DNA of 64,000 nt from Actinernus sp. WN-2022 (taxonomy: Eukaryota; Cnidaria; Anthozoa; Actiniaria; Actinernidae), in the NCBI GenBank assembly GCA_030867875.1, contig JAOWCC010001589.1, positions 148,711,745-148,775,744 on the forward strand, in the 5' to 3' direction. The notes under the pieces are model-generated. The model worked only from the letters and a program-made list of their open reading frames with translations, ran no database searches and was not told where the DNA came from. Positions 1-64,000 of the stretch are shown piece after piece (position 1 is the stretch's first letter; each line of letters starts with the position of its first letter). Both the position numbers and the translations under genes were made by a program.

Positions 1-758
1 AAGAAACCATGCTTTTCAACGTGATCAAGTATGTACAAAAGAACTGCTACAACGTGGCTGCAACGACCTAATGCGGCGACTTTGCATGGTTCGCAAGAAG
101 CATGTATTACAGCACCAATTACGTTAGATAAAATGACGAGGACGTTGTGAGGGAGATCAGTTCTCATCGATGGCCATACGTGAGCTCTTGCGAAATAATA
201 TTCCTCCGATTTTGTATCCATAACGTCGTGAACAAAATCAGAGTTAACGTACTTTCGAGCATTATTCAGAGGTTTATCCGTCATATGTGCAAGGCCTTGT
301 TCATCTTCGTCTTCTTCATTTTGTTGAGGATTAGAAATTATCGTCTTGACAGACTCCAAAGCGTAGTGATGTATGTGCCCGTAGTTAAAGTACGGCGGTA
401 TATCTTTTGACTGAAAATTATTCCAGCCAGCTGAGGGAGCGACAGGGACATCTGAAGTTGCTTGCTTGGTGTTGTTCTGGGCCTCATTATTTTCTTTGAT
501 AACCTTTGAAGCTATCCACTTCCCAGCGTCGATACTACTATCGAGAATCTTGTGATTGCCGGAACTGATGCAGTCTGACACACGTTCGATAAGCTCTCCA
601 CGTTTGCCGCTTTGCTTCAGCCCTCGACATTTCAACCAGCGTTTCAACTGTTCAACAGTGTAGTTTGAAGGATCGTTCTCAAAGTAAGAGCCTGGAACGC
701 CATCGCTTTCAGTTAAGATCGTTAAAGGACGAGTAGAAGAACTTATTGTGAATGCCAT
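1..758 (-). CDS. SAP and SWIM-type zinc finger protein, N-terminal part (runs off left edge)
   Basis: Reading the minus strand from an ATG at 758, the frame stays open to base 1, about 252 codons with no stop. Residues about 31-65 ([20 protein letters not shown]) are a SAP-type DNA-binding helix pair. An acidic spacer follows. Near residues 222-236 is a SWIM-like zinc cluster, [17 protein letters not shown]. Proteins with this order usually continue into a YqaJ/lambda-exonuclease-type nuclease, which would lie outside the window. The related gene at 58136-60903 shows that full order. The role is therefore probably a transposon-linked DNA nuclease. SAP is clear by eye, SWIM is good, and the nuclease is inferred. 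A CRE and two CCAAT boxes lie just upstream. Confidence 0.65.
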
Positions 759-799
759 TCTTACACATAATGTAAAGAAATCTATACACACGTGTGGTT

Positions 800-900
800 T
801 GTTTGTCCGAGTCTCGCGGGGGGTCGAATTTTCGTGACGTCATTAGTGCGGAACGCTATTGGTTTACGTTACAGTCATACAAGGTGTGTCAATTGGTTTA
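800..900 (-). promoter_or_regulatory. CRE plus two CCAAT boxes upstream of the SAP/SWIM gene
   Basis: A perfect CRE palindrome TGACGTCA lies at 835-842, 77 bases from the start codon of the minus-strand gene. Two CCAAT boxes (ATTGGTTT on the plus strand) lie at 858-865 and 892-899. Spacing and orientation fit a compact RNA polymerase II promoter. No TATA box was seen. Promoter activity is inferred. Confidence 0.4.
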
Positions 901-925
901 CATTACAGACCACGTTGGTAGTTAT

Positions 926-1366
926 TTATACGGATTTACACTTGCTACACATAAGCTCCACACGTGTGGTCTGCCATCCTTTCGAGTCGACCAAACGGTA
1001 GCACTCTTGACACATTTGATATCGTTGACAAGTGCTGTAACGAAGAGATGTTCTCTTCTTCTTCTTGGCGGGTGGGATGTGGTTTGTGGTTTGCCTGTGC
1101 TTATTGAAGCACAGCTGATTTGGGAAATTCCTATGACCAGTACCACAAAAGTTCCAGGAGGCGCTGTTCTTTTTATCATAATCACAGGAACTGGTGCTAC
1201 AATAAGAACAGTTTTTAGTACACTTGTGTCTTTGTTGATCTGTGTACCCCTTAACACAGGTTGTGCAGTAATATACCGTGGCCAGGAAACCCGACATGGA
1301 TCGTATGACGTCATAATGTAGCTCGTGAAAGTAAAGGTACACCGTCTTGTGGTTTGTATGACCCAT
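926..1366 (-). pseudogene. Polinton-like type-B DNA polymerase relic, zinc-finger region
   Basis: The open frame carries HELHYDVIRSMSGF followed by YYCTTCVKGYTD and several C-x2-C pairs (CTKNCSYC, TCQRYQMCQEC). This spacing is typical of the cysteine-rich segment before the exonuclease domain of protein-primed polymerases in Maverick/Polinton-type elements. It should follow the segment relic at 1923-2981 on the same strand, and the two are separated and broken. No polymerase palm motif is present, so this is a fragment. Confidence 0.45.
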
Positions 1367-1922
1367 TAGATCGCCGATGAAGGTCTAACTTCAACAGACG
1401 ATGAAACACTTTAAAGTGCAAGTAGCGCCATAAAACAACATGAACTCTTTTTCCCCCAATTTTTTCCCCTGATATACTTCAGTTGTCTCACTTTTTTCAG
1501 AAATTAAACTAGAATTAAACGCTACCCGAATTGCGGGATTGATTCATCTTGTGATATCACAATGGAAACCTACGGGATTTTATTGTACTAGTTTTCTCTA
1601 GGGAGGGAGTTGATTCATCTTATGACAACACAGGATCCATGAAAAGTAACCAAAATTAGGGATTAAATGCCAGAAATTTACAAATTTTGCAAGATTAATA
1701 CCTTATTGCGAGAAGCAAACACAATAGTACAATATAATTTTTTGACATGATACTTACACTTTAATTTGGATTCCCTGAAAAATCAGATAGTCCTGGAATG
1801 TTTTTAGCTCAGGGTGCTGCAGGGTCCCAGAGGTACACATGCATCCTTGTGTAGTTGTCGAGCCTTGACCGTCTCCCCTCTTAAATCACGATATCACACC
1901 CCTTTCTCTAGCTGGATCGCCG

Positions 1923-2981
1923 TCACAGTAGCCCTGGCGCAGCAGATTTCGTCATCATTTTGTATGTGGATGATATTGTTTGGGTATCGATGCAGTCATC
2001 CGTATTAATTATGTTAACCTGCTGTGATGATGGAGATGGCTTTCTTGTTAAGCTCATAACTGGAAGGGCAGAAGTGACCCCGGTATAGAAGTGGTTACAC
2101 TGATCACAGAATTTCTTTTGCTCACGGTGATGTTTCAAATGAGGTTTGACTACATAATGATAGTTAAGACCCACTTTGTGAATGTACAAAGGCGTCTCTC
2201 CTTCAGTAGAACTGACAACGGGCATCATCATCTCCATGCTCGAGAATAACCAGATTCGTGTTCTAATGCTGACCCATCCAACTGCTCAAGACATGGACAT
2301 CACCCCAAGGTGTGTTGTCTTCAGCATCATCCAAATCTCCCACCATCTCGGCGATCGTGATCTCCATGACCTCTCTCAATATAGGGTAGCCCCTGTTGAT
2401 GTTGATAGCCCTGCAACACAGATTCGAACAGAGTCGAGCATGAAGCAGCGTTCTTGAAGATACTTTTTTTAATAGACACGTCTCTTAAGGATGACATTGG
2501 CGTTTCTCTTTTCGTTGTTAAGAACCGATTCATGGCCTCTTCTTTTTTACCTACACCTCCTTGGGTTTTCCACATGGGTGACCCACACTTCCATCGTACC
2601 GTTGGACATGAATCCCTTCTTGCTCTGTGCTACTTTTTGGATCTGGTCCACCATACGTTCCGCATTTAATTCATGGACAGGCATGAATGGTAGAGCAATA
2701 TGATGGTCCAGATCTGCTCCATGAACGATGAGCTGCATGTTGTCCTCGTCCTGGTCACCAACTTCATTCTTCGCATATTCCACCATACAGTCCAGCATAC
2801 CGTGAACCGATCCCATAAGATCCACCATGTTTTCTTGAGGTTTGATCCTCATGGTGACGTTGTATGATTTTTTTATCGTTCTGAATTTCTTACTATGTGT
2901 CGTAGATTTAACGATCATCTTAAAAAAAACCTTCATCAACATCATCATTCTCCTCTTTTTCTTCCACTTCCTCGTGCCCAT
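1923..2981 (-). pseudogene. Polinton-like type-B DNA polymerase relic, N-terminal region
   Basis: Three overlapping minus-strand frames form one decayed product. The first has DLDHHIALPFMPVHELNAER and an Ile-rich strand ending THVENPR. This resembles the start of protein-primed PolB proteins, where a conserved LPFMP-type strand precedes a PRGG-type turn. A frameshift near 2550-2570 moves the reading to the frame continuing GGVGKKEEAMNRFL. A second break leads to PVVSSTEGETPLYIHK at 1923-2237. No catalytic site remains. The family call rests on order and spacing recalled from that family. Confidence 0.4.
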
Positions 2982-3276
2982 TGCCCACTTGCTGGGTTAA
3001 GATATCAAAGAGGTCCTTCCCCCTATTTATGTTCATCCTCAGTTCCCATCATCTTATCTATCCAGGACCTGTCATCTTGAAATGATAGAGGATCTATGAA
3101 CGCACCCACTGCTCAGCGGTTACCCCCCATGAATCTATTAGCCTGCTCAGTTTACCGAAACTAACGCTAAACTGATGTTCTTAAACTTAACGTTTTTCTT
3201 AGGGTAAATCTATGAAGTTCATGAATTCAAAGGTTTACCAAAACTAATGCAAAACTGATTTTCGATTCTCGAAACG

Positions 3277-3786
3277 TTAGGAAGTATTAGAAGGAAGTAC
3301 AGAACTCGGGACATGATGTTTAAAAAATATACAGTATATCTGTTTATTATGTTCTTCTAGCTTTACAGCGTATCGTAAGATATGTAGGCTGTGTGTTCGT
3401 GGATGAGATTGTGGTTGGGCTCGGATGTGAGTCATCCGTATTGTTGGGCGCAGTCCAGCCGGTATATGTATAATTGTAAATTGAAGACGTAAGTAAGTAT
3501 ATCCCTCGTGGGGGAGGTCTGGATAGTGGTCGGTTTCATTCAGTGGATAGAGTTTCACGGCGCAGTTCGGACATGATGAGGTAAATTTGATGTATTGGTA
3601 TTCTACTAAGCATTCATGTATTCTGCTCCTATAACAGGGTAGGGTTATTAGTTCCCATGTCGCTTTACGATCTTCACAATGGATTTGGCAATGGTCCATC
3701 TGTGAATCAAGCAAATTGTCATGATATGACAATGTTGTGAAGTTTAACATGTCCATATTCCCTACAACAATTTCAAGCCTATACAA
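3277..3786 (-). CDS. Unrecognised 169-residue ORF
   Basis: A minus-strand ATG-to-stop frame of 169 residues with several Cys and His residues (HCQIHCED, SSCPNCAVKLYP). I do not recognise a domain. There is no clear promoter or intron signal, and it lies among relics, so it may be part of an older element or a chance ORF. Confidence 0.2.
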   Translation of the reverse strand: MYRLEIVVGNMDMLNFTTLSYHDNLLDSQMDHCQIHCEDRKATWELITLPCYRSRIHECLVEYQYIKFTSSCPNCAVKLYPLNETDHYPDLPHEGYTYLRLQFTIIHIPAGLRPTIRMTHIRAQPQSHPRTHSLHILRYAVKLEEHNKQIYCIFFKHHVPSSVLPSNTS

Positions 3787-3789
3787 ACT

Positions 3790-4190
3790 CTTTACAAACT
3801 CTTTGGACTGTGTTCTGAAACGTATTTAAATCTAAAGCGTGTACTTACACTAAATGTTGTTTCAAAAGCTGGACACTGAGACACACCTTGAATTAAATAT
3901 TTGCGTGAGTACCCACCCCCTCCTCCCGAGATACAATACCAAGTACTCCCTCGTAGATAAATGTGCATCTTTAAAACGTTGATATCAAAGGCTTCATGTT
4001 CTAACACAAACTATCAAGTCTTTCATAAATAGATTTACAACTATAAAATATATATGGCTACATGCATGCTCAACAGAACACATCAAACAGTACCAGGCAA
4101 GTCTTTCATAAACCCTTCGTTTCTTAACATGTTCAACACAAAATATCCACTTAAGTCTGCAGTTCTTACAAAACTTAGCATCGGGACCTA
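3790..4190. other. Gene-poor stretch
   Basis: I see only short minus-strand frames without recognisable motifs and no repeat structure. Confidence 0.4.
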
Positions 4191-4199
4191 TTTGGCTAC

Positions 4200-4752
4200 T
4201 TTTGTTTGGCCATTTCGGCAAATATTTTCATGAACTGGAGCTGTTGGCTTTAGTTTTCCTGCATTGCGTTAACAGCGATCTTCATCGTTTCAGCAATTTT
4301 GTTATCTTGATTTTGCAATCCCTCCATTATCTCATCAGATTTATTTGCCCTCTTACCTTCTCCTTCATCGCTCAGTGCCTGGTTTCTCTTGAGTTTTCTT
4401 TCTTTTTTTACTGTGCTGCGAACTCACTACTTTCACTATCAGAGGGAGTTTTCTCTGGTTCTTTACTTGTGATTGCATTTTCATTGTTAGTCGATCAACA
4501 TGGAGCCACAGCGCTTGGGTTTCCTGCCGAAATGATATGCTTTAAGATTACGGAGTCCTTCTTCCCAAGAATGATGTTGATTCTCCCATAATGTGGGGAT
4601 GTCTTCATGTTTCCTCCTGTTTGTCTTCTGTTCCAGTCGTTGGCCTTTTTGTACTGCTCTTTTAGGTAGCGAAATTTTCTTTGTATTTGTTCTTTTGACT
4701 AAGATCCTTTGAATCTGTCATTGAGTCTCTCTTGTATTTTAGACCAGTACTC
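4200..4752 (-). pseudogene. Myb/SANT-like DNA-binding protein relic (Harbinger-associated type)
   Basis: Read on the minus strand, the sequence gives EYWSKIQERLNDRFKGS, a TAG stop, then KEQIQRKFRYLKEQYKKAND and GGNMKTSPHYGE. After a frameshift comes KKDSVILKHIISAGNPSAV. This helix-rich, Trp-containing pattern matches the Myb/SANT-like protein encoded beside Harbinger transposases. The tail has an acidic Ser-rich stretch and an amphipathic helix ending KIFAEMAK. One in-frame stop and at least one frameshift show it is dead. The LINE tail at 4770 abuts it. Confidence 0.5.
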
Positions 4753-4768
4753 CCTACTCGGTGAACTA

Positions 4769-5260
4769 TTATTATTATTATTAAAATCACTTATTACACG
4801 GTATTGCTAACAGCATAACGCTGATTTACATAGAATCCGTGGCTAAAAAACACATCCGTAATATAAAATTAAAATTAAGTCCTAATACTACATGTATATA
4901 CCTAATTATGTATTATATTCTGCGCGTATAAACAATAATATATAAAATAGTAATAACAATAACAAATACAAAAGTAAAGTAACGTATAGTAAAAATAGTC
5001 TAAAAGTCAATTAAGGAGAGAGGCAGTCGCAATTTTGTTCTTAAAAGAAACTAACGACCTAGTCTCGCGTAATTCAGCTCGAAGCTGGTTCCAGAGCTTT
5101 GCTCCATTGTAGGAGATGTCTTTTTCGCAAACTCAGTTTTGGGGAGGGGCAAGCAGAGTTTGGTATCTGCCCCCCTCAGGTTGTCAGAACTTTCGAATTC
5201 AGTATCATACTCTCCCCACAGATCTATAAGGAAAATATCCTGTTCTGCTGTCAATTTCTC
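4769..5260 (-). mobile_element. 5'-truncated CR1/L2-type LINE, 3' end
   Basis: The minus-strand frame at 5051-5254 reads LCLPLPKTEFAKK and then, after slippage, a LWNQL-type stretch. This is the usual C-terminus of reverse transcriptase in CR1/L2-type LINEs, where a conserved NxAKLWN block precedes the stop. The untranslated tail ends in a short (TAA)n run at 4769-4784, as these LINEs do. The 5' breakpoint is approximate. Confidence 0.45.
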
Positions 5261-5330
5261 ATATGAGCGTTTCTCCGATGACTTTGTTGCATAATCGTTT
5301 GATGAATCTGACCAACAACTCGATGCAGAA

Positions 5331-8300
5331 GCTGGGCTTCAAGAGCGGGAAGAACTTGCTGGACTCAATTTATACTGATAATTTGGGACATTGAAAATAG
5401 TCTACTCAGGTAGCCAGTGTCCGTGGATGTAGTATACTAGTAGGATGTAGATTTGAACTTGTATCGTATGTTGGACTCACTTCTGTTGTTCCCTGGTAAA
5501 ACCCTCTGAAGGGAAATGGGTTAGTTTGATCCGCCATGTTGGGCTTCGAGTGCATCTCACAATGTCAACAAACCTTTGACACTTTTTCCAGAATTGTTGC
5601 AAATGGCCTGCCCTTGGGGCACGCTGAAGTTTGCTCGACGCAACATTTTTCTGTCGCGTCACCAAAATGCATCCGCACTCAACAACATGTCAATCATTGG
5701 GACAAATATCACCGAAATGTCACAAGTGCGGACTGGCCCTAAGTTGAAACAATTGGTAAACATACATTTGATTTAATGCTTTGGTATGTCCATCAAGTAG
5801 GTCAGCCAAAACATCGCAACTTATGTCTCCTAGAATTTAAAGTTCTTTATCTCCACATCAGTTCTACCAACAAAAGTTTCAAATGCGTTGATTATACACA
5901 TTTGTGAATTAGAAATAGAAAACGTATACCCCATCTTTGACATAAAGAGCAAACTGGGACGACTCCATCTCAGACGTTGTTTGACAGGACTGGTTATTAA
6001 CAACTCTCGAAACCTCATACTACAAGCTTCTTTTAAACTATAGCAACCCGGTTGTCAATTGTGTTTGATGTCGCGCTAGAGCTCTTCTTGGCTTTGCCCT
6101 GGATTGGCCTTTTGTTGATCAAATAGAAGTACTTGTTGCAGACTAAAAGTCCGAATTTTGTTAATCCATTTCAAAGGAAAACTTGAATACTGTACCCAAC
6201 TTACCCATTCTTCGAGTCATCTAATGAGTTTGCTCCCAATTTGACGTGTTTCCCCCAAATAAACCAAGCCACTGTCTTGATCGCTGTTTAAAAAAGAAGA
6301 GAGAAATTATTTATTTTGACCACTGATAGTAAATATTTTCATAAATCGGGTAAAAACAGATATGATTAATGTTCGTGAAGACGATAATTTTTTTATGAAT
6401 CAAAAACTGTTATTTGTAGTCTTCTAGCAAAGCGAAACCACTTTAGTGATTCATTTACACATTTTAAATGCAGTACTAGTGTTTCTTGCAGTCTCATTAG
6501 AATTACCTTGTTTTTGCACCTCTGCCTTGTTCACATATTTGCACCACAGTTTACCTGAAAAACACACAATAGTTTAACAAGGGCACATAAGAGGCAAGTA
6601 AAGTTAGTTATTTTGAAAATACAAGAAAATTAAAATAGCAAACAGAAGATTTATACTCTACCTACCACTCGATTTGAAAGATCGCTTGTGCAGCAGAGGC
6701 GTACAATTGAAAATACTGCAAACTTTTTGAACGGATAATTACAATATTAAGGACAAATGAACGTAGCAAATCTCAAAAAGATCGGCATTCTGTTATACCT
6801 TATCTTCTACAAACGTAATAGTCACCATCTCTAGAGCCTATCTAATGAGCTCGAACCTGACGAACTCCCTCTGACTACGTCTGAGTAAGTCCTCGTGAAC
6901 AACTTGTAGTCTTGAAATTGCTTTACTCTATGCCAAAGCTTAAGACAAGTGAACTAAAGTACGTGGTGGCCTTGCTGGGTCGTGGTGGGCATGGCATGTA
7001 ATGGAATGTTTTTGTAACTCGTGGATTGTCGTGCGATCGCCGTAATGTGATAACTATGCGGTGAAATGAATACTTTTGTTTCTCACTTCCCAGAACAATG
7101 TTTGACAAACTGCGGACGTAACCCACCCCTCCCCCAGAATTTAGTCCAAAATAAATAAATAAGAAAGATCATGCAGGGCCAGAAGGTTGAGCAAGTGAAA
7201 TTCTAACCTGTGACTAGTCTTTGAAGCCGGCTCTTCTGTTGGTGCCAAGAATATCGACCAAAAGGACCTAAAACTTGAAAGTATCTTTCATAATCTTTCA
7301 GTGGTTTGACACACATTTTGAAAGCTGTATTTGTAAATAGTAAGAATCAAAGCTAAGATGGCCGATGGTGAAGACCAGGCAAGGACTGCTCGGAAACGAG
7401 GTTGTCGCAAAGCATGATGGAATAGTGTTAACAGCATGACAGTATAGTGACTACTGGCTTCATAGAAGCAGTAAACACAAAAACAGTAAATACCGAAGTA
7501 GTGAATTACAAGGTTTGTATGGGAGTTCTTCCGAAAGCTCGGAATAATAACGTCATTTAGTTGCGGATCTAACGGTAATACAAGGTAAATAAAGGAAGAA
7601 GGCTTACTTGAAGTTGTTTTGTTGTCCTATTTGTGTTCAGGTTGCTAGAATGGTGTTTTATGGAAGTCTTGAGTCATAAGCGCTTCACTAAATGAACATT
7701 GATAAGGTCAGAATTAACGTGCTTGTCTTTGACACCTTCATAAGCTTCGAAATCCAGTTGTTGTGAATCCCCTCTACAGTCGACCTCCTGAACGTATCCT
7801 TTCACTGACTCAAATTACTCGAACATTAACGGACGTCAGTTAATAAGTTGATCGTTAATCCGCCCTCCACCGAGAGAGGGAAAGGAAGAGGGGTGGGAAG
7901 CAACAACTAGCGCTGTTACAGTGCTGAGTGTATCCCAGATCACTGGGCACTAGTGTAGCGTGTATCCCCTCCCCTTGGAATATTTTAGGGCTACGTGTAT
8001 CCCCGTTCATTCAGGACGTTGAAGGAGTGTAAAGCGCCTGCTTTTATCACCAAATAACCACAAAACAGCGTGGGTATATGCACCAAGGAATCAAGGTAAG
8101 GTATTTTGATTTAATCACCTAATATTTTTATATTGTTATCTCACAACTCAGAAAAAAATCGTGAATGCAGCGCAGATCGAGACGGCCGTGTTATACAACG
8201 GAAACCTGCACTTGTACAAAAACTTGATCTTTATTGCTTTGCTTTTCCATTCGGAGAAATATTCTTTGAGACGTTATAATATACATAATTCAGCTTATTA

Positions 8301-8379
8301 ATCTATAAGCTATCAGACCTACAGGCGTTTTCAATCAATGTTCTATTCATCTTGATGAGGATGTTGGGGTGGGTGTGAA
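5331..8379. other. Long gene-poor stretch
   Basis: About 3 kb of AT-rich sequence with only short frames. None shows a domain, convincing splice structure or terminal repeats. It may be intergenic or intronic. Confidence 0.4.
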
Positions 8380-8387
8380 TTATATCC

Positions 8388-8431
8388 CGGGGGGAGGGGA
8401 AGGGGGGGGGGGGAGGGAGGGAAACTCCCAA
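8388..8431 (+). repeat. G-rich tract
   Basis: Runs of 4-13 guanines interrupted by single A bases. It could form G-quadruplex DNA and is prone to length errors. Confidence 0.6.
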
Positions 8432-8569
8432 TATTGAACTGATCGGGTGCTCGCCGCTCCTTTTAGGGGTAAAAAAATCTTTATTCCCGTTCCTTTTAGG
8501 GGTCTTATTTGTACGAAGTAATTAATATGTACGCATATTGTAATTATTTCAGGGGTCATTTCCAAAATG

Positions 8570-8840
8570 ACCAGTGAGCACCCCCTCAGTGGTTAAGCGC
8601 CGGTTTGTTGTGCGGGAGGTCGCGGGTTCAAACCCCGGCCGGACCAACACTCAGGGTTTTAAAATAACTGAGTAATAGGTGCTGCCTTTGCGAAACAATT
8701 TCGTTCACGAACTGCAAATGGTTAGACCTTCACGTCTTCTCGGATAAGGACGTTAAATCGTAGGCCCATCAGTGGATGAAGGGCCACCTCGTGGATATGC
8801 CACTGATTAAATCGTTATTATTATTATTATTATATCAGAG
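8570..8840 (+). mobile_element. tRNA-derived SINE
   Basis: The head has an A-box-like CTCAGTGGTTAAGCG and, about 35 bases on, the B-box GGTTCAAACCCC, the split RNA polymerase III promoter of a tRNA. A non-tRNA body follows, and the copy ends in an (ATT)n run at about 8815-8836. This is the normal SINE layout. The ATT tail resembles that of the LINE fragment at 4769, so the two may share a LINE machinery (inference). Confidence 0.75.
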
Positions 8841-9330
8841 TCCCCACCGGAATTATACCCCCCTTAATACATGTATACTACACTTTATCATTTCAAGTTT
8901 CAAATTATCCTCCTTTATGCATTTCCATATACATTTTTATTAGTAATCAGTGCACTTTTTTAGTAAAGTAATATTCTAACCAATGAAACCTGGTTCAACA
9001 TTTTTTAGCTTCAAAGAGTGAGATGCTAAGAATGGAAGACATATTATCATGAATTATTATCATAGGGCATGTGGTAAGCACACATTACATGCTAAAGTGG
9101 AGAGAAATAATCAAACCCCCTATAGGAGTCCAGTAATATCACACAAGGTCAAAACCCTCACCCGGGTCAGTCGTCTTCTTATGCTCAAGTGAAGAGGTTT
9201 GTTTAGCAAACCCACCTCCTCCCCATATCCTTTCCACTTGCTTACTTATGGCACTTTTGAACAAAATATTAATTATCATTTTATCAATCAGCATCTGTGA
9301 TAGTGGAATTCTTATAAGTTATATTAAAGC

Positions 9331-9360
9331 GGCTATGTGCACAAGGAACTGCACATAGCC
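9331..9360. repeat. Perfect 11-bp hairpin
   Basis: GGCTATGTGCA at 9331-9341 is followed after 8 bases by its exact reverse complement at 9350-9360. No function is assigned. Confidence 0.7.
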
Positions 9361-9925
9361 AGTTTGATTAATCCAACTCAGTTGTCATGTGTTTCTTGCC
9401 CTGGAACCCGAGCTCCACATTGACAGCAAATCCACCTGGGGTCATTATTCAGTTGAAGGCATAAAATATATAAGCTTTGAAATGGAAAAACCTACTAAGT
9501 AATGCATCCTTTTCAAATATTTCCATAAGTTATAAAAGTATCATTAACATTGCTAATTATATATATTTAGAAATTATGGGAACATCCTAAGAATGTGTGA
9601 TTTCATTGGCGTGTTTGATTTGATATATATTTTTTGCTTGATTTTTTTATAATGCATGCTCAAACCGGCATTTCTTTTCCCAGTGATTGATAAGCGTATT
9701 ATAAAATGAACAAAAGTTGGTTCTCTGTGTTCACTCACATGCTGCTCATGCATCCGCAGATTTTTAAGACCGCGAGCATGCATAATTGTTTTATAAAATA
9801 TGGAGAACCATCTTTTATTAGTTAAATATATACCATACACTGTACTGTAGGTTACTTTTTTTGTAAATCATATGTCTATGTATTATAGGTACAGTATATG
9901 ACTTGCATTATTTTTGTTCATACTC

Positions 9926-10114
9926 CTACAGATGTACTTCATTGGTCTGAGAGCTGCAGTCAATGCATACCCATTTCTTCTGCTCTGCTCTCCTAAAGAA
10001 CTTCTGATGAAACCAGATGTTACAGGTATCACACTGCACCAGAAGTGTGTGGCATACGACATGAGCAGTGGACATCAACATTGAGACTTGCCAAAATCCC
10101 TGGGCTATGTACAT
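9926..10114 (-). pseudogene. PHD-like zinc finger relic, probable tail of the Ginger-like gene
   Basis: The frame contains VQCDTCNIWFHQ and, further on, WVCIDCSS. This is the second half of a PHD-type finger (C-x2-C, W-F-H, W-x-C-x2-C). It lies on the same strand as, and downstream of, the Ulp1-like piece at 13884-14289, from which it is separated by the LINE at 10236-13875. The related gene at 58136-60903 also combines PHD and Ulp1-like domains. I read it as the cut-off 3' end of the transposon gene. Confidence 0.4.
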
Positions 10115-10466
10115 TGTACACGGCTAGTGTATGGAAACATTTTGATTGACTTGCTTTCCAAACAGCTCCATAGATGTTGTCTGATGCTTCTTCTGTTAAA
10201 GTTTAGAGCACACGGATTTTTCCCATAGCATAGGGCTGTTAGATAGATAGATAGATACTTTATTATGCACAGAATTCAAAAAAGCTAACACTTATTTACA
10301 TTGAAGCTGTGCGTCTAAGATATAATACAAATACAAACATAACAATAAATACAGACAAGCAATCATATCTAAGATAAAAAAAACTAACCTAACTACTAAT
10401 AAGTAACTATATATAATAATAATAATAATAATAATGTTAAACTACTGATAAGATAATAACAATAAA

Positions 10467-11339
10467 CTATAATGATAAACTATAATGATCTGGCAGACGA
10501 GTCCAACCAGTAATTGGCGCTGAAGGTTCTGATAGAATGAGAGCTCTTAATGGTTGAACTGAGACTGTTATAAAACTTAGCTGCTGAATAGGCAAAGGAT
10601 CTATAACCAGATTTAGAGGATATTTTAACCATATGGAGATTAGACCTATTGCGAGTATTGTAATTATGGACATCAAACATTTAAAGACAGTAAGACATTT
10701 ATGAAAGTGCCATCGATCAAGTAAGGGGACCCAACCAAGCTCTCTGAATAACTGCTCTGTGCGTTCTTCTCGGATTTTCCTCCGGAGTATGATGCGCGCT
10801 CCTCTCTTCTGTAACCTCAGGAGTCTATCAAGGTTAATTTTATCCGCATTAGACCAGATTACATCACAGTATTCATACAGCGGCTGAATGAGAGTTCCAT
10901 GCAGAAGCTTACAAGTGTCAATATTAAGATATTTCCGGATCCTCCCAAGGAGGTTAAGTCTACGAGATATTTTAGAAGCAATGACATCAATATGGTCATG
11001 CCAGTTCATTGTAGCATCGAAAGACAAACCTAGATACTTAACAGTCTCTGGTAGTTCTAATAGTGTTCCTGATAATGACAAAGAAGGCTTCTGTGATCTT
11101 GCTAAACGTTGATTAGAACCAAATAACATAACTTTAGTTTTAGTACAATTTACAATTAATTCGTTATCAGTAAACCATCTACTAAGAGCACTAAGTTCAT
11201 CCTGAAGTACAGATTGTATAATCTGAACATCCTTATCGGCAAAAAAGAGAGCAGTATCATCGGCATATATTACTACCTTACAATGGTGGACATTATGTGG
11301 TAGATCATTGATGAAAATGATAAATAGTAATGGCCCCAA
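10467..11339 (-). pseudogene. LINE reverse transcriptase, C-terminal part
   Basis: The frame begins GPLLFIIFINDLP and carries the catalytic YADDTALFF box, then KYLGLSFDATMNWHDHI and the LQKRGARI block, all standard for the C-terminal half of LINE RT. Near 10680 the real frame moves to the one reading VHNYNTRNRSNLH and AAKFYNSL, another frameshift. Two frameshifts in one copy indicate decay. Confidence 0.75.
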
Positions 11340-13873
11340 GACCGAGCCTGAGGTACTCCTAGTGTTATTTCTATAGTATCAGATAGAGTTCCATTAATAA
11401 TGACAGACTGAGTTCTATTAGAGAGATAGTTATCGAACCAGTCCAAGGCGTGTCCTTTAACACCAATGTTGGCAAGTTTAACCTTAAGAGTGGAATGGTT
11501 AATCATGTCAAAGGCCTTGCTAAGGTCTAAGAATATTGTTCCGATGAGGTTTCCGTTATCGATGTTCTTCAGAATATAGCCTGAGACGTCTAGGAGGGCA
11601 GTACAGGTGGAATGGCCAGGCCTAAAGCCAGATTGGTATGGTGATAACAGATTGTTGGTAGACAGATGGTCATAGAGCTGCTTATGAATGGCACGTTCAA
11701 AGATCTTCATAACGACTGGGAGAACTGAAATCGGTCTAAAGTTATTAGGATCTGAAAGTGACCCGGACTTATTGAGAGGAGTAATAGTAGCTGATTTCCA
11801 TGACTTGGGTATTTCGCTGTGCTGCAATGATGAGTTGTAGATGTGGGTAAGTGGGGCAGCTAGAACACTGGCACCGGCTTTAAGTATGCGTGAGTGAATA
11901 TCCTTCAACCCAGAAGATTTATTGGCATGCAATGATGATAGTTCTTTGCGCACAAAATCAACTGGTATGTTTTTGAATGCAAAATCTGGAACCTCTCGAG
12001 ATGTAGAACAGTTTCTGCGCCCGCTTACATTCGGTATCGAGACAGTGCTCTTGAGGCATGCACCAACTGATGTAAAGAACTTATTAAAGCAGTTAGCTAC
12101 TCCAGAGTTGTCCGAATAGATCTTGTTGTCAAGCGTAACCTCTTGCACAGAGACCTTGTTCTTCTTAGGTATAAGCTTTCTGATAGCAGACCATAATTTG
12201 GAAGCATCATTGGCATGTTCCGTGAGCAAGTCATTATAATAATCATGCTTGGCTAGTTCAATTTGATGAGTGACCGTGTTTCTCAGGTTTTTGTAGCTGA
12301 CCCAGTCATGATCCAATTTAGACTTGACAGCTTTGCGCTTCATGTTATCTCGTTGTTTCATTGATAATCTGATCTTGTCTGACATCCACGCGGGCTGAGT
12401 ACCTCGTACACGAAGCGTCCGTAGAGGAGCATGTCTTTTACAAACATCCTTCAGAAACATTTCCATACCAAACCAAGCATCTTCAGGGCTGTGAAATAGA
12501 TAGACAGTATCCCATGGTTGGCTCTGAAGATCAGCAACAAAAGCAGATGGATCAAAACCTTTGAAGCTGTGAACCTTGATCACCTTAGGTTTAGCCCGAG
12601 GTAGTTTGCATGTTCTATTGCAGAACACCATATAATGGTCACTCATTGATAACTCAATAACTCCAGAGTCAGCAACCCGATGACTAGAGTTAGTAAAAAT
12701 CATATCAATAAGTGTAGTAGAGTGAGGAGTAACACGGGTAGGATCTGTAATTAACTGTTTGAGGCCAATATCATTCATCAACTTTACAAATTCTTTTCCC
12801 TTGGATGAGGTTGCATTCCAGTTGAAATCACCCAACAGGAAAAGTTCAGAGCACTCAAACGATAATTGGTCCAGGTAGTTCATGAAGGTCGAATTGAAAT
12901 CAGTATCATCCGGTGGACGATAGACGCTACCGATTAGAAGAGGACGAGCGTGTGGAAATTTTACACTGCACATAACCAACTCCAGATCTGTGAATTCAGT
13001 TGGCAAGGCCAAGCGATCATAAGAGAAACGCTCGCGTAAATAAATGGCTGTACCACCGCCATTTCTGCAACGATCTCGCCGTTCTAATCGAAAGTTTCCG
13101 ATACCAATTTCCTCGTCTATGATGGAAGAGTCCAGCCAGGTTTCCGATAAAGTTATTACGTCGAGTTTGTTCGCATAAACAAACTGACGCAGTTCTTCAA
13201 TATTCTTTATCAGACTTCTTATATTCAAATGAGCCATTGTTAAGCCTCTTGCACGCTTGAGTTGAGCTGTACCAGTCGAGGCAGAAAATTTAAATTTAAT
13301 GTCGGAGGGATTCATATGGTCTGAGTTTGAAGAAATGTTTTCTCCAAAATAAGAATCATTGACAGGTGGTAGGAAGCACTTTATGCAAAACCATTCAGAG
13401 TTTGTAGAATCACTAGTAGATTGACGTAACTCAGCTCCCGTCAGTGATACGCAATTAAGATAAAAATTATGCATGCAGCCACAGCAGCAAACATGTCGCT
13501 GGTTTCTTCTAATAGTAGAATTGCAGCCGCCACACTGAAGTCCTCTGATATTCGGACCAGGATTCAAGTTCACGTCATTAGATAGAAGCAGAATAGTACT
13601 CAGTAGATATCTATTCAAGGAGACGCTTCCAGAACTCGGAGAGGAAGAAATTCCGCTTCGCTTGACTCTCGTGTTCGTCGCTTGAATATTAACGCGGGTG
13701 AACTTAGCCAAAATATCTTGACCGAACATTAACTTCGGACGACAAAATGACCCATAGGAGTTAAGCTTAAGTTCCACATCGTTGGTAGGATGAAATATGG
13801 AGCGTGGAAGAACATTTAGGAGTCGCAATAAGTAAAATAGTTTCAGAGCTAACAAGAATGCTTTCACCGCCAT
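11273..13873 (-). pseudogene. LINE protein: zinc finger, endonuclease and N-terminal RT
   Basis: This 866-residue frame starts with a hydrophobic N-terminus. A Cys-rich PHD-like finger follows at about residues 113-167 (LQCGGCN, EWFCIKCF). Then comes an APE-type endonuclease at about 215-440 with AHLNIRSL, SETWL, GDFNW and SDHYM. The RT fingers and palm start has FRPISVLPV and FLDLSKAFDMINHS. At 11320-11340, where GVPQ should run into SVLGPLLF, a one-base shift breaks the frame and the true product continues in the frame at 10467-11339. The copy is therefore inactive unless the assembly has an indel error. Confidence 0.75.
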
Positions 13874-13883
13874 GGTTGACCAG

Positions 13884-14289
13884 TTGATGTTGCAAATGCT
13901 AATGCCAATATTACACAGTCTACCCCATTAATCTGTTGCTGAACAGATTGCACTTCAGTTGTAATGGAGTTACTATCTTTGCAGTGTACAAGGGTTGCAA
14001 TCTGTTGTGTGTGTGTGGTGTCACGTTACTGTATATGCTATCATACAGCTGTACTTTGCTATCAGTATTACAGCATAGGTTGGAAACACATATCCAGTGG
14101 AATCCTCCAGTGTATAGGACTTGAATAAATTCAGAGGTCATATGATCTAACTGTCATATTTCTCCAAGGCTTGTTGACATGAAGCCGTCAATCAAGGGGA
14201 ATTGGTGTCTTAGAAGATTCTGAAATACCATGATGTGTCTGTCATCCAGCACCCCATTCCCAGTTATTGTACCTTTGTCTTTAGACATT
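13884..14289 (-). pseudogene. Ulp1-like cysteine protease relic of the Ginger-like element
   Basis: Minus-strand reading gives VLDDRHIMVFQNLLRHQFPL, then FIQVLYTGGFHWICVSN (catalytic His in FHW), VQLYDSIY (catalytic Asp), and in a shifted frame VQQQINGVDC (Gln and catalytic Cys). This order matches Ulp1/C48-type peptidases. A TGA lies in the middle, the Gly after the Cys is changed, and the reading ends at the LINE inserted at 13875. It follows the integrase and GPY/F parts on the same strand. Confidence 0.55.
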
Positions 14290-14352
14290 TTGAAGAGTCT
14301 GGTCGCTTTAGTGTATCGATGGTGTCTTGATCTGTTATTTTATGTTCTCTAA

Positions 14353-15192
14353 CTACCGTGACTTCATCATTGCAGGGCCTCTTGCAAGGTGCTTTATGGA
14401 CTGATGATGCCATATGCTTTCTCTTCTTGCTTCCTGTCTCTGTGGTTCAAAAGCAGATGCTTTTAAACCATTGCTGAGGTACCATTCAGCCTCTTCAATG
14501 CTTATGCCAATTACATCCCGTGTTATCCTCCTCAATGACTCAGGTAACAGTACCATGGTTAAGAAATTGACTCCAACACCTGGGAATTCTTCATTGAGCT
14601 TCATCAACATTACTTTTGTCTGATCCTCTGTAAAACCACCAAACCTTACATTGAAAGCTAAATCTTTTCTCTTGAGACCTGGGGCGCTTCTGCAGTGGCC
14701 TTTTGTAAACAGCTCTCTGTACCAACTTTCAATCTTGCCTTCTTTTAGCTCAACCATGATCAGCATTAACTGCTTCATTACAGCCTCTTCATCAAGACTC
14801 TGAATTAAACTGTTAAACCAGTCGAGTTTTTCATCTCCACTCCATGTAGACTGAGCTAATTTAACAGCTGGTACATGGGACTTGACTGGTTCTGGTGCAG
14901 CAGGGGTGTTGGCTGGTGCAGCAGGGGTGTTGCCTGGTGCTGGTGCAGCAGTGGTAGGCACAGTTGATGGACTAGTTTGAGATGTTGTTTCTTTACTTTC
15001 TACTGATGCATCAGCCATGTATGGACGTAATTTCTTTAGAGAGATTCTATTCTTTAAGGTCTTACCATGTACATCAATAAGTCTACATGAACCCTTTGTC
15101 TTGTTCAACTCAAAAACAGTATAAGGACCCAACCAGTTGTCTTGCATTTTGTACCCCATTTTGGTCTTTTGTAGCATGTTACGCCTCAACAC
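14353..15192 (-). pseudogene. Ginger-like integrase C-terminus with GPY/F domain and linker
   Basis: The 279-residue frame opens with LRRNMLQKTKMGYK and WLGPYTVFELNKTKGSCRL, a GPY/F-type module found at the end of gypsy-like and Ginger integrases. A Pro/Ala/Thr-rich spacer follows (repeats of TPAAP), then a helical stretch with GGFTEDQTKVMLMKLNEEFP that I do not recognise as a named domain. It is in frame with 15211-15426 but separated by a TAG. The Ulp1-like part continues downstream. Integrase, GPY/F and Ulp1 together on a spliced gene fit Ginger1-type DNA transposons. Confidence 0.55.
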
Positions 15193-15204
15193 TTTGTCCC
15201 AATC

Positions 15205-15526
15205 CTGTAACTACATGTAGAAGAGCTGAGACCTTTTTTTCTGATAGTGTAGCTTCTGTTTTACTTGGGCAGCATTGATATTGTCCATGACTTTTGGAAA
15301 AGGTGTATCATTGAGTTTGGACATGTGTTCAACATATCTAGGAATATTATCTGCCTTGTCAAATAAATCCTTCACTTCGGCTTCAACCTCTGCTTCGAAT
15401 GGAAGCCTGGGATTGCATCCATGCAAGATAAAGAAAGGGCTTTACTTAGTGGTGGTGCTGACGTTTGTGTTTATGGCAAACACAGCTCCCTCCAGGTACT
15501 CATCCCAGTTAGCTTCCTTGTCTTGA
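15205..15526 (-). pseudogene. Ginger-like integrase, post-catalytic segment
   Basis: Reading gives NWDEYLEGAVFAINTNVS, then a TAA where SPFFILHG should continue, then CNPRLPFEAEVEAEVKDL. This is the region after the catalytic Glu in gypsy-type integrases (WDExL, FAINT, SPFxLxxG). The in-frame TAA and a further TAG at about 15211 show decay. A splice acceptor may hide the second stop. Confidence 0.55.
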
Positions 15527-16101
15527 ATGAGTTTTCTCAGGGTGCTAATATAATTTAATAATACAGGGTTGTTAATGATAGTAATGATGATGGTAATGAA
15601 TAGAGGATATTACACAGATTTCACGAGTGAAATATTTTGGACTCTTATGGAGAAACTTCATATCTTCAAACCACAGTGTAATTTTCTTTTTATTATATGG
15701 ACAATAACACAGCTCTAAGAACTCATTCTATTCATTTTACTTAAGGTCAGTACAAACGTATTCGTGATCTTTTGAAGCTGCCCTTCTGGCAGAAGATTTT
15801 CGGGTTCTCTTGTTTCTTCATTACAGCAAGAACATTTTAAAAGAGTTTTTAAAACTTATTTTGCCCTTTCTCCCCGGAATTTTCATTTTCTTTCCGTTCA
15901 TTCACGCCATTGACATCTCACTCTGTGATTTTCCCAGATCAGCCCACCATCTTTGTTGTTCAAATGAGTAAGCCTGACGTCATACATCTGGGAACCGAGC
16001 AACATATCTTCCATATCTTACTGGTGCAAGTAAGATATGGATTCTATGGCTGGTTTAGATCCTGGTAAAACACTCTTGTCCACATAATATGAAATACTCA
16101 C

Positions 16102-16236
16102 TTTTTCAAGGTTTGATTTGTCCTTTCATCTAGACCATTCGACTGTGGATGATATGGTGAAGATATCCTGTTCTTTACTTCAAACTTCTGCAGGAGACAA
16201 TTTATTGTTATTGTTACATTAGTATCACTTAATTTA
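16102..16236 (-). pseudogene. Ginger-like integrase exon with catalytic Glu region
   Basis: The exon reads INCLLQKFEVKNRISSPYHP followed by QSNGLDERTNQTLKK. This is the PYHPQxNGxxER motif that holds the third catalytic residue of DDE integrases. It ends at a good splice donor, AAAAAG followed by gtgagt (minus strand, intron starts at 16101). It follows the exon at 17162-17324 in transcription order. Confidence 0.6.
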
Positions 16237-17161
16237 ATAAACATGAGGAAACAGAGACAAAACAATGATACTATTACTGTATTTGTGGCATAAATGGGAC
16301 ACACATGTCCAGTGTGTCAAGACTGGCATAACAACTTTTGTTTCTGCACCTTATACTATAATTGTCACAAACATTCATTTTAAACAGTCATTGTCGCTTG
16401 AACCTATAAAGCCTCACTCCACGTGCTGGATTGGTCAAGGGTATTGGCAGGTCCACTACTAACCCAGCACATGCACTGTAAGCTGACAGTTCTTAAGCTC
16501 ATAAACAATCAAAATATATGTGGGGAAGTCACCATACAGACTTAACCGCTAAGTGGAGGAAGGTTATTAGTCAGCTTAGCACCTTAGCCGCCTCCGCAGG
16601 CAACTTTAATTATACTCGAAACAGGTTTCCTGTGGCAAGACAAGAGCCGCATTCTTACCTTCTGGCACAGGGAACCCAAAATGAGATGCCTGTGGAGGAG
16701 GCTATTAGCAATAGGTAATAGTTGTTCATATTTTCGTGAGCCTTTAAGGTGAGCTAAAATATAAAATTATGACAAGTAAAAATACACATCATTAATAGCT
16801 GCTTGGGTGACTATTAGTAAGTAGTTTCTGCAAAGAACTTGGAAGCCATTGTAACGTAAACTTACTACATGTACATAATTACGGTATCATAATTTTTGAG
16901 TTCTTTATTGTGTGTATTGTTTTCAGAATTCCTTTGATAATGTTAAATGAGCTGAAGATAATATAAATATTTTTTTTGTCATTTATTAATAATTAAAATT
17001 TAAAATTGTCCTTAAAATTGAATTTAAAATTGTCATGCCAGTATTGATTAAGTGCTGCTTATATTTGCTTATGCCTCTTTTTTATGCATTTTATACATGT
17101 ATACTCCATTTTACGTTATAATTTCATGTCGATGAATCATAAACCTTACACTGTCCCTTAC

Positions 17162-17324
17162 CTGGTTTATGAATTCCCAACCTTGGTCAGAAATGATGTG
17201 AACTGGTGCACCATGCCAACAAAAACTCTTATAAAGTGCTTTTGCCACACTTAGAGCACTTTTGTCTGGAATTGCGCAGGCCTGGACATACTTGCTGAAG
17301 TAGTCTGTTTGTGTTAAAATGTAC
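17162..17324 (-). pseudogene. Ginger-like integrase exon with first two catalytic Asp residues
   Basis: The exon is bounded by an acceptor (attaatttcag) and a donor (CAG followed by gtaaggg). It encodes QTDYFSKYVQACAIPDKSA, then a Tyr/Phe-rich helix and HIISDQGWEFINQ. The DYFSK and SDQGxEF motifs carry the first two acidic residues of gypsy-type integrase cores. The exon itself is open. With 16102-16236, 15205-15526 and 14353-15192 it makes a multi-exon integrase gene. Confidence 0.6.
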
Positions 17325-17384
17325 CTGAAATTAATTGAGGAAAAATGTTTTGATTTGTTATTATTTATTACCACACAGTTCTTG

Positions 17385-17973
17385 AAGTGCCACTGAAATG
17401 AAAAATTCGATCCCGTTTTTATTTCATTTCAATCAATTCTGGGCGTCCCTTAGTCATTTAGTGGAATTAAAAATCAATTCGGAGAGCGCAAACATTTTTC
17501 CTCATCGAAATCATGCATAGTTGTCAAAATCAGGTGACAATTTTTATGTAGTTAAAGTCATGCTAATCACATGCGTGACGTCACTAGTTCTGAACATTTA
17601 CATACGTCGCCGTTAATACCACAAAAGAAGTTTATTTTTGGCACACTTTTCATTGCAAATGTTTAACTTAGAGAAGCCTTGATGGTTTGTTGAAAGCTTC
17701 TATTTTTCTAATAGAAGCCTTGCCGTCGGCCGTATTTTTACTTTTGTGAATATAAATGTTCAGAACTAGTGACGTCACGCATGTGATTAGCAGAACTTTA
17801 ACTACATAAAAATGGTCTCCTGATTTTGACAATTATGCGTGATTTCAATGAGGGAAAAAATAATGTTTGTGCTCTCCAAATTGATTTTTAATTCCACTAA
17901 ATACCAAGGGAAGCCCAGAATTGATTAAAATGAAATAAAAAACGGGATCGAATTTTTCATTTCAGTGGCACTT
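17385..17973. mobile_element. MITE with about 200-bp terminal inverted repeats
   Basis: The left end, from AAGTGCCACTGAAATG at 17385, is the reverse complement of the right end, CATTTCAGTGGCACTT at 17958-17973. The match continues inward for about 200 bases with a few differences. Each arm carries a CRE (TGACGTCA at 17576-17583 and 17770-17777). The centre is about 150 bases and non-coding. I see no clear target duplication, so the superfamily is open. Confidence 0.75.
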
Positions 17974-17979
17974 TAAAAG

Positions 17980-18739
17980 TATGCATAAAACTGTACTAAG
18001 GAAACAGAAAAACAAAAACCTTTTTGCTATTTGCTACTGGAGCTTCCAGTTATATTTTAAAATTAAAAGTGTATGTTGCATGCTACTGCTTTTGAGATTG
18101 GTAGTAACATTTCAATCACTGTTAATTATTTGCTAGTGCCTAAAAAAAAATTAATTTTATAGCATGTTTAGGTTATTTCTAGTGTCCAGGTAAAACTGAG
18201 GGAATTATGATTTTTTTTTAAATAATTCAAAAACTTTCAAACCAGGTGAACATTTTTAACTACAATATAATGCATATCTTAATACACACATATGGGAGGG
18301 GGGTTTATAGTGTTAAATTAGCACTAAGGCTTTTTAGAAATAAGGTAATCTACCCTGAATATCATGAAAAAAGGAAATAAATAAATGAAAAAAAAGGCAT
18401 TCAAAAGTTGTAATGTTTGACTTCCCCAGTAAATGGATGTAATTATAATTAAATTACCTATTGCCCCTTTCTGAAACATTGTGGCTGTCAACTATGTCAA
18501 TGCCTATCATTTACCAGACTTTATCGACCACTGGAATTGGATGCAGGACATCTGGAGAACCTATCACATTTCATAATCTAAAAATAAATTTGTGGAAAAG
18601 AAATTGATTAAATTTCAGCAAATGATTTGGAGCCATTGCAGGACGTGTCATTGCATTAATATTTGGCAGTGGAATACTTTGTTAATCAAATAATTAGTTT
18701 TGAATAAATTGTTATTCCTTATTAAATTAGTGAACTGCA
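17980..18739. other. Gene-free AT-rich stretch
   Basis: No open frame, splice pair or repeat of note is visible. It is probably intron or decayed intergenic DNA. Confidence 0.4.
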
Positions 18740-19680
18740 AAAGTGCCTAAATACCCAGCATTTGTGAAACTTGAAGTCGAGAACCTAAACCATCTTCAAC
18801 ATAACAGTCCTTGCTGATTTCCGTCTTCCGTGTATTTGGAAAACCCTATTTTTTACTCCTGCATTAGCGACTGATGAAGCGTTAAACTGAGAAATATCAG
18901 GAACAAGTTCCTTAAAACTAGTCTTAAAATATTCTCTGATGCTAGAGTAACAAATACGTCTATTAGTGGAAGCTAGCCAGCATGGGTTTTAGAAAACGCT
19001 CTAAATATAATAATTGAAATCGCTCTTGTAATAATTCGATATCAGCTAAATACTGTTTCAAAATTTTAACCATATATCATTATCGATGCCTTCAGAGATG
19101 AGTACTTCATGACCCTTGCACAATTGGTCAGTCTTACTTCTTTCAATATTAATAGATATTTATCCGCTATGAAAATAAACCTCTCGATACTTGAGATGAA
19201 GAACCTCTTTAATTCCGAAAAAACCTGAATGTGCTAGAATGCAGCTACAAACATTTCTCAACTGTAGCAAGTTTACTAAATGAAAGCTCTCCACCAACCT
19301 CTGACTCATTGCAGCTGAAATAGACTCTTTCTTATCGATATTTGGCTTTCCTTCAATTCTCTTGGCTGCATCCCTAAATGTATATATATAATCGGACTAT
19401 GAGTAGGAGACGGTATTAACCCACTAAAATATGAGCCCATTGAATAATAAGTGTTGGAGGTACAAGGCCAGATGCTGTGTCTTGACTGGGAAGGCTTGTA
19501 TTTCATCTCTTGACGAGGCAAAGTTTTTTTCCCATCTAACAAAGGCCCTTCTGTAGTTATCTGTTGTCCCTGTGGCCATTGATGACATCACTGTTATCTT
19601 GAGTCTGGATGTTAGCTCTTGGAGAAATGTACCTTTTACATCGTCTAACTCTAACCAAAATCGCTGTTGAAAACATCTAG
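18740..19680 (-). pseudogene. Crypton-like tyrosine recombinase relic
   Basis: A minus-strand exon at about 19440-19680 encodes TDNYRRAFVRWEKNFASS and HLALYLQHLL, the SAM-like N-terminal domain of XerD-type and Crypton recombinases. Downstream in broken frames are ERSKTDQLCKGHEVLISE and CYSSIREYFKTSF, then NAGVKNRVFQIHGR, which match the catalytic half (beta hairpin, and the HGRWKS-type box near the last His). The HxLR box is lost, and the catalytic Tyr was not seen. Many stops show an old copy. Confidence 0.55.
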
Positions 19681-20200
19681 AAAAACAATAAAACAACAAA
19701 AGAAAAGAAAGGAAATATGAGTTAGTACTTGGGATTAGGTGCCTTAAGGAAAGTGCCAATGCGCATGATCTGGCACCACAAGGGGTAACCCATGTCAACC
19801 CTGCCACAGTCCACCACCAAATTGCACTCCCAAGGTGCTTCAAGAAGTGGAGAACTGGAGTACTTATCAACTGACTGACGCAGATTGACTTCACCTTTCC
19901 CGCTCCATGCTTAAATAGTACCAACAATCCCTAGAGGATACCAGAGCCTCTATCAATTTCTGACTAATTCGTTCCTACGACTCAGCCGTCAGAAATTACA
20001 TTATAGATAAACTTGTCAGCACTCTTCACAAAACATGCACATTGTTCCTACCAACCAAGATGGCCGCTTTTGTGATTGTATTCCGTTTGGAATGATTGCA
20101 ACCGAAGAATACATGTACTGTAATTTTAACATCGTTATGACATCAAGTCCCCTCAGTCTCAAATTTATGAATTTGTAAAAGTAAATGGGAAGAAAACTCA

Positions 20201-20372
20201 TAGCCTGCGTTGCGGAGTATCGGAGGGCAGCGAGCGGAGATTAGGGGGATTGGGGCGAGAAAAAAGAGGCGGGGGGGGGGGGGTGGGGGGGGGGGGGTGG
20301 GGGGGGGGGGGGGGGGGGGGGGTTGGGAGGAGAGGAAGAGAGCGGTCGGGCAAGCCATGGTTATTTTGGTAT
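20201..20372. repeat. Dispersed repeat copy 1, with expanded poly-G core
   Basis: This block runs from TAGCCTGCGTTGCGGAGTAT at 20201 to the CAAGCCATGGTTATTTTG region near 20372. It is the inverted counterpart of 26098-26224. Its core (20270-20323) is almost pure guanine, where the other copy has only short C runs. The poly-G is either a real expansion or an assembly artefact. Pro-rich frames through it are not genes. Confidence 0.6.
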
Positions 20373-20379
20373 CCACCCA

Positions 20380-20970
20380 CTAATTAAAATGCATAAAATT
20401 AGTAAGGCATTCGATCGATTCATCCAATCATTATGCGGTGGAAGTGAAAACCATGTTTAATATCTGTCAATCTCACGCGTGGAATCTCAAGGAATCTCAA
20501 CTCGAGCATAAAATTCAAAACAAAAAATATAGGAACTTGGAGAATGTCAGCTGAAACTCAGAATAAACATGTGAAGACAGGGCCCAAAAAACCCCAAACC
20601 TGTAATGTCAATGACTTTTGCAGGATAATGTATGTTTAAAGGTAGCGTTTGGGAATTAAAATATTTCCACCGCGAGAATCTGTTCAAGCCTTCAGAAAGA
20701 AAAGATAGCCGAGGCTAAATTCTAGCTGGTGCCTGCAAAAGTATTGGTCTTCATATTCCGAAATCTGCTGCTCTATTAGAACGAGTCTGTCGTTCCTATG
20801 GAAGGAAGATTCGAAATGCAGTAGAGAACTACACCTTTGTTCGAGAAAGTTTGCAGGATAAAGATAAACTAAAATAAAGAGAACTCGTTGCCGCTGAATA
20901 TAAAGTGAGCTGTAAAAGTCGCCACCAAATTAGAAAAGAACACTGCCGACCACAATAACACCGGAACGAA
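20380..20970. other. No recognised feature
   Basis: Short frames only. A plus-strand stretch near 20760-20880 could be an eroded coding piece (RVCRSYGRKIRNAVENY), but I cannot name it. Confidence 0.3.
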
Positions 20971-21305
20971 GTTCTAACAACAACAACAACAACAAATTAT
21001 TTTATTTACACTCTTATATATACATGTAATATTAGCAAAAGTACTATAAATGAAGAGAGTGTCAGGATACCTGAAGTAGCTGAAGAACTAAACGAGTCAG
21101 GTACCCTGGGGATAAATTATTTACACATTTCAAGTACGGTCGAGGGACAAAGACAGAAGTTTACATAAATATATATATATATACAATATGGAAAAAAGAA
21201 AGAAGAAGAAAAAGAAAAAAACAGACACACACTAACACACTAACTATAAAAATATGACTACAATACAAGAAACTATTATACAAAAAACTATTACGGGTGA
21301 GAAGA

Positions 21306-24300
21306 CTAATAGCAATCTTTGACATAACGTTTTAAGGAAGATTTAAAGGCTTTTTTAGAGGTATGTGCTTTAGATTGATCAGGAATGGAATTCCATAATT
21401 TTGGGCCACAAAATCTAAGACTAAACTTGCCATAATTAGTGCGGATTATTGGGATGTAGAAAGAAGACTTAGAAGCTAATCTTGTGTTGTGATTATGGAC
21501 ATTTGAAATTGGTACAAAGAAATCATTAAAGGCAGTTGGAACATTAGAACTATGAAAGTCAAACATGAACAATGCAGTATGTATATAGACTAAATCTAGA
21601 AATTTTAAAATGCTTAGTTTTTTAAACAAAGGATTTGTGTGGGCATCATATGCCGAAAAAGTCATGATGCGCAGAGACTTTTTTTGCATCACAATTAGAT
21701 TATTTAGAGTAAGTATTGCCCCAAGCTACGAGACCATAAGTAAGAAAAGGATATATTATTGAATAATATAACATAATTAATATGCCTAAAGGAACAAAGT
21801 GACGCAATTTTGAAAGAATCCCAATTCCCCGAGAGACTTTACCAGAAACTTCACGAGCATGGCATTTCCAATTTAAGTTGGCATCAATAAAAATACCAAG
21901 ATATTTAATACAAGGTTTACACTGTAATTCTTTATTATTTATTGAAAGTTTAATAGCATGTTTTCTTTTATTGACAGTGTGAAATACAACATAATTAGAT
22001 TTCTCAATATTTAAAGATAGTTTATTAGCATTTAGCCAACGTTTAACATTTTTTAATTCAGTATTAGCAATGCAATCCAAATTAGAAAGGTTTTTATCAG
22101 CTATGAACAGGTTAGAATCGTCTGCAAATAAATGAAACTTAAATATTTTAGAGCATAGGCTGAAGTCATTTACATACATGAGGAATAATAGAGGGCCTAG
22201 AACAGACACTTGGGGAACTCCACAAGATATCTGTCTATAACCAGAAACAGTGTTGCCAATTGATACGATTTGCTTTCTGTTAGATAAGTAAGAGCTAAAC
22301 CACTTGTTGGGTAGTCCACTTATTCCGTAATGTTCAAGTTTTTTAATGAGAATTTTATGGTTGACAGTATCGAATGCTTTACTAAAGTCAAGGAATATTC
22401 CACAGGAAAACTGGCCATTTTCAATGGCTTTTTGGATTCTATCAATTATCAGTAGGATGGCATGTAATGTTGAGTGCTTAGAACGAAAGCCAAATTGGCA
22501 GTCCGAAATTATATTGTGTTTGTTTAAGAAGGCTATAATTCTATTATACATAAGCTTTTCTAAGGTCTTATTAAAGACAGAAAGAAGAGATATGGGTCTA
22601 TAATTAGACAATAAGGTTCTTGAGCCTTTCTTAAAAACGGGAATTACACGAGCACTTTTTAGACATTCAGGTACTACACCCATTGCAAATGAAAGATTAA
22701 AAAGAGATTCTAGTGGTTTGGAAATTAGTACCTTTAAATTTTTTTAAATGGGTACTGGTATACTATAAGGTCCAGTAGCTTTGTTAATGGACAATCTATC
22801 AATTTCTAACTCAATTTCGTCGGAGGTACATGGGAAGAGAAAAAAACTATTAGGTAAAGAATACTTGAGATAATCCATGGGGGACTTTACAGCTGAAGGT
22901 ATAGACTTAGAAAGGTTTTCCCCAATGTCAGCAAAATAATCATTGAAGGAATTTGCTATGCTTTTAGGATCGGTTAGCACTTTTTTGTTATGAAGTATGA
23001 TTTTAGAGAGTAAGAGCATATGTTGAGACTTGTTGGTAACAATACGCTTAACTCCTTTCCATATATTCTTTATGCTATTTGTATGTTGTGTAAAGTACTC
23101 ATTAAAAATTTTTTTTTTGCTAATTAAAGTTAATGCTTTTAGTTTATTCCTGTAGAGTTTGAATTTGCTGTGATAGAACTGCTGCTTTGTTTTAATGCAC
23201 TTCTTAAACAGTTTATTTTTTATATCTATTGAGGTTTTTATAGCTCGAGTTATCCATGGCTTAGATTTCAATTTCATTTCTTTGTGTGACAGTTGTTTTA
23301 ACGGAACATGTTTATCTACTATTTGAGATGTTTTAGCATAAAAATTATTAAACATATCATCAATATTGATATCATCACTAAATATATCAGTCCAGTTAAT
23401 TGATCTGAAGTCTTCTATAAGGTCATTTTCATTTAAGTTAGAAAAATCTCTTTTAAATACCTTAGATTTTCTTGCAATAGGACACATTTTATTAATAATA
23501 GCAAAATTAGGTAAATGATCAGTGAGATCATACATAATATTGCCACTAATAGTATAGTGTTCAAGGGAATTAAAGAAAATATTATCAATAAGAGTAGCTG
23601 AGTGTTGTGTGATTCTTGTTGGGTGAGTTATTAGTGGTAGGAATGAGTAGGAACTTAATGTGTTTAAGTACTCCTCAGTAAGAGGATGAGAATCATAATT
23701 TATGAGATTAATGTTAAAGTCGCCCATAATTAAGCAATATTTCTGTTCTTTACTAACTTGGTCAAGAATTTTATAAAAGTCAGCTAGGAAAGTCTCCAAG
23801 GGTGTATTTGGATGTCTATAAAACACAGAACATAAAATATTTTTCTCTTTGGGATTATCAACTTCAATCCAAATAGATTCAAACTCGTTATTACAGGCTC
23901 CCAGATCATCTCTCAAAGAAAAGTTCAAATGATTATTGATATACATACCAACACCACCAGCATGTGAGTTGCTTGATTGAGATATAAAAGAATATCCTGG
24001 TATAGATAAGTTAGATAATATATCCTTCCCTTTCATGAATTTGATTTCTGAAAGCCCAATAATGGAGAAATTATGGCATAAATCAGTTAACATATTATAA
24101 AGGCTGTCATGATTAGCTTGAAGGCTTCGAATATTAGAATGGATAATGGAGAAACTGTCCTTACAATTAGAGATTTCTAAATTATCATGGAAGCTATGCA
24201 CACTATAATAAGCAAAATTGGTTCTCTGAGGTATGTTAACATCAATATCAAAGTCATTTAAGTGAGGAAAATCACTAACAGAAGTTAATAAATCAATACT

Positions 24301-24624
24301 AGCATGGCTTAGGAGAAGATCTGAAATTGTTTTTGAACACCCACAATTAGTATTTGAATTGAAAGACAATTCCAGGAGTATGGAATTATCTATAGATGCA
24401 AACGGAAATATATGGGCTCTACAGGCCAAGCAAAACCAAAGATCTCCAGTTCTAGAGTAATATCTGTAATCCCTAGTTGATAAGCCACTGCATTTACGAT
24501 GAAGCCAATAAAAACAGTTGTCGCATTCAATAGCTTGACAATTGTCCTTGACTATTTTGTCACAAATAGGACAAGTAGCTGTCATTAAGTAGCTAGTCAA
24601 AGGAAAGTACAGAATCAATATCAA
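21306..24624 (-). pseudogene. LINE ORF2: PHD finger, endonuclease, reverse transcriptase
   Basis: The N-terminus has a PHD-like finger (CPICDKIV, CDNCFYWLHRKC, WFCLAC). An APE-type endonuclease follows (HSNIRSLQAN, GLSEIKF, GDFNINL, TDHLPNF). A TAA at about 22742-22744 interrupts the frame, which resumes unchanged through RVIPVFKKGS, NYRPISLLSV, FLDFSKAFDTVNH and the catalytic LFADDSNLF. Near 21695 one extra A shifts the frame to the final part (MQKKSLRIMTFSA to GPKLWNSIPD). Only these two lesions were found, so the element is young. Confidence 0.8.
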
Positions 24625-24780
24625 TTATTGAGAACAAAATTGTCATAAAAATAAATGGCTCACCCACATACAGAGACATATACAGAGACATACTTGGGAT
24701 GTAATTTGTGTCTTCTACCATTATAACAGACCCGGTAAAGCCACTAAAGGATACAATCGTTGACATAATATAATAATAGC

Positions 24781-25566
24781 TTAGTGGAAGCTTAAAGACT
24801 GCTTGAAAGTGGTTAAATCATCAAATGAAGCAATAATGATTGATCGACTAGTTGTATCCTTTCTGAGATAGGTCCTACCAGCGTTTGTCCAAATAAATTT
24901 GAACTTTAGATCTTTCTTGAGGAGTAGGCACTCATTGAACAGGGCTCTATTTCTCCTTGTAAGACTTTCCGTAATGTAGATGTTGTTGTGAGAGGACAGC
25001 GTAGCGCCAAGATCTTCGGTACTTTTGTCCTTCAGTTTGCCTCGAGAGTTGTAGAAGCTATCTCTAGTAGCCCTTCTGGTGAATTTCGCGATTATAGAAG
25101 GTGGAACATCAAGGTTTTTTGGCTGTGGAAGACGGTGGCTTACGGAGATATCATGCCGAATTAATTCAACTCCCATAAGCTTAGCCACATTCATCACAAT
25201 TTGATCAGAATCTTCGGCGTGGTGCGGGTCCTGAGGGATGCCTCGGATTTCAATACATTCCCGCCTCGAGTACTGTTCCATATCATTTAGTGCTTCGTAA
25301 TGTTTCTTGAATCCATCAGAGATTCGTAATAACTCTGATCTCAAGACTTTGTTTTCGGCGATAATTTTGGCAAGATTGTCCTGAAGTTTAGACATATTCT
25401 TGTTAACATCCTCATAGTTTAGATTCGCTGCGTCGATGAACTTTCTGAACTCTTCGAAGGTCTTATTCATGTCTTCTAGCTTAGATTGCAGCGGAAGGAT
25501 CTTTAGGTCAAGTTTAGCGTCTAGTATCTCCTCCAACATCTTTCTAGTAAGCGTTTCTTCACCCAT
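24781..25566 (-). CDS. LINE ORF1 protein (coiled coil and RRM-like)
   Basis: An intact 261-residue ORF. Residues about 1-115 are rich in Leu/Lys/Glu heptads (coiled coil), followed by MEQYSRRECIEIRGIPQ, the start of an RRM-like fold seen in L1-type ORF1 proteins (EQYSRR, IRGIP). A basic C-terminal domain ends with NAGRTYLRKD. It probably binds element RNA as a trimer (family knowledge). The ATG at 25566 lies close to the 5' end of the element. It is followed by ORF2 after about 160 bases. Confidence 0.7.
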   Translation of the reverse strand: MGEETLTRKMLEEILDAKLDLKILPLQSKLEDMNKTFEEFRKFIDAANLNYEDVNKNMSKLQDNLAKIIAENKVLRSELLRISDGFKKHYEALNDMEQYSRRECIEIRGIPQDPHHAEDSDQIVMNVAKLMGVELIRHDISVSHRLPQPKNLDVPPSIIAKFTRRATRDSFYNSRGKLKDKSTEDLGATLSSHNNIYITESLTRRNRALFNECLLLKKDLKFKFIWTNAGRTYLRKDTTSRSIIIASFDDLTTFKQSLSFH

Positions 25567-25637
25567 GGTAATAAAGAAATAAAGAAAAGGACGATACGAA
25601 CGAACAACAAGTAAACACTTTCAATTTCACGGAGCTT

Positions 25638-25960
25638 TCACCGAGCAAAAAACTTCCACCATCTTTCCTCACTGACCTCACTGACTGCCAAAAGAAACGC
25701 TAAAAACCATCCACGCAGCGTTACGAAATCATCAAAGCAGCTCGTATTTTCGGAAGAACAAGCCTGTTCCTCGAACACACCGGTCCATGTTACAACCGTG
25801 TGCGATTCGTCGACGACAATACAAGCAAGACGCTTGTATACATTTTCTACATTGCTACATTTTCGAAACCCAGTTGCGATTACAGCTAGAACATCTCTTC
25901 CAGACAAAATATCTCTAATAGCCTTGCTCCTGTTCTTTCTTTAAATTCATCGCTGAGGGA
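25638..25960 (-). pseudogene. RecQ-like helicase fragment
   Basis: The frame reads SGRDVLAVIATGF (around Walker A, normally LPTGxGKS, here degenerate as TGFRKCSN) and LACIVVDESHTVVTWTG, the Walker B DExH box of RecQ-type helicases. The 3' part is unrelated sequence next to the LINE. It is a short broken copy, of the same broad family as 49382-49972. Confidence 0.5.
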
Positions 25961-26097
25961 ATTCTCGGTATGTTTGTCGCCATATTAATTGCTTTCTGCT
26001 ATTATCGCATGCCATGCATGAATAAAATTTAATGATTTCTGTCAATCGCGCATTTTAGCCACTAGCAATACGCGGCCTTTTGAGGCCGAGAGTTATC

Positions 26098-26224
26098 AAA
26101 ATAACCATGGCTTGCCGGCAGGCTCTTTCTTCCTCTCCTCCCCACCCCTCTCTTTTTCTCTCGCCCCAATCCCCCTAATCTCCGCTAGCTGCGCTCCTAT
26201 ACTCCAGTGCCGCAACGCAGGCTA
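26098..26224. repeat. Dispersed repeat copy 2 (inverted relative to 20201-20372)
   Basis: Its start (AACCATGGCTTGCCGG) and end (CGCAACGCAGGCTA) are the reverse complement of the first copy. The middle shares the segment around TCGCCCCAATCCCCCTAATC. The two copies bracket the LINE at 20976-25630. Confidence 0.65.
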
Positions 26225-26325
26225 GAAAACTCACAATAGCTATATTTGACTCCACTTATCAAGAAATATTTTATTTCCACTGTGACGTTAGACTTTGATA
26301 ATCAACCATATATAGGACCCTGTTA

Positions 26326-27219
26326 CAGTGAAACCAGCTCAAGCGTGCCTCCCTAGGTTCCATTATTGACTTTGTTACTTGAAATTTGATATTATTATTC
26401 GTTTCGAACTTTCATTATCGGTAACGAAGATTCCAGTATTAAAAACAAAAACTAAATTGAAAAATCGATATTACATACCCCTTAAAGCAGAAGCCTTCTC
26501 TGTACTTCGGTGCCATATACACTGGGCTTTTGCAGCTTCCATATTTCTATAGATTGTAATACAGCATCCGTTATTTTACTTGGATCACTTCCACCGGAGG
26601 AAAATGGAGTCACAGTTCCATGCTGTTCAAAGTGGTTTATAATCCTTCGAACAGTACCGGCTGACAATTTCAAATCGCGAGGTATCTGTCTCTTTGATAA
26701 GCCTCGATTGTACAGGTCAACTATTTCCAGTCTGAAAGGATTTGAGAGGTTATTCGTTTTGCTGCCTCCACGAACCCACTAGGGATGGGATGCCTGTGTG
26801 TTTGTCCATATATGGAACTCCTTTTGTTTCGTTAATCCAATCAGCAATCAAATGTTCAATTTAGTTTTGTTTTGAATATTGGAATCTTCGTGGAGTAATT
26901 GCAGAATACCCCCTCCTTTGGTTCATTAATAATTCATTTCTCAACTTTTTCATACAAACCTTCTAAAAACCTAACCCTGAAATAATAATAAAACCTAACC
27001 ATTTCGACCCAAAATCATTCATAGAACGAGTCTAAATACACCTGACCTAAAGTGGAGAATTTAGCGAAGTTTTAAGCGATCTTTTGAGTGGAGGGGGTAT
27101 TCTGCAACTAAGCCATCTTCGCTACCGATAGTGAAAGTTCGAAACGAATAATAAAATCAAGTTTTAAGTAACAAAGTCAATAATGGAACCTAGGGGGCAC
27201 GCTTGAGCTGGTTTTACTG
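26326..27219. mobile_element. Tc1/mariner-type element with about 100-bp TIRs
   Basis: CAGTGAAACCAGCTCAAGCG at 26326 pairs with the reverse complement at the right end, which finishes CTG at 27219. The inverted repeats extend about 100 bases with some mismatches. A TA dinucleotide flanks each end (26324-26325 and 27220-27221), as expected for Tc1/mariner target duplication. A second, inner inverted repeat pairs the GCAGAATACCCCCTCC region near 26900 with one near 27090. The inside keeps only the DNA-binding part of a transposase. Confidence 0.75.
26482..26775 (-). pseudogene. Tc1-like transposase, paired-type helix-turn-helix part only
   Basis: The frame reads NPFRLEIVDLYNRGLSKRQI, then KLSAGTVRRIINHFEQHGTV and SDPSKITDAVLQSIEIW. 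This is the two-part paired-like HTH that starts Tc1/Pax-type transposases. No DDE catalytic domain follows within the element, so it cannot transpose alone. It could still bind the TIRs. Confidence 0.6.
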
Positions 27220-27221
27220 TA

Positions 27222-29150
27222 ATAAGTGGTTGGAATTCAATTAGTGACGTCAATCGCGGAAAAGCAACGAATTGCAAATGTTTAACTCATGATTAAAAGA
27301 TAGCAATATAATTCAGACTTTGCAAGATACGACATAGGCGCTGGTAACTACATTTTAAAACAGACATGCAAGTCCTGATACACGAGAAGTACGCGGATGA
27401 CGTCATTGATGATACTTACAGTCAGACTTAGAACCAATAGGTGCTATACACCATTTTAATCGGTTCTGCCATGCCTTTCATGCTGTCTTATTTCCATGGC
27501 AACCTTTTTTGAAATAGCTTAAAAAATACACCATCAGGCTTCCCAGCTGATAACAGTAAACAATTAGCTCCTCTTCATAACTCTGATATTGCTCAGCATC
27601 AGTTGGAAAGGCTGCACGTATCGCATTGTGCACGTATCGCATTGTGCACGCAACATGGGAGAGGAAGCCTTTTTGATGCCCTACATATTCTCATACCAAA
27701 CTGTTTGTATGGAACTGATCTCAGAAATCTGTAATAAAAGAAACCAAGAATTAGTATTTTCGAGGGAATAACAAAAGCTAGATGGCTATATTTTATTTCT
27801 TAGAGGACCTCTTAGCTAGCATTGTTTGTACATGTAACTGATTTTAGTAAACAACATTATTAGACAATTTTGATAAACCATGAGTAACTAATAAAATACA
27901 GTTACTCGCCTACATATACAAGTACATTGTACATTAAAGTGTGCATGAATGACTCCTAAATATAAAACAGTAAAACCAGTAAACCAACACGTTAAATTCC
28001 AATTCGATCTGTGGACTAGTTGGGAACTGGTTTTGATCAGCCCCATGGTTGTTTCAGGTCTCGTTAGAAATTCTGTATAATATTATCTAGATGTGTAGTT
28101 TTTGAAAAGCCACGATTACATAACAGGACAAATTGTGGTACTTTACAAATATCAAACATTTAACCTTCTTAAATAAATGATTTTTTTGTTGCAGTATTAG
28201 AGATTAAAAGAGCTGGCAGAGGCAGAGGATAAACTTACTCTGACTCAGCCCTGTTCCTTTGGGCCTGCATTCTTGTGTAGGACTTGTTAATTCTCGTTTT
28301 AAGTCCTATGCCAGCGGTTTATAAAACCCAACGGCCCAAGCAAACATTTCTGAAGCCAGGATGGTACTGTGATGCAATTACCACTTTCGACCTCCTACAT
28401 TCGTTCTAGGCCCGCTAAAATAGCTTGATTCACCGAACTCTGATTGGGTATAATCGTTCGTGAAGGGCCGCTCTCGGGCTGATCTGTAGGCCTTGAAGTG
28501 TCCTCACCAGAGTCGCTGGCCTCTAACATGACCTATAAAATACATAAAGAAGAGTCAAAACGAGTATCGGAAGGAAAAAGTTGCAAATGTTGCGTGAAAT
28601 ATTGTTTTTAAAATGGCGGATGGCATTGTTGTCATTGAAAGCCTATGCAAGGGCCATTCTAGGTGAATAAGTCAAATGTGACTCGTACAGAGCTCACTTC
28701 ACCTTCAATAAGTATTCTTACAAGCTAAAACAACGATAGACGTACCTTAAAGTAACCAAAAAGGGCTCATAATCGAGAAGCTCGACAAAATCTTGAGCAC
28801 TCTAAAAGCACATCAACTCCGTTCGGGTTAGTTTTGGTTCAATGATTGTCACGTCACTCCCGGTAGACTTTGTTCATTCTTCATGTCAGACCGCTGGTTA
28901 CGGTTTATGAGAGAAATAAGATGCATGCTTTTTAAAAGGAGAAAGGATTACTTTTTGTAGAGATGACTAGTTAATACAATAGCAAAGTGTCTGAACTTTT
29001 TACTCTGTGCTCAGTGGTTTTTTTGAAGGCATGTTCGTATGTCTGTTCCACAATAATTGTTAACAGATAACAAGACTGTTTTTGGTTAAGAGAAACTGAT
29101 AATACTGAACTTGAAACAATAAAATGTACTGTCGTTTTATAGATATGTAT
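27222..29150. other. Gene-poor stretch
   Basis: No convincing coding region. An 18-base direct repeat (CACGTATCGCATTGTG unit) is seen at about 27617-27652. Two isolated CRE palindromes lie at about 27245 and 27397. Confidence 0.4.
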
Positions 29151-29156
29151 GTTGAT

Positions 29157-29310
29157 TTTTAACTCGTCGATGCACGCACATGCAGAACGAGTTATTGGGG
29201 TTATGTGGACGCGAGATCATTTATTCATCGTTTTGAACTCGTGGATGCACGCATGTGCAGAACAAGGAGTTATTGGGTTTTGGTGGATGCGAGATAATGT
29301 ATTCATCGTT
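29157..29310 (+). repeat. Two-copy tandem repeat, about 77 bp
   Basis: Two similar units each contain AACTCGT, GATGCACGCA, TGCAGAAC and a GCGAGAT-to-TTCATCG end. Frames read through it are by-products. Confidence 0.6.
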
Positions 29311-29452
29311 TTTTTCTGTGGATCACGACTCGCCGTTGACTTTCCGAATGACGTTTGATTTACCGAAGATAATATTGGCGGATGTTTATGGTATGCGTCC
29401 AAGGTTTCGAAAATATTTGCTCATGCTGGAGAAGATTTATTGACGGTGCCCT

Positions 29453-30195
29453 TCTAATGCCAGACACTTCAAACCAGGACAGACATGGTAGTGGGTCCCT
29501 ATCGATCACTTAGTGGTGATGACGTAAGGACGTCATCGGTCACGTCATTTAAAGTACATGCCCATATCTCCCTCACTTCTAATGCCAATCACACTTCAAA
29601 CATGGCCTTACACGGTAGTGGGTCCCTATCGATCACTTAGTGGTGATGACGTAACGATGACGTCATCGGTCACGTGATTTTAAGTACATGCCCTTATATC
29701 CCTCGTTTCTAATGCCCGCCCGCTCAAACCTGGACAGACATGATAGTGGGTCCCTATCAATCACTTAGAGGTGATGACGTCATCGGTCACGTGATATTAA
29801 GTACATGTCCATATCTCCCTCATTTGTAATTCCAGCTGGCTCAAACCTGGACAGACATGATTGTGGGTTGCTATCAATCACTTAATGGCGATGACGTAAC
29901 CATGATGTCATCGCTCACATGATTTTAAGTACATGCCCATATCTCCCTCATTTGTAATGCCTACATGCTCAAACCTGACAGACATGGTAGTGGGTCCCTA
30001 TCATATCAAGCACCTAGTGGTGATGACGTAACGATGACGTCAGTGGTTACGTGATTTTAAGTACATGCCCATATCTTCCTCATTTCTAATGCCAGACAGT
30101 TCAAACTTGGACAGACATGGTAGTGGGTTGCCATCAATCACTTAGTGGTGATGAGGTAACGATGATGTCATTGGTCACATGATTTTTAGTATAAG
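29453..30195 (+). repeat. Minisatellite, six units of 118-132 bp
   Basis: Unit starts are at about 29453, 29578, 29708, 29825, 29953 and 30085. Each begins TCTAATGCC or a variant, has GTGGGTCCCTATC, GTGATGACGTAACGATGACG, a CACGTGAT or similar, and ends AAGTACATGCCCATATC. Units differ at several sites and by small indels. CRE and E-box-like sequences recur in register. No terminal structure of a transposon was seen. Confidence 0.8.
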
Positions 30196-30529
30196 CCAAA
30201 ATAGCTCGCTGACCATCCACGAGTTGACCTTAGGGGCCCTATGTTTCTGTTCCTCTCTAACAATTACTTGAATATCTGGAATCTCTATGTTAAACATACT
30301 TCTTATTAAACATGTTACAGTCAATCTCAAACTCAAAAACGTTATCCAGTAGGATATATGTAAATACTTTAAGGATAAATATTGGAATAATAATAATAAT
30401 AAACATTGATAGTGCGCAAGTTCCATACATAAATGCTCACATGCGCATAACAAGAACATACTAGTTACTAACTGATAGTTACCAACTTATAAACTTATTG
30501 GTAACGATCAGCTATTCCTAGCTATAAGT

Positions 30530-31390
30530 TGTCCATCATCATACAGGATTAATCAACATAAACACTAGTAAAAAGCTTTCTTAAATCAAAATGTCTTCCG
30601 TGATTTCTTAAAAGCTGAAACTGATTTAGCATTACGTATTTCTACGGGTAGGTCATTCATAGAGCAGGCGCTGCTATTGCGAAAGATCGGTCACCTAGGG
30701 TTACCAAAGTCTTTAGTCTTGGTGGATGCAGGAGAAGTTCTGAGTTAGATCTTAAATTATGGCGAGATGCAGGCTAGATAGTAATTAGCTTTGTAATATA
30801 GGATGGTGCTAAACCATTTAGTGCCTTATACGTGATAAGCATTATTTTAAATTCTATTCTAGACTTAATTGGAAGCCAGTGCAACTTATAAAGAATAGGA
30901 GTAATATGTTAAAAACGAGAAATGATGCATATAAGCCGAGCCGCAGCATTCTGAACACGTTGGAGCCTACTAAGCTGAGTGGCCGGCAGACCATATAAAA
31001 GGGCATTACAGTAATCTAGACGACTAGTTATGAAAGCATTAATTAATATTTGAGCAGTATCATTATTCAGGAATTTCCTAATTCGTCGAATGTTAAACAG
31101 GTGAAAGAATGCTGCGTTGCAACATTTAGTTACATGGGTGTCAAGTTTCATTTGAGTGTCAAACCAGCAGCCTAGGTTCTTAACCTGGCTCACAGGGGTT
31201 AAGTGAGTGTTACCAACACGTAATTGTGTCTAAATTAATTTTTGCGAGTTGCTGTCTAGATCCAATGAAGATGAATTCTGTTTTGTCGTCATCAAGTTTG
31301 AGCTTATCAGTAAGCATCCAGCTCTTGATGTCATCTATACAGCTCTACATGTACGTCGGAACGTTGTTCCTTTTTTGACGTCCTTTGCCA
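30530..31390 (-). mobile_element. L2-like LINE, 3' part of reverse transcriptase
   Basis: Minus-strand reading gives DDIKSWMLTDKLKLDDDKTE (with YADD lost), QVKNLGCWFDTQMKLDTHV, FNIRRIRKFLNND, SRLDYCNALLYGLP and LQRVQNAAARLI, all strict L2-type signatures. The frame continues in pieces through LYKLHWLPIKSRIEFKI and LITYKALNGLAPSYI to the tail near 30560. Several stops and frameshifts make it a dead 5'-truncated copy. Confidence 0.75.
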
Positions 31391-31399
31391 TGGATAGGA

Positions 31400-32870
31400 C
31401 GGGAGCTCTGCATCTGTTTTATCTTTCCTTATTTTAGCGCACGAGATAAAAACATCCCTCTTCAGCCTTCAATTGGCTTTTGCCCCTTTGCAGTGAATAC
31501 ATCTACTACAGTGTAGTGTAACAATAAATCAGTTTATTATCAAGAAATTTTCATCATAATCATACATTTGAGCCATGTTAATCCCCTTTTAACCGATCAG
31601 GACAGTGATGGCATAAACCCGTGAAATATATAGTAGACAGTTAGACACTAGAAGGGCGCTTTGTTTGGCACATATTACGAGTTATACTGAAAACGAATAC
31701 AACAAAATACTTTTGGAATGTGGAATGTAGTAGCCAGTATTAATACACCTATTTAGAAGTATTTTGTGCAAGTACCTGCAAAATAGTTGATTATACAGTG
31801 TATTCCGTGTTCAAAATATGTACCAAAAACTACGTTTACAGGGTACTGGACGTATGTACCGTACCGTTACATAGTGACACTATTAGATTTTGTTTCACGG
31901 CTTTTAGTGTAGTTCCACTTAACACTGAAACAATATCCAATAGTCAGAATGTAAGAGTGAAATAGAAACAAAATAAAGCAATGGAATTGGGGTCTGATAA
32001 TGCTTGGTAATAGGGTCATTTGCAGGTGACAAATCAAGTGGCTATGCTATGGTTAGCCAGCCAATAAAACCTTAATTTTCCATGAGACCACAAGTTCAAT
32101 GCATTTTGTGTGCTTCCTTTCCTATTTTGGCATATCATTCCTCTTGCCAGGATTTATTATTTGGAATTGCATAATTAATGCACTTACTTAATAAAACAGG
32201 AATAGGATGGCATCAACATGTAATACATATATTTAACAAACCATTCTACATAGTAAAAAAAATCCTACTCGGTGGTCTCAGCTGACCAATTTACTGCCAC
32301 AAATAAGGGTTGCTCTGTCATTTCTGCACGTCCTGTAGTCTGTGGGATTGCATATAACTAATTTCTGAATTAAAATGGCAACAACAACAATTTATGTATA
32401 CAATATATTGGAGTACTAGTCCCTTTGCAACAAAGTCACGTGGTTGAACTTAGACCGCAATTCTTTTGTTTTTATATCAATTTGATGTTGAATTTTAGTC
32501 AGTGGTAACATAGTTAATGAAACAATGTACATGTATAACCAGCTGATTACAAAGTACAGCTGTAATGCAATCTCTTAAAACCGGTTGTTTAAAGTTTGTT
32601 TGCGGCTCAGTGGGAATAAAGACCTGTATTCATTCAGTCTTGCTGAAATCAATCAACACGTGATTGCTTTATTGCAAAGGACCTAGTGTCAAAATGCTGC
32701 ACATATCAATAGACATGGCAAGAAATAATGAATGCTCACTGTAACTAATCCTGTGAAAAGACCATGATTTTGGGGAAGTTCAAATGATAACATTGGAAAA
32801 TAATGCAGTTTGAAGCATCAGATTTTATATAAACCTTTTTACACAGGGTCTATATGCACTAAAATCGACT
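31400..32870. other. Gene-free stretch downstream of the DUF4806-like gene
   Basis: AT-rich DNA with no convincing ORF, RNA gene or repeat. It probably includes the 3' UTR and flank of the minus-strand gene ending at 32874. Confidence 0.35.
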
Positions 32871-32873
32871 TAT

Positions 32874-34361
32874 TCACTTCCTTCCTCCTCCTCCCTTCCT
32901 GTCAGGAGCATATTTTAGGCATGATGTAATCGCTGACGCAACATCTGATTCGGTGGCTGTTTGGTTTTCAGCACGCTTGCTAGAAAAAAAAAAGAGAAAA
33001 AGAACATTTATATGCTGGTGTTTTGGAACTAACTTCGCCAACTTCATTATTACTGTATTATTATATATACAATGGTACTGTAAGACCCACTAATAGTCTT
33101 TGTAGTAAATCGACAGTCCACACAGGCCATTAATGTGGCCATTATGTCAACTACACTTACTATTGGAAAGCGCAAGCCAAATAAGTAAGCACCACGATTT
33201 TCAATTCAGATTGATATCTCTAAAATTGAAACCTGACAATTTATTAAACTCTTGAAATTTAAGAGAGTTTAGCTGGAGAACAAGCTGTGCTCTGCAATTT
33301 CTAATGATTTTATGGAAGAACAGTAAGAGAGTTAAAAGTGCAGGCAAAAAAGTTATGCAGTTCAATTATGTTTTAGGAATCAGGGATGTATTTCACATTT
33401 TTAATTGAGGGAAAATAAGTACAGGTGGGTATATGGTGGCAATTTAGGATCATAATTGTCTGATACCTCTTAACGTAAAATATCATATTAAAGTACTAAC
33501 CTACTACAACTTTGAAAAAAACTGTCTCCTTGAATGCCACTTTTCCTTTGTTTCCCTTCATGTTCATTTGCGACATCACCTCATTGGTCATCACTCTGTG
33601 AAACAAAACACAAAACAGAAATTGGACATTCTCAGTTAAGTGAACTTCATGGCTTGCCAGACTTTTTTAGTTAAGGACAGTGGCTACTAATACGCAAAAT
33701 GCAATCAAACTACACAGTTATAACCTGACAGGGTGCTAAAGTAAGCGAGCTATTCCTCGTTCAAGACAGAATATTCCAGTTTCAACTTACCAAATGGCAG
33801 CCAATTAAAGACACTGATAATGCATTTGTACAGTGTTAACCTTGCTAAATGAAATACATACAAATACCAGTGGGAAAATAAGGTATTCGCAACTCCGTAG
33901 TCTCATTTTGAGCTTCAGCGTTTTCCTGCTAGTGTTTGTGTGTATTTCACTCTAAATCAAGGCTAGCCATTTACAAATGCATCCTCAGTGTATTTTAATC
34001 AGTGGCAATTTCGAAACTTGAAACTGGACTATTCCTAAAGCTTGTGCCACAATACATGAAATAGCTTTGACACATTTGAGGGTTTTAAAAAGTAATTGCT
34101 TTCTTTACAAATGTCACTTGAATATTTTTTTACACAGTGTTTATATGTTACTTTCCCAGTCCTGAACCAGGAACAAAATTTCAAGTGCATCTGTTGTCTA
34201 TTTTGAAGAACTCAGAAGATAGTGACCATGAGGATGGGGTGGAATTCACAGCTTTGTTTTTTTTAACAGCTCCATGTACATTGACTATATACAACCGATA
34301 CATACCTATGCATAATTTTGGAGACATTGTCCTTGACACTTACGCCACCAACCTGTGACAG
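32874..34361 (-). pseudogene. DUF4806-like gene, last three exons
   Basis: Three exons fit by phase. Exon 6 (34306-34361) reads LSQVGGVSVKDNVSKIMH, with its last codon shared with exon 7. Exon 7 (33505-33595) reads RVMTNEVMSQMNMKGNKGK and FKETVFFKVV. Exon 8 (32874-32975) reads RAENQTATESDVASAITSC and LKYAPDRK before a TGA. The motif order (basic 'S..L...MNWKG..GK..F', then 'T..ev..ai...LkYAPDR') is that of the C-terminal DUF4806 domain. Splice sites are canonical. This part is intact, but upstream exons carry stops. Confidence 0.6.
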
Positions 34362-34365
34362 CTGA

Positions 34366-34686
34366 GACACCTGAGAAATTTAAAAATTTGTCAAGAACCA
34401 ACTTTCCTTCAATGTTCACAAATTTACATAACATATGAAATCAATTGCATTGTAATCAAAGTACCTGCAGGTATTACATAAAGAAAATGTGTTGGTAAAT
34501 AATAGTCATGTGTTGGCTGATTATACTGACATACTACCCCACCTTTGTTGATTACCTGGCAAAACAAGTTATGTACCTGGTTACTTTCAAAGCTAATGAA
34601 ACCATTTTAGTCTGACAGATATCCTAGTGCTTAGTACTATTACACTAATTAACTTAGTACTATTACACTAACTATTAATGATGGTA
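34366..34686. repeat. Direct repeat A (copy 1)
   Basis: This intronic 321-base segment, from GACACCTGAGAAATTT to TTAATGATGGTA, reappears with few changes at 38010-38328. It marks the left side of a tandem segmental duplication. Confidence 0.9.
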
Positions 34687-34999
34687 ATAAGACTGAGTGG
34701 AGTGCAATTTGGTCTGTAATCATACAAGTGGTGACAAAATCGCATGACTGCGTAGCATATGATCAGCATATAAATGCCTTCTGAAATACTGTATTTTAAT
34801 TGGCTGATGTATTTTGGTCCTGTTTTTTTATTGGTTGAGCAAGATAGTGCAATTACAGACACAGAATGATGCAATTTGGGCTGCATGTTAGATAACTGAT
34901 AAGGTTAATTGTGTATTTCCCTCTCCAAATAGAGAATATTGTTGTATTGTATTGTAATTTCGTTTGTAATTGCATCATTCTAAGCAATCAAATTGCAGG

Positions 35000-35157
35000 A
35001 AAGAATATGATGTAGAGTGGTATGCTGTAGTGCTATGTGTGCACGCCCTACGAGGGAAAGAGAAAAAATCTCTGACCCAAGTGGGACTCGAACCCAACGA
35101 CCTCCAGGTTGCATGTCTGGCGCTCTACCAACTGAGCTATCAAGTCAGATGAGAGCA
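35000..35157 (-). mobile_element. tRNA-derived SINE or tRNA-like relic, copy 1
   Basis: On the minus strand a tRNA-like head reads TAGCTCAGTTGGTAGAGCGC (A box) and GGGTTCGAGTCCCA (B box). The anticodon loop is CATGCAA: position 33 is A instead of U, so it is not a good tRNA gene. The attached non-tRNA sequence (GAATATGATGTAGAGTGG on the plus strand) is repeated at 35252-35354, which supports a SINE. Confidence 0.55.
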
Positions 35158-35251
35158 ATCGTGGGTATTGGTGCGTTTTATGGTCACGGCGATTATATAT
35201 GTATATGTAGTTATGATATGAAATCATGTTTGCCGCGTAGCACTAGTAGGT

Positions 35252-35354
35252 GTAAAGAATATGATGTAAAGTGGTTTGCTGTAGTGCTATGTGTGCACGC
35301 CCTACGAGGGAAAGAGAAAAAATCTCTGACCCAAGTGGGACTCAAACCCAATTG
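35252..35354 (-). mobile_element. tRNA-derived SINE, truncated copy 2
   Basis: The block from AGAATATGATGTAAAGTGG to CCAAGTGGGACTCAAACCCA matches 35000-35094 at nearly every base. It stops inside the B box, so the tRNA head is cut. Confidence 0.6.
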
Positions 35355-35561
35355 CAGGAAACACTAGTAATTTCAAATGGATATAATTATGATAGTATCA
35401 ACCCCAAAATGTAAAATCTGAAATATAAAAAAAATGTATAAATTCACAATGCCCGTAAAATATTGTAATATTTTGCTTATAGCAGCCAGTGGTTTGGGAT
35501 AAAGTAGGTAGTAGAAAGCTGCTGGTAACTCCCTTATACTGAAAGCCCTGTTTATACTTAC

Positions 35562-35734
35562 CAGAAGCTGACGTTTTTCTGGCTGTCCTAAGGTCCCATC
35601 AAGTGCCTGGAATTCCTAAAGGGAGCTGCATTGTTCTACATGGATATCAGAGTCTGCACTCTCATACTTTTTACCAACTTGTTGTAATGTGTTCCGTATT
35701 TCCGTTAGCAAGTGCAATGTCCTTTTCTGGAATT
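35562..35734 (-). pseudogene. DUF4806-like gene, exon 5
   Basis: The exon, with acceptor ctctgtttag and donor gtaagt, reads FQKRTLHLLTEIRNTLQQVG, then DSDIHVEQCSSL, a TAG, and EFQALDGTLGQPEKRQLL. The pattern of a leading FQ-x-x-L-LT-IR helix and an EFxxLD block is typical of the region before DUF4806. It begins with two bases that complete a codon left by exon 4 and ends in phase 0 to match exon 6. The in-frame TAG suggests the gene is broken or the base is wrong. Confidence 0.55.
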
Positions 35735-36198
35735 CTAAACAGAGAGGCAATAAGAATATTATTTAAAATAGTAACAAACCACTGTACCTGCAGTATTTTA
35801 CAGTCATTTGCATCTTAAGTGTGAACACACAAGACAAAAGCATGTTTTAGCTGGTGTATGTTTACATTACAATATTAGAAACAAAGGGGAATTAATTCTG
35901 AGATGTACCCAAAATTAAAACCATGCAAAGTTTTGAACCACAGCACAGTTACAATTTTATTGTTCCCCTATGTTTTTAAAAGTGACAGGTTCTTCTAACT
36001 TCTATGACTTCATCAATCAATAACAAAATCAGGGCTCGAAATTAAAATAAAGTACTTGTTGACTAGCTGATTGCAAATTTATCACAAAAAAGGTTAATAT
36101 CCATGTGTTTTGAGGCTGATGAAGATATTTTAGTTGCAAACAACAGTATTTTGCTAATTTTTGCACAATCTAGAGCCCCGAAAACATAGCTTTGCATT

Positions 36199-38009
36199 TC
36201 ATAGATACTGTACGTACTTGCTTCAGACATTGGAAAAATATCTACCGACTGGTCCCTGGCGGAGTTTGAGCGACTTCTCTTTGGTGAGGAGGTACGACGT
36301 GTGCTTGTTGATAGTGATGGTGAGTGACGGGAGGAATGACTGTGTGTGCTTCTTGTTGGCGATGGTGAGGGTGAGCAATGTCTACTTGTGGATGGTATGG
36401 GTGAGTGTTATCTTCTTGTTGGCAATGGTGAGGGTGAGCAATATCTACTTGTGGATGGTATGGGTGAGTGACATCTTGTTGGCAATGGTGAGGGTGAGCG
36501 ATGTCTACTTGTGGATGGTATGGGTGAGTGACATCTTGTTGGCAATGGTGAGGGTGAACGATGTCTAATTGTGGGTGATGTGGGTGAGTGATATCTTCCT
36601 GTTGGCAATGGTGAGGGTGAGCGATGTCTACTTGTGAGTGGCAAGGGCGAGTGATGGGATGATGATTCAGTTGATGCCTGTGTGATCTTTCCATGCCTTG
36701 AGGTCCGTTGTGGAGGATCTGGCAATACAATTATTCCACCTAGAGAAATATAAATCAGAAGTTGATACTCACTACAGTGTTCAAGCTAGGCCTAAACAGA
36801 AGGCACTGTGCCCTCTTGGTTAAAGTGCCCTGTCATTCTCTGAAATTAGTGAACACAAATAATTGTCTCAGTCTTTAATTAGTCAGTGGCATAATGCATT
36901 GTTTTAATCTGACAAAGTTCATGTTGTAAGGTATATTTTTGGGGGGCTAGCTAGAACTTTGTCTCTTAACCCAATGACTTCTGCCCAGTTAATGTACTGT
37001 TCCAGCCTCGTCACTGGGGATTCTGAAAGTTTAATGAACAAAACACAGAGCCCAAGCTGTTGAGTATGTTTTGGTTTGAAATTTGTGCCTGGTTTAATTA
37101 TTTTGGGACACTGCTTCACTTCTCAGTTTCATACTCTGAAGCATTGTAGTCTTACCACAAAGCTTAAAAATAATCTAAAAACAACATGAAAACAGAGTAA
37201 AACAAAATTAAACCGCAACATATAAACCATATTTTTATCGATGCTGTTATAGCATGCATTGTACATACTTGAGCATGTAGATTGCTTATTGGGCCTTTCC
37301 TCTTCAATTTCCGACTGCTCGGTATCTCCAAAGGATTCTAAAAGCAACAATCCATACGTTTTAAAAACAGGTAACATACACTGTACCTGTTCCATGCGAG
37401 GTCTAAGCTATAAGTTATATTGATTCTAATTTTATGCCATTTCAGAGCTCAAAATAGAAAAAAATAATTGTCACATTTTTTGGGCAGGGCAAATACATTC
37501 CCATGCGCATTTGTTCCATACCACAATTTGAAATTTGTGTTAACTAATAATTATACAGTCATTTCAAATAATGGTTTCATTTACATAACACCATTTTACC
37601 ACAGTCTCAGTGGCACTTTACAATTCAGTTACATCAAGTCAGTTAATGTTATTAACTTCTATAGTTGACCAGCCATTATTTAAAGCTGTACAATAGATTT
37701 AGTCAATACCTGTAATGTAGTTTTCATATCTTTTCCTTTTCACTTTTCTCCTAGCTTCTAAATCTTCCTCCTCGTCACTGAACTCAGCTGTGGTCGTTTC
37801 ATTTAAGTCTTCACACTCTTTTTTATTCTCTAAAAAAATTAACATACACAAAGTTAGTACTATTTTTTTTTCTGGTTCCACTAAAATACAGAGTGAGAAC
37901 AGATGCCACCCCCATCAACCAGAGTTTAACTGAACCAAAGCAACTGATTACCACTGATTCAAGTAGATGGAGGCTTTTTGTGGGAGTTACAAGATTTTCA
38001 TTTCCTTGT
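36199..38009. repeat. Direct repeat B (copy 1)
   Basis: An 1811-base segment holding exons 2-4 of the DUF4806-like gene. It is nearly identical to 43009-44738 apart from point changes and small indels. Copy 1 continues directly into A copy 2 at 38010. Confidence 0.9.
36218..37829 (-). pseudogene. DUF4806-like gene, exons 2-4, copy 1
   Basis: Exon 2 (37710-37829) reads ENKKECEDLNETTTAEFSDE and a basic stretch RRKVKRKRYENYIT. Exon 3 (37269-37337) reads SFGDTEQSEIEEERPNKQST. Exon 4 (36218-36718) is a Ser/Pro/Arg-rich repeat region (SPSPLPTRCHSP units) ending SARDQSVDIFPMSEA at a good donor (gtacgt). All phases agree with exons 1 and 5. Exon 4 has a TAA in one repeat (about 36408), where copy 2 has TAT. 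A second frame rich in HPHH also stays open, but its phases do not fit. Confidence 0.55.
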
Positions 38010-38328
38010 GACACCTGAGAAATTTAAAAATTTGTCAAGAACCAACTTTCCTTCAATGTTCACAAATTTACATAACATATGAAATCAATTGCATTGTAAT
38101 CAAAGTAACTGCAGGTATTACATAAAGAAAATGTGTTGGTGAATAATAGTCATGTGTTGGCTGGTTATACTGACATACTACCCCACCTTTGTTGATTACC
38201 TGGCAAAACAAGTTATGTACCTGGTTACTTTCAAAGCTAATGAAACCATTTTAGTCTGACAGATATCCTAGTGCTTAGTACTATTACACTAATTAACTTA
38301 GTACTATTACACTAACTATTAATGATGG
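38010..38328. repeat. Direct repeat A (copy 2)
   Basis: A 319-base copy of 34366-34686, joined directly to the end of B copy 1 with about two bases of shared sequence. It ends at ATGGTA, where unrelated sequence of the 4.7-kb block begins. Confidence 0.9.
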
Positions 38329-38340
38329 TAGTAGTAAGGG

Positions 38341-38645
38341 GGGTCACTATAGACCATATACCCTCTCCTGATTGGTCGAGAGCAAATCTGTGACGTCACA
38401 GGTTTGTGTGACGTCACAAGCCCCGCCTCCTCAGTTATAGACCATAGGCAGGCTGCTGATTGGCTGCCGCTATTATAGACCAAATACAGGCTCGGGATTG
38501 GCCGGGATTTATAGACCAAATACAGGCTCGTGATTGGTCGGGATTTATAGACCAAATATAGGCTCGGGATTGGCCGGGATTATAGATCAAATCCAGGCCG
38601 GGGATTGGCGAACCGGGGAACTATCCGGGACGTATAAAAAAGTAA
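38341..38645 (+). promoter_or_regulatory. Enhancer-promoter with two CREs, five 36-bp repeats and TATA box
   Basis: Two CREs (TGACGTCA at 38391-38398 and 38409-38416) precede a GC box (GCCCCGCCTCC, about 38420). Five repeats starting at 38436, 38474, 38510, 38546 and 38581 follow. Each has TATAGACCAAATACAGGCTC or a variant and a CCAAT box in reverse (ATTGG). A TATAAAA lies at 38633-38639, about 35 bases before the ATG at 38674. The periodicity and factor sites look like a viral-type enhancer. Confidence 0.65.
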
Positions 38646-38673
38646 CCCTCCCTTGCAAATTTCAGTGTGAACG

Positions 38674-39231
38674 ATGCCCCCTACTTGCTTTTGTGGGTGT
38701 TACGCCAAAGTCGTAAAAGGATTGGCCGGGACGCCAGAGTGTGTGTACAAGTGTCGACAAACGGCCAACTACAAGTCGAAACCCCAAGTTTTACCGTGTA
38801 GTTTTTATTTTACGGAGCAAGAACTTCCTTTGGTGAAAGCGGTTATTCCGTACGGAACTTTGTATAACACGTTTCCAAAGTGTGGCCACAATTTGTGGAT
38901 GAAAGTTGGCATAAGCCGAAGCGAGAAAAATCCGAACCGCGTGTTCTTCACGTGCACGGCCCCGGCGCCCAATCCGAAGTGTGAGTGGCCTCTTGGATTT
39001 ATGTGGGCTGACCCTACCGCACAACCTGTCGTAATTGCGGACGGACCCTCACCCCCCAAGAAAGCCCAATTCTATGCTTCGCCATGGACGTCACAGGCCC
39101 CCCAAGGTCCGCCACCCGTCGCTTGGACCAGTCCCCACGCCACTATGCCCTTTACGGTTCCACCCGCGGAGATGCCACAGGGGACCCCCACAGGGGACCC
39201 CCACCGGGGACACCCCTGGGGGTACCCCTAG
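38674..39231 (+). CDS. GRF-type zinc finger protein with proline-rich tail
   Basis: A 185-residue ORF starts 35 bases after a TATA box. Residues 5-27 hold a Cys cluster (CFCGC, PECVYKC). Residues 70-112 match a GRF zinc finger: C70-G-H72, NPNRVFFTC (C94), NPKCEW (C103) and FMWADP. GRF fingers bind single-stranded DNA in topoisomerase 3, NEIL3 and APE2-type proteins. The tail from about 120 is Pro/Gly-rich and overlaps two other open frames, so the real C-terminus may come from splicing or a frameshift. It is the first gene of the left transcription unit of the 4.7-kb block. Confidence 0.65.
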   Translation: MPPTCFCGCYAKVVKGLAGTPECVYKCRQTANYKSKPQVLPCSFYFTEQELPLVKAVIPYGTLYNTFPKCGHNLWMKVGISRSEKNPNRVFFTCTAPAPNPKCEWPLGFMWADPTAQPVVIADGPSPPKKAQFYASPWTSQAPQGPPPVAWTSPHATMPFTVPPAEMPQGTPTGDPHRGHPWGYP

Positions 39232-39349
39232 AGACTACACCGACACCCCTGATTCCCTACGGTACAGTGGCGGTGGGTCCCCCGCCATCCCCACCCCCTA
39301 TAAACATCCCGACAACACACCGACCACCCTACTACCAGTGACAAGCAGT

Positions 39350-39697
39350 ATGACGACAGAGAGTCAAGAAGACCTAGATTTGGAGGACATGTCGGATAAC
39401 CGGGATTTACCCACCCTAAAAGCCGGATGGGCTTTGTATAAAACGCTCTACGCCATGGCGTGCATCCGGGAAAGCATGAGAGAACGTGGTCGGAACTGCG
39501 AGGGGTGTATTTATAGTACCCAGGGACAACAACTCGAACAGTACCATACCTGTTTATGGACTTTCTCCGAGGAAAGTTTTACCGCGTGTGTGACAATCAC
39601 ATATTACCCTAGAGGCTCTACGGGCTACGGGTCTACGGGCTTTGCAGAGTTTGCACCTCACGGGGATTATTGCTCCCCTTACTTATACCGTGTTTGA
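39350..39697 (+). CDS. Small acidic/Cys-containing ORF of the 4.7-kb block
   Basis: From an ATG at 39350 the frame reads MTTESQEDLDLEDMSDN, then WALYKTLYAMACIRESM and CEGCIYSTQ, ending near YHTCLW and a Phe/Tyr-rich part. The C-x2-C with a later H-x-C suggests one metal site. The same frame is open upstream to 39035 and overlaps the GRF ORF, so it could be its spliced extension. I do not recognise a family. It overlaps the next ORF by 56 bases. Confidence 0.4.
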   Translation: MTTESQEDLDLEDMSDNRDLPTLKAGWALYKTLYAMACIRESMRERGRNCEGCIYSTQGQQLEQYHTCLWTFSEESFTACVTITYYPRGSTGYGSTGFAEFAPHGDYCSPYLYRV

Positions 39698-39905
39698 GCG
39701 GCTGCAAAAATTAAAGGAGGTCGAAATTTACAAGTACTATAAACTGTATTATTTTGAAGAATGCGAAGACCCCCTCATTACTTACAAGAATCGAATTTGG
39801 CACGCGTTGGGACAAGCTTTGATTTATGAAGACAATCCCCAGGCCTATATGGAAACCGGAGTGTTGACCCTTTTGGCTTTATTTGAGTCAGCCAATTATA
39901 TGTAA
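39642..39905 (+). CDS. Third small plus-strand ORF of the 4.7-kb block
   Basis: An 87-residue frame with KEVEIYKYYKLYYFEECED and ALIYEDNPQAYMETGVL, rich in Tyr and Glu, ending SANYM. No domain is recognised. A small intron (donor near 39582, acceptor tttgcag near 39640) could join it to the ORF before it. A polyadenylation signal AATAAA lies just after, at about 39919. Confidence 0.4.
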   Translation: MQSLHLTGIIAPLTYTVFERLQKLKEVEIYKYYKLYYFEECEDPLITYKNRIWHALGQALIYEDNPQAYMETGVLTLLALFESANYM

Positions 39906-40015
39906 GAATCTTGAGACAATAAAAGAGACATGTGTTGGGTATCAACAACTTTGTTTCGTAAAAATTCTTAAACAAGCAACAGAATACAATTTACAAAAAT
40001 AAAATAATAGTTACA

Positions 40016-40230
40016 AGGGGCCCTATTTCGGGGCCCCACAGAGAGAGAGAGAGAACAAACGTTTCTATTTGATTTGGGCAAATCGCCCTATTATTGATTA
40101 AAAAAGTATTGACATTGGTTGGGCCATCGCCCTATTATATTTGAAAAATACGAAAGTATAATGATTAGGCTATCGCCCTATTATTTCTGAAATTACAAGA
40201 ATGAGCAAATCGCTCTAATGTTTGAAAATA
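40016..40230. repeat. GC hairpin and four ATCGCCCTATTAT repeats
   Basis: GGGGCCC at 40017-40023 pairs with GGGCCCC at 40031-40037. A short (AG)n run follows, then four repeats of ATCGCCCTATTAT or a variant at about 40078, 40125, 40169 and 40206, spaced 37-47 bases. They sit between the convergent plus and minus units, so they may mark transcript ends. The function is unknown. Confidence 0.6.
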
Positions 40231-40274
40231 TGGAAAAATAGAAAAGAGGAAATTGCCATGGAGAAAAATGTTAA

Positions 40275-40541
40275 TCAAATCATATGATAGTGGTTAGCGT
40301 AACATTTTTGTAGAGGCAAAGTTATAATACCAAAAGTATCTAAATGGTTAAACAGGACAACGGTGCCTGCCCTTAGAAAAAAGGAATGTTCAATTTGACT
40401 TAAACAACAGTAGCAGAGAGGAACTCTGTTATATTTTAGGGACCTTGAAACGAACTTAATGAAGCACGGTGTGCACACCTGCTCCCCGCAACACGGTAGT
40501 GGTGGCAATTGTTTGCCAGGGAGGTCATCACATATAAGACA
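40275..40541 (-). CDS. Alternative 3' exon 2: RING-like zinc module
   Basis: A splice acceptor (tctttttttcttttttag) opens this phase-0 exon. It reads CLICDDLPGKQLPPLPCCGE and CTPCF, later CYCCLSQIEHSFFLRAG, and stops at 40275. The spacing C-x2-C, CCG, C-x2-C, C-x2-C is RING-like with the His replaced or shifted. It is a paralogue of the exon at 40617-40892 and uses the same phase, so both can follow the same upstream exons. Its acceptor lies 76 bases downstream of the stop of the other exon. Confidence 0.55.
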   Translation of the reverse strand, partial: CLICDDLPGKQLPPLPCCGEQVCTPCFIKFVSRSLKYNRVPLCYCCLSQIEHSFFLRAGTVVLFNHLDTFGIITLPLQKCYANHYHMI

Positions 40542-40616
40542 CTAAAAAAGAAAAAAAGATTGGCTAGGATAATACATTTTTCTCCATGGCAATAGAAATC
40601 CCCTACTTCCGAGACT

Positions 40617-40892
40617 TCAGTGGAAAACATATCGGTAATAATCTTTGAATTTATGTGTTAAGGGCAAATGAAAGCTTGCCAAAGTGGCACAATGCCTAAA
40701 AATAACAACACTGCCAGAGCGAACAAAAAACGAATGATGCATTTTTAAGAAGCATATTGTACAGCGAGGATGGACATCGTCCCGTAAGGCCTCAGCAATT
40801 ATTAAAATGAAGCATGATTTACAGAATGTGCTCCCACAGCAGGGCATGGGCGGCAAATTAATTCCTTCGATATTCCCGTCACACCACAAACA
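40617..40892 (-). CDS. Alternative 3' exon 1: RING-like zinc module
   Basis: After an acceptor ending tttttatag the frame reads CLWCDGNIEGINLPPMPCCG, FCKSCF, CTICFLKMHHSFFVRSG and stops at 40617. The layout equals the second alternative exon: Cys pair, LPPxPCCG, C-x2-CF, C-x2-CF, HSFFxRxG. The two come from a local duplication. RING-like modules often recruit ubiquitin ligase partners, and the function here is inferred only. Confidence 0.55.
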   Translation of the reverse strand, partial: CLWCDGNIEGINLPPMPCCGSTFCKSCFILIIAEALRDDVHPRCTICFLKMHHSFFVRSGSVVIFRHCATLASFHLPLTHKFKDYYRYVFH

Positions 40893-40899
40893 CTATAAA

Positions 40900-41380
40900 A
40901 AATAAAAAATAGAAAAATTATAAGGTAACATGAAAATACAACTTTTTCCACTGGAAGCGCCCCCAGCCATCCCAGATCGAGATAGACTGGGTGGTGGGGG
41001 CAACGGAAGTAGGCGAGTCCTCTCTTACAGTGCATCCTAACTATAGTTTGGTTGCAACGGCAATACTCGCACCACATAAAACCATATTCTGTGACGGGCT
41101 CCACATGCATGGCCGCATAAGGCCCAGTATGCCGCGAGAAATTCCTATTAAATTGCATTGTTTGTCCTGAATTCCCCCACGAATAATTTCCTCTGATCCC
41201 GGTAGACACATGCTTGAGCAAGAACAGGCTTGGATTAAATTGCGTCTGATGTTTCGCCTTCCTCCTATCGATTCTTTGTTGTACACAAACATATTCACCG
41301 ATCTTCACTAAAATTTCGGTTGGGAGTCCGATGTGCCTCAGCACCATCGCATGAGAATAAAAATGGTCTTTAACTTTAGT
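40900..41380 (-). CDS. Shared exon: F-box-like start and Cys-rich segment
   Basis: This exon follows acceptor ttttccccaaccag in phase 0. It reads GLPTEILVKIGEYVCVQQR, similar to an F-box-type LPxEIL helix, then FLLKHVSTGIRGNYSWG. A Cys/His cluster follows (WCEYCRCNQTIVRMHC, YFRCPHH), then GWLGALPVEK. The donor is uncertain: three phase-0 GT sites lie just after LPVEK. Any of them would splice in frame to either RING-like exon. The F-box resemblance is weak. Confidence 0.5.
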
Positions 41381-41473
41381 CTGGTTGGGGAAAAAACAAA
41401 AAATTAAAAATTAAAAAGAGGTACGACATGAATAATGCTTTAGAGTAATTTGTTTATGAAGAGGCGCTCTTAC

Positions 41474-41672
41474 CGAGAGCGGGGCAGGCCCCGAGAGGAC
41501 CTCCAAGAAAACCTATAAAAATTAATCAAATTATTGTTCGTCGGGGGATTTTGCCAATAAAAATTAACGGTACTGTTAAGCAGAGTCCGAACGCTACACA
41601 CTGTTTTTTAGGGGGACGGGACGGAGAAGAACTTACAGGATCCATGTTGATTACATCTACACCGTGAATATT
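41474..41672 (-). CDS. Short coding exons 1 and 2 of the minus-strand unit
   Basis: Exon 41637-41672 has the acceptor gttttttatag, a start codon at 41645 reading MDP, and donor gtaagt. Exon 41474-41512 (39 bases, phase 0) reads VFLEVLSGPAPLS between tttttatag and gtaagag. Both join in frame to the exon starting at 41380. Tiny exons and introns of this kind are common in compact viral units. Confidence 0.5.
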
Positions 41673-41739
41673 CTATAAAAAACAAAAACAAAAGGTTAGT
41701 GGTTGTGTCCCAAGATAAAAAACAATTCAGTAGGTCCGT

Positions 41740-41912
41740 ACTTCTCTCTCCCTGTGGGGCCCACGGTATGCCATCTCTTTAGTTTTGCTTGTTGTTCTTT
41801 AAGCTGTAGAAATAAAAAGGAAACCAAAGGAGAAAAGATTAGTACCAAAGCGTGTTGAATTTCAAGAGAGAATTTCGCGTACACTTACCTTCTTGAGTGG
41901 TTAGTGGCAAAG
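41740..41912 (-). other. 5' untranslated exons of the minus-strand unit
   Basis: A first exon at about 41889-41912 ends with the strong donor AAG followed by gtaagtg. A second begins at 41803 after acceptor tatttctacag. Neither has the start codon used by the coding exons. The donor of the second exon is uncertain. Confidence 0.4.
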
Positions 41913-41914
41913 GT

Positions 41915-41996
41915 GCCGAGCTTCATTCAGCCCTCATCATTTATAGATCATATACTGTACCCTGATTGGTGCACTTTCTCGGGTTTTGATTGGTCC
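41915..41996 (-). promoter_or_regulatory. Promoter of the minus-strand unit
   Basis: On the minus strand two ACCAATCA boxes (41987-41994 and 41963-41970) precede a TATA box CTATAAAT (41939-41946). The predicted start is about 30 bases downstream, near 41912, next to the first exon. The short motif around TATAGATCATATAC also resembles the left enhancer repeats. Confidence 0.6.
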
Positions 41997-42000
41997 GTTT

Positions 42001-42660
42001 TACACAACGTGCTCTATGAGTGGTGGACTTTCGATCCGGTTTTGACGTTTTTTGGCAAACTTTTTTTCTGAGCCCCTAAGAAGCTCAAATTCTACCCTAA
42101 AACATCGGGGAAATTTGCTATTTTTTTCTGGAGGTCTTCTTCCCAACCCCATCTTAGTTTTCCACGTTTTTTCCCCTTCATTCGACCCGGGAAAGGTGTT
42201 CTTGGAGACCCGAAACCTGTATGACCTTTGGGAAACCAGTTGAAAGTTACCTGTTTTTGATTGACCAATCACAAGGCGTTACGTAGTTTGTTTACGCGCC
42301 TTTTTCTTACTCCGGGTCAACCTTGTTTACCAACCTTTTTGTGGGAAGTCCAAGAAGCTCAAATTCATCCTGAAAACATCGGTGAAATTTTCTAAAATTT
42401 TCTGCAGGACTTCTTCTCACGGCCCTCTTAGTTCCCCCCCTTTTTTGTTTGTTTTTCCCTTTCACACTTTCCGGGAAAGGGATCCTTGACCGTCTGAAAA
42501 CCCAACGCATCCCTCGGGAAACCAGTTGAATGTTGGCGCGAACCTAAAAGGAGCCTAAACCCTCCAATCACGAGCCGAGGCTTATACGCAGTCAATATTT
42601 GCGCGCCTTTTTCTTACTCCGGGTCAACTTTGTTTACTTTGTTTCGGAGGGGCGGTTTTG
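42001..42660. repeat. Diverged tandem repeats of about 300 bp between divergent promoters
   Basis: Segments beginning near 42001, 42301 and 42606 share ordered blocks: CTTACTCCGGGTCAAC and TTGTTTAC (the last two), AAGAAGCTCAAATTC, AAACATCGG, and GGGAAACCAGTTGAA (the first two). A CCAATCA box recurs near the end of units. The array lies between the minus promoter at 41.95 kb and the plus promoter at 42.9 kb and looks like an intergenic control region. Confidence 0.55.
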
Positions 42661-42851
42661 GGAAGGCTTTTTCGCTAGTTTCCTTGGCGCGAAAGAGAGG
42701 GCGGTTTGAAGAGGACTGTAGAGGGAGGTCTCCCGGTGGAGGGCCCACAAAAATTCGGAAGAATAAGCGGTGGGGTGGGGGTGTTTGGGTGAATTCTTTC
42801 ACAAAAAATAATAAAGAGAGTCGAGCTAGAACCAAAAACGGATCGAAATCC

Positions 42852-43008
42852 ACCAATCATGAGGGGTGTTAATTCTAAGGGAACCAATCACAGACCGAGA
42901 AAAGTGCACCAATCAGAGAGAAGTGAAAAAAATATAAAAGCGAGTGACGGTTTTTGGTTTGGATTAGTTTCACCACGATGTCCACCTTAAACTACCTACC
43001 TTAAACTA
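42852..43008 (+). promoter_or_regulatory. Third promoter with truncated ORF at the right junction
   Basis: Three ACCAATCA boxes at 42852, 42882 and 42908 precede TATAAAAG at 42933-42940. An ATG at 42978 in good context (CACCACGATG) opens a frame of eight codons (MSTLNYLP) that stops just before the B repeat starts at 43009. The gene that this promoter once served has been cut away at the junction. Confidence 0.55.
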
Positions 43009-44738
43009 TCATAGATACTGTACGTATTTGCTTCAGACATTGGAAAAATATCTGCCGACTGGTCCCTGGCAGAGTTTGAGCGACTTCTCTTTGGTGAGGA
43101 AGTACGACGTGTGCTTGTTGATAGTGATGGTGAGTGACGGGAGGAATGACTGTGTGTGCTTCTTGTTGGCAATGGTGAGGGTGAGCGATTGCTACTTGTG
43201 GGTGGCGTGGGTAAGTGATATCTTCTTGTTGGCAATGGTGAGGGTGAGCGATATCTACTTGTGGATGATATGGGTGAGTGACATCTTGTTGGCAATGGTG
43301 AGGGTGAGCGATGTCTAATTGTGGGTGAGTGATATCTTCCTGTTGGCAATGGTGAGGGTGAGCAATGTCTACTTGTGAGTGGCAAGGGCGAGTGATGGGA
43401 TGATGATTCAATTGATGCCTGTGTGATCTTTCCATGCCTTGAGGTCCGTTGTGGAGGATCTGGCAATACAATTATTTCACCTAGAGAAATATAAATCAGA
43501 AGTTGATACTCACTACAGTGTTCAAGCTAGGCCTAAACAGAGGGCACTGTGCCCTCTTGGTTAAAGTGCCCTGTCATTCTCTGAAATTAGTGAACACAAA
43601 TAATTGTCTCAGTCTTGAATTAGTCTGTGGCATAATGCATTGTTTTAATCTGACAAAGTTCATGTTGTAAGGTATATTTTTGGGGGCTAGCTAGAACTTT
43701 GTCTCTTAACCCAATGACTTCTGCCCAGTTAATGTACTGTTCCAGCCTCGTCACTGGGGATTCTGAAAGTTTAATGAACAAAACACAGAGCCCAAGCTGT
43801 TGAGTATGTTTTGGTTTGAAATGTTTGCCTGGTTTAATTATTTTGGGACACTGCTTCACTTCTCAGTTTCATACTCTGAAGCATTGTAGTCTTACCACAA
43901 AGCTTAAAAATAATCTAAAAACAACATGAAAACAGAGTAAAACAAAATTAAACCGCAACATATAAACCATATTTTTATCGATGCTGTTATAGCATGCATT
44001 GTACATACTTGAGCATGTAGATTGCTTATTGGGCCTTTCCTCTTCAATTTCCGACTGCTCGGTATCTCCAAAGGATTCTAAAAGCAACAATCCATACGTT
44101 TTAAAAACGTAACATACACTGTACCTGTTCCATGCGAGGTCTAAGCTGTAAGTTATATTGATTCTAATTTTATGCCATTTCAGAGCTCAAAATTTAAAAA
44201 AAAAATGGTCACACAATTTTTTGGGCAGGGCAAATACATTCCCATGCGCATTTGTTCCATACCACAATTTGAAATTTGTGTAAACTAATAATTATACAGT
44301 CATTTCAAATAATGGTTTCATTTACATAACACCATTTTACCACAGTCTCAGTGGCACTTTACAATTCAGTTAGATCAAGTCAGTTAATGTTATTAACTTC
44401 TATAGTTGACCAGCCATTATTTAAAGTTGTACAATAGATTTAGTCAATACCTGTAATGTAGTTTTCGTATCTTTTCCTTTTCACTTTTCTCCTAGCTTCT
44501 AAATCTTCCTCCTCATCACTGAACTCAGCTGTGGTCGTCTTCACACTCTTTTTTATTCTCTAAAAATTTTAACATACACAAACTAATTTTTTTTCTGGTT
44601 CCACTAAAATACAGAGTGAGAACTGTCAGATGCCACCCCCATCAACCAGAGTTTAACTGAACCAAAGCAACTGATTACCACTGATTCAAGTAGATGGAGG
44701 CTTTTTGTGGGAGTTACAAGATTTTCATTTCCTTATGA
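43009..44738. repeat. Direct repeat B (copy 2)
   Basis: A 1730-base copy of 36199-38009. It begins abruptly after the 4.7-kb block at TCATAGATACTGTACG. It continues past the end of copy 1 into the upstream part of the DUF4806-like gene. Confidence 0.9.
43011..44559 (-). pseudogene. DUF4806-like gene, exons 2-4, copy 2
   Basis: Exon 2 (44451-44559) lacks 11 bases found in copy 1, which shifts the frame relative to exon 1. Exon 3 (44009-44077) is unchanged in reading. Exon 4 (from 43459 downward) keeps its Ser/Pro/Arg frame open through the site where copy 1 has TAA. Its 3' splice donor is lost: the gtacgt of copy 1 is atacgt here, and the frame runs a few codons into the 4.7-kb block. The copy is therefore dead in a different way from copy 1. 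Confidence 0.6.
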
Positions 44739-45041
44739 ATAGCTTATTCCTTGAGGTTATTTACCCATAAAAGTTAATGTCACAACATCAGCTGCATGTA
44801 TTGACTAGTTTTTATGTATGTTTTTTTTACATTTGTGCATTATCATAATACGTCAAAATCAATATAGCGGCGTCAAAGGTTTAAACAAGAAAAACAAGAG
44901 CACAAATAAAGTTGGAAAATAACCACTACAACTGTGTTGATACGATGACCATTGTCATTTTGATGACATTTCATTCCATAAGGTTGGACAAAATCTCAAT
45001 TGCAAAAACAATTTCACTGCATGTATTACCTATTCTCTTAC

Positions 45042-45239
45042 CTGAACTAATCTATATTTTCACAAGTGGAAACTTTAACCATTTTTCTGTTGGCTGTCTT
45101 TTTTCTTTCATGGCCTTCACAGCGTTTGAGCCTGGAGGCCATAAGACATGCTGATCAACTACCCAGGTATCTGGGACCACACCTCCTTCTTCTACATCTC
45201 CTTCAATCCATACTGCTCTTGTCCACATTTTAATGGAAT
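45042..45239 (-). pseudogene. DUF4806-like gene, exon 1
   Basis: From an ATG at 45228 the exon reads MWTRAVWIEGDVEEGGVVPD, TWVVDQHVLWPPG, and EKWLKFPLVKI. The order (acidic start, VVPxxW, WPP, W-x-x-FPV) is the usual N-terminal module of DUF4806 proteins. A TAG follows KI, four codons before the donor gtaagag. The exon ends in a phase that matches exon 2 of copy 1. The acceptor before the exon (cattttttag) implies a 5' UTR exon upstream. Confidence 0.55.
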
Positions 45240-45244
45240 CTAAA

Positions 45245-46205
45245 AAATGGAATACATTATAAATAAACATACTAACAAAAAACATGCATAGTTTTTAAAC
45301 GTTTAAACTAATTTGGTTAACTCAGCCCAATGCGATTACATATACTGTACTAATAATTAGAAACAAACTATTATCTAAAATGAAATACCTAAGCTAGACA
45401 TTTACAAACTATTAGAAAATAGTGACTGCAATATTTTCAAAAACAAAGCAGACTACAATAATCCTTTAAAGGGTCTTCTGCTAGTTGTGAAGTACTCATC
45501 TCTTAGACTTAGAAAAAAAAGGAAAGCTAATGGCCAAAAGTTTCTACAAATTATTTATCTTTTCTATATGTTCTTGTTAATTGATTTTTATCATTATTCT
45601 TGTAAATTATTAACTATATATCAACCCATAATTTGTTTAGCTTGTACGCAATTAAAGGAGCAGTGTCACGGTTATTTGAAGAAAATGGTATAAATAAGAC
45701 AAGTCGTCTTCTCAAACAACCAAAAATCCTTCATTTGTAGTCAAACTTAGTCTAAGAAAAGTATTATTTATGCTATAGTTGTAATTAGGCGAGATTTTTC
45801 TAGAGTTTTCAGTGTAATTTCTAGCTTTGAAAAATGTTAATCCTGACAAGTTTTCAAAAAGTTCAAATTGCAATCCATTTTCATCTGCTCCATTTTAGAT
45901 GGAGAAACCCTAAACTTCTTTCAATCTATTAGTTAAAGTGCTATTAAACAAACATAGACTGGTATTTAGGTTTTTCCTTGTGTAGTTAAACATTTTTCAG
46001 CTCACCGAATTGTTCTTAAAATCATGACACCGCTCCTTTAATCAGAAGTGGGATCATATCAGTTTTACGACTACATTTGAAAGCGAATGGACCATAAATA
46101 ATTCGAACTTTTTAGAACGGATAGAGGAATTTCACACTTTAGGCTCACCCTGAAACCTGCTTAACATTTATACGCAATCACACGATGAACGCTTACCCTG
46201 GTTCA
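45245..46205. other. Upstream flank of the DUF4806-like gene
   Basis: AT-rich DNA with only short frames. It probably includes first intron or promoter sequence, but no promoter motif stands out. Confidence 0.3.
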
Positions 46206-46212
46206 AGCATTT

Positions 46213-46340
46213 CCTTTCTCTTAGTTTACTGACCGGCTCACACAGCACGCCGCGGGTTGTGTCGACGAGCGAAGCGAAGTATAACAACCCGCCGCGATGT
46301 TGACAACACGTGTGAGCCGGTCAGTAAACTAAGAGAAAGG
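46213..46340. mobile_element. Short foldback element with perfect 31-bp inverted repeats
   Basis: CCTTTCTCTTAGTTTACTGA starts the left arm at 46213-46243, and the exact reverse complement lies at 46310-46340. A second nested pair (GCGGGTTGT at 46253 and ACAACCCGC near 46284) lies inside. The 128-base GC-rich unit looks like a small MITE or a dispersed hairpin repeat. Confidence 0.7.
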
Positions 46341-46349
46341 AGATTAATG

Positions 46350-47090
46350 AACGACGGGATTGAATTATACTGAAAGGTGTCTTATTCCGCTTTGCCTAAA
46401 CATACGACAATACATATTTGTATATTTCCATAGAACTCGGTTTCATGGCTTATAAAATCACGCTGGTGCGCGAACGTCAAAGTTCATTCACACAGGTGGA
46501 TGAGTAAATGCTGAAAATGACGCCTGCATCGAAGCACATACACGAAATACACATCAAAGGTTAATCTTTGAATACTAAACACCAAACTGGTTCTATTGTT
46601 TCACATGGATGGCATTCTTACCTGGAAAGTTTACGTTGATTTCTTCTTGTCAGTACAGAGAACACGAAAACACATCCACAGCTGAAGAAACGTTCAACTC
46701 AACGGACGTCGAACAACAGCTACTGCGCATGGCAAAACCTTCCGCTGACACATTTTCCCTTCTCTCCCCAGTTCGACTGCGCGTCACAGGAAACCCCCCC
46801 CCCCTCCCCCCAAAAAAAGTGATCTCAATCAGTGTAGAATTGAGTCTATTCGTGATCAGTTCAGTGGACTTTACATTCTCTGACACGGAAACAGTGAAAC
46901 ATTTTATGCAATGTATAAAATCATACGCGAAGTTTTCGTATTCGATGCTTTTTTATAGTTACTAATTATTCACCATCTAATCAACTCGGCAAGCACGTTG
47001 ATTTGAACAGAGTACATAAACACAAACTAGATGGATATGTTCCATTCATTATTGATATACCACACAGTTGAATTTGGAAGTCGGTTTTCG
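46350..47090. other. No recognised gene
   Basis: Overlapping frames on both strands at 46609-46965 pass through a C-rich run (about 46794-46810), and I see no domain in either. Confidence 0.3.
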
Positions 47091-47240
47091 ACGTTGAATC
47101 AACGCCCGATCAACGTCGAGTCAACGTTGGGTCAATGTCGAAAAGCGACGTTGTAATTTGTGACGTTGTGTCAACGTTCGAATAGTGACGTTGTATTTTA
47201 TGACGTTGTATCAACGTTGTATTTTGGTTGTTCGACGTCT
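47090..47240. repeat. CAACGT/ACGTTG-rich repeat
   Basis: The block has many near-palindromic words such as GACGTTG, TCAACG and CAACGTTG in loose tandem order. Such sequence forms many small hairpins. It is probably a repeat family. Confidence 0.6.
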
Positions 47241-47387
47241 GCTGGGTTGCTTGCTCTTGCGTAATGAGCTGCAGGATCCTGACGAGGTGCGGGACCATGT
47301 AGTTGTACTGGTATTGTTTGAAGTTTTTGTAGTTTGTATTTCGCCTCCGAATACTGCCTTCAAGAGGCTACTCAGTGCCCAACGGTT

Positions 47388-47460
47388 AGCTCATTTGGTA
47401 GAGCACGGTTTAGAGTGTGGGAGGTTGGGGGATCGAATCCCAGCTGCGTCCTTGGAGTCT
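47388..47460 (+). mobile_element. tRNA-like SINE head
   Basis: An A-box TTAGCTCATTTGGTAGAGCA and a B-box-like GGGATCGAATCCCA occur at tRNA spacing. The arms do not form a full cloverleaf, and the B box is one base off consensus. It is probably a SINE head or tRNA pseudogene. Confidence 0.5.
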
Positions 47461-47579
47461 CTATTAATCCATGGCGTCATTTGAGTTATACGGCTTTTGA
47501 TTGGTTATCTCAAACTTTCTCGCTCGTCTCCACGCTTTGAATGTCCTTCCTTTGTTCTCGTGTGGAATGTTGATGACTA

Positions 47580-47946
47580 ATTTATCCGAGCTGCTCATAG
47601 ACACATGTGCCTTCATTCTCAAACCACAGGTAACAATAGTTGCGCATGTCCTTCCCGTACACCGCACCCCACTGACCAGTGATGACTGCAAACTTCTCAG
47701 GGCTGTGTTTCCGTTTTCCTCTTTTAGATATTGACATATCCTTTTCATCGTCGTGTTCTGTTTCTTTCTTCCTGGATCCTTGTTGATCTCGTTCACTTTG
47801 TCTCGGTCCTTCCTTGCCTGTCTCCTCTTCTTGTTCTCCTCCTTCAGCTTCTTCACTTTTTCCATCCATGCCCTCCTCATCACTGTCACTGTCAATTGAC
47901 TCATTATATGTTTGTGTGGAAGGGACTGACAGTGGTTGACTCGCAA
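47580..47946 (-). CDS. Highly charged ORF of unknown role
   Basis: The frame reads NESIDSDSDEEGMDGKSEEA and a long Glu/Lys-rich stretch, then SKRGKRKHSPEKFAV and DMRNYCYLWFENEG. It is open upstream into the LINE fragment, so it may be an exon or a piece of an element's ORF1. I cannot name a family. Confidence 0.25.
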
Positions 47947-47949
47947 TTT

Positions 47950-48320
47950 TTATTAATTTATTAGGTATGTCGGTTGAGGCTTTACTGTCTTTTAGATGAG
48001 AGAATGTAGATTTACTTGAGTTTCTGTGACTGGAGGTAAAAAGAAGCTAGATGGTAGTGTTTGGTTAATATAATTAGTGGGGTTACTATCATTAATATTA
48101 GTGATGTGATTAGCTAGACATGGGCCAACATTGACAAAGAACTTATTGAACTGTTCAACTATGTCCGATTGACTGATATGGCTTTTATTATTTCTTATAA
48201 GTTTTATCGGATAGGTTTGGCCCTTAGTTTGATTAATATGCCAATAAGTTTCCATGTTGATTTTAAGTTATTTTTACACAATGAGAAGTGTAGTAGTCTT
48301 TCTAGTCTGCTTGCAGGCTC
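47950..48320 (-). mobile_element. LINE fragment (endonuclease-RT linker)
   Basis: Frames read NLKSTWKLI, KLIRNNKSHISQSDIVEQFN and FFVNVGPCLANHI, then LPSSFFLPPVTETQV. This is the conserved linker between endonuclease and RT in CR1-type LINEs (WxxI..., FNxFFxxVG, FFLxPxT). A frameshift lies at about 48240. Confidence 0.6.
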
Positions 48321-48570
48321 TGGTTGATTTGGGGTCCCTGGTTGATTTTGGGTTCTTGTGGTGCTCTGGTAGATTTGGGGTTCCTGTGGTGGGAGAGAGG
48401 AGGGTGAATGAGGAGAAAGAGAAAGGAGGGCCTGCGACGAGACCGTGTTTTTGAAATTCACCCCCTAATTAATATGCAGGCAGTCATGCATGTAAACGTC
48501 AAGATCTGTCAAATAAGGACCAATCAGAAGTAAGAAGTAAAGTTGACGAATTGGAAAAATAAATTGAGAC

Positions 48571-49345
48571 ATGAACACAATCAACCCGTGTTGTAGATTT
48601 TGCGATTGCTCCTTCAAAACATTCTTCAATAATAAGCCGGGATACATATCTTCAGAAAATCTTTTCAAGCCCTCAAATAGAATAGTTTGCAAATGTGTAG
48701 TTCTCTCTGAAATTTTACTGGAAGCTGGTATTCAACTCGATACAAGTGACTCACTTCCTCACAGTGTTTGCAATCCGTGCGCTAGAAAAGTGAGAAATCT
48801 TGGATAATTCATCAATTTCTTCCAATCAAAAACAAGCAAAGAGGAGAAACAAAAACCAAAACAGGAAAAAATGTCCGCAACAAAGTCCAGCGTGTGTTAT
48901 GTTTTGAAAAGGAGAATGTCCTGAAAGAAATCGGAAATGTTTATACTTTGGTTTCAAAGGAAAAGGAACTTCAGGTGTTATACTCAACCCAAACGGGAGT
49001 ACAGAGGCAAGAATACCTGCTGACTCTGAAAGTAAAAATATTGTGAAGTATGTAGCTTTAAGTAATTGGAAAGCCGCAGCCAACATATTATACGGCACGT
49101 AAAACTGCAACCTGATTTGAAGAATGCATTACCCAAAGCAGTTTCGAATGAGATGCGGTATTATCTCCGTGGAGGCTCTGTACTGGAAGCTAAAGAGCCA
49201 GATGAGCTGGCAGCTTTCTCCAACAAAATTATTGTTGAAGAATATAGGATCTACTGTCCGTTCTGGCATTGCTGTGCTCTAGGAGCTCTCGGAACGAAGC
49301 AGCAGACTTTACACGCGACAGTTAAAGGTAAGAAAACATTACAAA
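48571..49345 (+). pseudogene. ZAD-like zinc finger gene relic
   Basis: The first frame (48571-48807) reads CCRFCDCSFKTFF and SLPHSVCNPCARKVRNLG, a C-x2-C ... C-x2-C arrangement like a ZAD-type N-terminal module. In broken frames downstream follow CFEKENVLKEIGNVYTLVS and, at 49066-49340, LKNALPKAVSNEMRYYLRGG and DELAAFSNKIIVEEYR. The second part resembles a recurrent unnamed region of cnidarian multi-copy genes (from memory). Several frame breaks show decay. Confidence 0.35.
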
Positions 49346-49381
49346 CATTTGCTTTGTAATTTGCAGGTAATATGTTTATCT

Positions 49382-49975
49382 CTAAAGATAAAGTATTATT
49401 GCAACTTGCATGTCTCGCAACAATGTTGCATTAGCGGAAGCACGACAAATTTCAATGTACCAGTTGATAATGTACCTAATGTCTGGAAAATTGACTCCCA
49501 TGCTCAAGGCTGTGGAGGCAATAACAATACGCTTGCTACCATTTCCCTTGAAAGAGTCAACCAGCATATCCTTATTTCTCTGCCATGAATTTGAGTGATA
49601 TATTGTAATGAAGTACTCCTTCTTTAAATCTTGTATAAAATAGGCATGGCTTCCTAGTCTCAAAAACAGGTAGTTGGCAACAGAAGCAATCTCGTTAACA
49701 GTATTGCAGAATATTATGGTCTTGGGGGTCTCTATTCCTTTTACCTTAAGCAAAGTCAGCAACCAATCAAGCTCTTGCAGCTGTTCTGTTTTCTTGACCT
49801 TCTTAACTGAAAACCTCAAGTTACTGCGATTTGGGCTCACGTATATCTTGAGACAGTCTGGCTTCAAACAGAGCTCCTTCTCAATTACTGCTTGTGTGTT
49901 CAGATCTGCTGTTCCAGTAAGAGCTGCAATGGGTGTATCTGAGTGATCAAAACAGTAAACCAGTACCAACATGAT
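49382..49975 (-). pseudogene. RecQ-like helicase fragment, C-terminal motor
   Basis: The 196-residue frame reads PIAALTGTADLNTQAVIEKE, IYVSPNRSNLRF, TIIFCNTVNEIASVANYL, then MLVDSFKGNGSKRIVIASTA and SMGVNFPDIRYIINW. These are helicase motifs III (LTGTA), IV (IIFC), V (STAxSMGVNFPD) and the start of VI. The DExH half is missing, and it ends in an unrelated tail. It is a truncated member of a RecQ-type family common in such genomes. Confidence 0.6.
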
Positions 49976-50045
49976 CAGTGTTCATGTGCTAGGTCCAATT
50001 TTATTTATTCTTTACATCAATGACATGCCTACAATTGATTTTCAC
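49976..50045 (+). mobile_element. Tiny LINE RT fragment
   Basis: The plus strand reads VLGPILFILYINDMP, the motif before the catalytic YADD box in LINE RT. The matching continuation (DDDTSVFYSH) occurs on the same strand at 52496. Confidence 0.5.
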
Positions 50046-50231
50046 ATAATTTATTTTTATTATTGTCCTTATTTATTACGACTATAATATTTGTCCACAA
50101 TAATTTTATATACTGTACATGTAGTTATGGGCCTAGCTGTAGCATTTACTTTATTTGATTTTGTTTAGGCAAAGGTTAATGTACATGATTGTGTAGAAAA
50201 AATCACAAAATATGTGTACAGATATTTTCTG

Positions 50232-50610
50232 ACCTAAATGTACCTACCTGGACTTTTTTCAACTCGTTACTGGAAGCACAACATAATCTTTTTGCCCTAA
50301 ATGGGAATGTTGATATTTAGAATTTTCCATGTTTGATTTTTTAGTGCAATACTCTGTTTATTAAAACCTAAATGTACCTGTTTTTTTTTCAGCTTGTTAC
50401 TGGGAAACACAACAAACAATGTAAATTGTTTTTGCTCAATGGGCAAGTTGACATTTAAAATTGTCCATGTTTAATTTGGAGCACTGTTCTGTTTAGTTTT
50501 ATTGTCTAAATGAAAGCTGAATACAAGTAAAAAAATTAAACTAAACAGAGTATTGCACTAAAAAATCAAACATGGAGGGGGGGGGGGGGGGGGGGGGGGA
50601 GGCTGGTTCA
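50232..50610. repeat. Tandem and inverted repeats with poly-G run
   Basis: Two about 135-base units start CCTAAATGTACCT near 50235 and 50370. A 34-base word at 50327-50360 (start CCATGTTTGATTTTTTAG) is repeated inverted and exact at 50542-50575. A run of about 20 G follows at 50577-50599. Confidence 0.65.
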
Positions 50611-51024
50611 AAATGAGGGGGTTCATTAATTTCATGCAGACAAAAATGGAGTCATCAGAAGGGGATCAGTAAAAGATAAGCAAAAAGTGACTCCTCACAA
50701 GCGAGGGGTCAGGTGAAATTGAGGTATTTTACACTAGCCCCCCACCCCCACTAATATTAATGACCAGTCCCTAACCAAACATTGCAGAATGTTTAATCTG
50801 TATAATACGTGTACATTTGTGTGGTGTGGTACTGCCATTTTCATGTCTATTATAGCACCTTATTGCATTACTCATGTTTTAGTCAGTTACATGTACACAA
50901 ATTTATGTGAAATCATGCATATACTACTTTGATGCCTACATGTACATCAATGTAGGTTACAGTGCTCTAGCCTAGGCAAATGTACTGTAATACCTTTTGT
51001 CAGCCACAAGCGTTGGGTGGTAAC

Positions 51025-52386
51025 CTTCCCATGAGCACACTTGTTGAACAACCTTTCAGGTATGTTGGTGTGTTGGTTCAGGATATGGAACTGAAATGCC
51101 TTGTACTTTGCAAGGATAACCTGCTCAAGCTTTGCTTGTGTGGACGTTACTGCCCGGCAGAAGTGGCGGACACAGGCTTTCCTCCAACGCCCAATTGCCT
51201 CCAAACCTTTTTCTTTGCTCAGCTTGATCAGCAGCTTTTGGATTTCTGAATATGTACATGTATAAGAGGTGAAGTGTGAGGGAACAATATTATGTGAGGT
51301 AAAGATATACATGTACTACATATACCCACCCAATTTTTAGCACCTGATTTAAAATAAGCCAACCTGCTGCTGTTTCAAATGGCATAATATTTGCTAAATA
51401 AAATTTGTTTCTAATCAAACAAATCCGTAACCTACAACAAATATTTTATCATTCTTTAGATGCTAATAATAATTTGTTTGTTGGGTAACTTACTTTTGCC
51501 TATGTGCCACAGGTCAAAGAAATGGCTGATGACTGGCTTTCCTATTTCTTTGCACTTTTTCGGGCATTCCACCCTCATCCACTTTGCAATCTGGGAGTGC
51601 CGGTCTGATACAAAGGCAGTAATGATCATTGCAGTACTAAGGAGGAATGCAAATGCCTGTTGATGGCCCATAAACTCCATGGCAGAGCTGCTTCCTGCCT
51701 CATTTGCCTGAAGTAAAACAAATATATTTAGTTCATGTTATAGGAAAAAGGTTTTAACACCATCAGCCTGGCACCCCTTGGACATAAAATAAATCCTTGT
51801 CTGTAAATTATGATATTGCCACATGAAAATTGTTTAACTGAATTGTTACCTGCCTAGGACAATGTGAATGATGTAACCAATAGTACAACAAAATATGGTA
51901 TAAGTCCCATATTTTGCAGAATGGCCCATGCTATCATGTATGCCATCCCATGCCAGCACCACTTCTTTTCCTCTTAATCCTGCAAGTAACTCAGCCTGGT
52001 AGCCTCGCCAGTACTTGATAATGGAAGGTACCAGTAAATGACGTTGGTGGTAGTAGTAGGTTGGGTAGTGATACACTAGAATACCCATGTGCTGGAATAC
52101 AAGCAGGACTTTGTTGATTGAGGCACCAGCAGAGAGTATGGCAAAGCTCAACAGTAGATTCCCTGCTGGGAATTTGCCTAACATATATGGTTGACTGTCC
52201 CATACAAATACACCAGTGCATTGGCTACAAGTTGACCTGATTGTAAGCATGGTGCCAGACTGTGATACTGTAAGAAGTGGGTTGCTGGCGAAGCACAAGT
52301 GGCAGGTTTGGAATAGCATAAGTAGCTTGGACAGAAACACTATCCCTTTGGGTTCTTCTCTTGTGTTTTTACCCTCACAATTCAAC
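51025..52386 (-). pseudogene. DDD-type transposase-like gene, three 3' exons
   Basis: Exon 51850-52386 reads LFQTCHLCFASNPLL, CSQCTGVFVWDSQPY, PAGNLLLSFAILSAGAS and VVLAWDGIHDSMGHSAKYGT (first acidic site). Exon 51494-51707 reads SSSAMEFMGHQQAF, FVSDRHSQIAKWM (second Asp) and FFDLWHIGK (third Asp). Exon 51025-51245 reads IQKLLIKLSKEKGLEAIGRW and continues to HGK. Exons two and three join in phase; one and two do not, so one break exists. The DGxxDSPGH ... SDxxxxI ... DxWH order is that of a widespread unnamed transposase-like family (family knowledge). Confidence 0.55.
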
Positions 52387-52489
52387 CTGAAACAAGCAAA
52401 ACATGAATAAATGAGTGGGTGGGTAAGTGAATAAACAGATAGGTAGATAAATAAATTAAGTTCAAGTTATTTTTGTTTAGTATATTATA

Positions 52490-53518
52490 ATTCTCTTGGT
52501 CAGTTTATCTGATGATGATACCAGCGTATTCTATTCTCATTCAGATGTTAACCAGTTAGTTTCTGTGTTAAATGACGAACTGCAACAGATTGACACCTGG
52601 ATGAAAAGTAATAAATTATCTGTTAATTTTAAGAAGACTAACTATATAATTTTTAAAACAAAACAAAAGACCATCAACGCTAATGTGACTCTTTTATTCA
52701 ATAACCAATTGCTCAAACAGGTACAAGTAGTCAAATTCCTAGGAGTATTTATTGACGAAAGTCTGACATGGAAGGATCACATTAGCCATGTATGTAAAAA
52801 GGTATCTAAGTCTGTTGGAATAATTTATAGGTCACGATTTTACCTATCCACTAAAACTAAACTTTCTCTATATTATACTTTAATTTACCCTTACCTAAGT
52901 TACTGCAACACAGTATGGTCCTCAACTTATGTTACAAACCTGAACAGGATATTTCTTTTGCAGAAACGCGCTGTCCGGGCCCTGACCAATTCTGAATTTC
53001 GGGCGGATACTGCTCCTTTATTCGCCCGTTTGAATATACTTGACATCTTTAAACTTAACTCATTACAAACCGGTAAATTTATGTTCTCATACCACCATCA
53101 ACTGTTGCCTCAGTCTTTTCACCATTTATTTACAACAAATGATCAAGTGCACAACTATAACACCAGATTGGCATCTAATTATCGACCTCATGCATGTCGT
53201 ACCAATATTAAACAATTTACTATTTTATACCAAGGCCCAAAAGTGTGGAACTCGCTGCCCTCTTCGGTCACAAATTCCACTACTCTAACTTGCTTCAAAA
53301 AAGGACTGTTCAATTTTCTACAAAGATAGTTTTTTATTTTATTTAAAAAAAATTTCTTCTATTGTTACATACTGAATCGGTCATGACGCGCATACGCTGT
53401 CCTTTTTAAAATTTTTTTTTATACTATCTCGAGGAGTCCTCCTCGCTACAAGCCTGATGGTTTCCTGAGGCCTCCTCGCCACTATATCAACTGTATCATG
53501 TATTCTTGAACCTCAATT

Positions 53519-53554
<36 letters not shown>

Positions 53555-53612
53555 AATGTATGTATTCTATGTGTGGCAAAGCGCAAATAAAAAAAATAAA
53601 AAAAAAATTGCT
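52490..53612 (+). mobile_element. 5'-truncated CR1/L2-type LINE, 3' part
   Basis: The 277-residue frame at 52496-53329 is open and starts at LSDDDTSVFYSHSDV (just after the usual FADD), followed by NNQLLKQVQVVKFLGVF, then SYCNTVWSS, LQKRAVRAL, VHNYNTRLAS and GPKVWNSLP. The 3' UTR contains a (TA)n microsatellite at 53523-53550 and ends in an A-rich tail at 53588-53609. It lies between exons of the DDD-type transposase gene, i.e. in its intron. Confidence 0.75.
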
Positions 53613-53639
53613 AGCTCTAAGAAATTTTAAGACCCATAC

Positions 53640-54384
53640 TTTGGATTTGGCTGATTGTTGTCATTATCATCCCCTGCTTGCTTGTATGCATTCTCAGCTT
53701 CCTCTGGTGTCCAGTCTGGGTCACCATCCTCATCAACTGGATCACCTTACCCTTCCTCTGGTTCCTCATCAATCTCCATGCCCTCTTCCTCACACTCTAC
53801 CTCTACTATTCCCTTTAAGTGGTCCTCATCCAGTATCACCACTGCTTCTGTTTGAGTCTCTATAATAAACAATGTCAGAAAACCCGACAATATATGTATA
53901 GCATACATCATAAATTAAAATAGGTTACAAGCTAACTGCAGTTTTCTAGGGATCAAATACTCCCATTACCCAGGCCCATTACAATGCAGTCCTGATAACA
54001 TTACTGCAGTCCAGGTTTGAAATCCAAGCATTGATTTTGTCACACTATTTCATCCAACAAAGCTTCAGCTTTTAGTACTCGTCAGCTTTTTACATGGAAC
54101 TTGTTGCAATCATTATGTCTTAATGTAGCATTAAAAATATTTTTTGGATAGTAAAAGTTGTCAGCTACAACTTTCTGATGATGCTGACTAGTAACACATT
54201 ACTGTAGTTTCACTAAATGCTTATCTGATGAAACTACTTCTGGCCCCTTATTGCTCTTTCTTTTCAAAGTCACCCATTTTGATTGATCTGTTTCCATCTG
54301 GGATTTCAAGGTTTTCTGCTGCCTCTGGAGTTTCTTTTTTTGCTTTCTTAAGGCACAGCTTGAACAAGGAGCAACTTTAGGAGA
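53640..54384 (-). pseudogene. DDD-type transposase-like gene, two 5' exons
   Basis: Exon about 54238-54384 follows acceptor tatttcag and reads SPKVAPCSSCALRKQKKKLQ, a basic coiled coil. Exon 53640-53859 follows acceptor tttattatag and reads ETQTEAVVILDEDHLKGI and DEDGDPDWTPEEAENAYKQ, with one in-frame TAA between. The TQTE and DPDWTP words are typical of the linker before the catalytic part in this family (from memory). The LINE at 52490-53612 sits in the next intron. Confidence 0.4.
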
Positions 54385-54503
54385 CTGAAATAGAAAATAT
54401 ATTAAGCTGATTTGAGTACACAAAATCTCTGAATTTCTAATAGCACCTGAAATAAACATAGCTGGCTGGCTGATCAGAGTCAGGACCTGGCTAAATCACT
54501 AAT

Positions 54504-54683
54504 GGAATAGCCCACTTCCACAAATATATGCTTTAGTTATCACACATAAAGGTTTCAATACGAGGCTCTGTGCTAAATTATGTTATATTCTCTGTGAAAA
54601 TAATTAATTTAATTTAGCACAGAGCCTCGTATTGAAACCTTTGTGCATGACGAGTGAAGCATATGCGTAAGTGGGCTATTGGA
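54504..54683. mobile_element. MITE with about 75-bp imperfect TIRs
   Basis: The left arm (from AATAGCCCACTTCC at 54507) and right arm (to GTAAGTGGGCTATT at about 54681) are inverted copies. The inner 34 bases (AAAGGTTTCAATACGAGGCT onward) match exactly. Outer parts differ by short indels. The loop is about 30 bases of AT-rich DNA. No coding potential. Confidence 0.75.
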
Positions 54684-55439
54684 ATTTAGCGTGTTGGGTT
54701 TAGGGTAGGGAGGAAAACCAGAGGATCCGGAGAAAAACCCTTGGAGCAAGGACAAGATACCAACAAACTCAACTCATATGTGGCACCACGTCCAGGTATT
54801 GAACTCAGGCCACACAGGTGAAAGGCAAAGCGTTTAACCACTGCACCACCCCAGCTCCCCAAATCTGTGATACTTTCTCTTGCTATGACATTATAATATT
54901 GTAAACATAACTTGTAAAATGAAGCTTACTGACATTTTCTAGGGCTCAAAACTAAGGTGCCAACCATTTGACTTCTCGTGGAGGGATGATTTGGTATAGG
55001 CATAAATATTTTAATGGCCATTCAGCATTTTTTCTAAGGACATATAGGTGCATGATATTTGTTTTCATGTACATGCATGTAACCTGATATTTTGTCTTGC
55101 TCATAGTATGTGTATTTTTTTTTTAACATTGGTATTCCTTTTCATAATTTTTTTTCCACAAAAGCAGCTTACAGGAATTATTTTCTAAAATTACGCCCTC
55201 CCTCAGAAGTCAAATGGTTGGCTCCTAAAATAAAACACTTGTACATTTATGTCTAGGACCTGAAATATCGTTGCAATTCTGCCATTTCTGATCGCTAAAA
55301 CGTGGAAGATTCATAAAAAAAAGAAAGACAAGTAAACAAATATTGGTGACTGCTGAAAAATAGTTGCACAACAAAAGTTGGGTCTCGAGCCCTGTTTTGT
55401 TTCATAGGGCTATATAAATTAGATAAAATCACCTTGTCT

Positions 55440-55589
55440 GATGCCACTCGAGTCTGATTTGGAACCTCCACGTCAAGCATTTCAGTCTGAGTTGCAACTT
55501 CAACATCGAGCACTTCAGTGTGAGTTGCAATTTCGACATCAAGCACTTCAGTCCGAGTTGCAACCTCTCTCGTTGAAACACTTCAGGAA
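55440..55589. repeat. Thirty-base tandem repeat, four units
   Basis: Units of about 30 bases carry CACTTCAGTC, GAGTTGCAAC and TTCAACATC in turn. On the minus strand they read LDVEVATQTE-like repeats, matching the TQTE words at the start of the transposase at 55590 and of the neighbouring gene. Confidence 0.6.
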
Positions 55590-56645
55590 ATGACCTCAAT
55601 GGATGTGGGATCACAGACTGAAGAATTTAGATTTGAGAGACCACAGTATCAGGAAGCTGAGACGCAGACAAATGAGTTCGAGTATATGTTTCGTTCTCCA
55701 AGATATCAAGCACCGAACAAAGAGTATTTTGACTCGGACGAGAAGGTGAGATTTTATACCGGTCTCCCATCGTTTCAAGTCCTCATGCTTGTCTATGAGC
55801 ATGTAGCCCCATTTGTCTCCCGCCGCTCTCAAAGTCTGGACAGTTTCCAGGAATTTGTCTTGGTACTCATGAAGTTGCGGCTTAATATGCCTTTTCGGGA
55901 TCTGGCTTATCGTTTTCTTGTATCAATGTCTACAATCTCGAGGATCTTCACAGCCTGGGTCATTGCCATGGATACACGATTGTCATGTTTTGTAAGATGG
56001 CCAGAACGAGAAGATCTGTATAGAACTATGCCAATGTGTTTCAGGTATACATTTGGTCGAAGTGTAACTGTCATCATAGACTGTTTTGAGGTCTTCATCG
56101 AAAAACCTTCAAATTTACTGGCCCGAGCACAAACATTCTCAAATTACAAACACCACAACACCATCAAGGTCCTGATTGGTATTACACCACAGGGCAGTAT
56201 TTCATATGTGTCTGAAGCTTGGGGTGGCCGCACTTCAGATAAATTCTTGACAGAGAACTGCGACTTTCTGGACAAACTTGTGCCTGGGGACACCGTAATG
56301 GCTGATCGGGGCTTCACAATTACTGAAAGTGTTGGCTTGAAGCAAGGGAAGATAGTCATCCCAGCATTCACCAGAGGGAAATCTCAGTTAGATCCCATTG
56401 ATGTTGAGAAGTCAAGAGGTATTGCCAATGTTAGGATCCATGTGGAGAGAGTTATAGGACTCCTGCGTAGGAAATACACATTTCTAGAAGGAATCATCCC
56501 AACAGACTATCTGGTTACTCGTGTCAAGGGTCACGAGTCGCAGGTACCTTTAATTGATAGAATCCTGAGGGTATGCTCTGCACTTGTAAATTTTTGTCCT
56601 CCAATTGTTCCATTTGAATATAATTTTTGTTCTTTATGGGCATAG
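55590..56645 (+). CDS. ISL2EU/Harbinger-like DDE transposase
   Basis: An intact 351-residue ORF. The N-terminus has SQTE and AETQTNE words. Residues about 58-130 are a helix-turn-helix ([29 protein letters not shown]). The catalytic core has D164 in [14 protein letters not shown]239 in VMADRGF and E286 in [15 protein letters not shown], the DDE triad of DDE_Tnp_4-type enzymes. [11 protein letters not shown] and GGRTSDKF are conserved blocks between them. It cuts and joins DNA in transposition (family knowledge). All three acidic residues are present, so it may be functional. It converges on the SWIM-YqaJ gene at 58136-60903, which could be its partner. Confidence 0.8.
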
Positions 56646-56649
56646 ATAG

Positions 56650-58130
56650 TAAAAGTCTGTCATGGTCAAGGCTGGAAATTAACCTTGATTTCAGCTAAAT
56701 GTGACAAACTGATCACCATTTGCATTGGGTAGAATGTATAATTTTAGGTCACCAGCTTTTAAATTTTTCAGTCCTGATGGTTCAAAAATATTTATTCAGA
56801 CTTGGTAGGGGTACCTAGCACCTGAGCAGATGCAATGTAGCTTGCCCAAGAAAAATGACTCGGGTACTGGCACCATGTCTAAATTTTTGTATGAATACCT
56901 CTGAATAAAAAGTGCTTTAATTTATATAGACCATTTTCTCAGCTCAACTTTAGGACTGATCAACAAGAGATTACCTATAGACGCTGTTTTCCTTCTTGCC
57001 AGTTCTTAACTTTAGCTTGTTGAACACATAACAGTACCTGAGAAAATGGTCTATTGTGCCATACTCTGCAGATGACCAACAAGCACGTTCATAGTTAAAA
57101 TAAATAATTGTAAAAGGGATAAAATATTGTTTCAGGGTAGGAACTGTAATTACTGGCTCATGTTGAGCATTTCCAGAAAATATCTGTACCTGCACTGCAG
57201 TTGGCATTTTAATATATTTATATTCTATATATCCCATTTGATAAAGAAAAACCATCAAATCTTTCAAATTAAAAATCCTTCAAGGGGGAGGAGTGAGGGG
57301 ATAAGGCAATTCAGAGATAATTCCAGATATTTTCTGGAATTGCCCTCTGTTTTGTTTAGGGGTACCTGTCCTGGAATTCCAGAGATCCCACCAGGGGGAC
57401 CCAGATCTGCCCATTATAGTAAATATACATTTCTGATTTAGCAACATAAAGAGCACCTTGGCACTACAAAGTACAACACGATATACTGCTGGCCAGACTG
57501 AAGCCGATTTTAGGAAATGAAAAATGAAAAATAACCTGGTTATTATTTATTTTTTCCATTTCACAATAATGTTATTAATGTGGTTTAGCATTCTTTCTTT
57601 TGCCGCGGAAATTGAGGCATCTGACTCTTGGCACTCATAGTGTGTGGGAGTACTCATAGTGCCAATGTTATTAAATCGCAAATGTATAATTAAATAACAA
57701 AGAGGGTCAATCTCATACTTATTTTATAATTGGCAATAAATAAACAAAGGCTCTTTGATAGTTTGTATATATTTGTTAAGCAGTTGTAATGTTACATTGT
57801 AAATAACAAGGAACTTTGAATGGAATGGAAAATATAAGCTTATTATGAATCAACATTGTAATTTGATTATTTGTACCATTTTTATTTCTCTTATTGCACT
57901 AAAGCATCAGGGGTGGGTCCTGTTTTTTTTTTCAGGGGGTGACCATAATCACCCCCTTACAAACAAATTTATCAATCCTATCATAACATTCAACCTCCTT
58001 TTTTTTCTGGCATGACTAGTGCAACAACTTGTAATATCAGTCACCCCAATTAGTATAATTCCTGAATCAACCTTAGACAATTTATAAGAACAATGGAATT
58101 GTATGCCCTGCATGTCCAAAGCTATAATGC
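56650..58130. other. Non-coding stretch between convergent transposon genes
   Basis: It holds 3' flanks of both genes. A 9-base hairpin (AATTCCAGA at 57319-57327 with TCTGGAATT at 57333-57341) and a G/A-rich run near 57280 are the only structures noted. Confidence 0.35.
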
Positions 58131-58135
58131 ATGCT

Positions 58136-60903
58136 CTAAAAGGCAGGGAACATGCTGATTGCACCACTTTTAAGACATTGCAATAAATGGGGGCGCATTT
58201 TAGGGATGTCAAAAGTTACATATCTTGGGTCAGTAGCTAAAACCAAGCATGTTGCAAATGCAACTGAAAAAATTCCACAGTCACTTCCATTAAGTTGCTG
58301 CTGTACAGGAACAAATTCTAATGAAACTAACTGTCCACCAAGTAAATCATTTGCCTGCTCTTCTATTTCTTGGCTGATTGCATCATGGTAATAACTATCA
58401 TAAAGATTTACCATACCAGGAGAACAGCCAATACTACTAATGCAAACCCAGTGATCAGTTCCAGAGTGCAAAATCTGTACACATTCTCCAGAAACCACAT
58501 CAAAGTTTCGCACACGCCCTAGTGTTGACCGCTGCAGTCCTTCAACTGATGGGTTGGCTTTTTGCAGTAACACTTGTGCAGCCTGAATAATGTCACATGT
58601 AAGCCAACCATTGGGGTCCCTTATAATATCAAAATCAGCTTCCCCCAAATTAGCAAGTGGACCAAATTTGTCAGTTTCTCCGGTGTCTTGTTTAATGAAG
58701 GCAACACTGGCAGCATTATCCTCACTATCACTGTTTGAATCATCACTTGACTCACTAGAATCGGTAACTGAGAGAGAAGAAGTACAAGCAGTAGCTGGAT
58801 TTTTCTTTTTTCCTCTACAGGCATGACATTGCCAGGTTGTTTTGTGATTATTGGGCATCCTTTTCAGTCCTAGACAAGTCAGGTGAAAGAAATGCCCTTT
58901 GCATCCGGTGTTGTGACATTCAACCAGTTTGTCATCTGAGGTTGCCTTGGCATTGCAGATGCATACAGTGTTACAAAGCATGGCGGCCTGGTTTACTACA
59001 GACGGCTGCTTTGGCTTCCCTCTGGCCTTCCTGGTGTGCTTGAACTCTGGTAAGCGACTGCAATGAGGACAATACCAGGTTTTCCGTATTGGGACATCAC
59101 TAATGGCCAAACATGACTTATGAAATTGGCCATAAGGACAATCAGCATTGCTGCAGGAAATAATGTTAGTGTCACTCTGTCCTCTGCAAAAGCAGATGCT
59201 CCCCACTGATGGAAGTTTTACTGGTACATCACATCTTCTTGTGTACCACCTAGCTAATATCTCTGGGAGTATACATATTCTCCAAAAAGCTTCCAGTTTT
59301 CTTATCACAGTGGTTGCATGTTTCAAGTCAGGGGTTATCCTCTCACACACAAGATGGGTGTTCCCTTTGGTGTCAATGGCAAAAACAATAAAGTCACAGT
59401 ACTTTCTTTCAGGAAGAGTGAACAGCTGCTGCTGAACTTGGTGGTAGTAATTGTGGCTCCTATTTAACTTGAAGGTGCCATCCACCTTCTCAATACATGC
59501 ACCCTTTCGCTGGGCATATGCCTCAAAGTCTCCATTTGAGGCAGTAACTGGGCATTTTATCTCCCCACAGCCTAATCCACAGCAGTCGCAAGACATCGGA
59601 AAGTCTGGTGTAGCATGGATAAAGGGATGCTCTTTATTAACAAATAGTCCACATCGGATTATCTGGAAGTTGACATGAGTCGTACTCTTCATATAATTCT
59701 CATAGGCTTTAATGGCAACCTCTTCATATTTGTTTCCATGCCTTGTTACCGCAGTGTTAATTTTATATAAGTGGGGGTAGCAAATAGATTTTATGAGTGA
59801 TTGCGGGGGCTGTGCAAGGTTACTGTTGAACACAGAGCCGCTTACCGAAGCCCCAATTCGTCCGGCACGATGCCGAAAAAATCCAGGTCCCTTTGCTTGA
59901 GATCTGGTATCTTTCTCCACTTTCTCAATATCGTCCTCAGACATGTTTATTTTCACTTGTAAACACTTTTGCAAAATAACTGGATATTCAAGGTCTATGT
60001 TACTTGATTCAAACAGATCATTCAGCACTGGTACATTCCGGCTTTTAGAAATAAATTGATCAGCATAATTTCCAATTAAACTTAAAGCGACAGCTTTTGA
60101 TGGGCATTGATTAAGCTTTTCATACACTGCATTCATTTCCGCTGCTGAAACTTGCGGTGTAGCCGCGGCTCCTTTTTGTGTTCTGCTCGTTGCCGCTTGT
60201 TGCTCATTGTTCAAGTTCTTATTATCTTCAACGTAGGAATCGATTCGGCTGTCGAGGTTTGCTTTCATTTTTTTAGCCGACGTAAAATCAATTTCCTTCA
60301 CTCTTGCGTAGGTCACTTCACTAACGTAAGTAGGAAGAAGCCACGTGCATTTGACTTGAGTGCATGACAACTTGTCGTTGATTCTTGTCCAGCATTCAAT
60401 GTACATTAAAGCGGTTCCAACATGCGAACAAGTCTCTCCTAGTCCTGCTTTTACACCCCATACAGTGTGCCGAAAGAACAGTTCCATCGTTCTCTGTTAT
60501 AAGCCAACACTCCGCAAGAGTGGCATTCATTGATTGGGAATGTCGAACCTTAGCCACAACAACATGCTTTCCCGCTATCACCTTTCCATGCAGTGAACCA
60601 ACAACCAGAGACCACTTGGGTATAAGCCAGCAAACTCTTGTAGGCCTTGAATTGCTCCTTCGTATAGTGGCTAGTTTGGAGAACCAGGTAGCTGAACAGG
60701 TCTGACTGTTCGACTGGAGGCAAGCACTCTGGATCGAACTGCTCACTTGGAATGGTGAATGGGTCAATGCCTATCACTGAAATTTTCATGAGATAGCGCT
60801 GCTTAAAGCGGCTTTCCAATAACGAAGCATATTGAGAAAGGATTGGAATGCTCTTGCTAAGATTCTCAAGCCCATCGTTTCCGTTGTCTTGCGATAAAGC
60901 CAT
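58136..60903 (-). pseudogene. SWIM - YqaJ nuclease - two PHD fingers - Ulp1-like protease
   Basis: From ATG at 60903 (MALSQDNGNDGLENL) the gene covers about 920 codons in three frames. A shift near 60595 moves to the frame with KHVVVAKVRHSQ, and an extra A in a run near 60449 shifts again inside the SWIM motif (AHC, then KAGLGETCSH). From 60487 a 783-residue frame is open. It has a YqaJ nuclease at about 195-365 (AGRIGASVSG, HPFIHATPDF, GCGEIKCP, YYHQVQQQL: the D, E-x-K and Q residues). Two PHD fingers follow at about 430-550 and an Ulp1-like domain at about 630-783 with DHWVC (His), NLYDSYY (Asp), VQQQLNGSDCG (Gln, Cys). All key residues of both enzymes are present. Such proteins accompany transposons. 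Confidence 0.75.
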
Positions 60904-60989
60904 CGAAAAGTTTAAGATACTACAAAAATGGCCTACGATCTCCATAAATTTCACACTCTTGAGGGGCACAGTAATGGCGGATGCCCATA

Positions 60990-61025
60990 TTTGGAGAGGC
61001 CCGGAAGAGCTGTGACGTCACGTGA
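60990..61025 (-). promoter_or_regulatory. CRE upstream of the SWIM-YqaJ gene
   Basis: TGACGTCA at 61013-61020 overlaps a CACGTG E-box and lies 110 bases before the start codon. The SAP/SWIM gene at the left edge has the same element at a similar distance. Confidence 0.4.
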
Positions 61026-61399
61026 AACCCAAGAATACCCACAGGACTACACATCAGTAACAATAAAATGATTTTTATTTTACCACAAAAAGGACCTTAA
61101 CATAGCAGAGTAACTGTTTGACTATCATTTCAAAATACAGTAGAGTAATTTAAACAAACTTAACAGGGTATTATTAACAAGAAAATAATGTACACTATTA
61201 GACCGTAACTCTTGTTTTCTTTTGTTCCTGCAGCAATTATAAACACTGACTATTATCACTGTTAGTATCGAAACAATGCCCACATTTATTGAAATCACTC
61301 TGCATGGACAAACCGTTACCATGTCTTATTCCTGTACAGTTTACCTGTGAAATAGAACTGATATATAAGCACTCAACATAACATAACAAAGTCATTTCT
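61026..61399. other. No recognised feature
   Basis: AT-rich spacer. A 65-residue minus-strand frame here has hydrophobic and Cys residues but no domain. Confidence 0.3.
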
Positions 61400-62396
61400 T
61401 CAGGTGTACTTAGTTTTTGGGCACTTCATGTTAATTGCTTCACGAAAAGCAGGTGTCGTAACAACAAGTGGAAATTCAGCTGGATAGCGCTGCTTAGCGA
61501 CTTTAAAAATATTTTTCATCCGGGCAGGAGAAAGAGCTGATTTGCTTTTTACAATTCCTTTGTACTTTCTAGAACCACCCGCTAAGCTAGACATACTTAG
61601 TTCTTTTTTAGTAAACGAGCCGTCCAGCAATTTACAAACAAAGGTGGTACAATTGTTTGAATTAGCAACAGCATAAGTTAGAAATTCCTTTGAAATTTGA
61701 CCTATTTGGCATACTAGCATTGCTACCTGTGGGAAAACATTCGTGGAGTTCTACGTTAGGTGACCTAACATCACTGGTAGCAGCAGCAAAAGTTAGAAAT
61801 TCCTTTGAAATTTGACCTCTATTTGGCATACTAGCATTGCTACCTGTGGGAAAACATTCGTGGAGTTCTACGTTAGGTGACATAACCTCACTGGTAGCAG
61901 CAGCAAAAGTTAGAAATTCCTTTGAAATTTGACCTCTATATGGCATACTAGCATTGCTACAAAATGTACCTGTGGGAAAACTTTCCTGGAGTTCTACGTT
62001 AGGTGACCTAATATCACTGGTAGCAGCAGCAAAAGTTAGAAATTCCTTTGAAATTTGACCTATTTGGCATACTAGCATTGCTACCTGTGGGAAAACAATC
62101 CTGGAGTGGGCAGCAATGGGCAGAATGGGTGTAGACAGTGGTGTGAGTGGATTTACATCACTGGTAAACGGTGGATATCTCTGACGGTGTGGCATAACCT
62201 CACTGGTAGATGTACTTCTCCCAGCAATGGGTGTAGGCATTGGAATTACTGGCATACTTTGCATACTTTCGGACTCCGGTTTGATGCCCTTCTTCATTGC
62301 CCTTGCGTGAAGAAGGTGATTTCTTTCTTTCAATACAGCAAGCATCATGTTTTGGTTGGCCAATATCTTCTCCTGGGTTGCCTTTAATGTCTCCAC
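61400..62396 (-). pseudogene. BEN-domain gene, main exons with internal repeats
   Basis: Minus-strand frames read METLKATQEKILANQNMML (coiled coil), then four repeats of about 40 residues with GQISKEFLTFAAATSDVRSP and NVELHECFPTG. The last part (61400-61720) has FVCKLLDGSFTKKELSMSSL, KSALSPARMKNIFKVAKQRY and FREAINMKCP, a BEN-type DNA or chromatin binding domain. A 2-base difference between repeat units (CCTATTTGG against CCTCTATTTGG) shifts the frame in the last repeat. A TAG lies just before METLKAT in the exon at 62396. These breaks suggest decay, unless splicing avoids them. Confidence 0.5.
61680..62110 (-). repeat. Four-copy coding tandem repeat, about 119-126 bp
   Basis: Each copy contains AAATTTGACC, TGGCATACTAGCATTGCTAC, TGTGGGAAAAC and GTTAGGTGAC on the plus strand. 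On the minus strand every copy has TTTTCCCACAGGTAGC, which looks like a splice acceptor joined to a GT donor. Confidence 0.8.
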
Positions 62397-62703
62397 CTAT
62401 GCGGTCAGCTCCATCTTTTCCAAGACTTCGTCTATATCAACATACTTAAAAACATAAGAAAAAAACCCGCAATCAATGTTGAAGTTAAGGATGCGTTTTT
62501 CCGAAAAAAAAAGAGTACAACGAATAATAAAAGTTAACAAAAATAAATACTCCAAAAGTAGCGATTACTTTCTAATTCCAGAACAGTGATATGTACACGA
62601 TTTTGCTGTATTCATTTTCGGAATACTGACCCTAAAAAACGCACCCCAAAAATATTTTTACAATATTCATTCATGTTCACTGAAACTTATGCAAATTTAT
62701 CTT

Positions 62704-62965
62704 ACCGCATCGTCTTCTTCGTCTGCTTCTAAATACGATAGTCTACGCTTTGCTACAATCGTGTCCTTACTGTTATAAGAGTCGACTGGTGATGGTGGAC
62801 TGGTCTCTTCGATGTCTGTTGTTATGGGCTTGTCGTCATCTTCTTTTTCTGGGCCATTTTCCAGTACCATTGCTGGCGGGTCATCAACACAATCTGTCTC
62901 TTCTCATTCATACCCTTCTCTCACATACTCATACTCAACAACCAAGTTATTTTCAAGTGTGACCT
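62704..62965 (-). pseudogene. BEN-domain gene, acidic exon
   Basis: The exon reads VTLENNLVVEYEYVREGYE, a TGA, then DDPPAMVLENGPEKEDDDKP and YNSKDTIVAKRRLSYLEADE with donor GCG followed by gtaag at about 62704. Acidic linkers and a basic patch are typical of BEN or DUF4806 protein middles. The TGA is a third lesion of this gene. Acceptor near 62966. Confidence 0.35.
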
Positions 62966-63247
62966 ATAAATTAATGTAAAATGTAAACAACAACGGTTTT
63001 GAAAGCGTGCACTCCCCTCCCCGTTCGTTAACGTTTTTTGGCGCCTGTTTAAATGGATTTTCGTGAAGATACGTTTTCCTGTGAGTGGTCATAAATGACG
63101 CTGAGCTATGTGCGACACATATATATAGAATTCATTAAATTCTTAATTCAACTAAGATAAATATAAATATTTAGAAAAGTAGCATTACAAAGATAATTAC
63201 AATTTACTTTGTTCTGTAAATTAATGGCAAAAAGGAAGAAAAGTAAA

Positions 63248-63445
63248 TTACTGAGAAGTGTTAAATACTTGTACATGTACCTTTCCTCGGAAGCAGTCAT
63301 TTTCTTTGACGGTCCCCTTCACAGCTGCCTCATTTGCGTCGCTGTAGCAAATACAGTCGCCTTTCTGTAGATGCTTTGGATGCTTTCTATTTGGGAAGTG
63401 CCTCTGTAAAATAGGGTGCTTTCTATCCAATGGTCGTTCCATCAA
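63248..63445 (-). CDS. Probable first exon of the BEN-domain gene
   Basis: An ATG-led frame reads MMERPLDRKHPILQRHFPNR, HLQKGDCICYSDANEAAVKG and NDCFRGKVHVQ. It precedes the acidic exon on the same strand. The stretch KGDCICYSDxNEAxVKG looks like the short Tudor/SH3-like start found in some BEN-linked proteins, but I am not sure. Confidence 0.3.
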   Translation of the reverse strand: MMERPLDRKHPILQRHFPNRKHPKHLQKGDCICYSDANEAAVKGTVKENDCFRGKVHVQVFNTSQ

Positions 63446-63659
63446 AGGTAACCTTACTATGGATATGGGAAGCGTAGAATTGAAAGCTTTTAGGTTGCAC
63501 CGTCTGTAGTTGGTTACGGTGGCAGAAATTACTCCGACCTGACATTATTGTGCGATTCGCTTGAGAAGTTACAAGCAAAGCTACTCGTATCGTGACGCCT
63601 GCAACAAGTTACCCTGCGAGTATCGATTCTCTTGCCAATCTGTCTCAGAAAATGTCCAT

Positions 63660-64000
63660 ATAGTAAATGCTGCAATCCGTGGCAATAAACCTCCAACAGG
63701 ATCTAAGCAGTGAACTTAGGTTTAGGGTAGTGGTCATCCCTTCAAAGAATCGTTCTTGCAGCGCACTTTTCACCTGCACGATTCTGTTGCCAACGGTTTC
63801 AATTGGTTGCTGTTGCGCCACGTCGCCAGACATTAAGATCACAGGTCTAAACGGTAGGTCTTGCACCGTTCTCAAGATATGCTGAAATATACGCGTTGGT
63901 ATCATGGAAATTTCGTCTATCACGATTAAATCGTATCGCGATAATTGCCAATTGACAGTGGCTCTCTCGTTGGTATTCAACGGGACGTGAAATGCGGCGT
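63660..64000 (-). pseudogene. PIF1-like helicase fragment (runs off right edge)
   Basis: Minus-strand frame open from 64000 reads NTNERATVNWQLSRYDLIVI, then DEISMIPTRIFQHI (Walker B DE) and PVILMSGDVAQQQPIETVG (motif III, GDxxQQQP). These are motifs of PIF1/RecD-like helicases. At about 63720 the helicase match ends and an unrelated tail follows, so the 3' end is truncated. The Walker A lies beyond the window. Confidence 0.6.

Follow-up and report, generated by a model that had tools for sequence, protein, structure and literature searches.

A truncated Maverick/adintovirus-type virus in an Actinernus genome, with an early region whose exons appear to have been exchanged

What kind of DNA is a compact block at positions 38329-43008 of a 64,000-nucleotide stretch of the Actinernus sp. 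WN-2022 genome (the window, that is, the whole stretch analysed here)? A sequence-only reading had described this 4.68-kb block as virus-like and wavered between an endogenised fragment and a new kind of mobile cassette. Whether Mavericks/Polintons are infectious viruses or transposons only is a long-running question. Here we report that the block represents the leftmost 4.67 kb (38330-42998) of an endogenous virus of the Maverick/Polinton (adintovirus) type. The reading as a whole, in which a truncated, integrated virus of the Maverick/adintovirus type has left behind its left early region and the exons of an opposing gene are swapped ancient alleles, has in our estimate a probability of about 0.93.

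Sister copies and virus identity

Comparison of the block with the host assembly revealed 35 matching places, at least 33 of them distinct, spread over 21 contigs; an ordinary host gene cluster, which the sequence-only reading had named as the outcome that would overturn it, was not found in the host genome searched. Beyond the right edge of the block, four of these sisters jointly carry PolB, an rve integrase with a chromodomain, and ATPase-, protease- and capsid-like ORFs. This continuation into viral core genes bears out the view of the block as a virus-like, endogenised and partial sequence in the style of an early region, and the additional genes predicted at the right end of other copies were seen in sisters of the same host genome. 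PolB matched PF03175 at E 3.7e-26 in sister L022, where its frame is interrupted and where Pfam at E ≤ 0.1 returned PF03175 alone. The integrase matched PF00665 at E 9.5e-14 in sister L024, and a C-terminal chromodomain (Chromo, PF00385, E 1.1e-9) occupies residues 337-377 of the 382-aa integrase ORF. Matches of the ATPase-like and protease-like sister ORFs to Pox_A32 (E 4.3e-4) and Peptidase_C5 (E 0.0042), respectively, were both below the curated cut-off. The capsid-like sister ORFs of 446 aa and 471 aa had no Pfam match; the 446-aa ORF had five relatives, the best at E 9.7e-62. A PDB sequence search gave no relative for the 446-aa ORF and was unproductive for ORF1 of the block and PolB, and scans of viral contigs with ORF1, ORF2, exon 5, exon 6a and the 446-aa ORF as queries were fruitless.

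Both sisters in which the two ends were seen have AGTAGT//ACTACT termini and perfect 6-bp target-site duplications (CACTCT and TACGCA). Terminal inverted repeats of 357 bp (96.4%) and 319 bp (98.7%) were found in two of the three sisters examined, the third (L008/L025) having no right terminus or terminal inverted repeat at the predicted place. Two internally deleted sisters measure 13.0 and 15.2 kb, with true right termini 13-15 kb from the left end; the earlier label of a small DNA virus, taken in the sense of a few kb, is not supported.

Insertion and deletion at the window locus

The following features surround the block in the window.

34363..34689, no strand: host repeat A, copy 1, the undisturbed half of a tandem duplication
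34690..36198, no strand: host segment X, in copy 1 only, lost from copy 2
36199..38011, no strand: host repeat B, copy 1
38007..38329, no strand: host repeat A, copy 2, ending in GATGGT (38324-38329), which is taken as the left half of the target-site duplication
42979..42998, plus strand: start of an acidic ORF (MSTLNYL) that runs on in sisters; the viral DNA of the window stops here
42999..43008, no strand: 10-bp filler at the deletion junction, copied from 42985-42994
43009..44738, no strand: host repeat B, copy 2

The exact edges claimed for the block, with an A repeat on the left and a B repeat on the right, held on one side. Both repeats are real (A, 34363-34689 against 38007-38333, 98.5%; B, 36199-38011 against 43009-44738, 92% including a VNTR) and the viral left terminus lies exactly at 38330, but the viral right edge is at 42998 and not at 43008, the filler coming in between. 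After GATGGT, repeat A continues with AATAAG in copy 1 and with the viral terminus in copy 2, and the outer flank is distinct in every sister with an intact left end. The viral DNA of the window copy ends ahead of any core gene; the viral right end is missing, the right-hand target-site duplication is absent, and what is left is a fragment, not an element. Between segment X and the block there were chance matches only. The claim of a distinct base composition stood in part: GC content (0.446) exceeds the 0.33-0.44 of the other same-sized intervals scanned, the highest of which overlap the block, whereas the CpG observed/expected ratio (0.84) falls within their range of 0.29-0.93, a moderate contrast with the surroundings.

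We infer that a dsDNA virus encoding an integrase entered behind GATGGT, in copy 2 of the tandem duplication A-X-B / A-X-B of the host, and that its right part and X were lost later. The deletion would have run from inside the viral acidic early ORF through the remaining virus and segment X up to B, and its ends would have been joined with the templated 10-bp filler, presumably by end joining of the polymerase-theta type. Lacking genes for replication or movement, the window copy is a fossil. An assembly chimera would also join the virus to B with X missing, and a near-identical tandem duplication is error-prone for assemblers; we nevertheless hold it to be improbable, as the left junction coincides exactly with the viral terminus found in the sisters and the filler of the right junction copies its own neighbour, unlike an overlap error. 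Filler that copies adjacent sequence is a signature of repair.

Early region of the window copy

The terminal repeat and the rightward transcription unit contain the following features, listed together with a further promoter near the right edge.

38330..38640, no strand: left terminal inverted repeat, beginning AGTAGT; inner end estimated from sisters (319, 357 bp)
38391..38416, plus strand: two TGACGTCA (CRE-like) sites, from motif counts against shuffles
38435..38609, plus strand: 36-bp CCAAT/TATAGAYCA repeats, enhancer-like, within the terminal repeat, from TRF and motif counts
38633..38639, plus strand: TATA box of the left early promoter, from a motif scan
38674..39231, plus strand: ORF1, 185 aa, with N-terminal CxC and GRF-like zinc ribbons and a Pro-rich tail, the tail frame being shortened in the window copy
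39350..39905, plus strand: ORF2+ORF3, in 10 sisters a single 187-aa early protein with a CEGC..HxC motif; a small indel splits the frame in the window copy
39918..39923, plus strand: AATAAA poly(A) signal of the rightward unit, from sequence
42933..42939, plus strand: TATA box of the third early promoter, from a motif scan

The 36-bp repeats of the proposed enhancer were recovered by TRF. The motif TATAGAYCA occurs seven times in the block, six times in the left repeat and once at the opposing promoter, against a mean of 0.0 and a maximum of 1 in shuffles and a density of 0.02 per kb elsewhere in the window. Of the proposed CREs, the two TGACGTCA sites exceed the shuffles (mean 0.0, max 1), but their density of 0.43 per kb compares with 0.21 per kb outside the block. 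Counts of CCAAT/ATTGG (20; shuffle mean 14.6, max 26) and of TATA boxes (6; shuffle mean 1.6, max 7) were rejected as standalone evidence, neither being above shuffles. The terminal inverted repeat would double as enhancer and promoter of the early region.

The rightward unit would encode a zinc-ribbon-like protein and a 187-aa protein. ORF1, which had been read as a GRF zinc-finger ORF, scored 12.9 bits against PF06839 (E 0.12), below the cut-off of 25.9, despite a Cys pattern that looks like two zinc ribbons, and the GRF label is a resemblance only. Its stop-to-stop frame spans 213-232 aa in 12 of the 16 sisters holding it. The overlapping small ORFs described earlier, ORF2 and ORF3, turned out to be one frame broken in the window copy. 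None of nine block ORFs scanned had a Pfam match above the cut-off, six searched against PHROGs gave no family below E 0.011 (the best value), phage records gave one match at E 0.04, and protein-database searches with ORF1 and ORF2 returned no relative.

On the other strand, a gene runs towards this unit.

41939..41947, minus strand: TATA box TCTATAAAT of the opposing promoter
41889..41938, minus strand: exon 1, donor AAGAAG/GTAAGTG, 5' end putative
41637..41672, minus strand: exon 3, start codon and MDP, donor ATGGATCCT/GTAAGT, phase 0
40971..41380, minus strand: terminal exon 5 (conserved part), with its own stop in most sisters; window frame altered near the 3' end
40617..40892, minus strand: terminal exon 6a, 91 aa, RING-like
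40275..40541, minus strand: terminal exon 6b, 88 aa, RING-like and Cys-rich, from the Cys pattern across copies

The opposing TATA box is exact in 16/19 aligned copies, the exon 3 donor in 15/19 and the exon 1 donor in 9/19, counts that include two copies (L017 and L018) cut before the opposing promoter and donor region. The sister copies confirmed, as anatomy, the opposing unit with alternative 3' exons that had been suggested: by predicted splicing, a short MDP leader would join one of three terminal exons, all in phase 0 and used as alternatives, of which two are RING-like. A gene model in which exon 5 is spliced on to 6a was dropped because most sisters end exon 5 in a stop of its own; it was an artefact of the window frame change near the end of exon 5. 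An 'exon 4' as a constant coding exon was likewise rejected, as its length in sisters is no multiple of three and is not the same as in the window.

Exon 6a has cysteines C1, C4, C18, C19, C24, C27, C44 and C47 in RING spacing in 17/19 copies, the other two being a near-identical pair that lacks the first part of the exon; in exon 6b the first nine cysteines are intact in 15/19, with a single Cys lost in L002 and L012. All 19 copies entered these counts, with no row preselected by Cys pattern. The predicted model of exon 6a is weak (pLDDT 59) and Foldseek gave no match for it at E ≤ 0.001, a second structural comparison pointing to RING domains; exon 5 modelled alone with AlphaFold reached pLDDT 33, and this model was set aside. 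We use RING-like for what Cys spacing and this weak model suggest. The two RING-like exons are probably ubiquitin-ligase modules.

Variable exons of the opposing gene

39930..41530, minus strand: hypervariable, exon-shuffled cassette, from identity between copies, dN/dS and exon trees

Identity between copies ranges over 64-100% in the cassette (39.93 to about 41.5 kb), against mostly 94-100%, and at lowest 89%, in the flanks. At synonymous sites the cassette has diverged 6-18 times as much as neighbouring ORFs of the same copies, and its dN/dS of 0.08-0.17 marks the divergence as mostly synonymous and under purifying selection. The exon trees reject one another, and 15 of 171 copy pairs are at least 94% identical in one exon yet at most 80% in another. 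At the level of sequence, these data demonstrate an exchange of divergent exons between copies, as in adenovirus D E3 CR1 genes.

The same divergence might be ascribed to decay or loose constraint, or to several virus lineages integrated at different times, since many copies have frame lesions and all are endogenous. We judge this quite improbable: pairwise backbone identity among these copies is 94-99.9%, the divergence is of the mostly synonymous kind just described, exon 6a keeps 91 aa and its eight cysteines in nearly all copies, and the 15 discordant pairs combine at least 94% identity in one exon with at most 80% in another. Gene conversion among host copies after integration, making the viral flanks uniform and leaving the cassette untouched, would likewise yield conserved flanks around a variable island. 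It is very improbable in our view, given copies dispersed over 21 contigs and an island that coincides with a gene. The flanks, moreover, still have a purifying signature (dN/dS 0.16 in ORF1 and 0.32 in ORF2/3), so that some of their differences, at the least, must date from a time when they were coding.

Least credible of the alternatives is a non-autonomous mobile cassette of 4.67 kb, complete in itself and with two ends of its own, spread by the machinery of another element: many sister matches do share one right stop, at query position 4670, but past it the sisters share the next stretch, with an ORF continuing into viral genes rather than differing host DNA, and two of them have their true right termini as far as 13-15 kb from the left end, so the common stop marks only the break of the window copy. 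A short two-ended element of this length with degenerate terminal inverted repeats is refuted by the same continuation, and the proposal of a new kind of mobile cassette gives way to a Maverick/adintovirus-type left end whose right edge is a deletion scar.

Discussion

In a circulating virus, the exons of the opposing gene would serve as modules for interaction with the host, with ancient alleles that purifying selection preserved and recombination reassorted. The exon swaps and the purifying selection are seen in the copies. RING-like proteins without a match in Pfam or PHROGs are a likely point of host contact in such a virus. Going further, we lean slightly towards a built-in diversity cassette, with a leader and three Cys-rich exons (two RING-like) whose ancient alleles are reassorted exon by exon, each virus thereby having a different set of ubiquitin-ligase-like proteins for targeting the host, and with the endogenous copies as a fossil sample of a circulating, recombining virus. 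Whole-exon swaps between very old alleles are easier to explain by such a virus than by a quiet transposon, and for gene alleles far older than the rest of the element, together with purifying selection and exon exchange, the simplest explanation is that circulating genomes met in co-infections and recombined. The cassette pattern therefore allows the viral life style to be tested from sequence, for a group whose particles are said, in the portion of PMC8097293 cited here, to be unobserved.

Comparison with known systems

Mavericks/Polintons and adintoviruses, as characterized in parts of PMC8097293 and PMC11071296, have AGTAGT//ACTACT termini, terminal inverted repeats of a few hundred bp, 6-bp target-site duplications, PolB, an rve integrase with a C-terminal chromodomain, and accessory regions outside the core. 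The sisters share the termini, inverted repeats, 6-bp duplications, PolB, chromodomain integrase and accessory region, whereas the window copy keeps the left accessory/early region only. The opposing gene also differs, since it has splice signals and its three alternative terminal exons are shuffled from copy to copy. Vertebrate Mavericks regarded as intact have intronless ORFs according to parts of PMC8097293 / PMC11071296, a text search of PMC8097293 gave no hit for splicing or 'hypervariable', and no hypervariable or spliced accessory cassette in Mavericks/adintoviruses appears among the titles and abstract openings surveyed. The Maverick/adintovirus kind is already known; the new part is the early region, with its opposing gene of alternative, apparently exchanged exons. 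The spacing CxxC-CC-CxxC-CxxC of exon 6a resembles that of RING-type ubiquitin ligases. In human adenovirus D, E3 CR1 is described, in parts of PMC6141750, as a variable gene block in an otherwise conserved genome; its alleles fall into discrete classes and are exchanged by homologous recombination, and E3 mRNAs have spliced leaders. By description, the block is alike in its variable genes within a conserved genome, its allele exchange and its predicted spliced leader, and differs in that its proteins are Cys-rich and RING-like and its modules are alternative terminal exons of one gene.

Copies of the viral block in the host genome

With 38329-43008 as query, the host assembly (1.39 Gb in 1772 contigs) yielded 90 matches. 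Manual merging reduced these to at least 35 places, one of them the window, spread over 21 contigs; this number is a lower bound, as scoring covered 35 of the 1456 first-look candidates. Identity to the block is 73-98% over pieces (100% for the window itself). Two pairs of these copies, or sisters, are nearly identical, flanks included (L009/L010, 99.7-99.8%; L012/L013, 99.9-100%), and each may be one locus assembled twice, so that at least 33 places are distinct. Wherever a copy has kept its left end, similarity to the block sets in at window position 38329/38330, and each such copy has different DNA beyond that point, which identifies 38330 as the true viral terminus. The left edge proposed in the sequence-only reading holds; the right edge is not an end of the virus: the sisters continue in common past 42998, inside an ORF that starts with MSTLNYL at 42979.

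That the block is an endogenous, truncated left end of a Maverick/adintovirus-type virus is as good as certain, and the element presumably circulated as a virus. The earlier suggestion of a virus-like, partial block was borne out by rightward extensions of 10 kb each from four sisters (L021-L024), which hold polymerase and integrase genes to the right. Between them, these extensions hold a DNA polymerase gene (PF03175, 3.7e-26; in L022, frame interrupted), an integrase gene (rve, 9.5e-14, with a C-terminal chromodomain, 1.1e-9), and ATPase-like (Pox_A32, 4.3e-4) and protease-like (Peptidase_C5, 0.0042; the unrelated family TCF25 scores slightly better, 0.0024) ORFs, both below the cut-off. Sister ORFs of 446, 471 and 875 aa had no Pfam match; five unnamed proteins are related to the first of these (best E 9.7e-62), which by its size and place is probably the major capsid protein. 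A very basic 127-aa ORF (L023 5195-5575 (-), L022 5672-6055 (-); no Pfam match for that of L022) is alike in composition to viral core/DNA-condensing proteins. A 198-aa ORF of L022 (7218-7814 (+)), also without a Pfam match, lies in DNA beyond the end of the match between the copy on contig C1312 and L023 (after L022 6413).

Origin of the window copy

The host repeats A and B, said to frame the block, are both real and belong to a tandem duplication: copy 1 is A-X-B (34363-38011) and copy 2 is A-block-B (38007-44738). The A repeats differ at 4 of 322 sites, and the B repeats are 96.4% identical outside the VNTR, gaps counted. X (34690-36198), the host segment found in copy 1 only, has chance-level likeness to the block. 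A1 and A2 diverge right after GATGGT, which is followed by AATAAG in A1 and by viral AGTAGT in A2, so the simplest reading is that the virus entered after GATGGT in copy 2. At the right junction viral DNA runs to 42998, followed by ten bases copying 42985-42994 and then by B from TCATAG (43009). One deletion would have removed the viral right part and X together, leaving templated filler at the repair site; such a deletion would explain the missing X without a special replacement. X also contains a tRNA match (35073-35146 (-), 47.2 bits), either a tRNA gene or a tRNA-derived SINE, which overlaps a short duplicated segment (35000-35097 and 35254-35351, 97%).

Early region genes

In the window, rightward ORF1 has 185 aa; of the 16 sisters that retain it, 12 have frames of 213-232 aa from stop to stop, two (L005 and L009) have longer, fused ones, L010 is broken and L016 is cut. 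The GRF zinc finger reported earlier proved a resemblance only (12.9 bits vs a Pfam cut-off of 25.9). The second rightward gene, ORF2/3, is a single 187-aa frame in 10 sisters and is split in the window. For the opposing, leftward gene, the TATA promoter is exact in 16 of 19 copies and the exon 1 donor in 9; exon 3, the MDP leader, reads ATGGATCCT directly before GTAAGT in 15. Its alternative 3′ exons were recovered as three terminal exons (5, 6a and 6b), each with a predicted acceptor that continues the MDP frame in phase 0. In most sisters exon 5 carries a stop of its own; the other two, 6a (91 aa) and 6b (88 aa), share about 40% identity in the window. Several copies carry damage, which in the window affects the tail of ORF1, ORF2/3 and exon 5 near its end; open frames are present in sisters. 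Six occurrences of the motif TATAGAYCA lie in the terminal repeat and a seventh at the opposing promoter (mean in shuffles 0.0), which ties the rightward and opposing units together. Exons 6a and 6b of the opposing gene may function as RING ligases, and the virus would have been in contest with its host.

A variable, exon-shuffled cassette

Identity of 18 sisters to the window copy is 90-100% left of 39.93 kb and 89-100% right of 41.93 kb (mostly at least 94% on either side). Between 39.93 and about 41.5 kb it is 64-100%, and a shoulder of 87-100% extends to 41.93 kb. Pairs of copies average 97.3% (136 pairs) and 96.3% (91 pairs) identity in the left and right backbone, and 81.0%, 78.9% and 74.1% in exons 6b, 6a and 5 (171 pairs each). 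Over the same copy pairs, mean pS was 0.064 in ORF1 vs 0.467 in 6a (45 pairs; cassette higher in 39), 0.070 vs 0.433 in 6b (28 pairs; 24) and 0.085 vs 0.623 in exon 5 (10 pairs; 9); for ORF2/3 it was 0.042 vs 0.453 (6a), 0.038 vs 0.474 (6b) and 0.031 vs 0.559 (exon 5). With copies whose frames misfit the patterns used left out, dN/dS was 0.17 for 6a (15 of 19 aligned copies), 0.12 for 6b (13) and 0.08 for exon 5 (11; a rough value, because many dS values were saturated), next to 0.16 for ORF1 and 0.32 for ORF2/3 (10 copies each).

Exon shuffling of the cassette is well supported. At 90% identity, 18 copies form seven clusters in exon 5, six in 6a and four in 6b, with differing membership, and AU tests with the data of the other exons reject the best tree of every exon (p 1.9e-60 to 0.014). 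The window copy resembles L011, L015 and L017 in 6a and 6b, not in 5, and L012 in 5 and 6b, not in 6a. Because 15 of 171 pairs are alike in one exon (at least 94%) and unlike in another (at most 80%), exons, and not whole genes only, were exchanged; since the remaining 156 pairs lack such a contrast, not every pair of copies calls for an exchange.

Other elements in the window

Features outside the block.
10467-13927 (-): LINE-type retrotransposon remnant, RVT_1 and Exo_endo_phos
21700-24624 (-): LINE-type retrotransposon remnant, Exo_endo_phos plus a weak PHD finger (scanned part)
29452-30197: tandem repeat, five to six 117-132-bp units, several with TGACGTCA-like sites
55524-56645 (+): open transposase, DDE_Tnp_4 (E 4.8e-49) and HTH_Tnp_4, which we take to be Harbinger-like
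58136-60496 (-): 786-aa ORF, YqaJ recombinase domain (8.4e-14) and Ulp1-type protease end (3.4e-4)

No link was seen between the tandem units and the virus block. The YqaJ ORF is another mobile-element-like gene. A fragment at 926-1384 (-) resembles the Cys-rich N-terminal part of sister PolB (32% over 158 columns; E 1e-18, which applies to the single comparison), had no Pfam match and is, by this likeness, a second, more distant Maverick/Polinton remnant.

Viral termini and comparison with known Mavericks

Two sisters of 13.0 and 15.2 kb, with most or all of PolB missing, have both ends. That on contig C235 (L003/L021; left end AGTAGTTAG, right end CTAACTACT) has 357-bp inverted repeats, 96.4% alike, with CACTCT flanking both sides; that on C888 (L014/L026) has 319-bp inverted repeats (98.7%) with TACGCA on both sides. 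In sister L008 the right end was absent from the predicted place. According to the papers cited here, an integrase with a chromodomain is an adintovirus trait (PMC11071296), Polintons and adintoviruses are largely synonymous (PMC10120064), and vertebrate Mavericks have 6-bp duplications, TIRs of 46-1447 bp and, as their commonest end motif, (AGT)2//(ACT)2 (PMC8097293). These ends are the same as those of the sisters.
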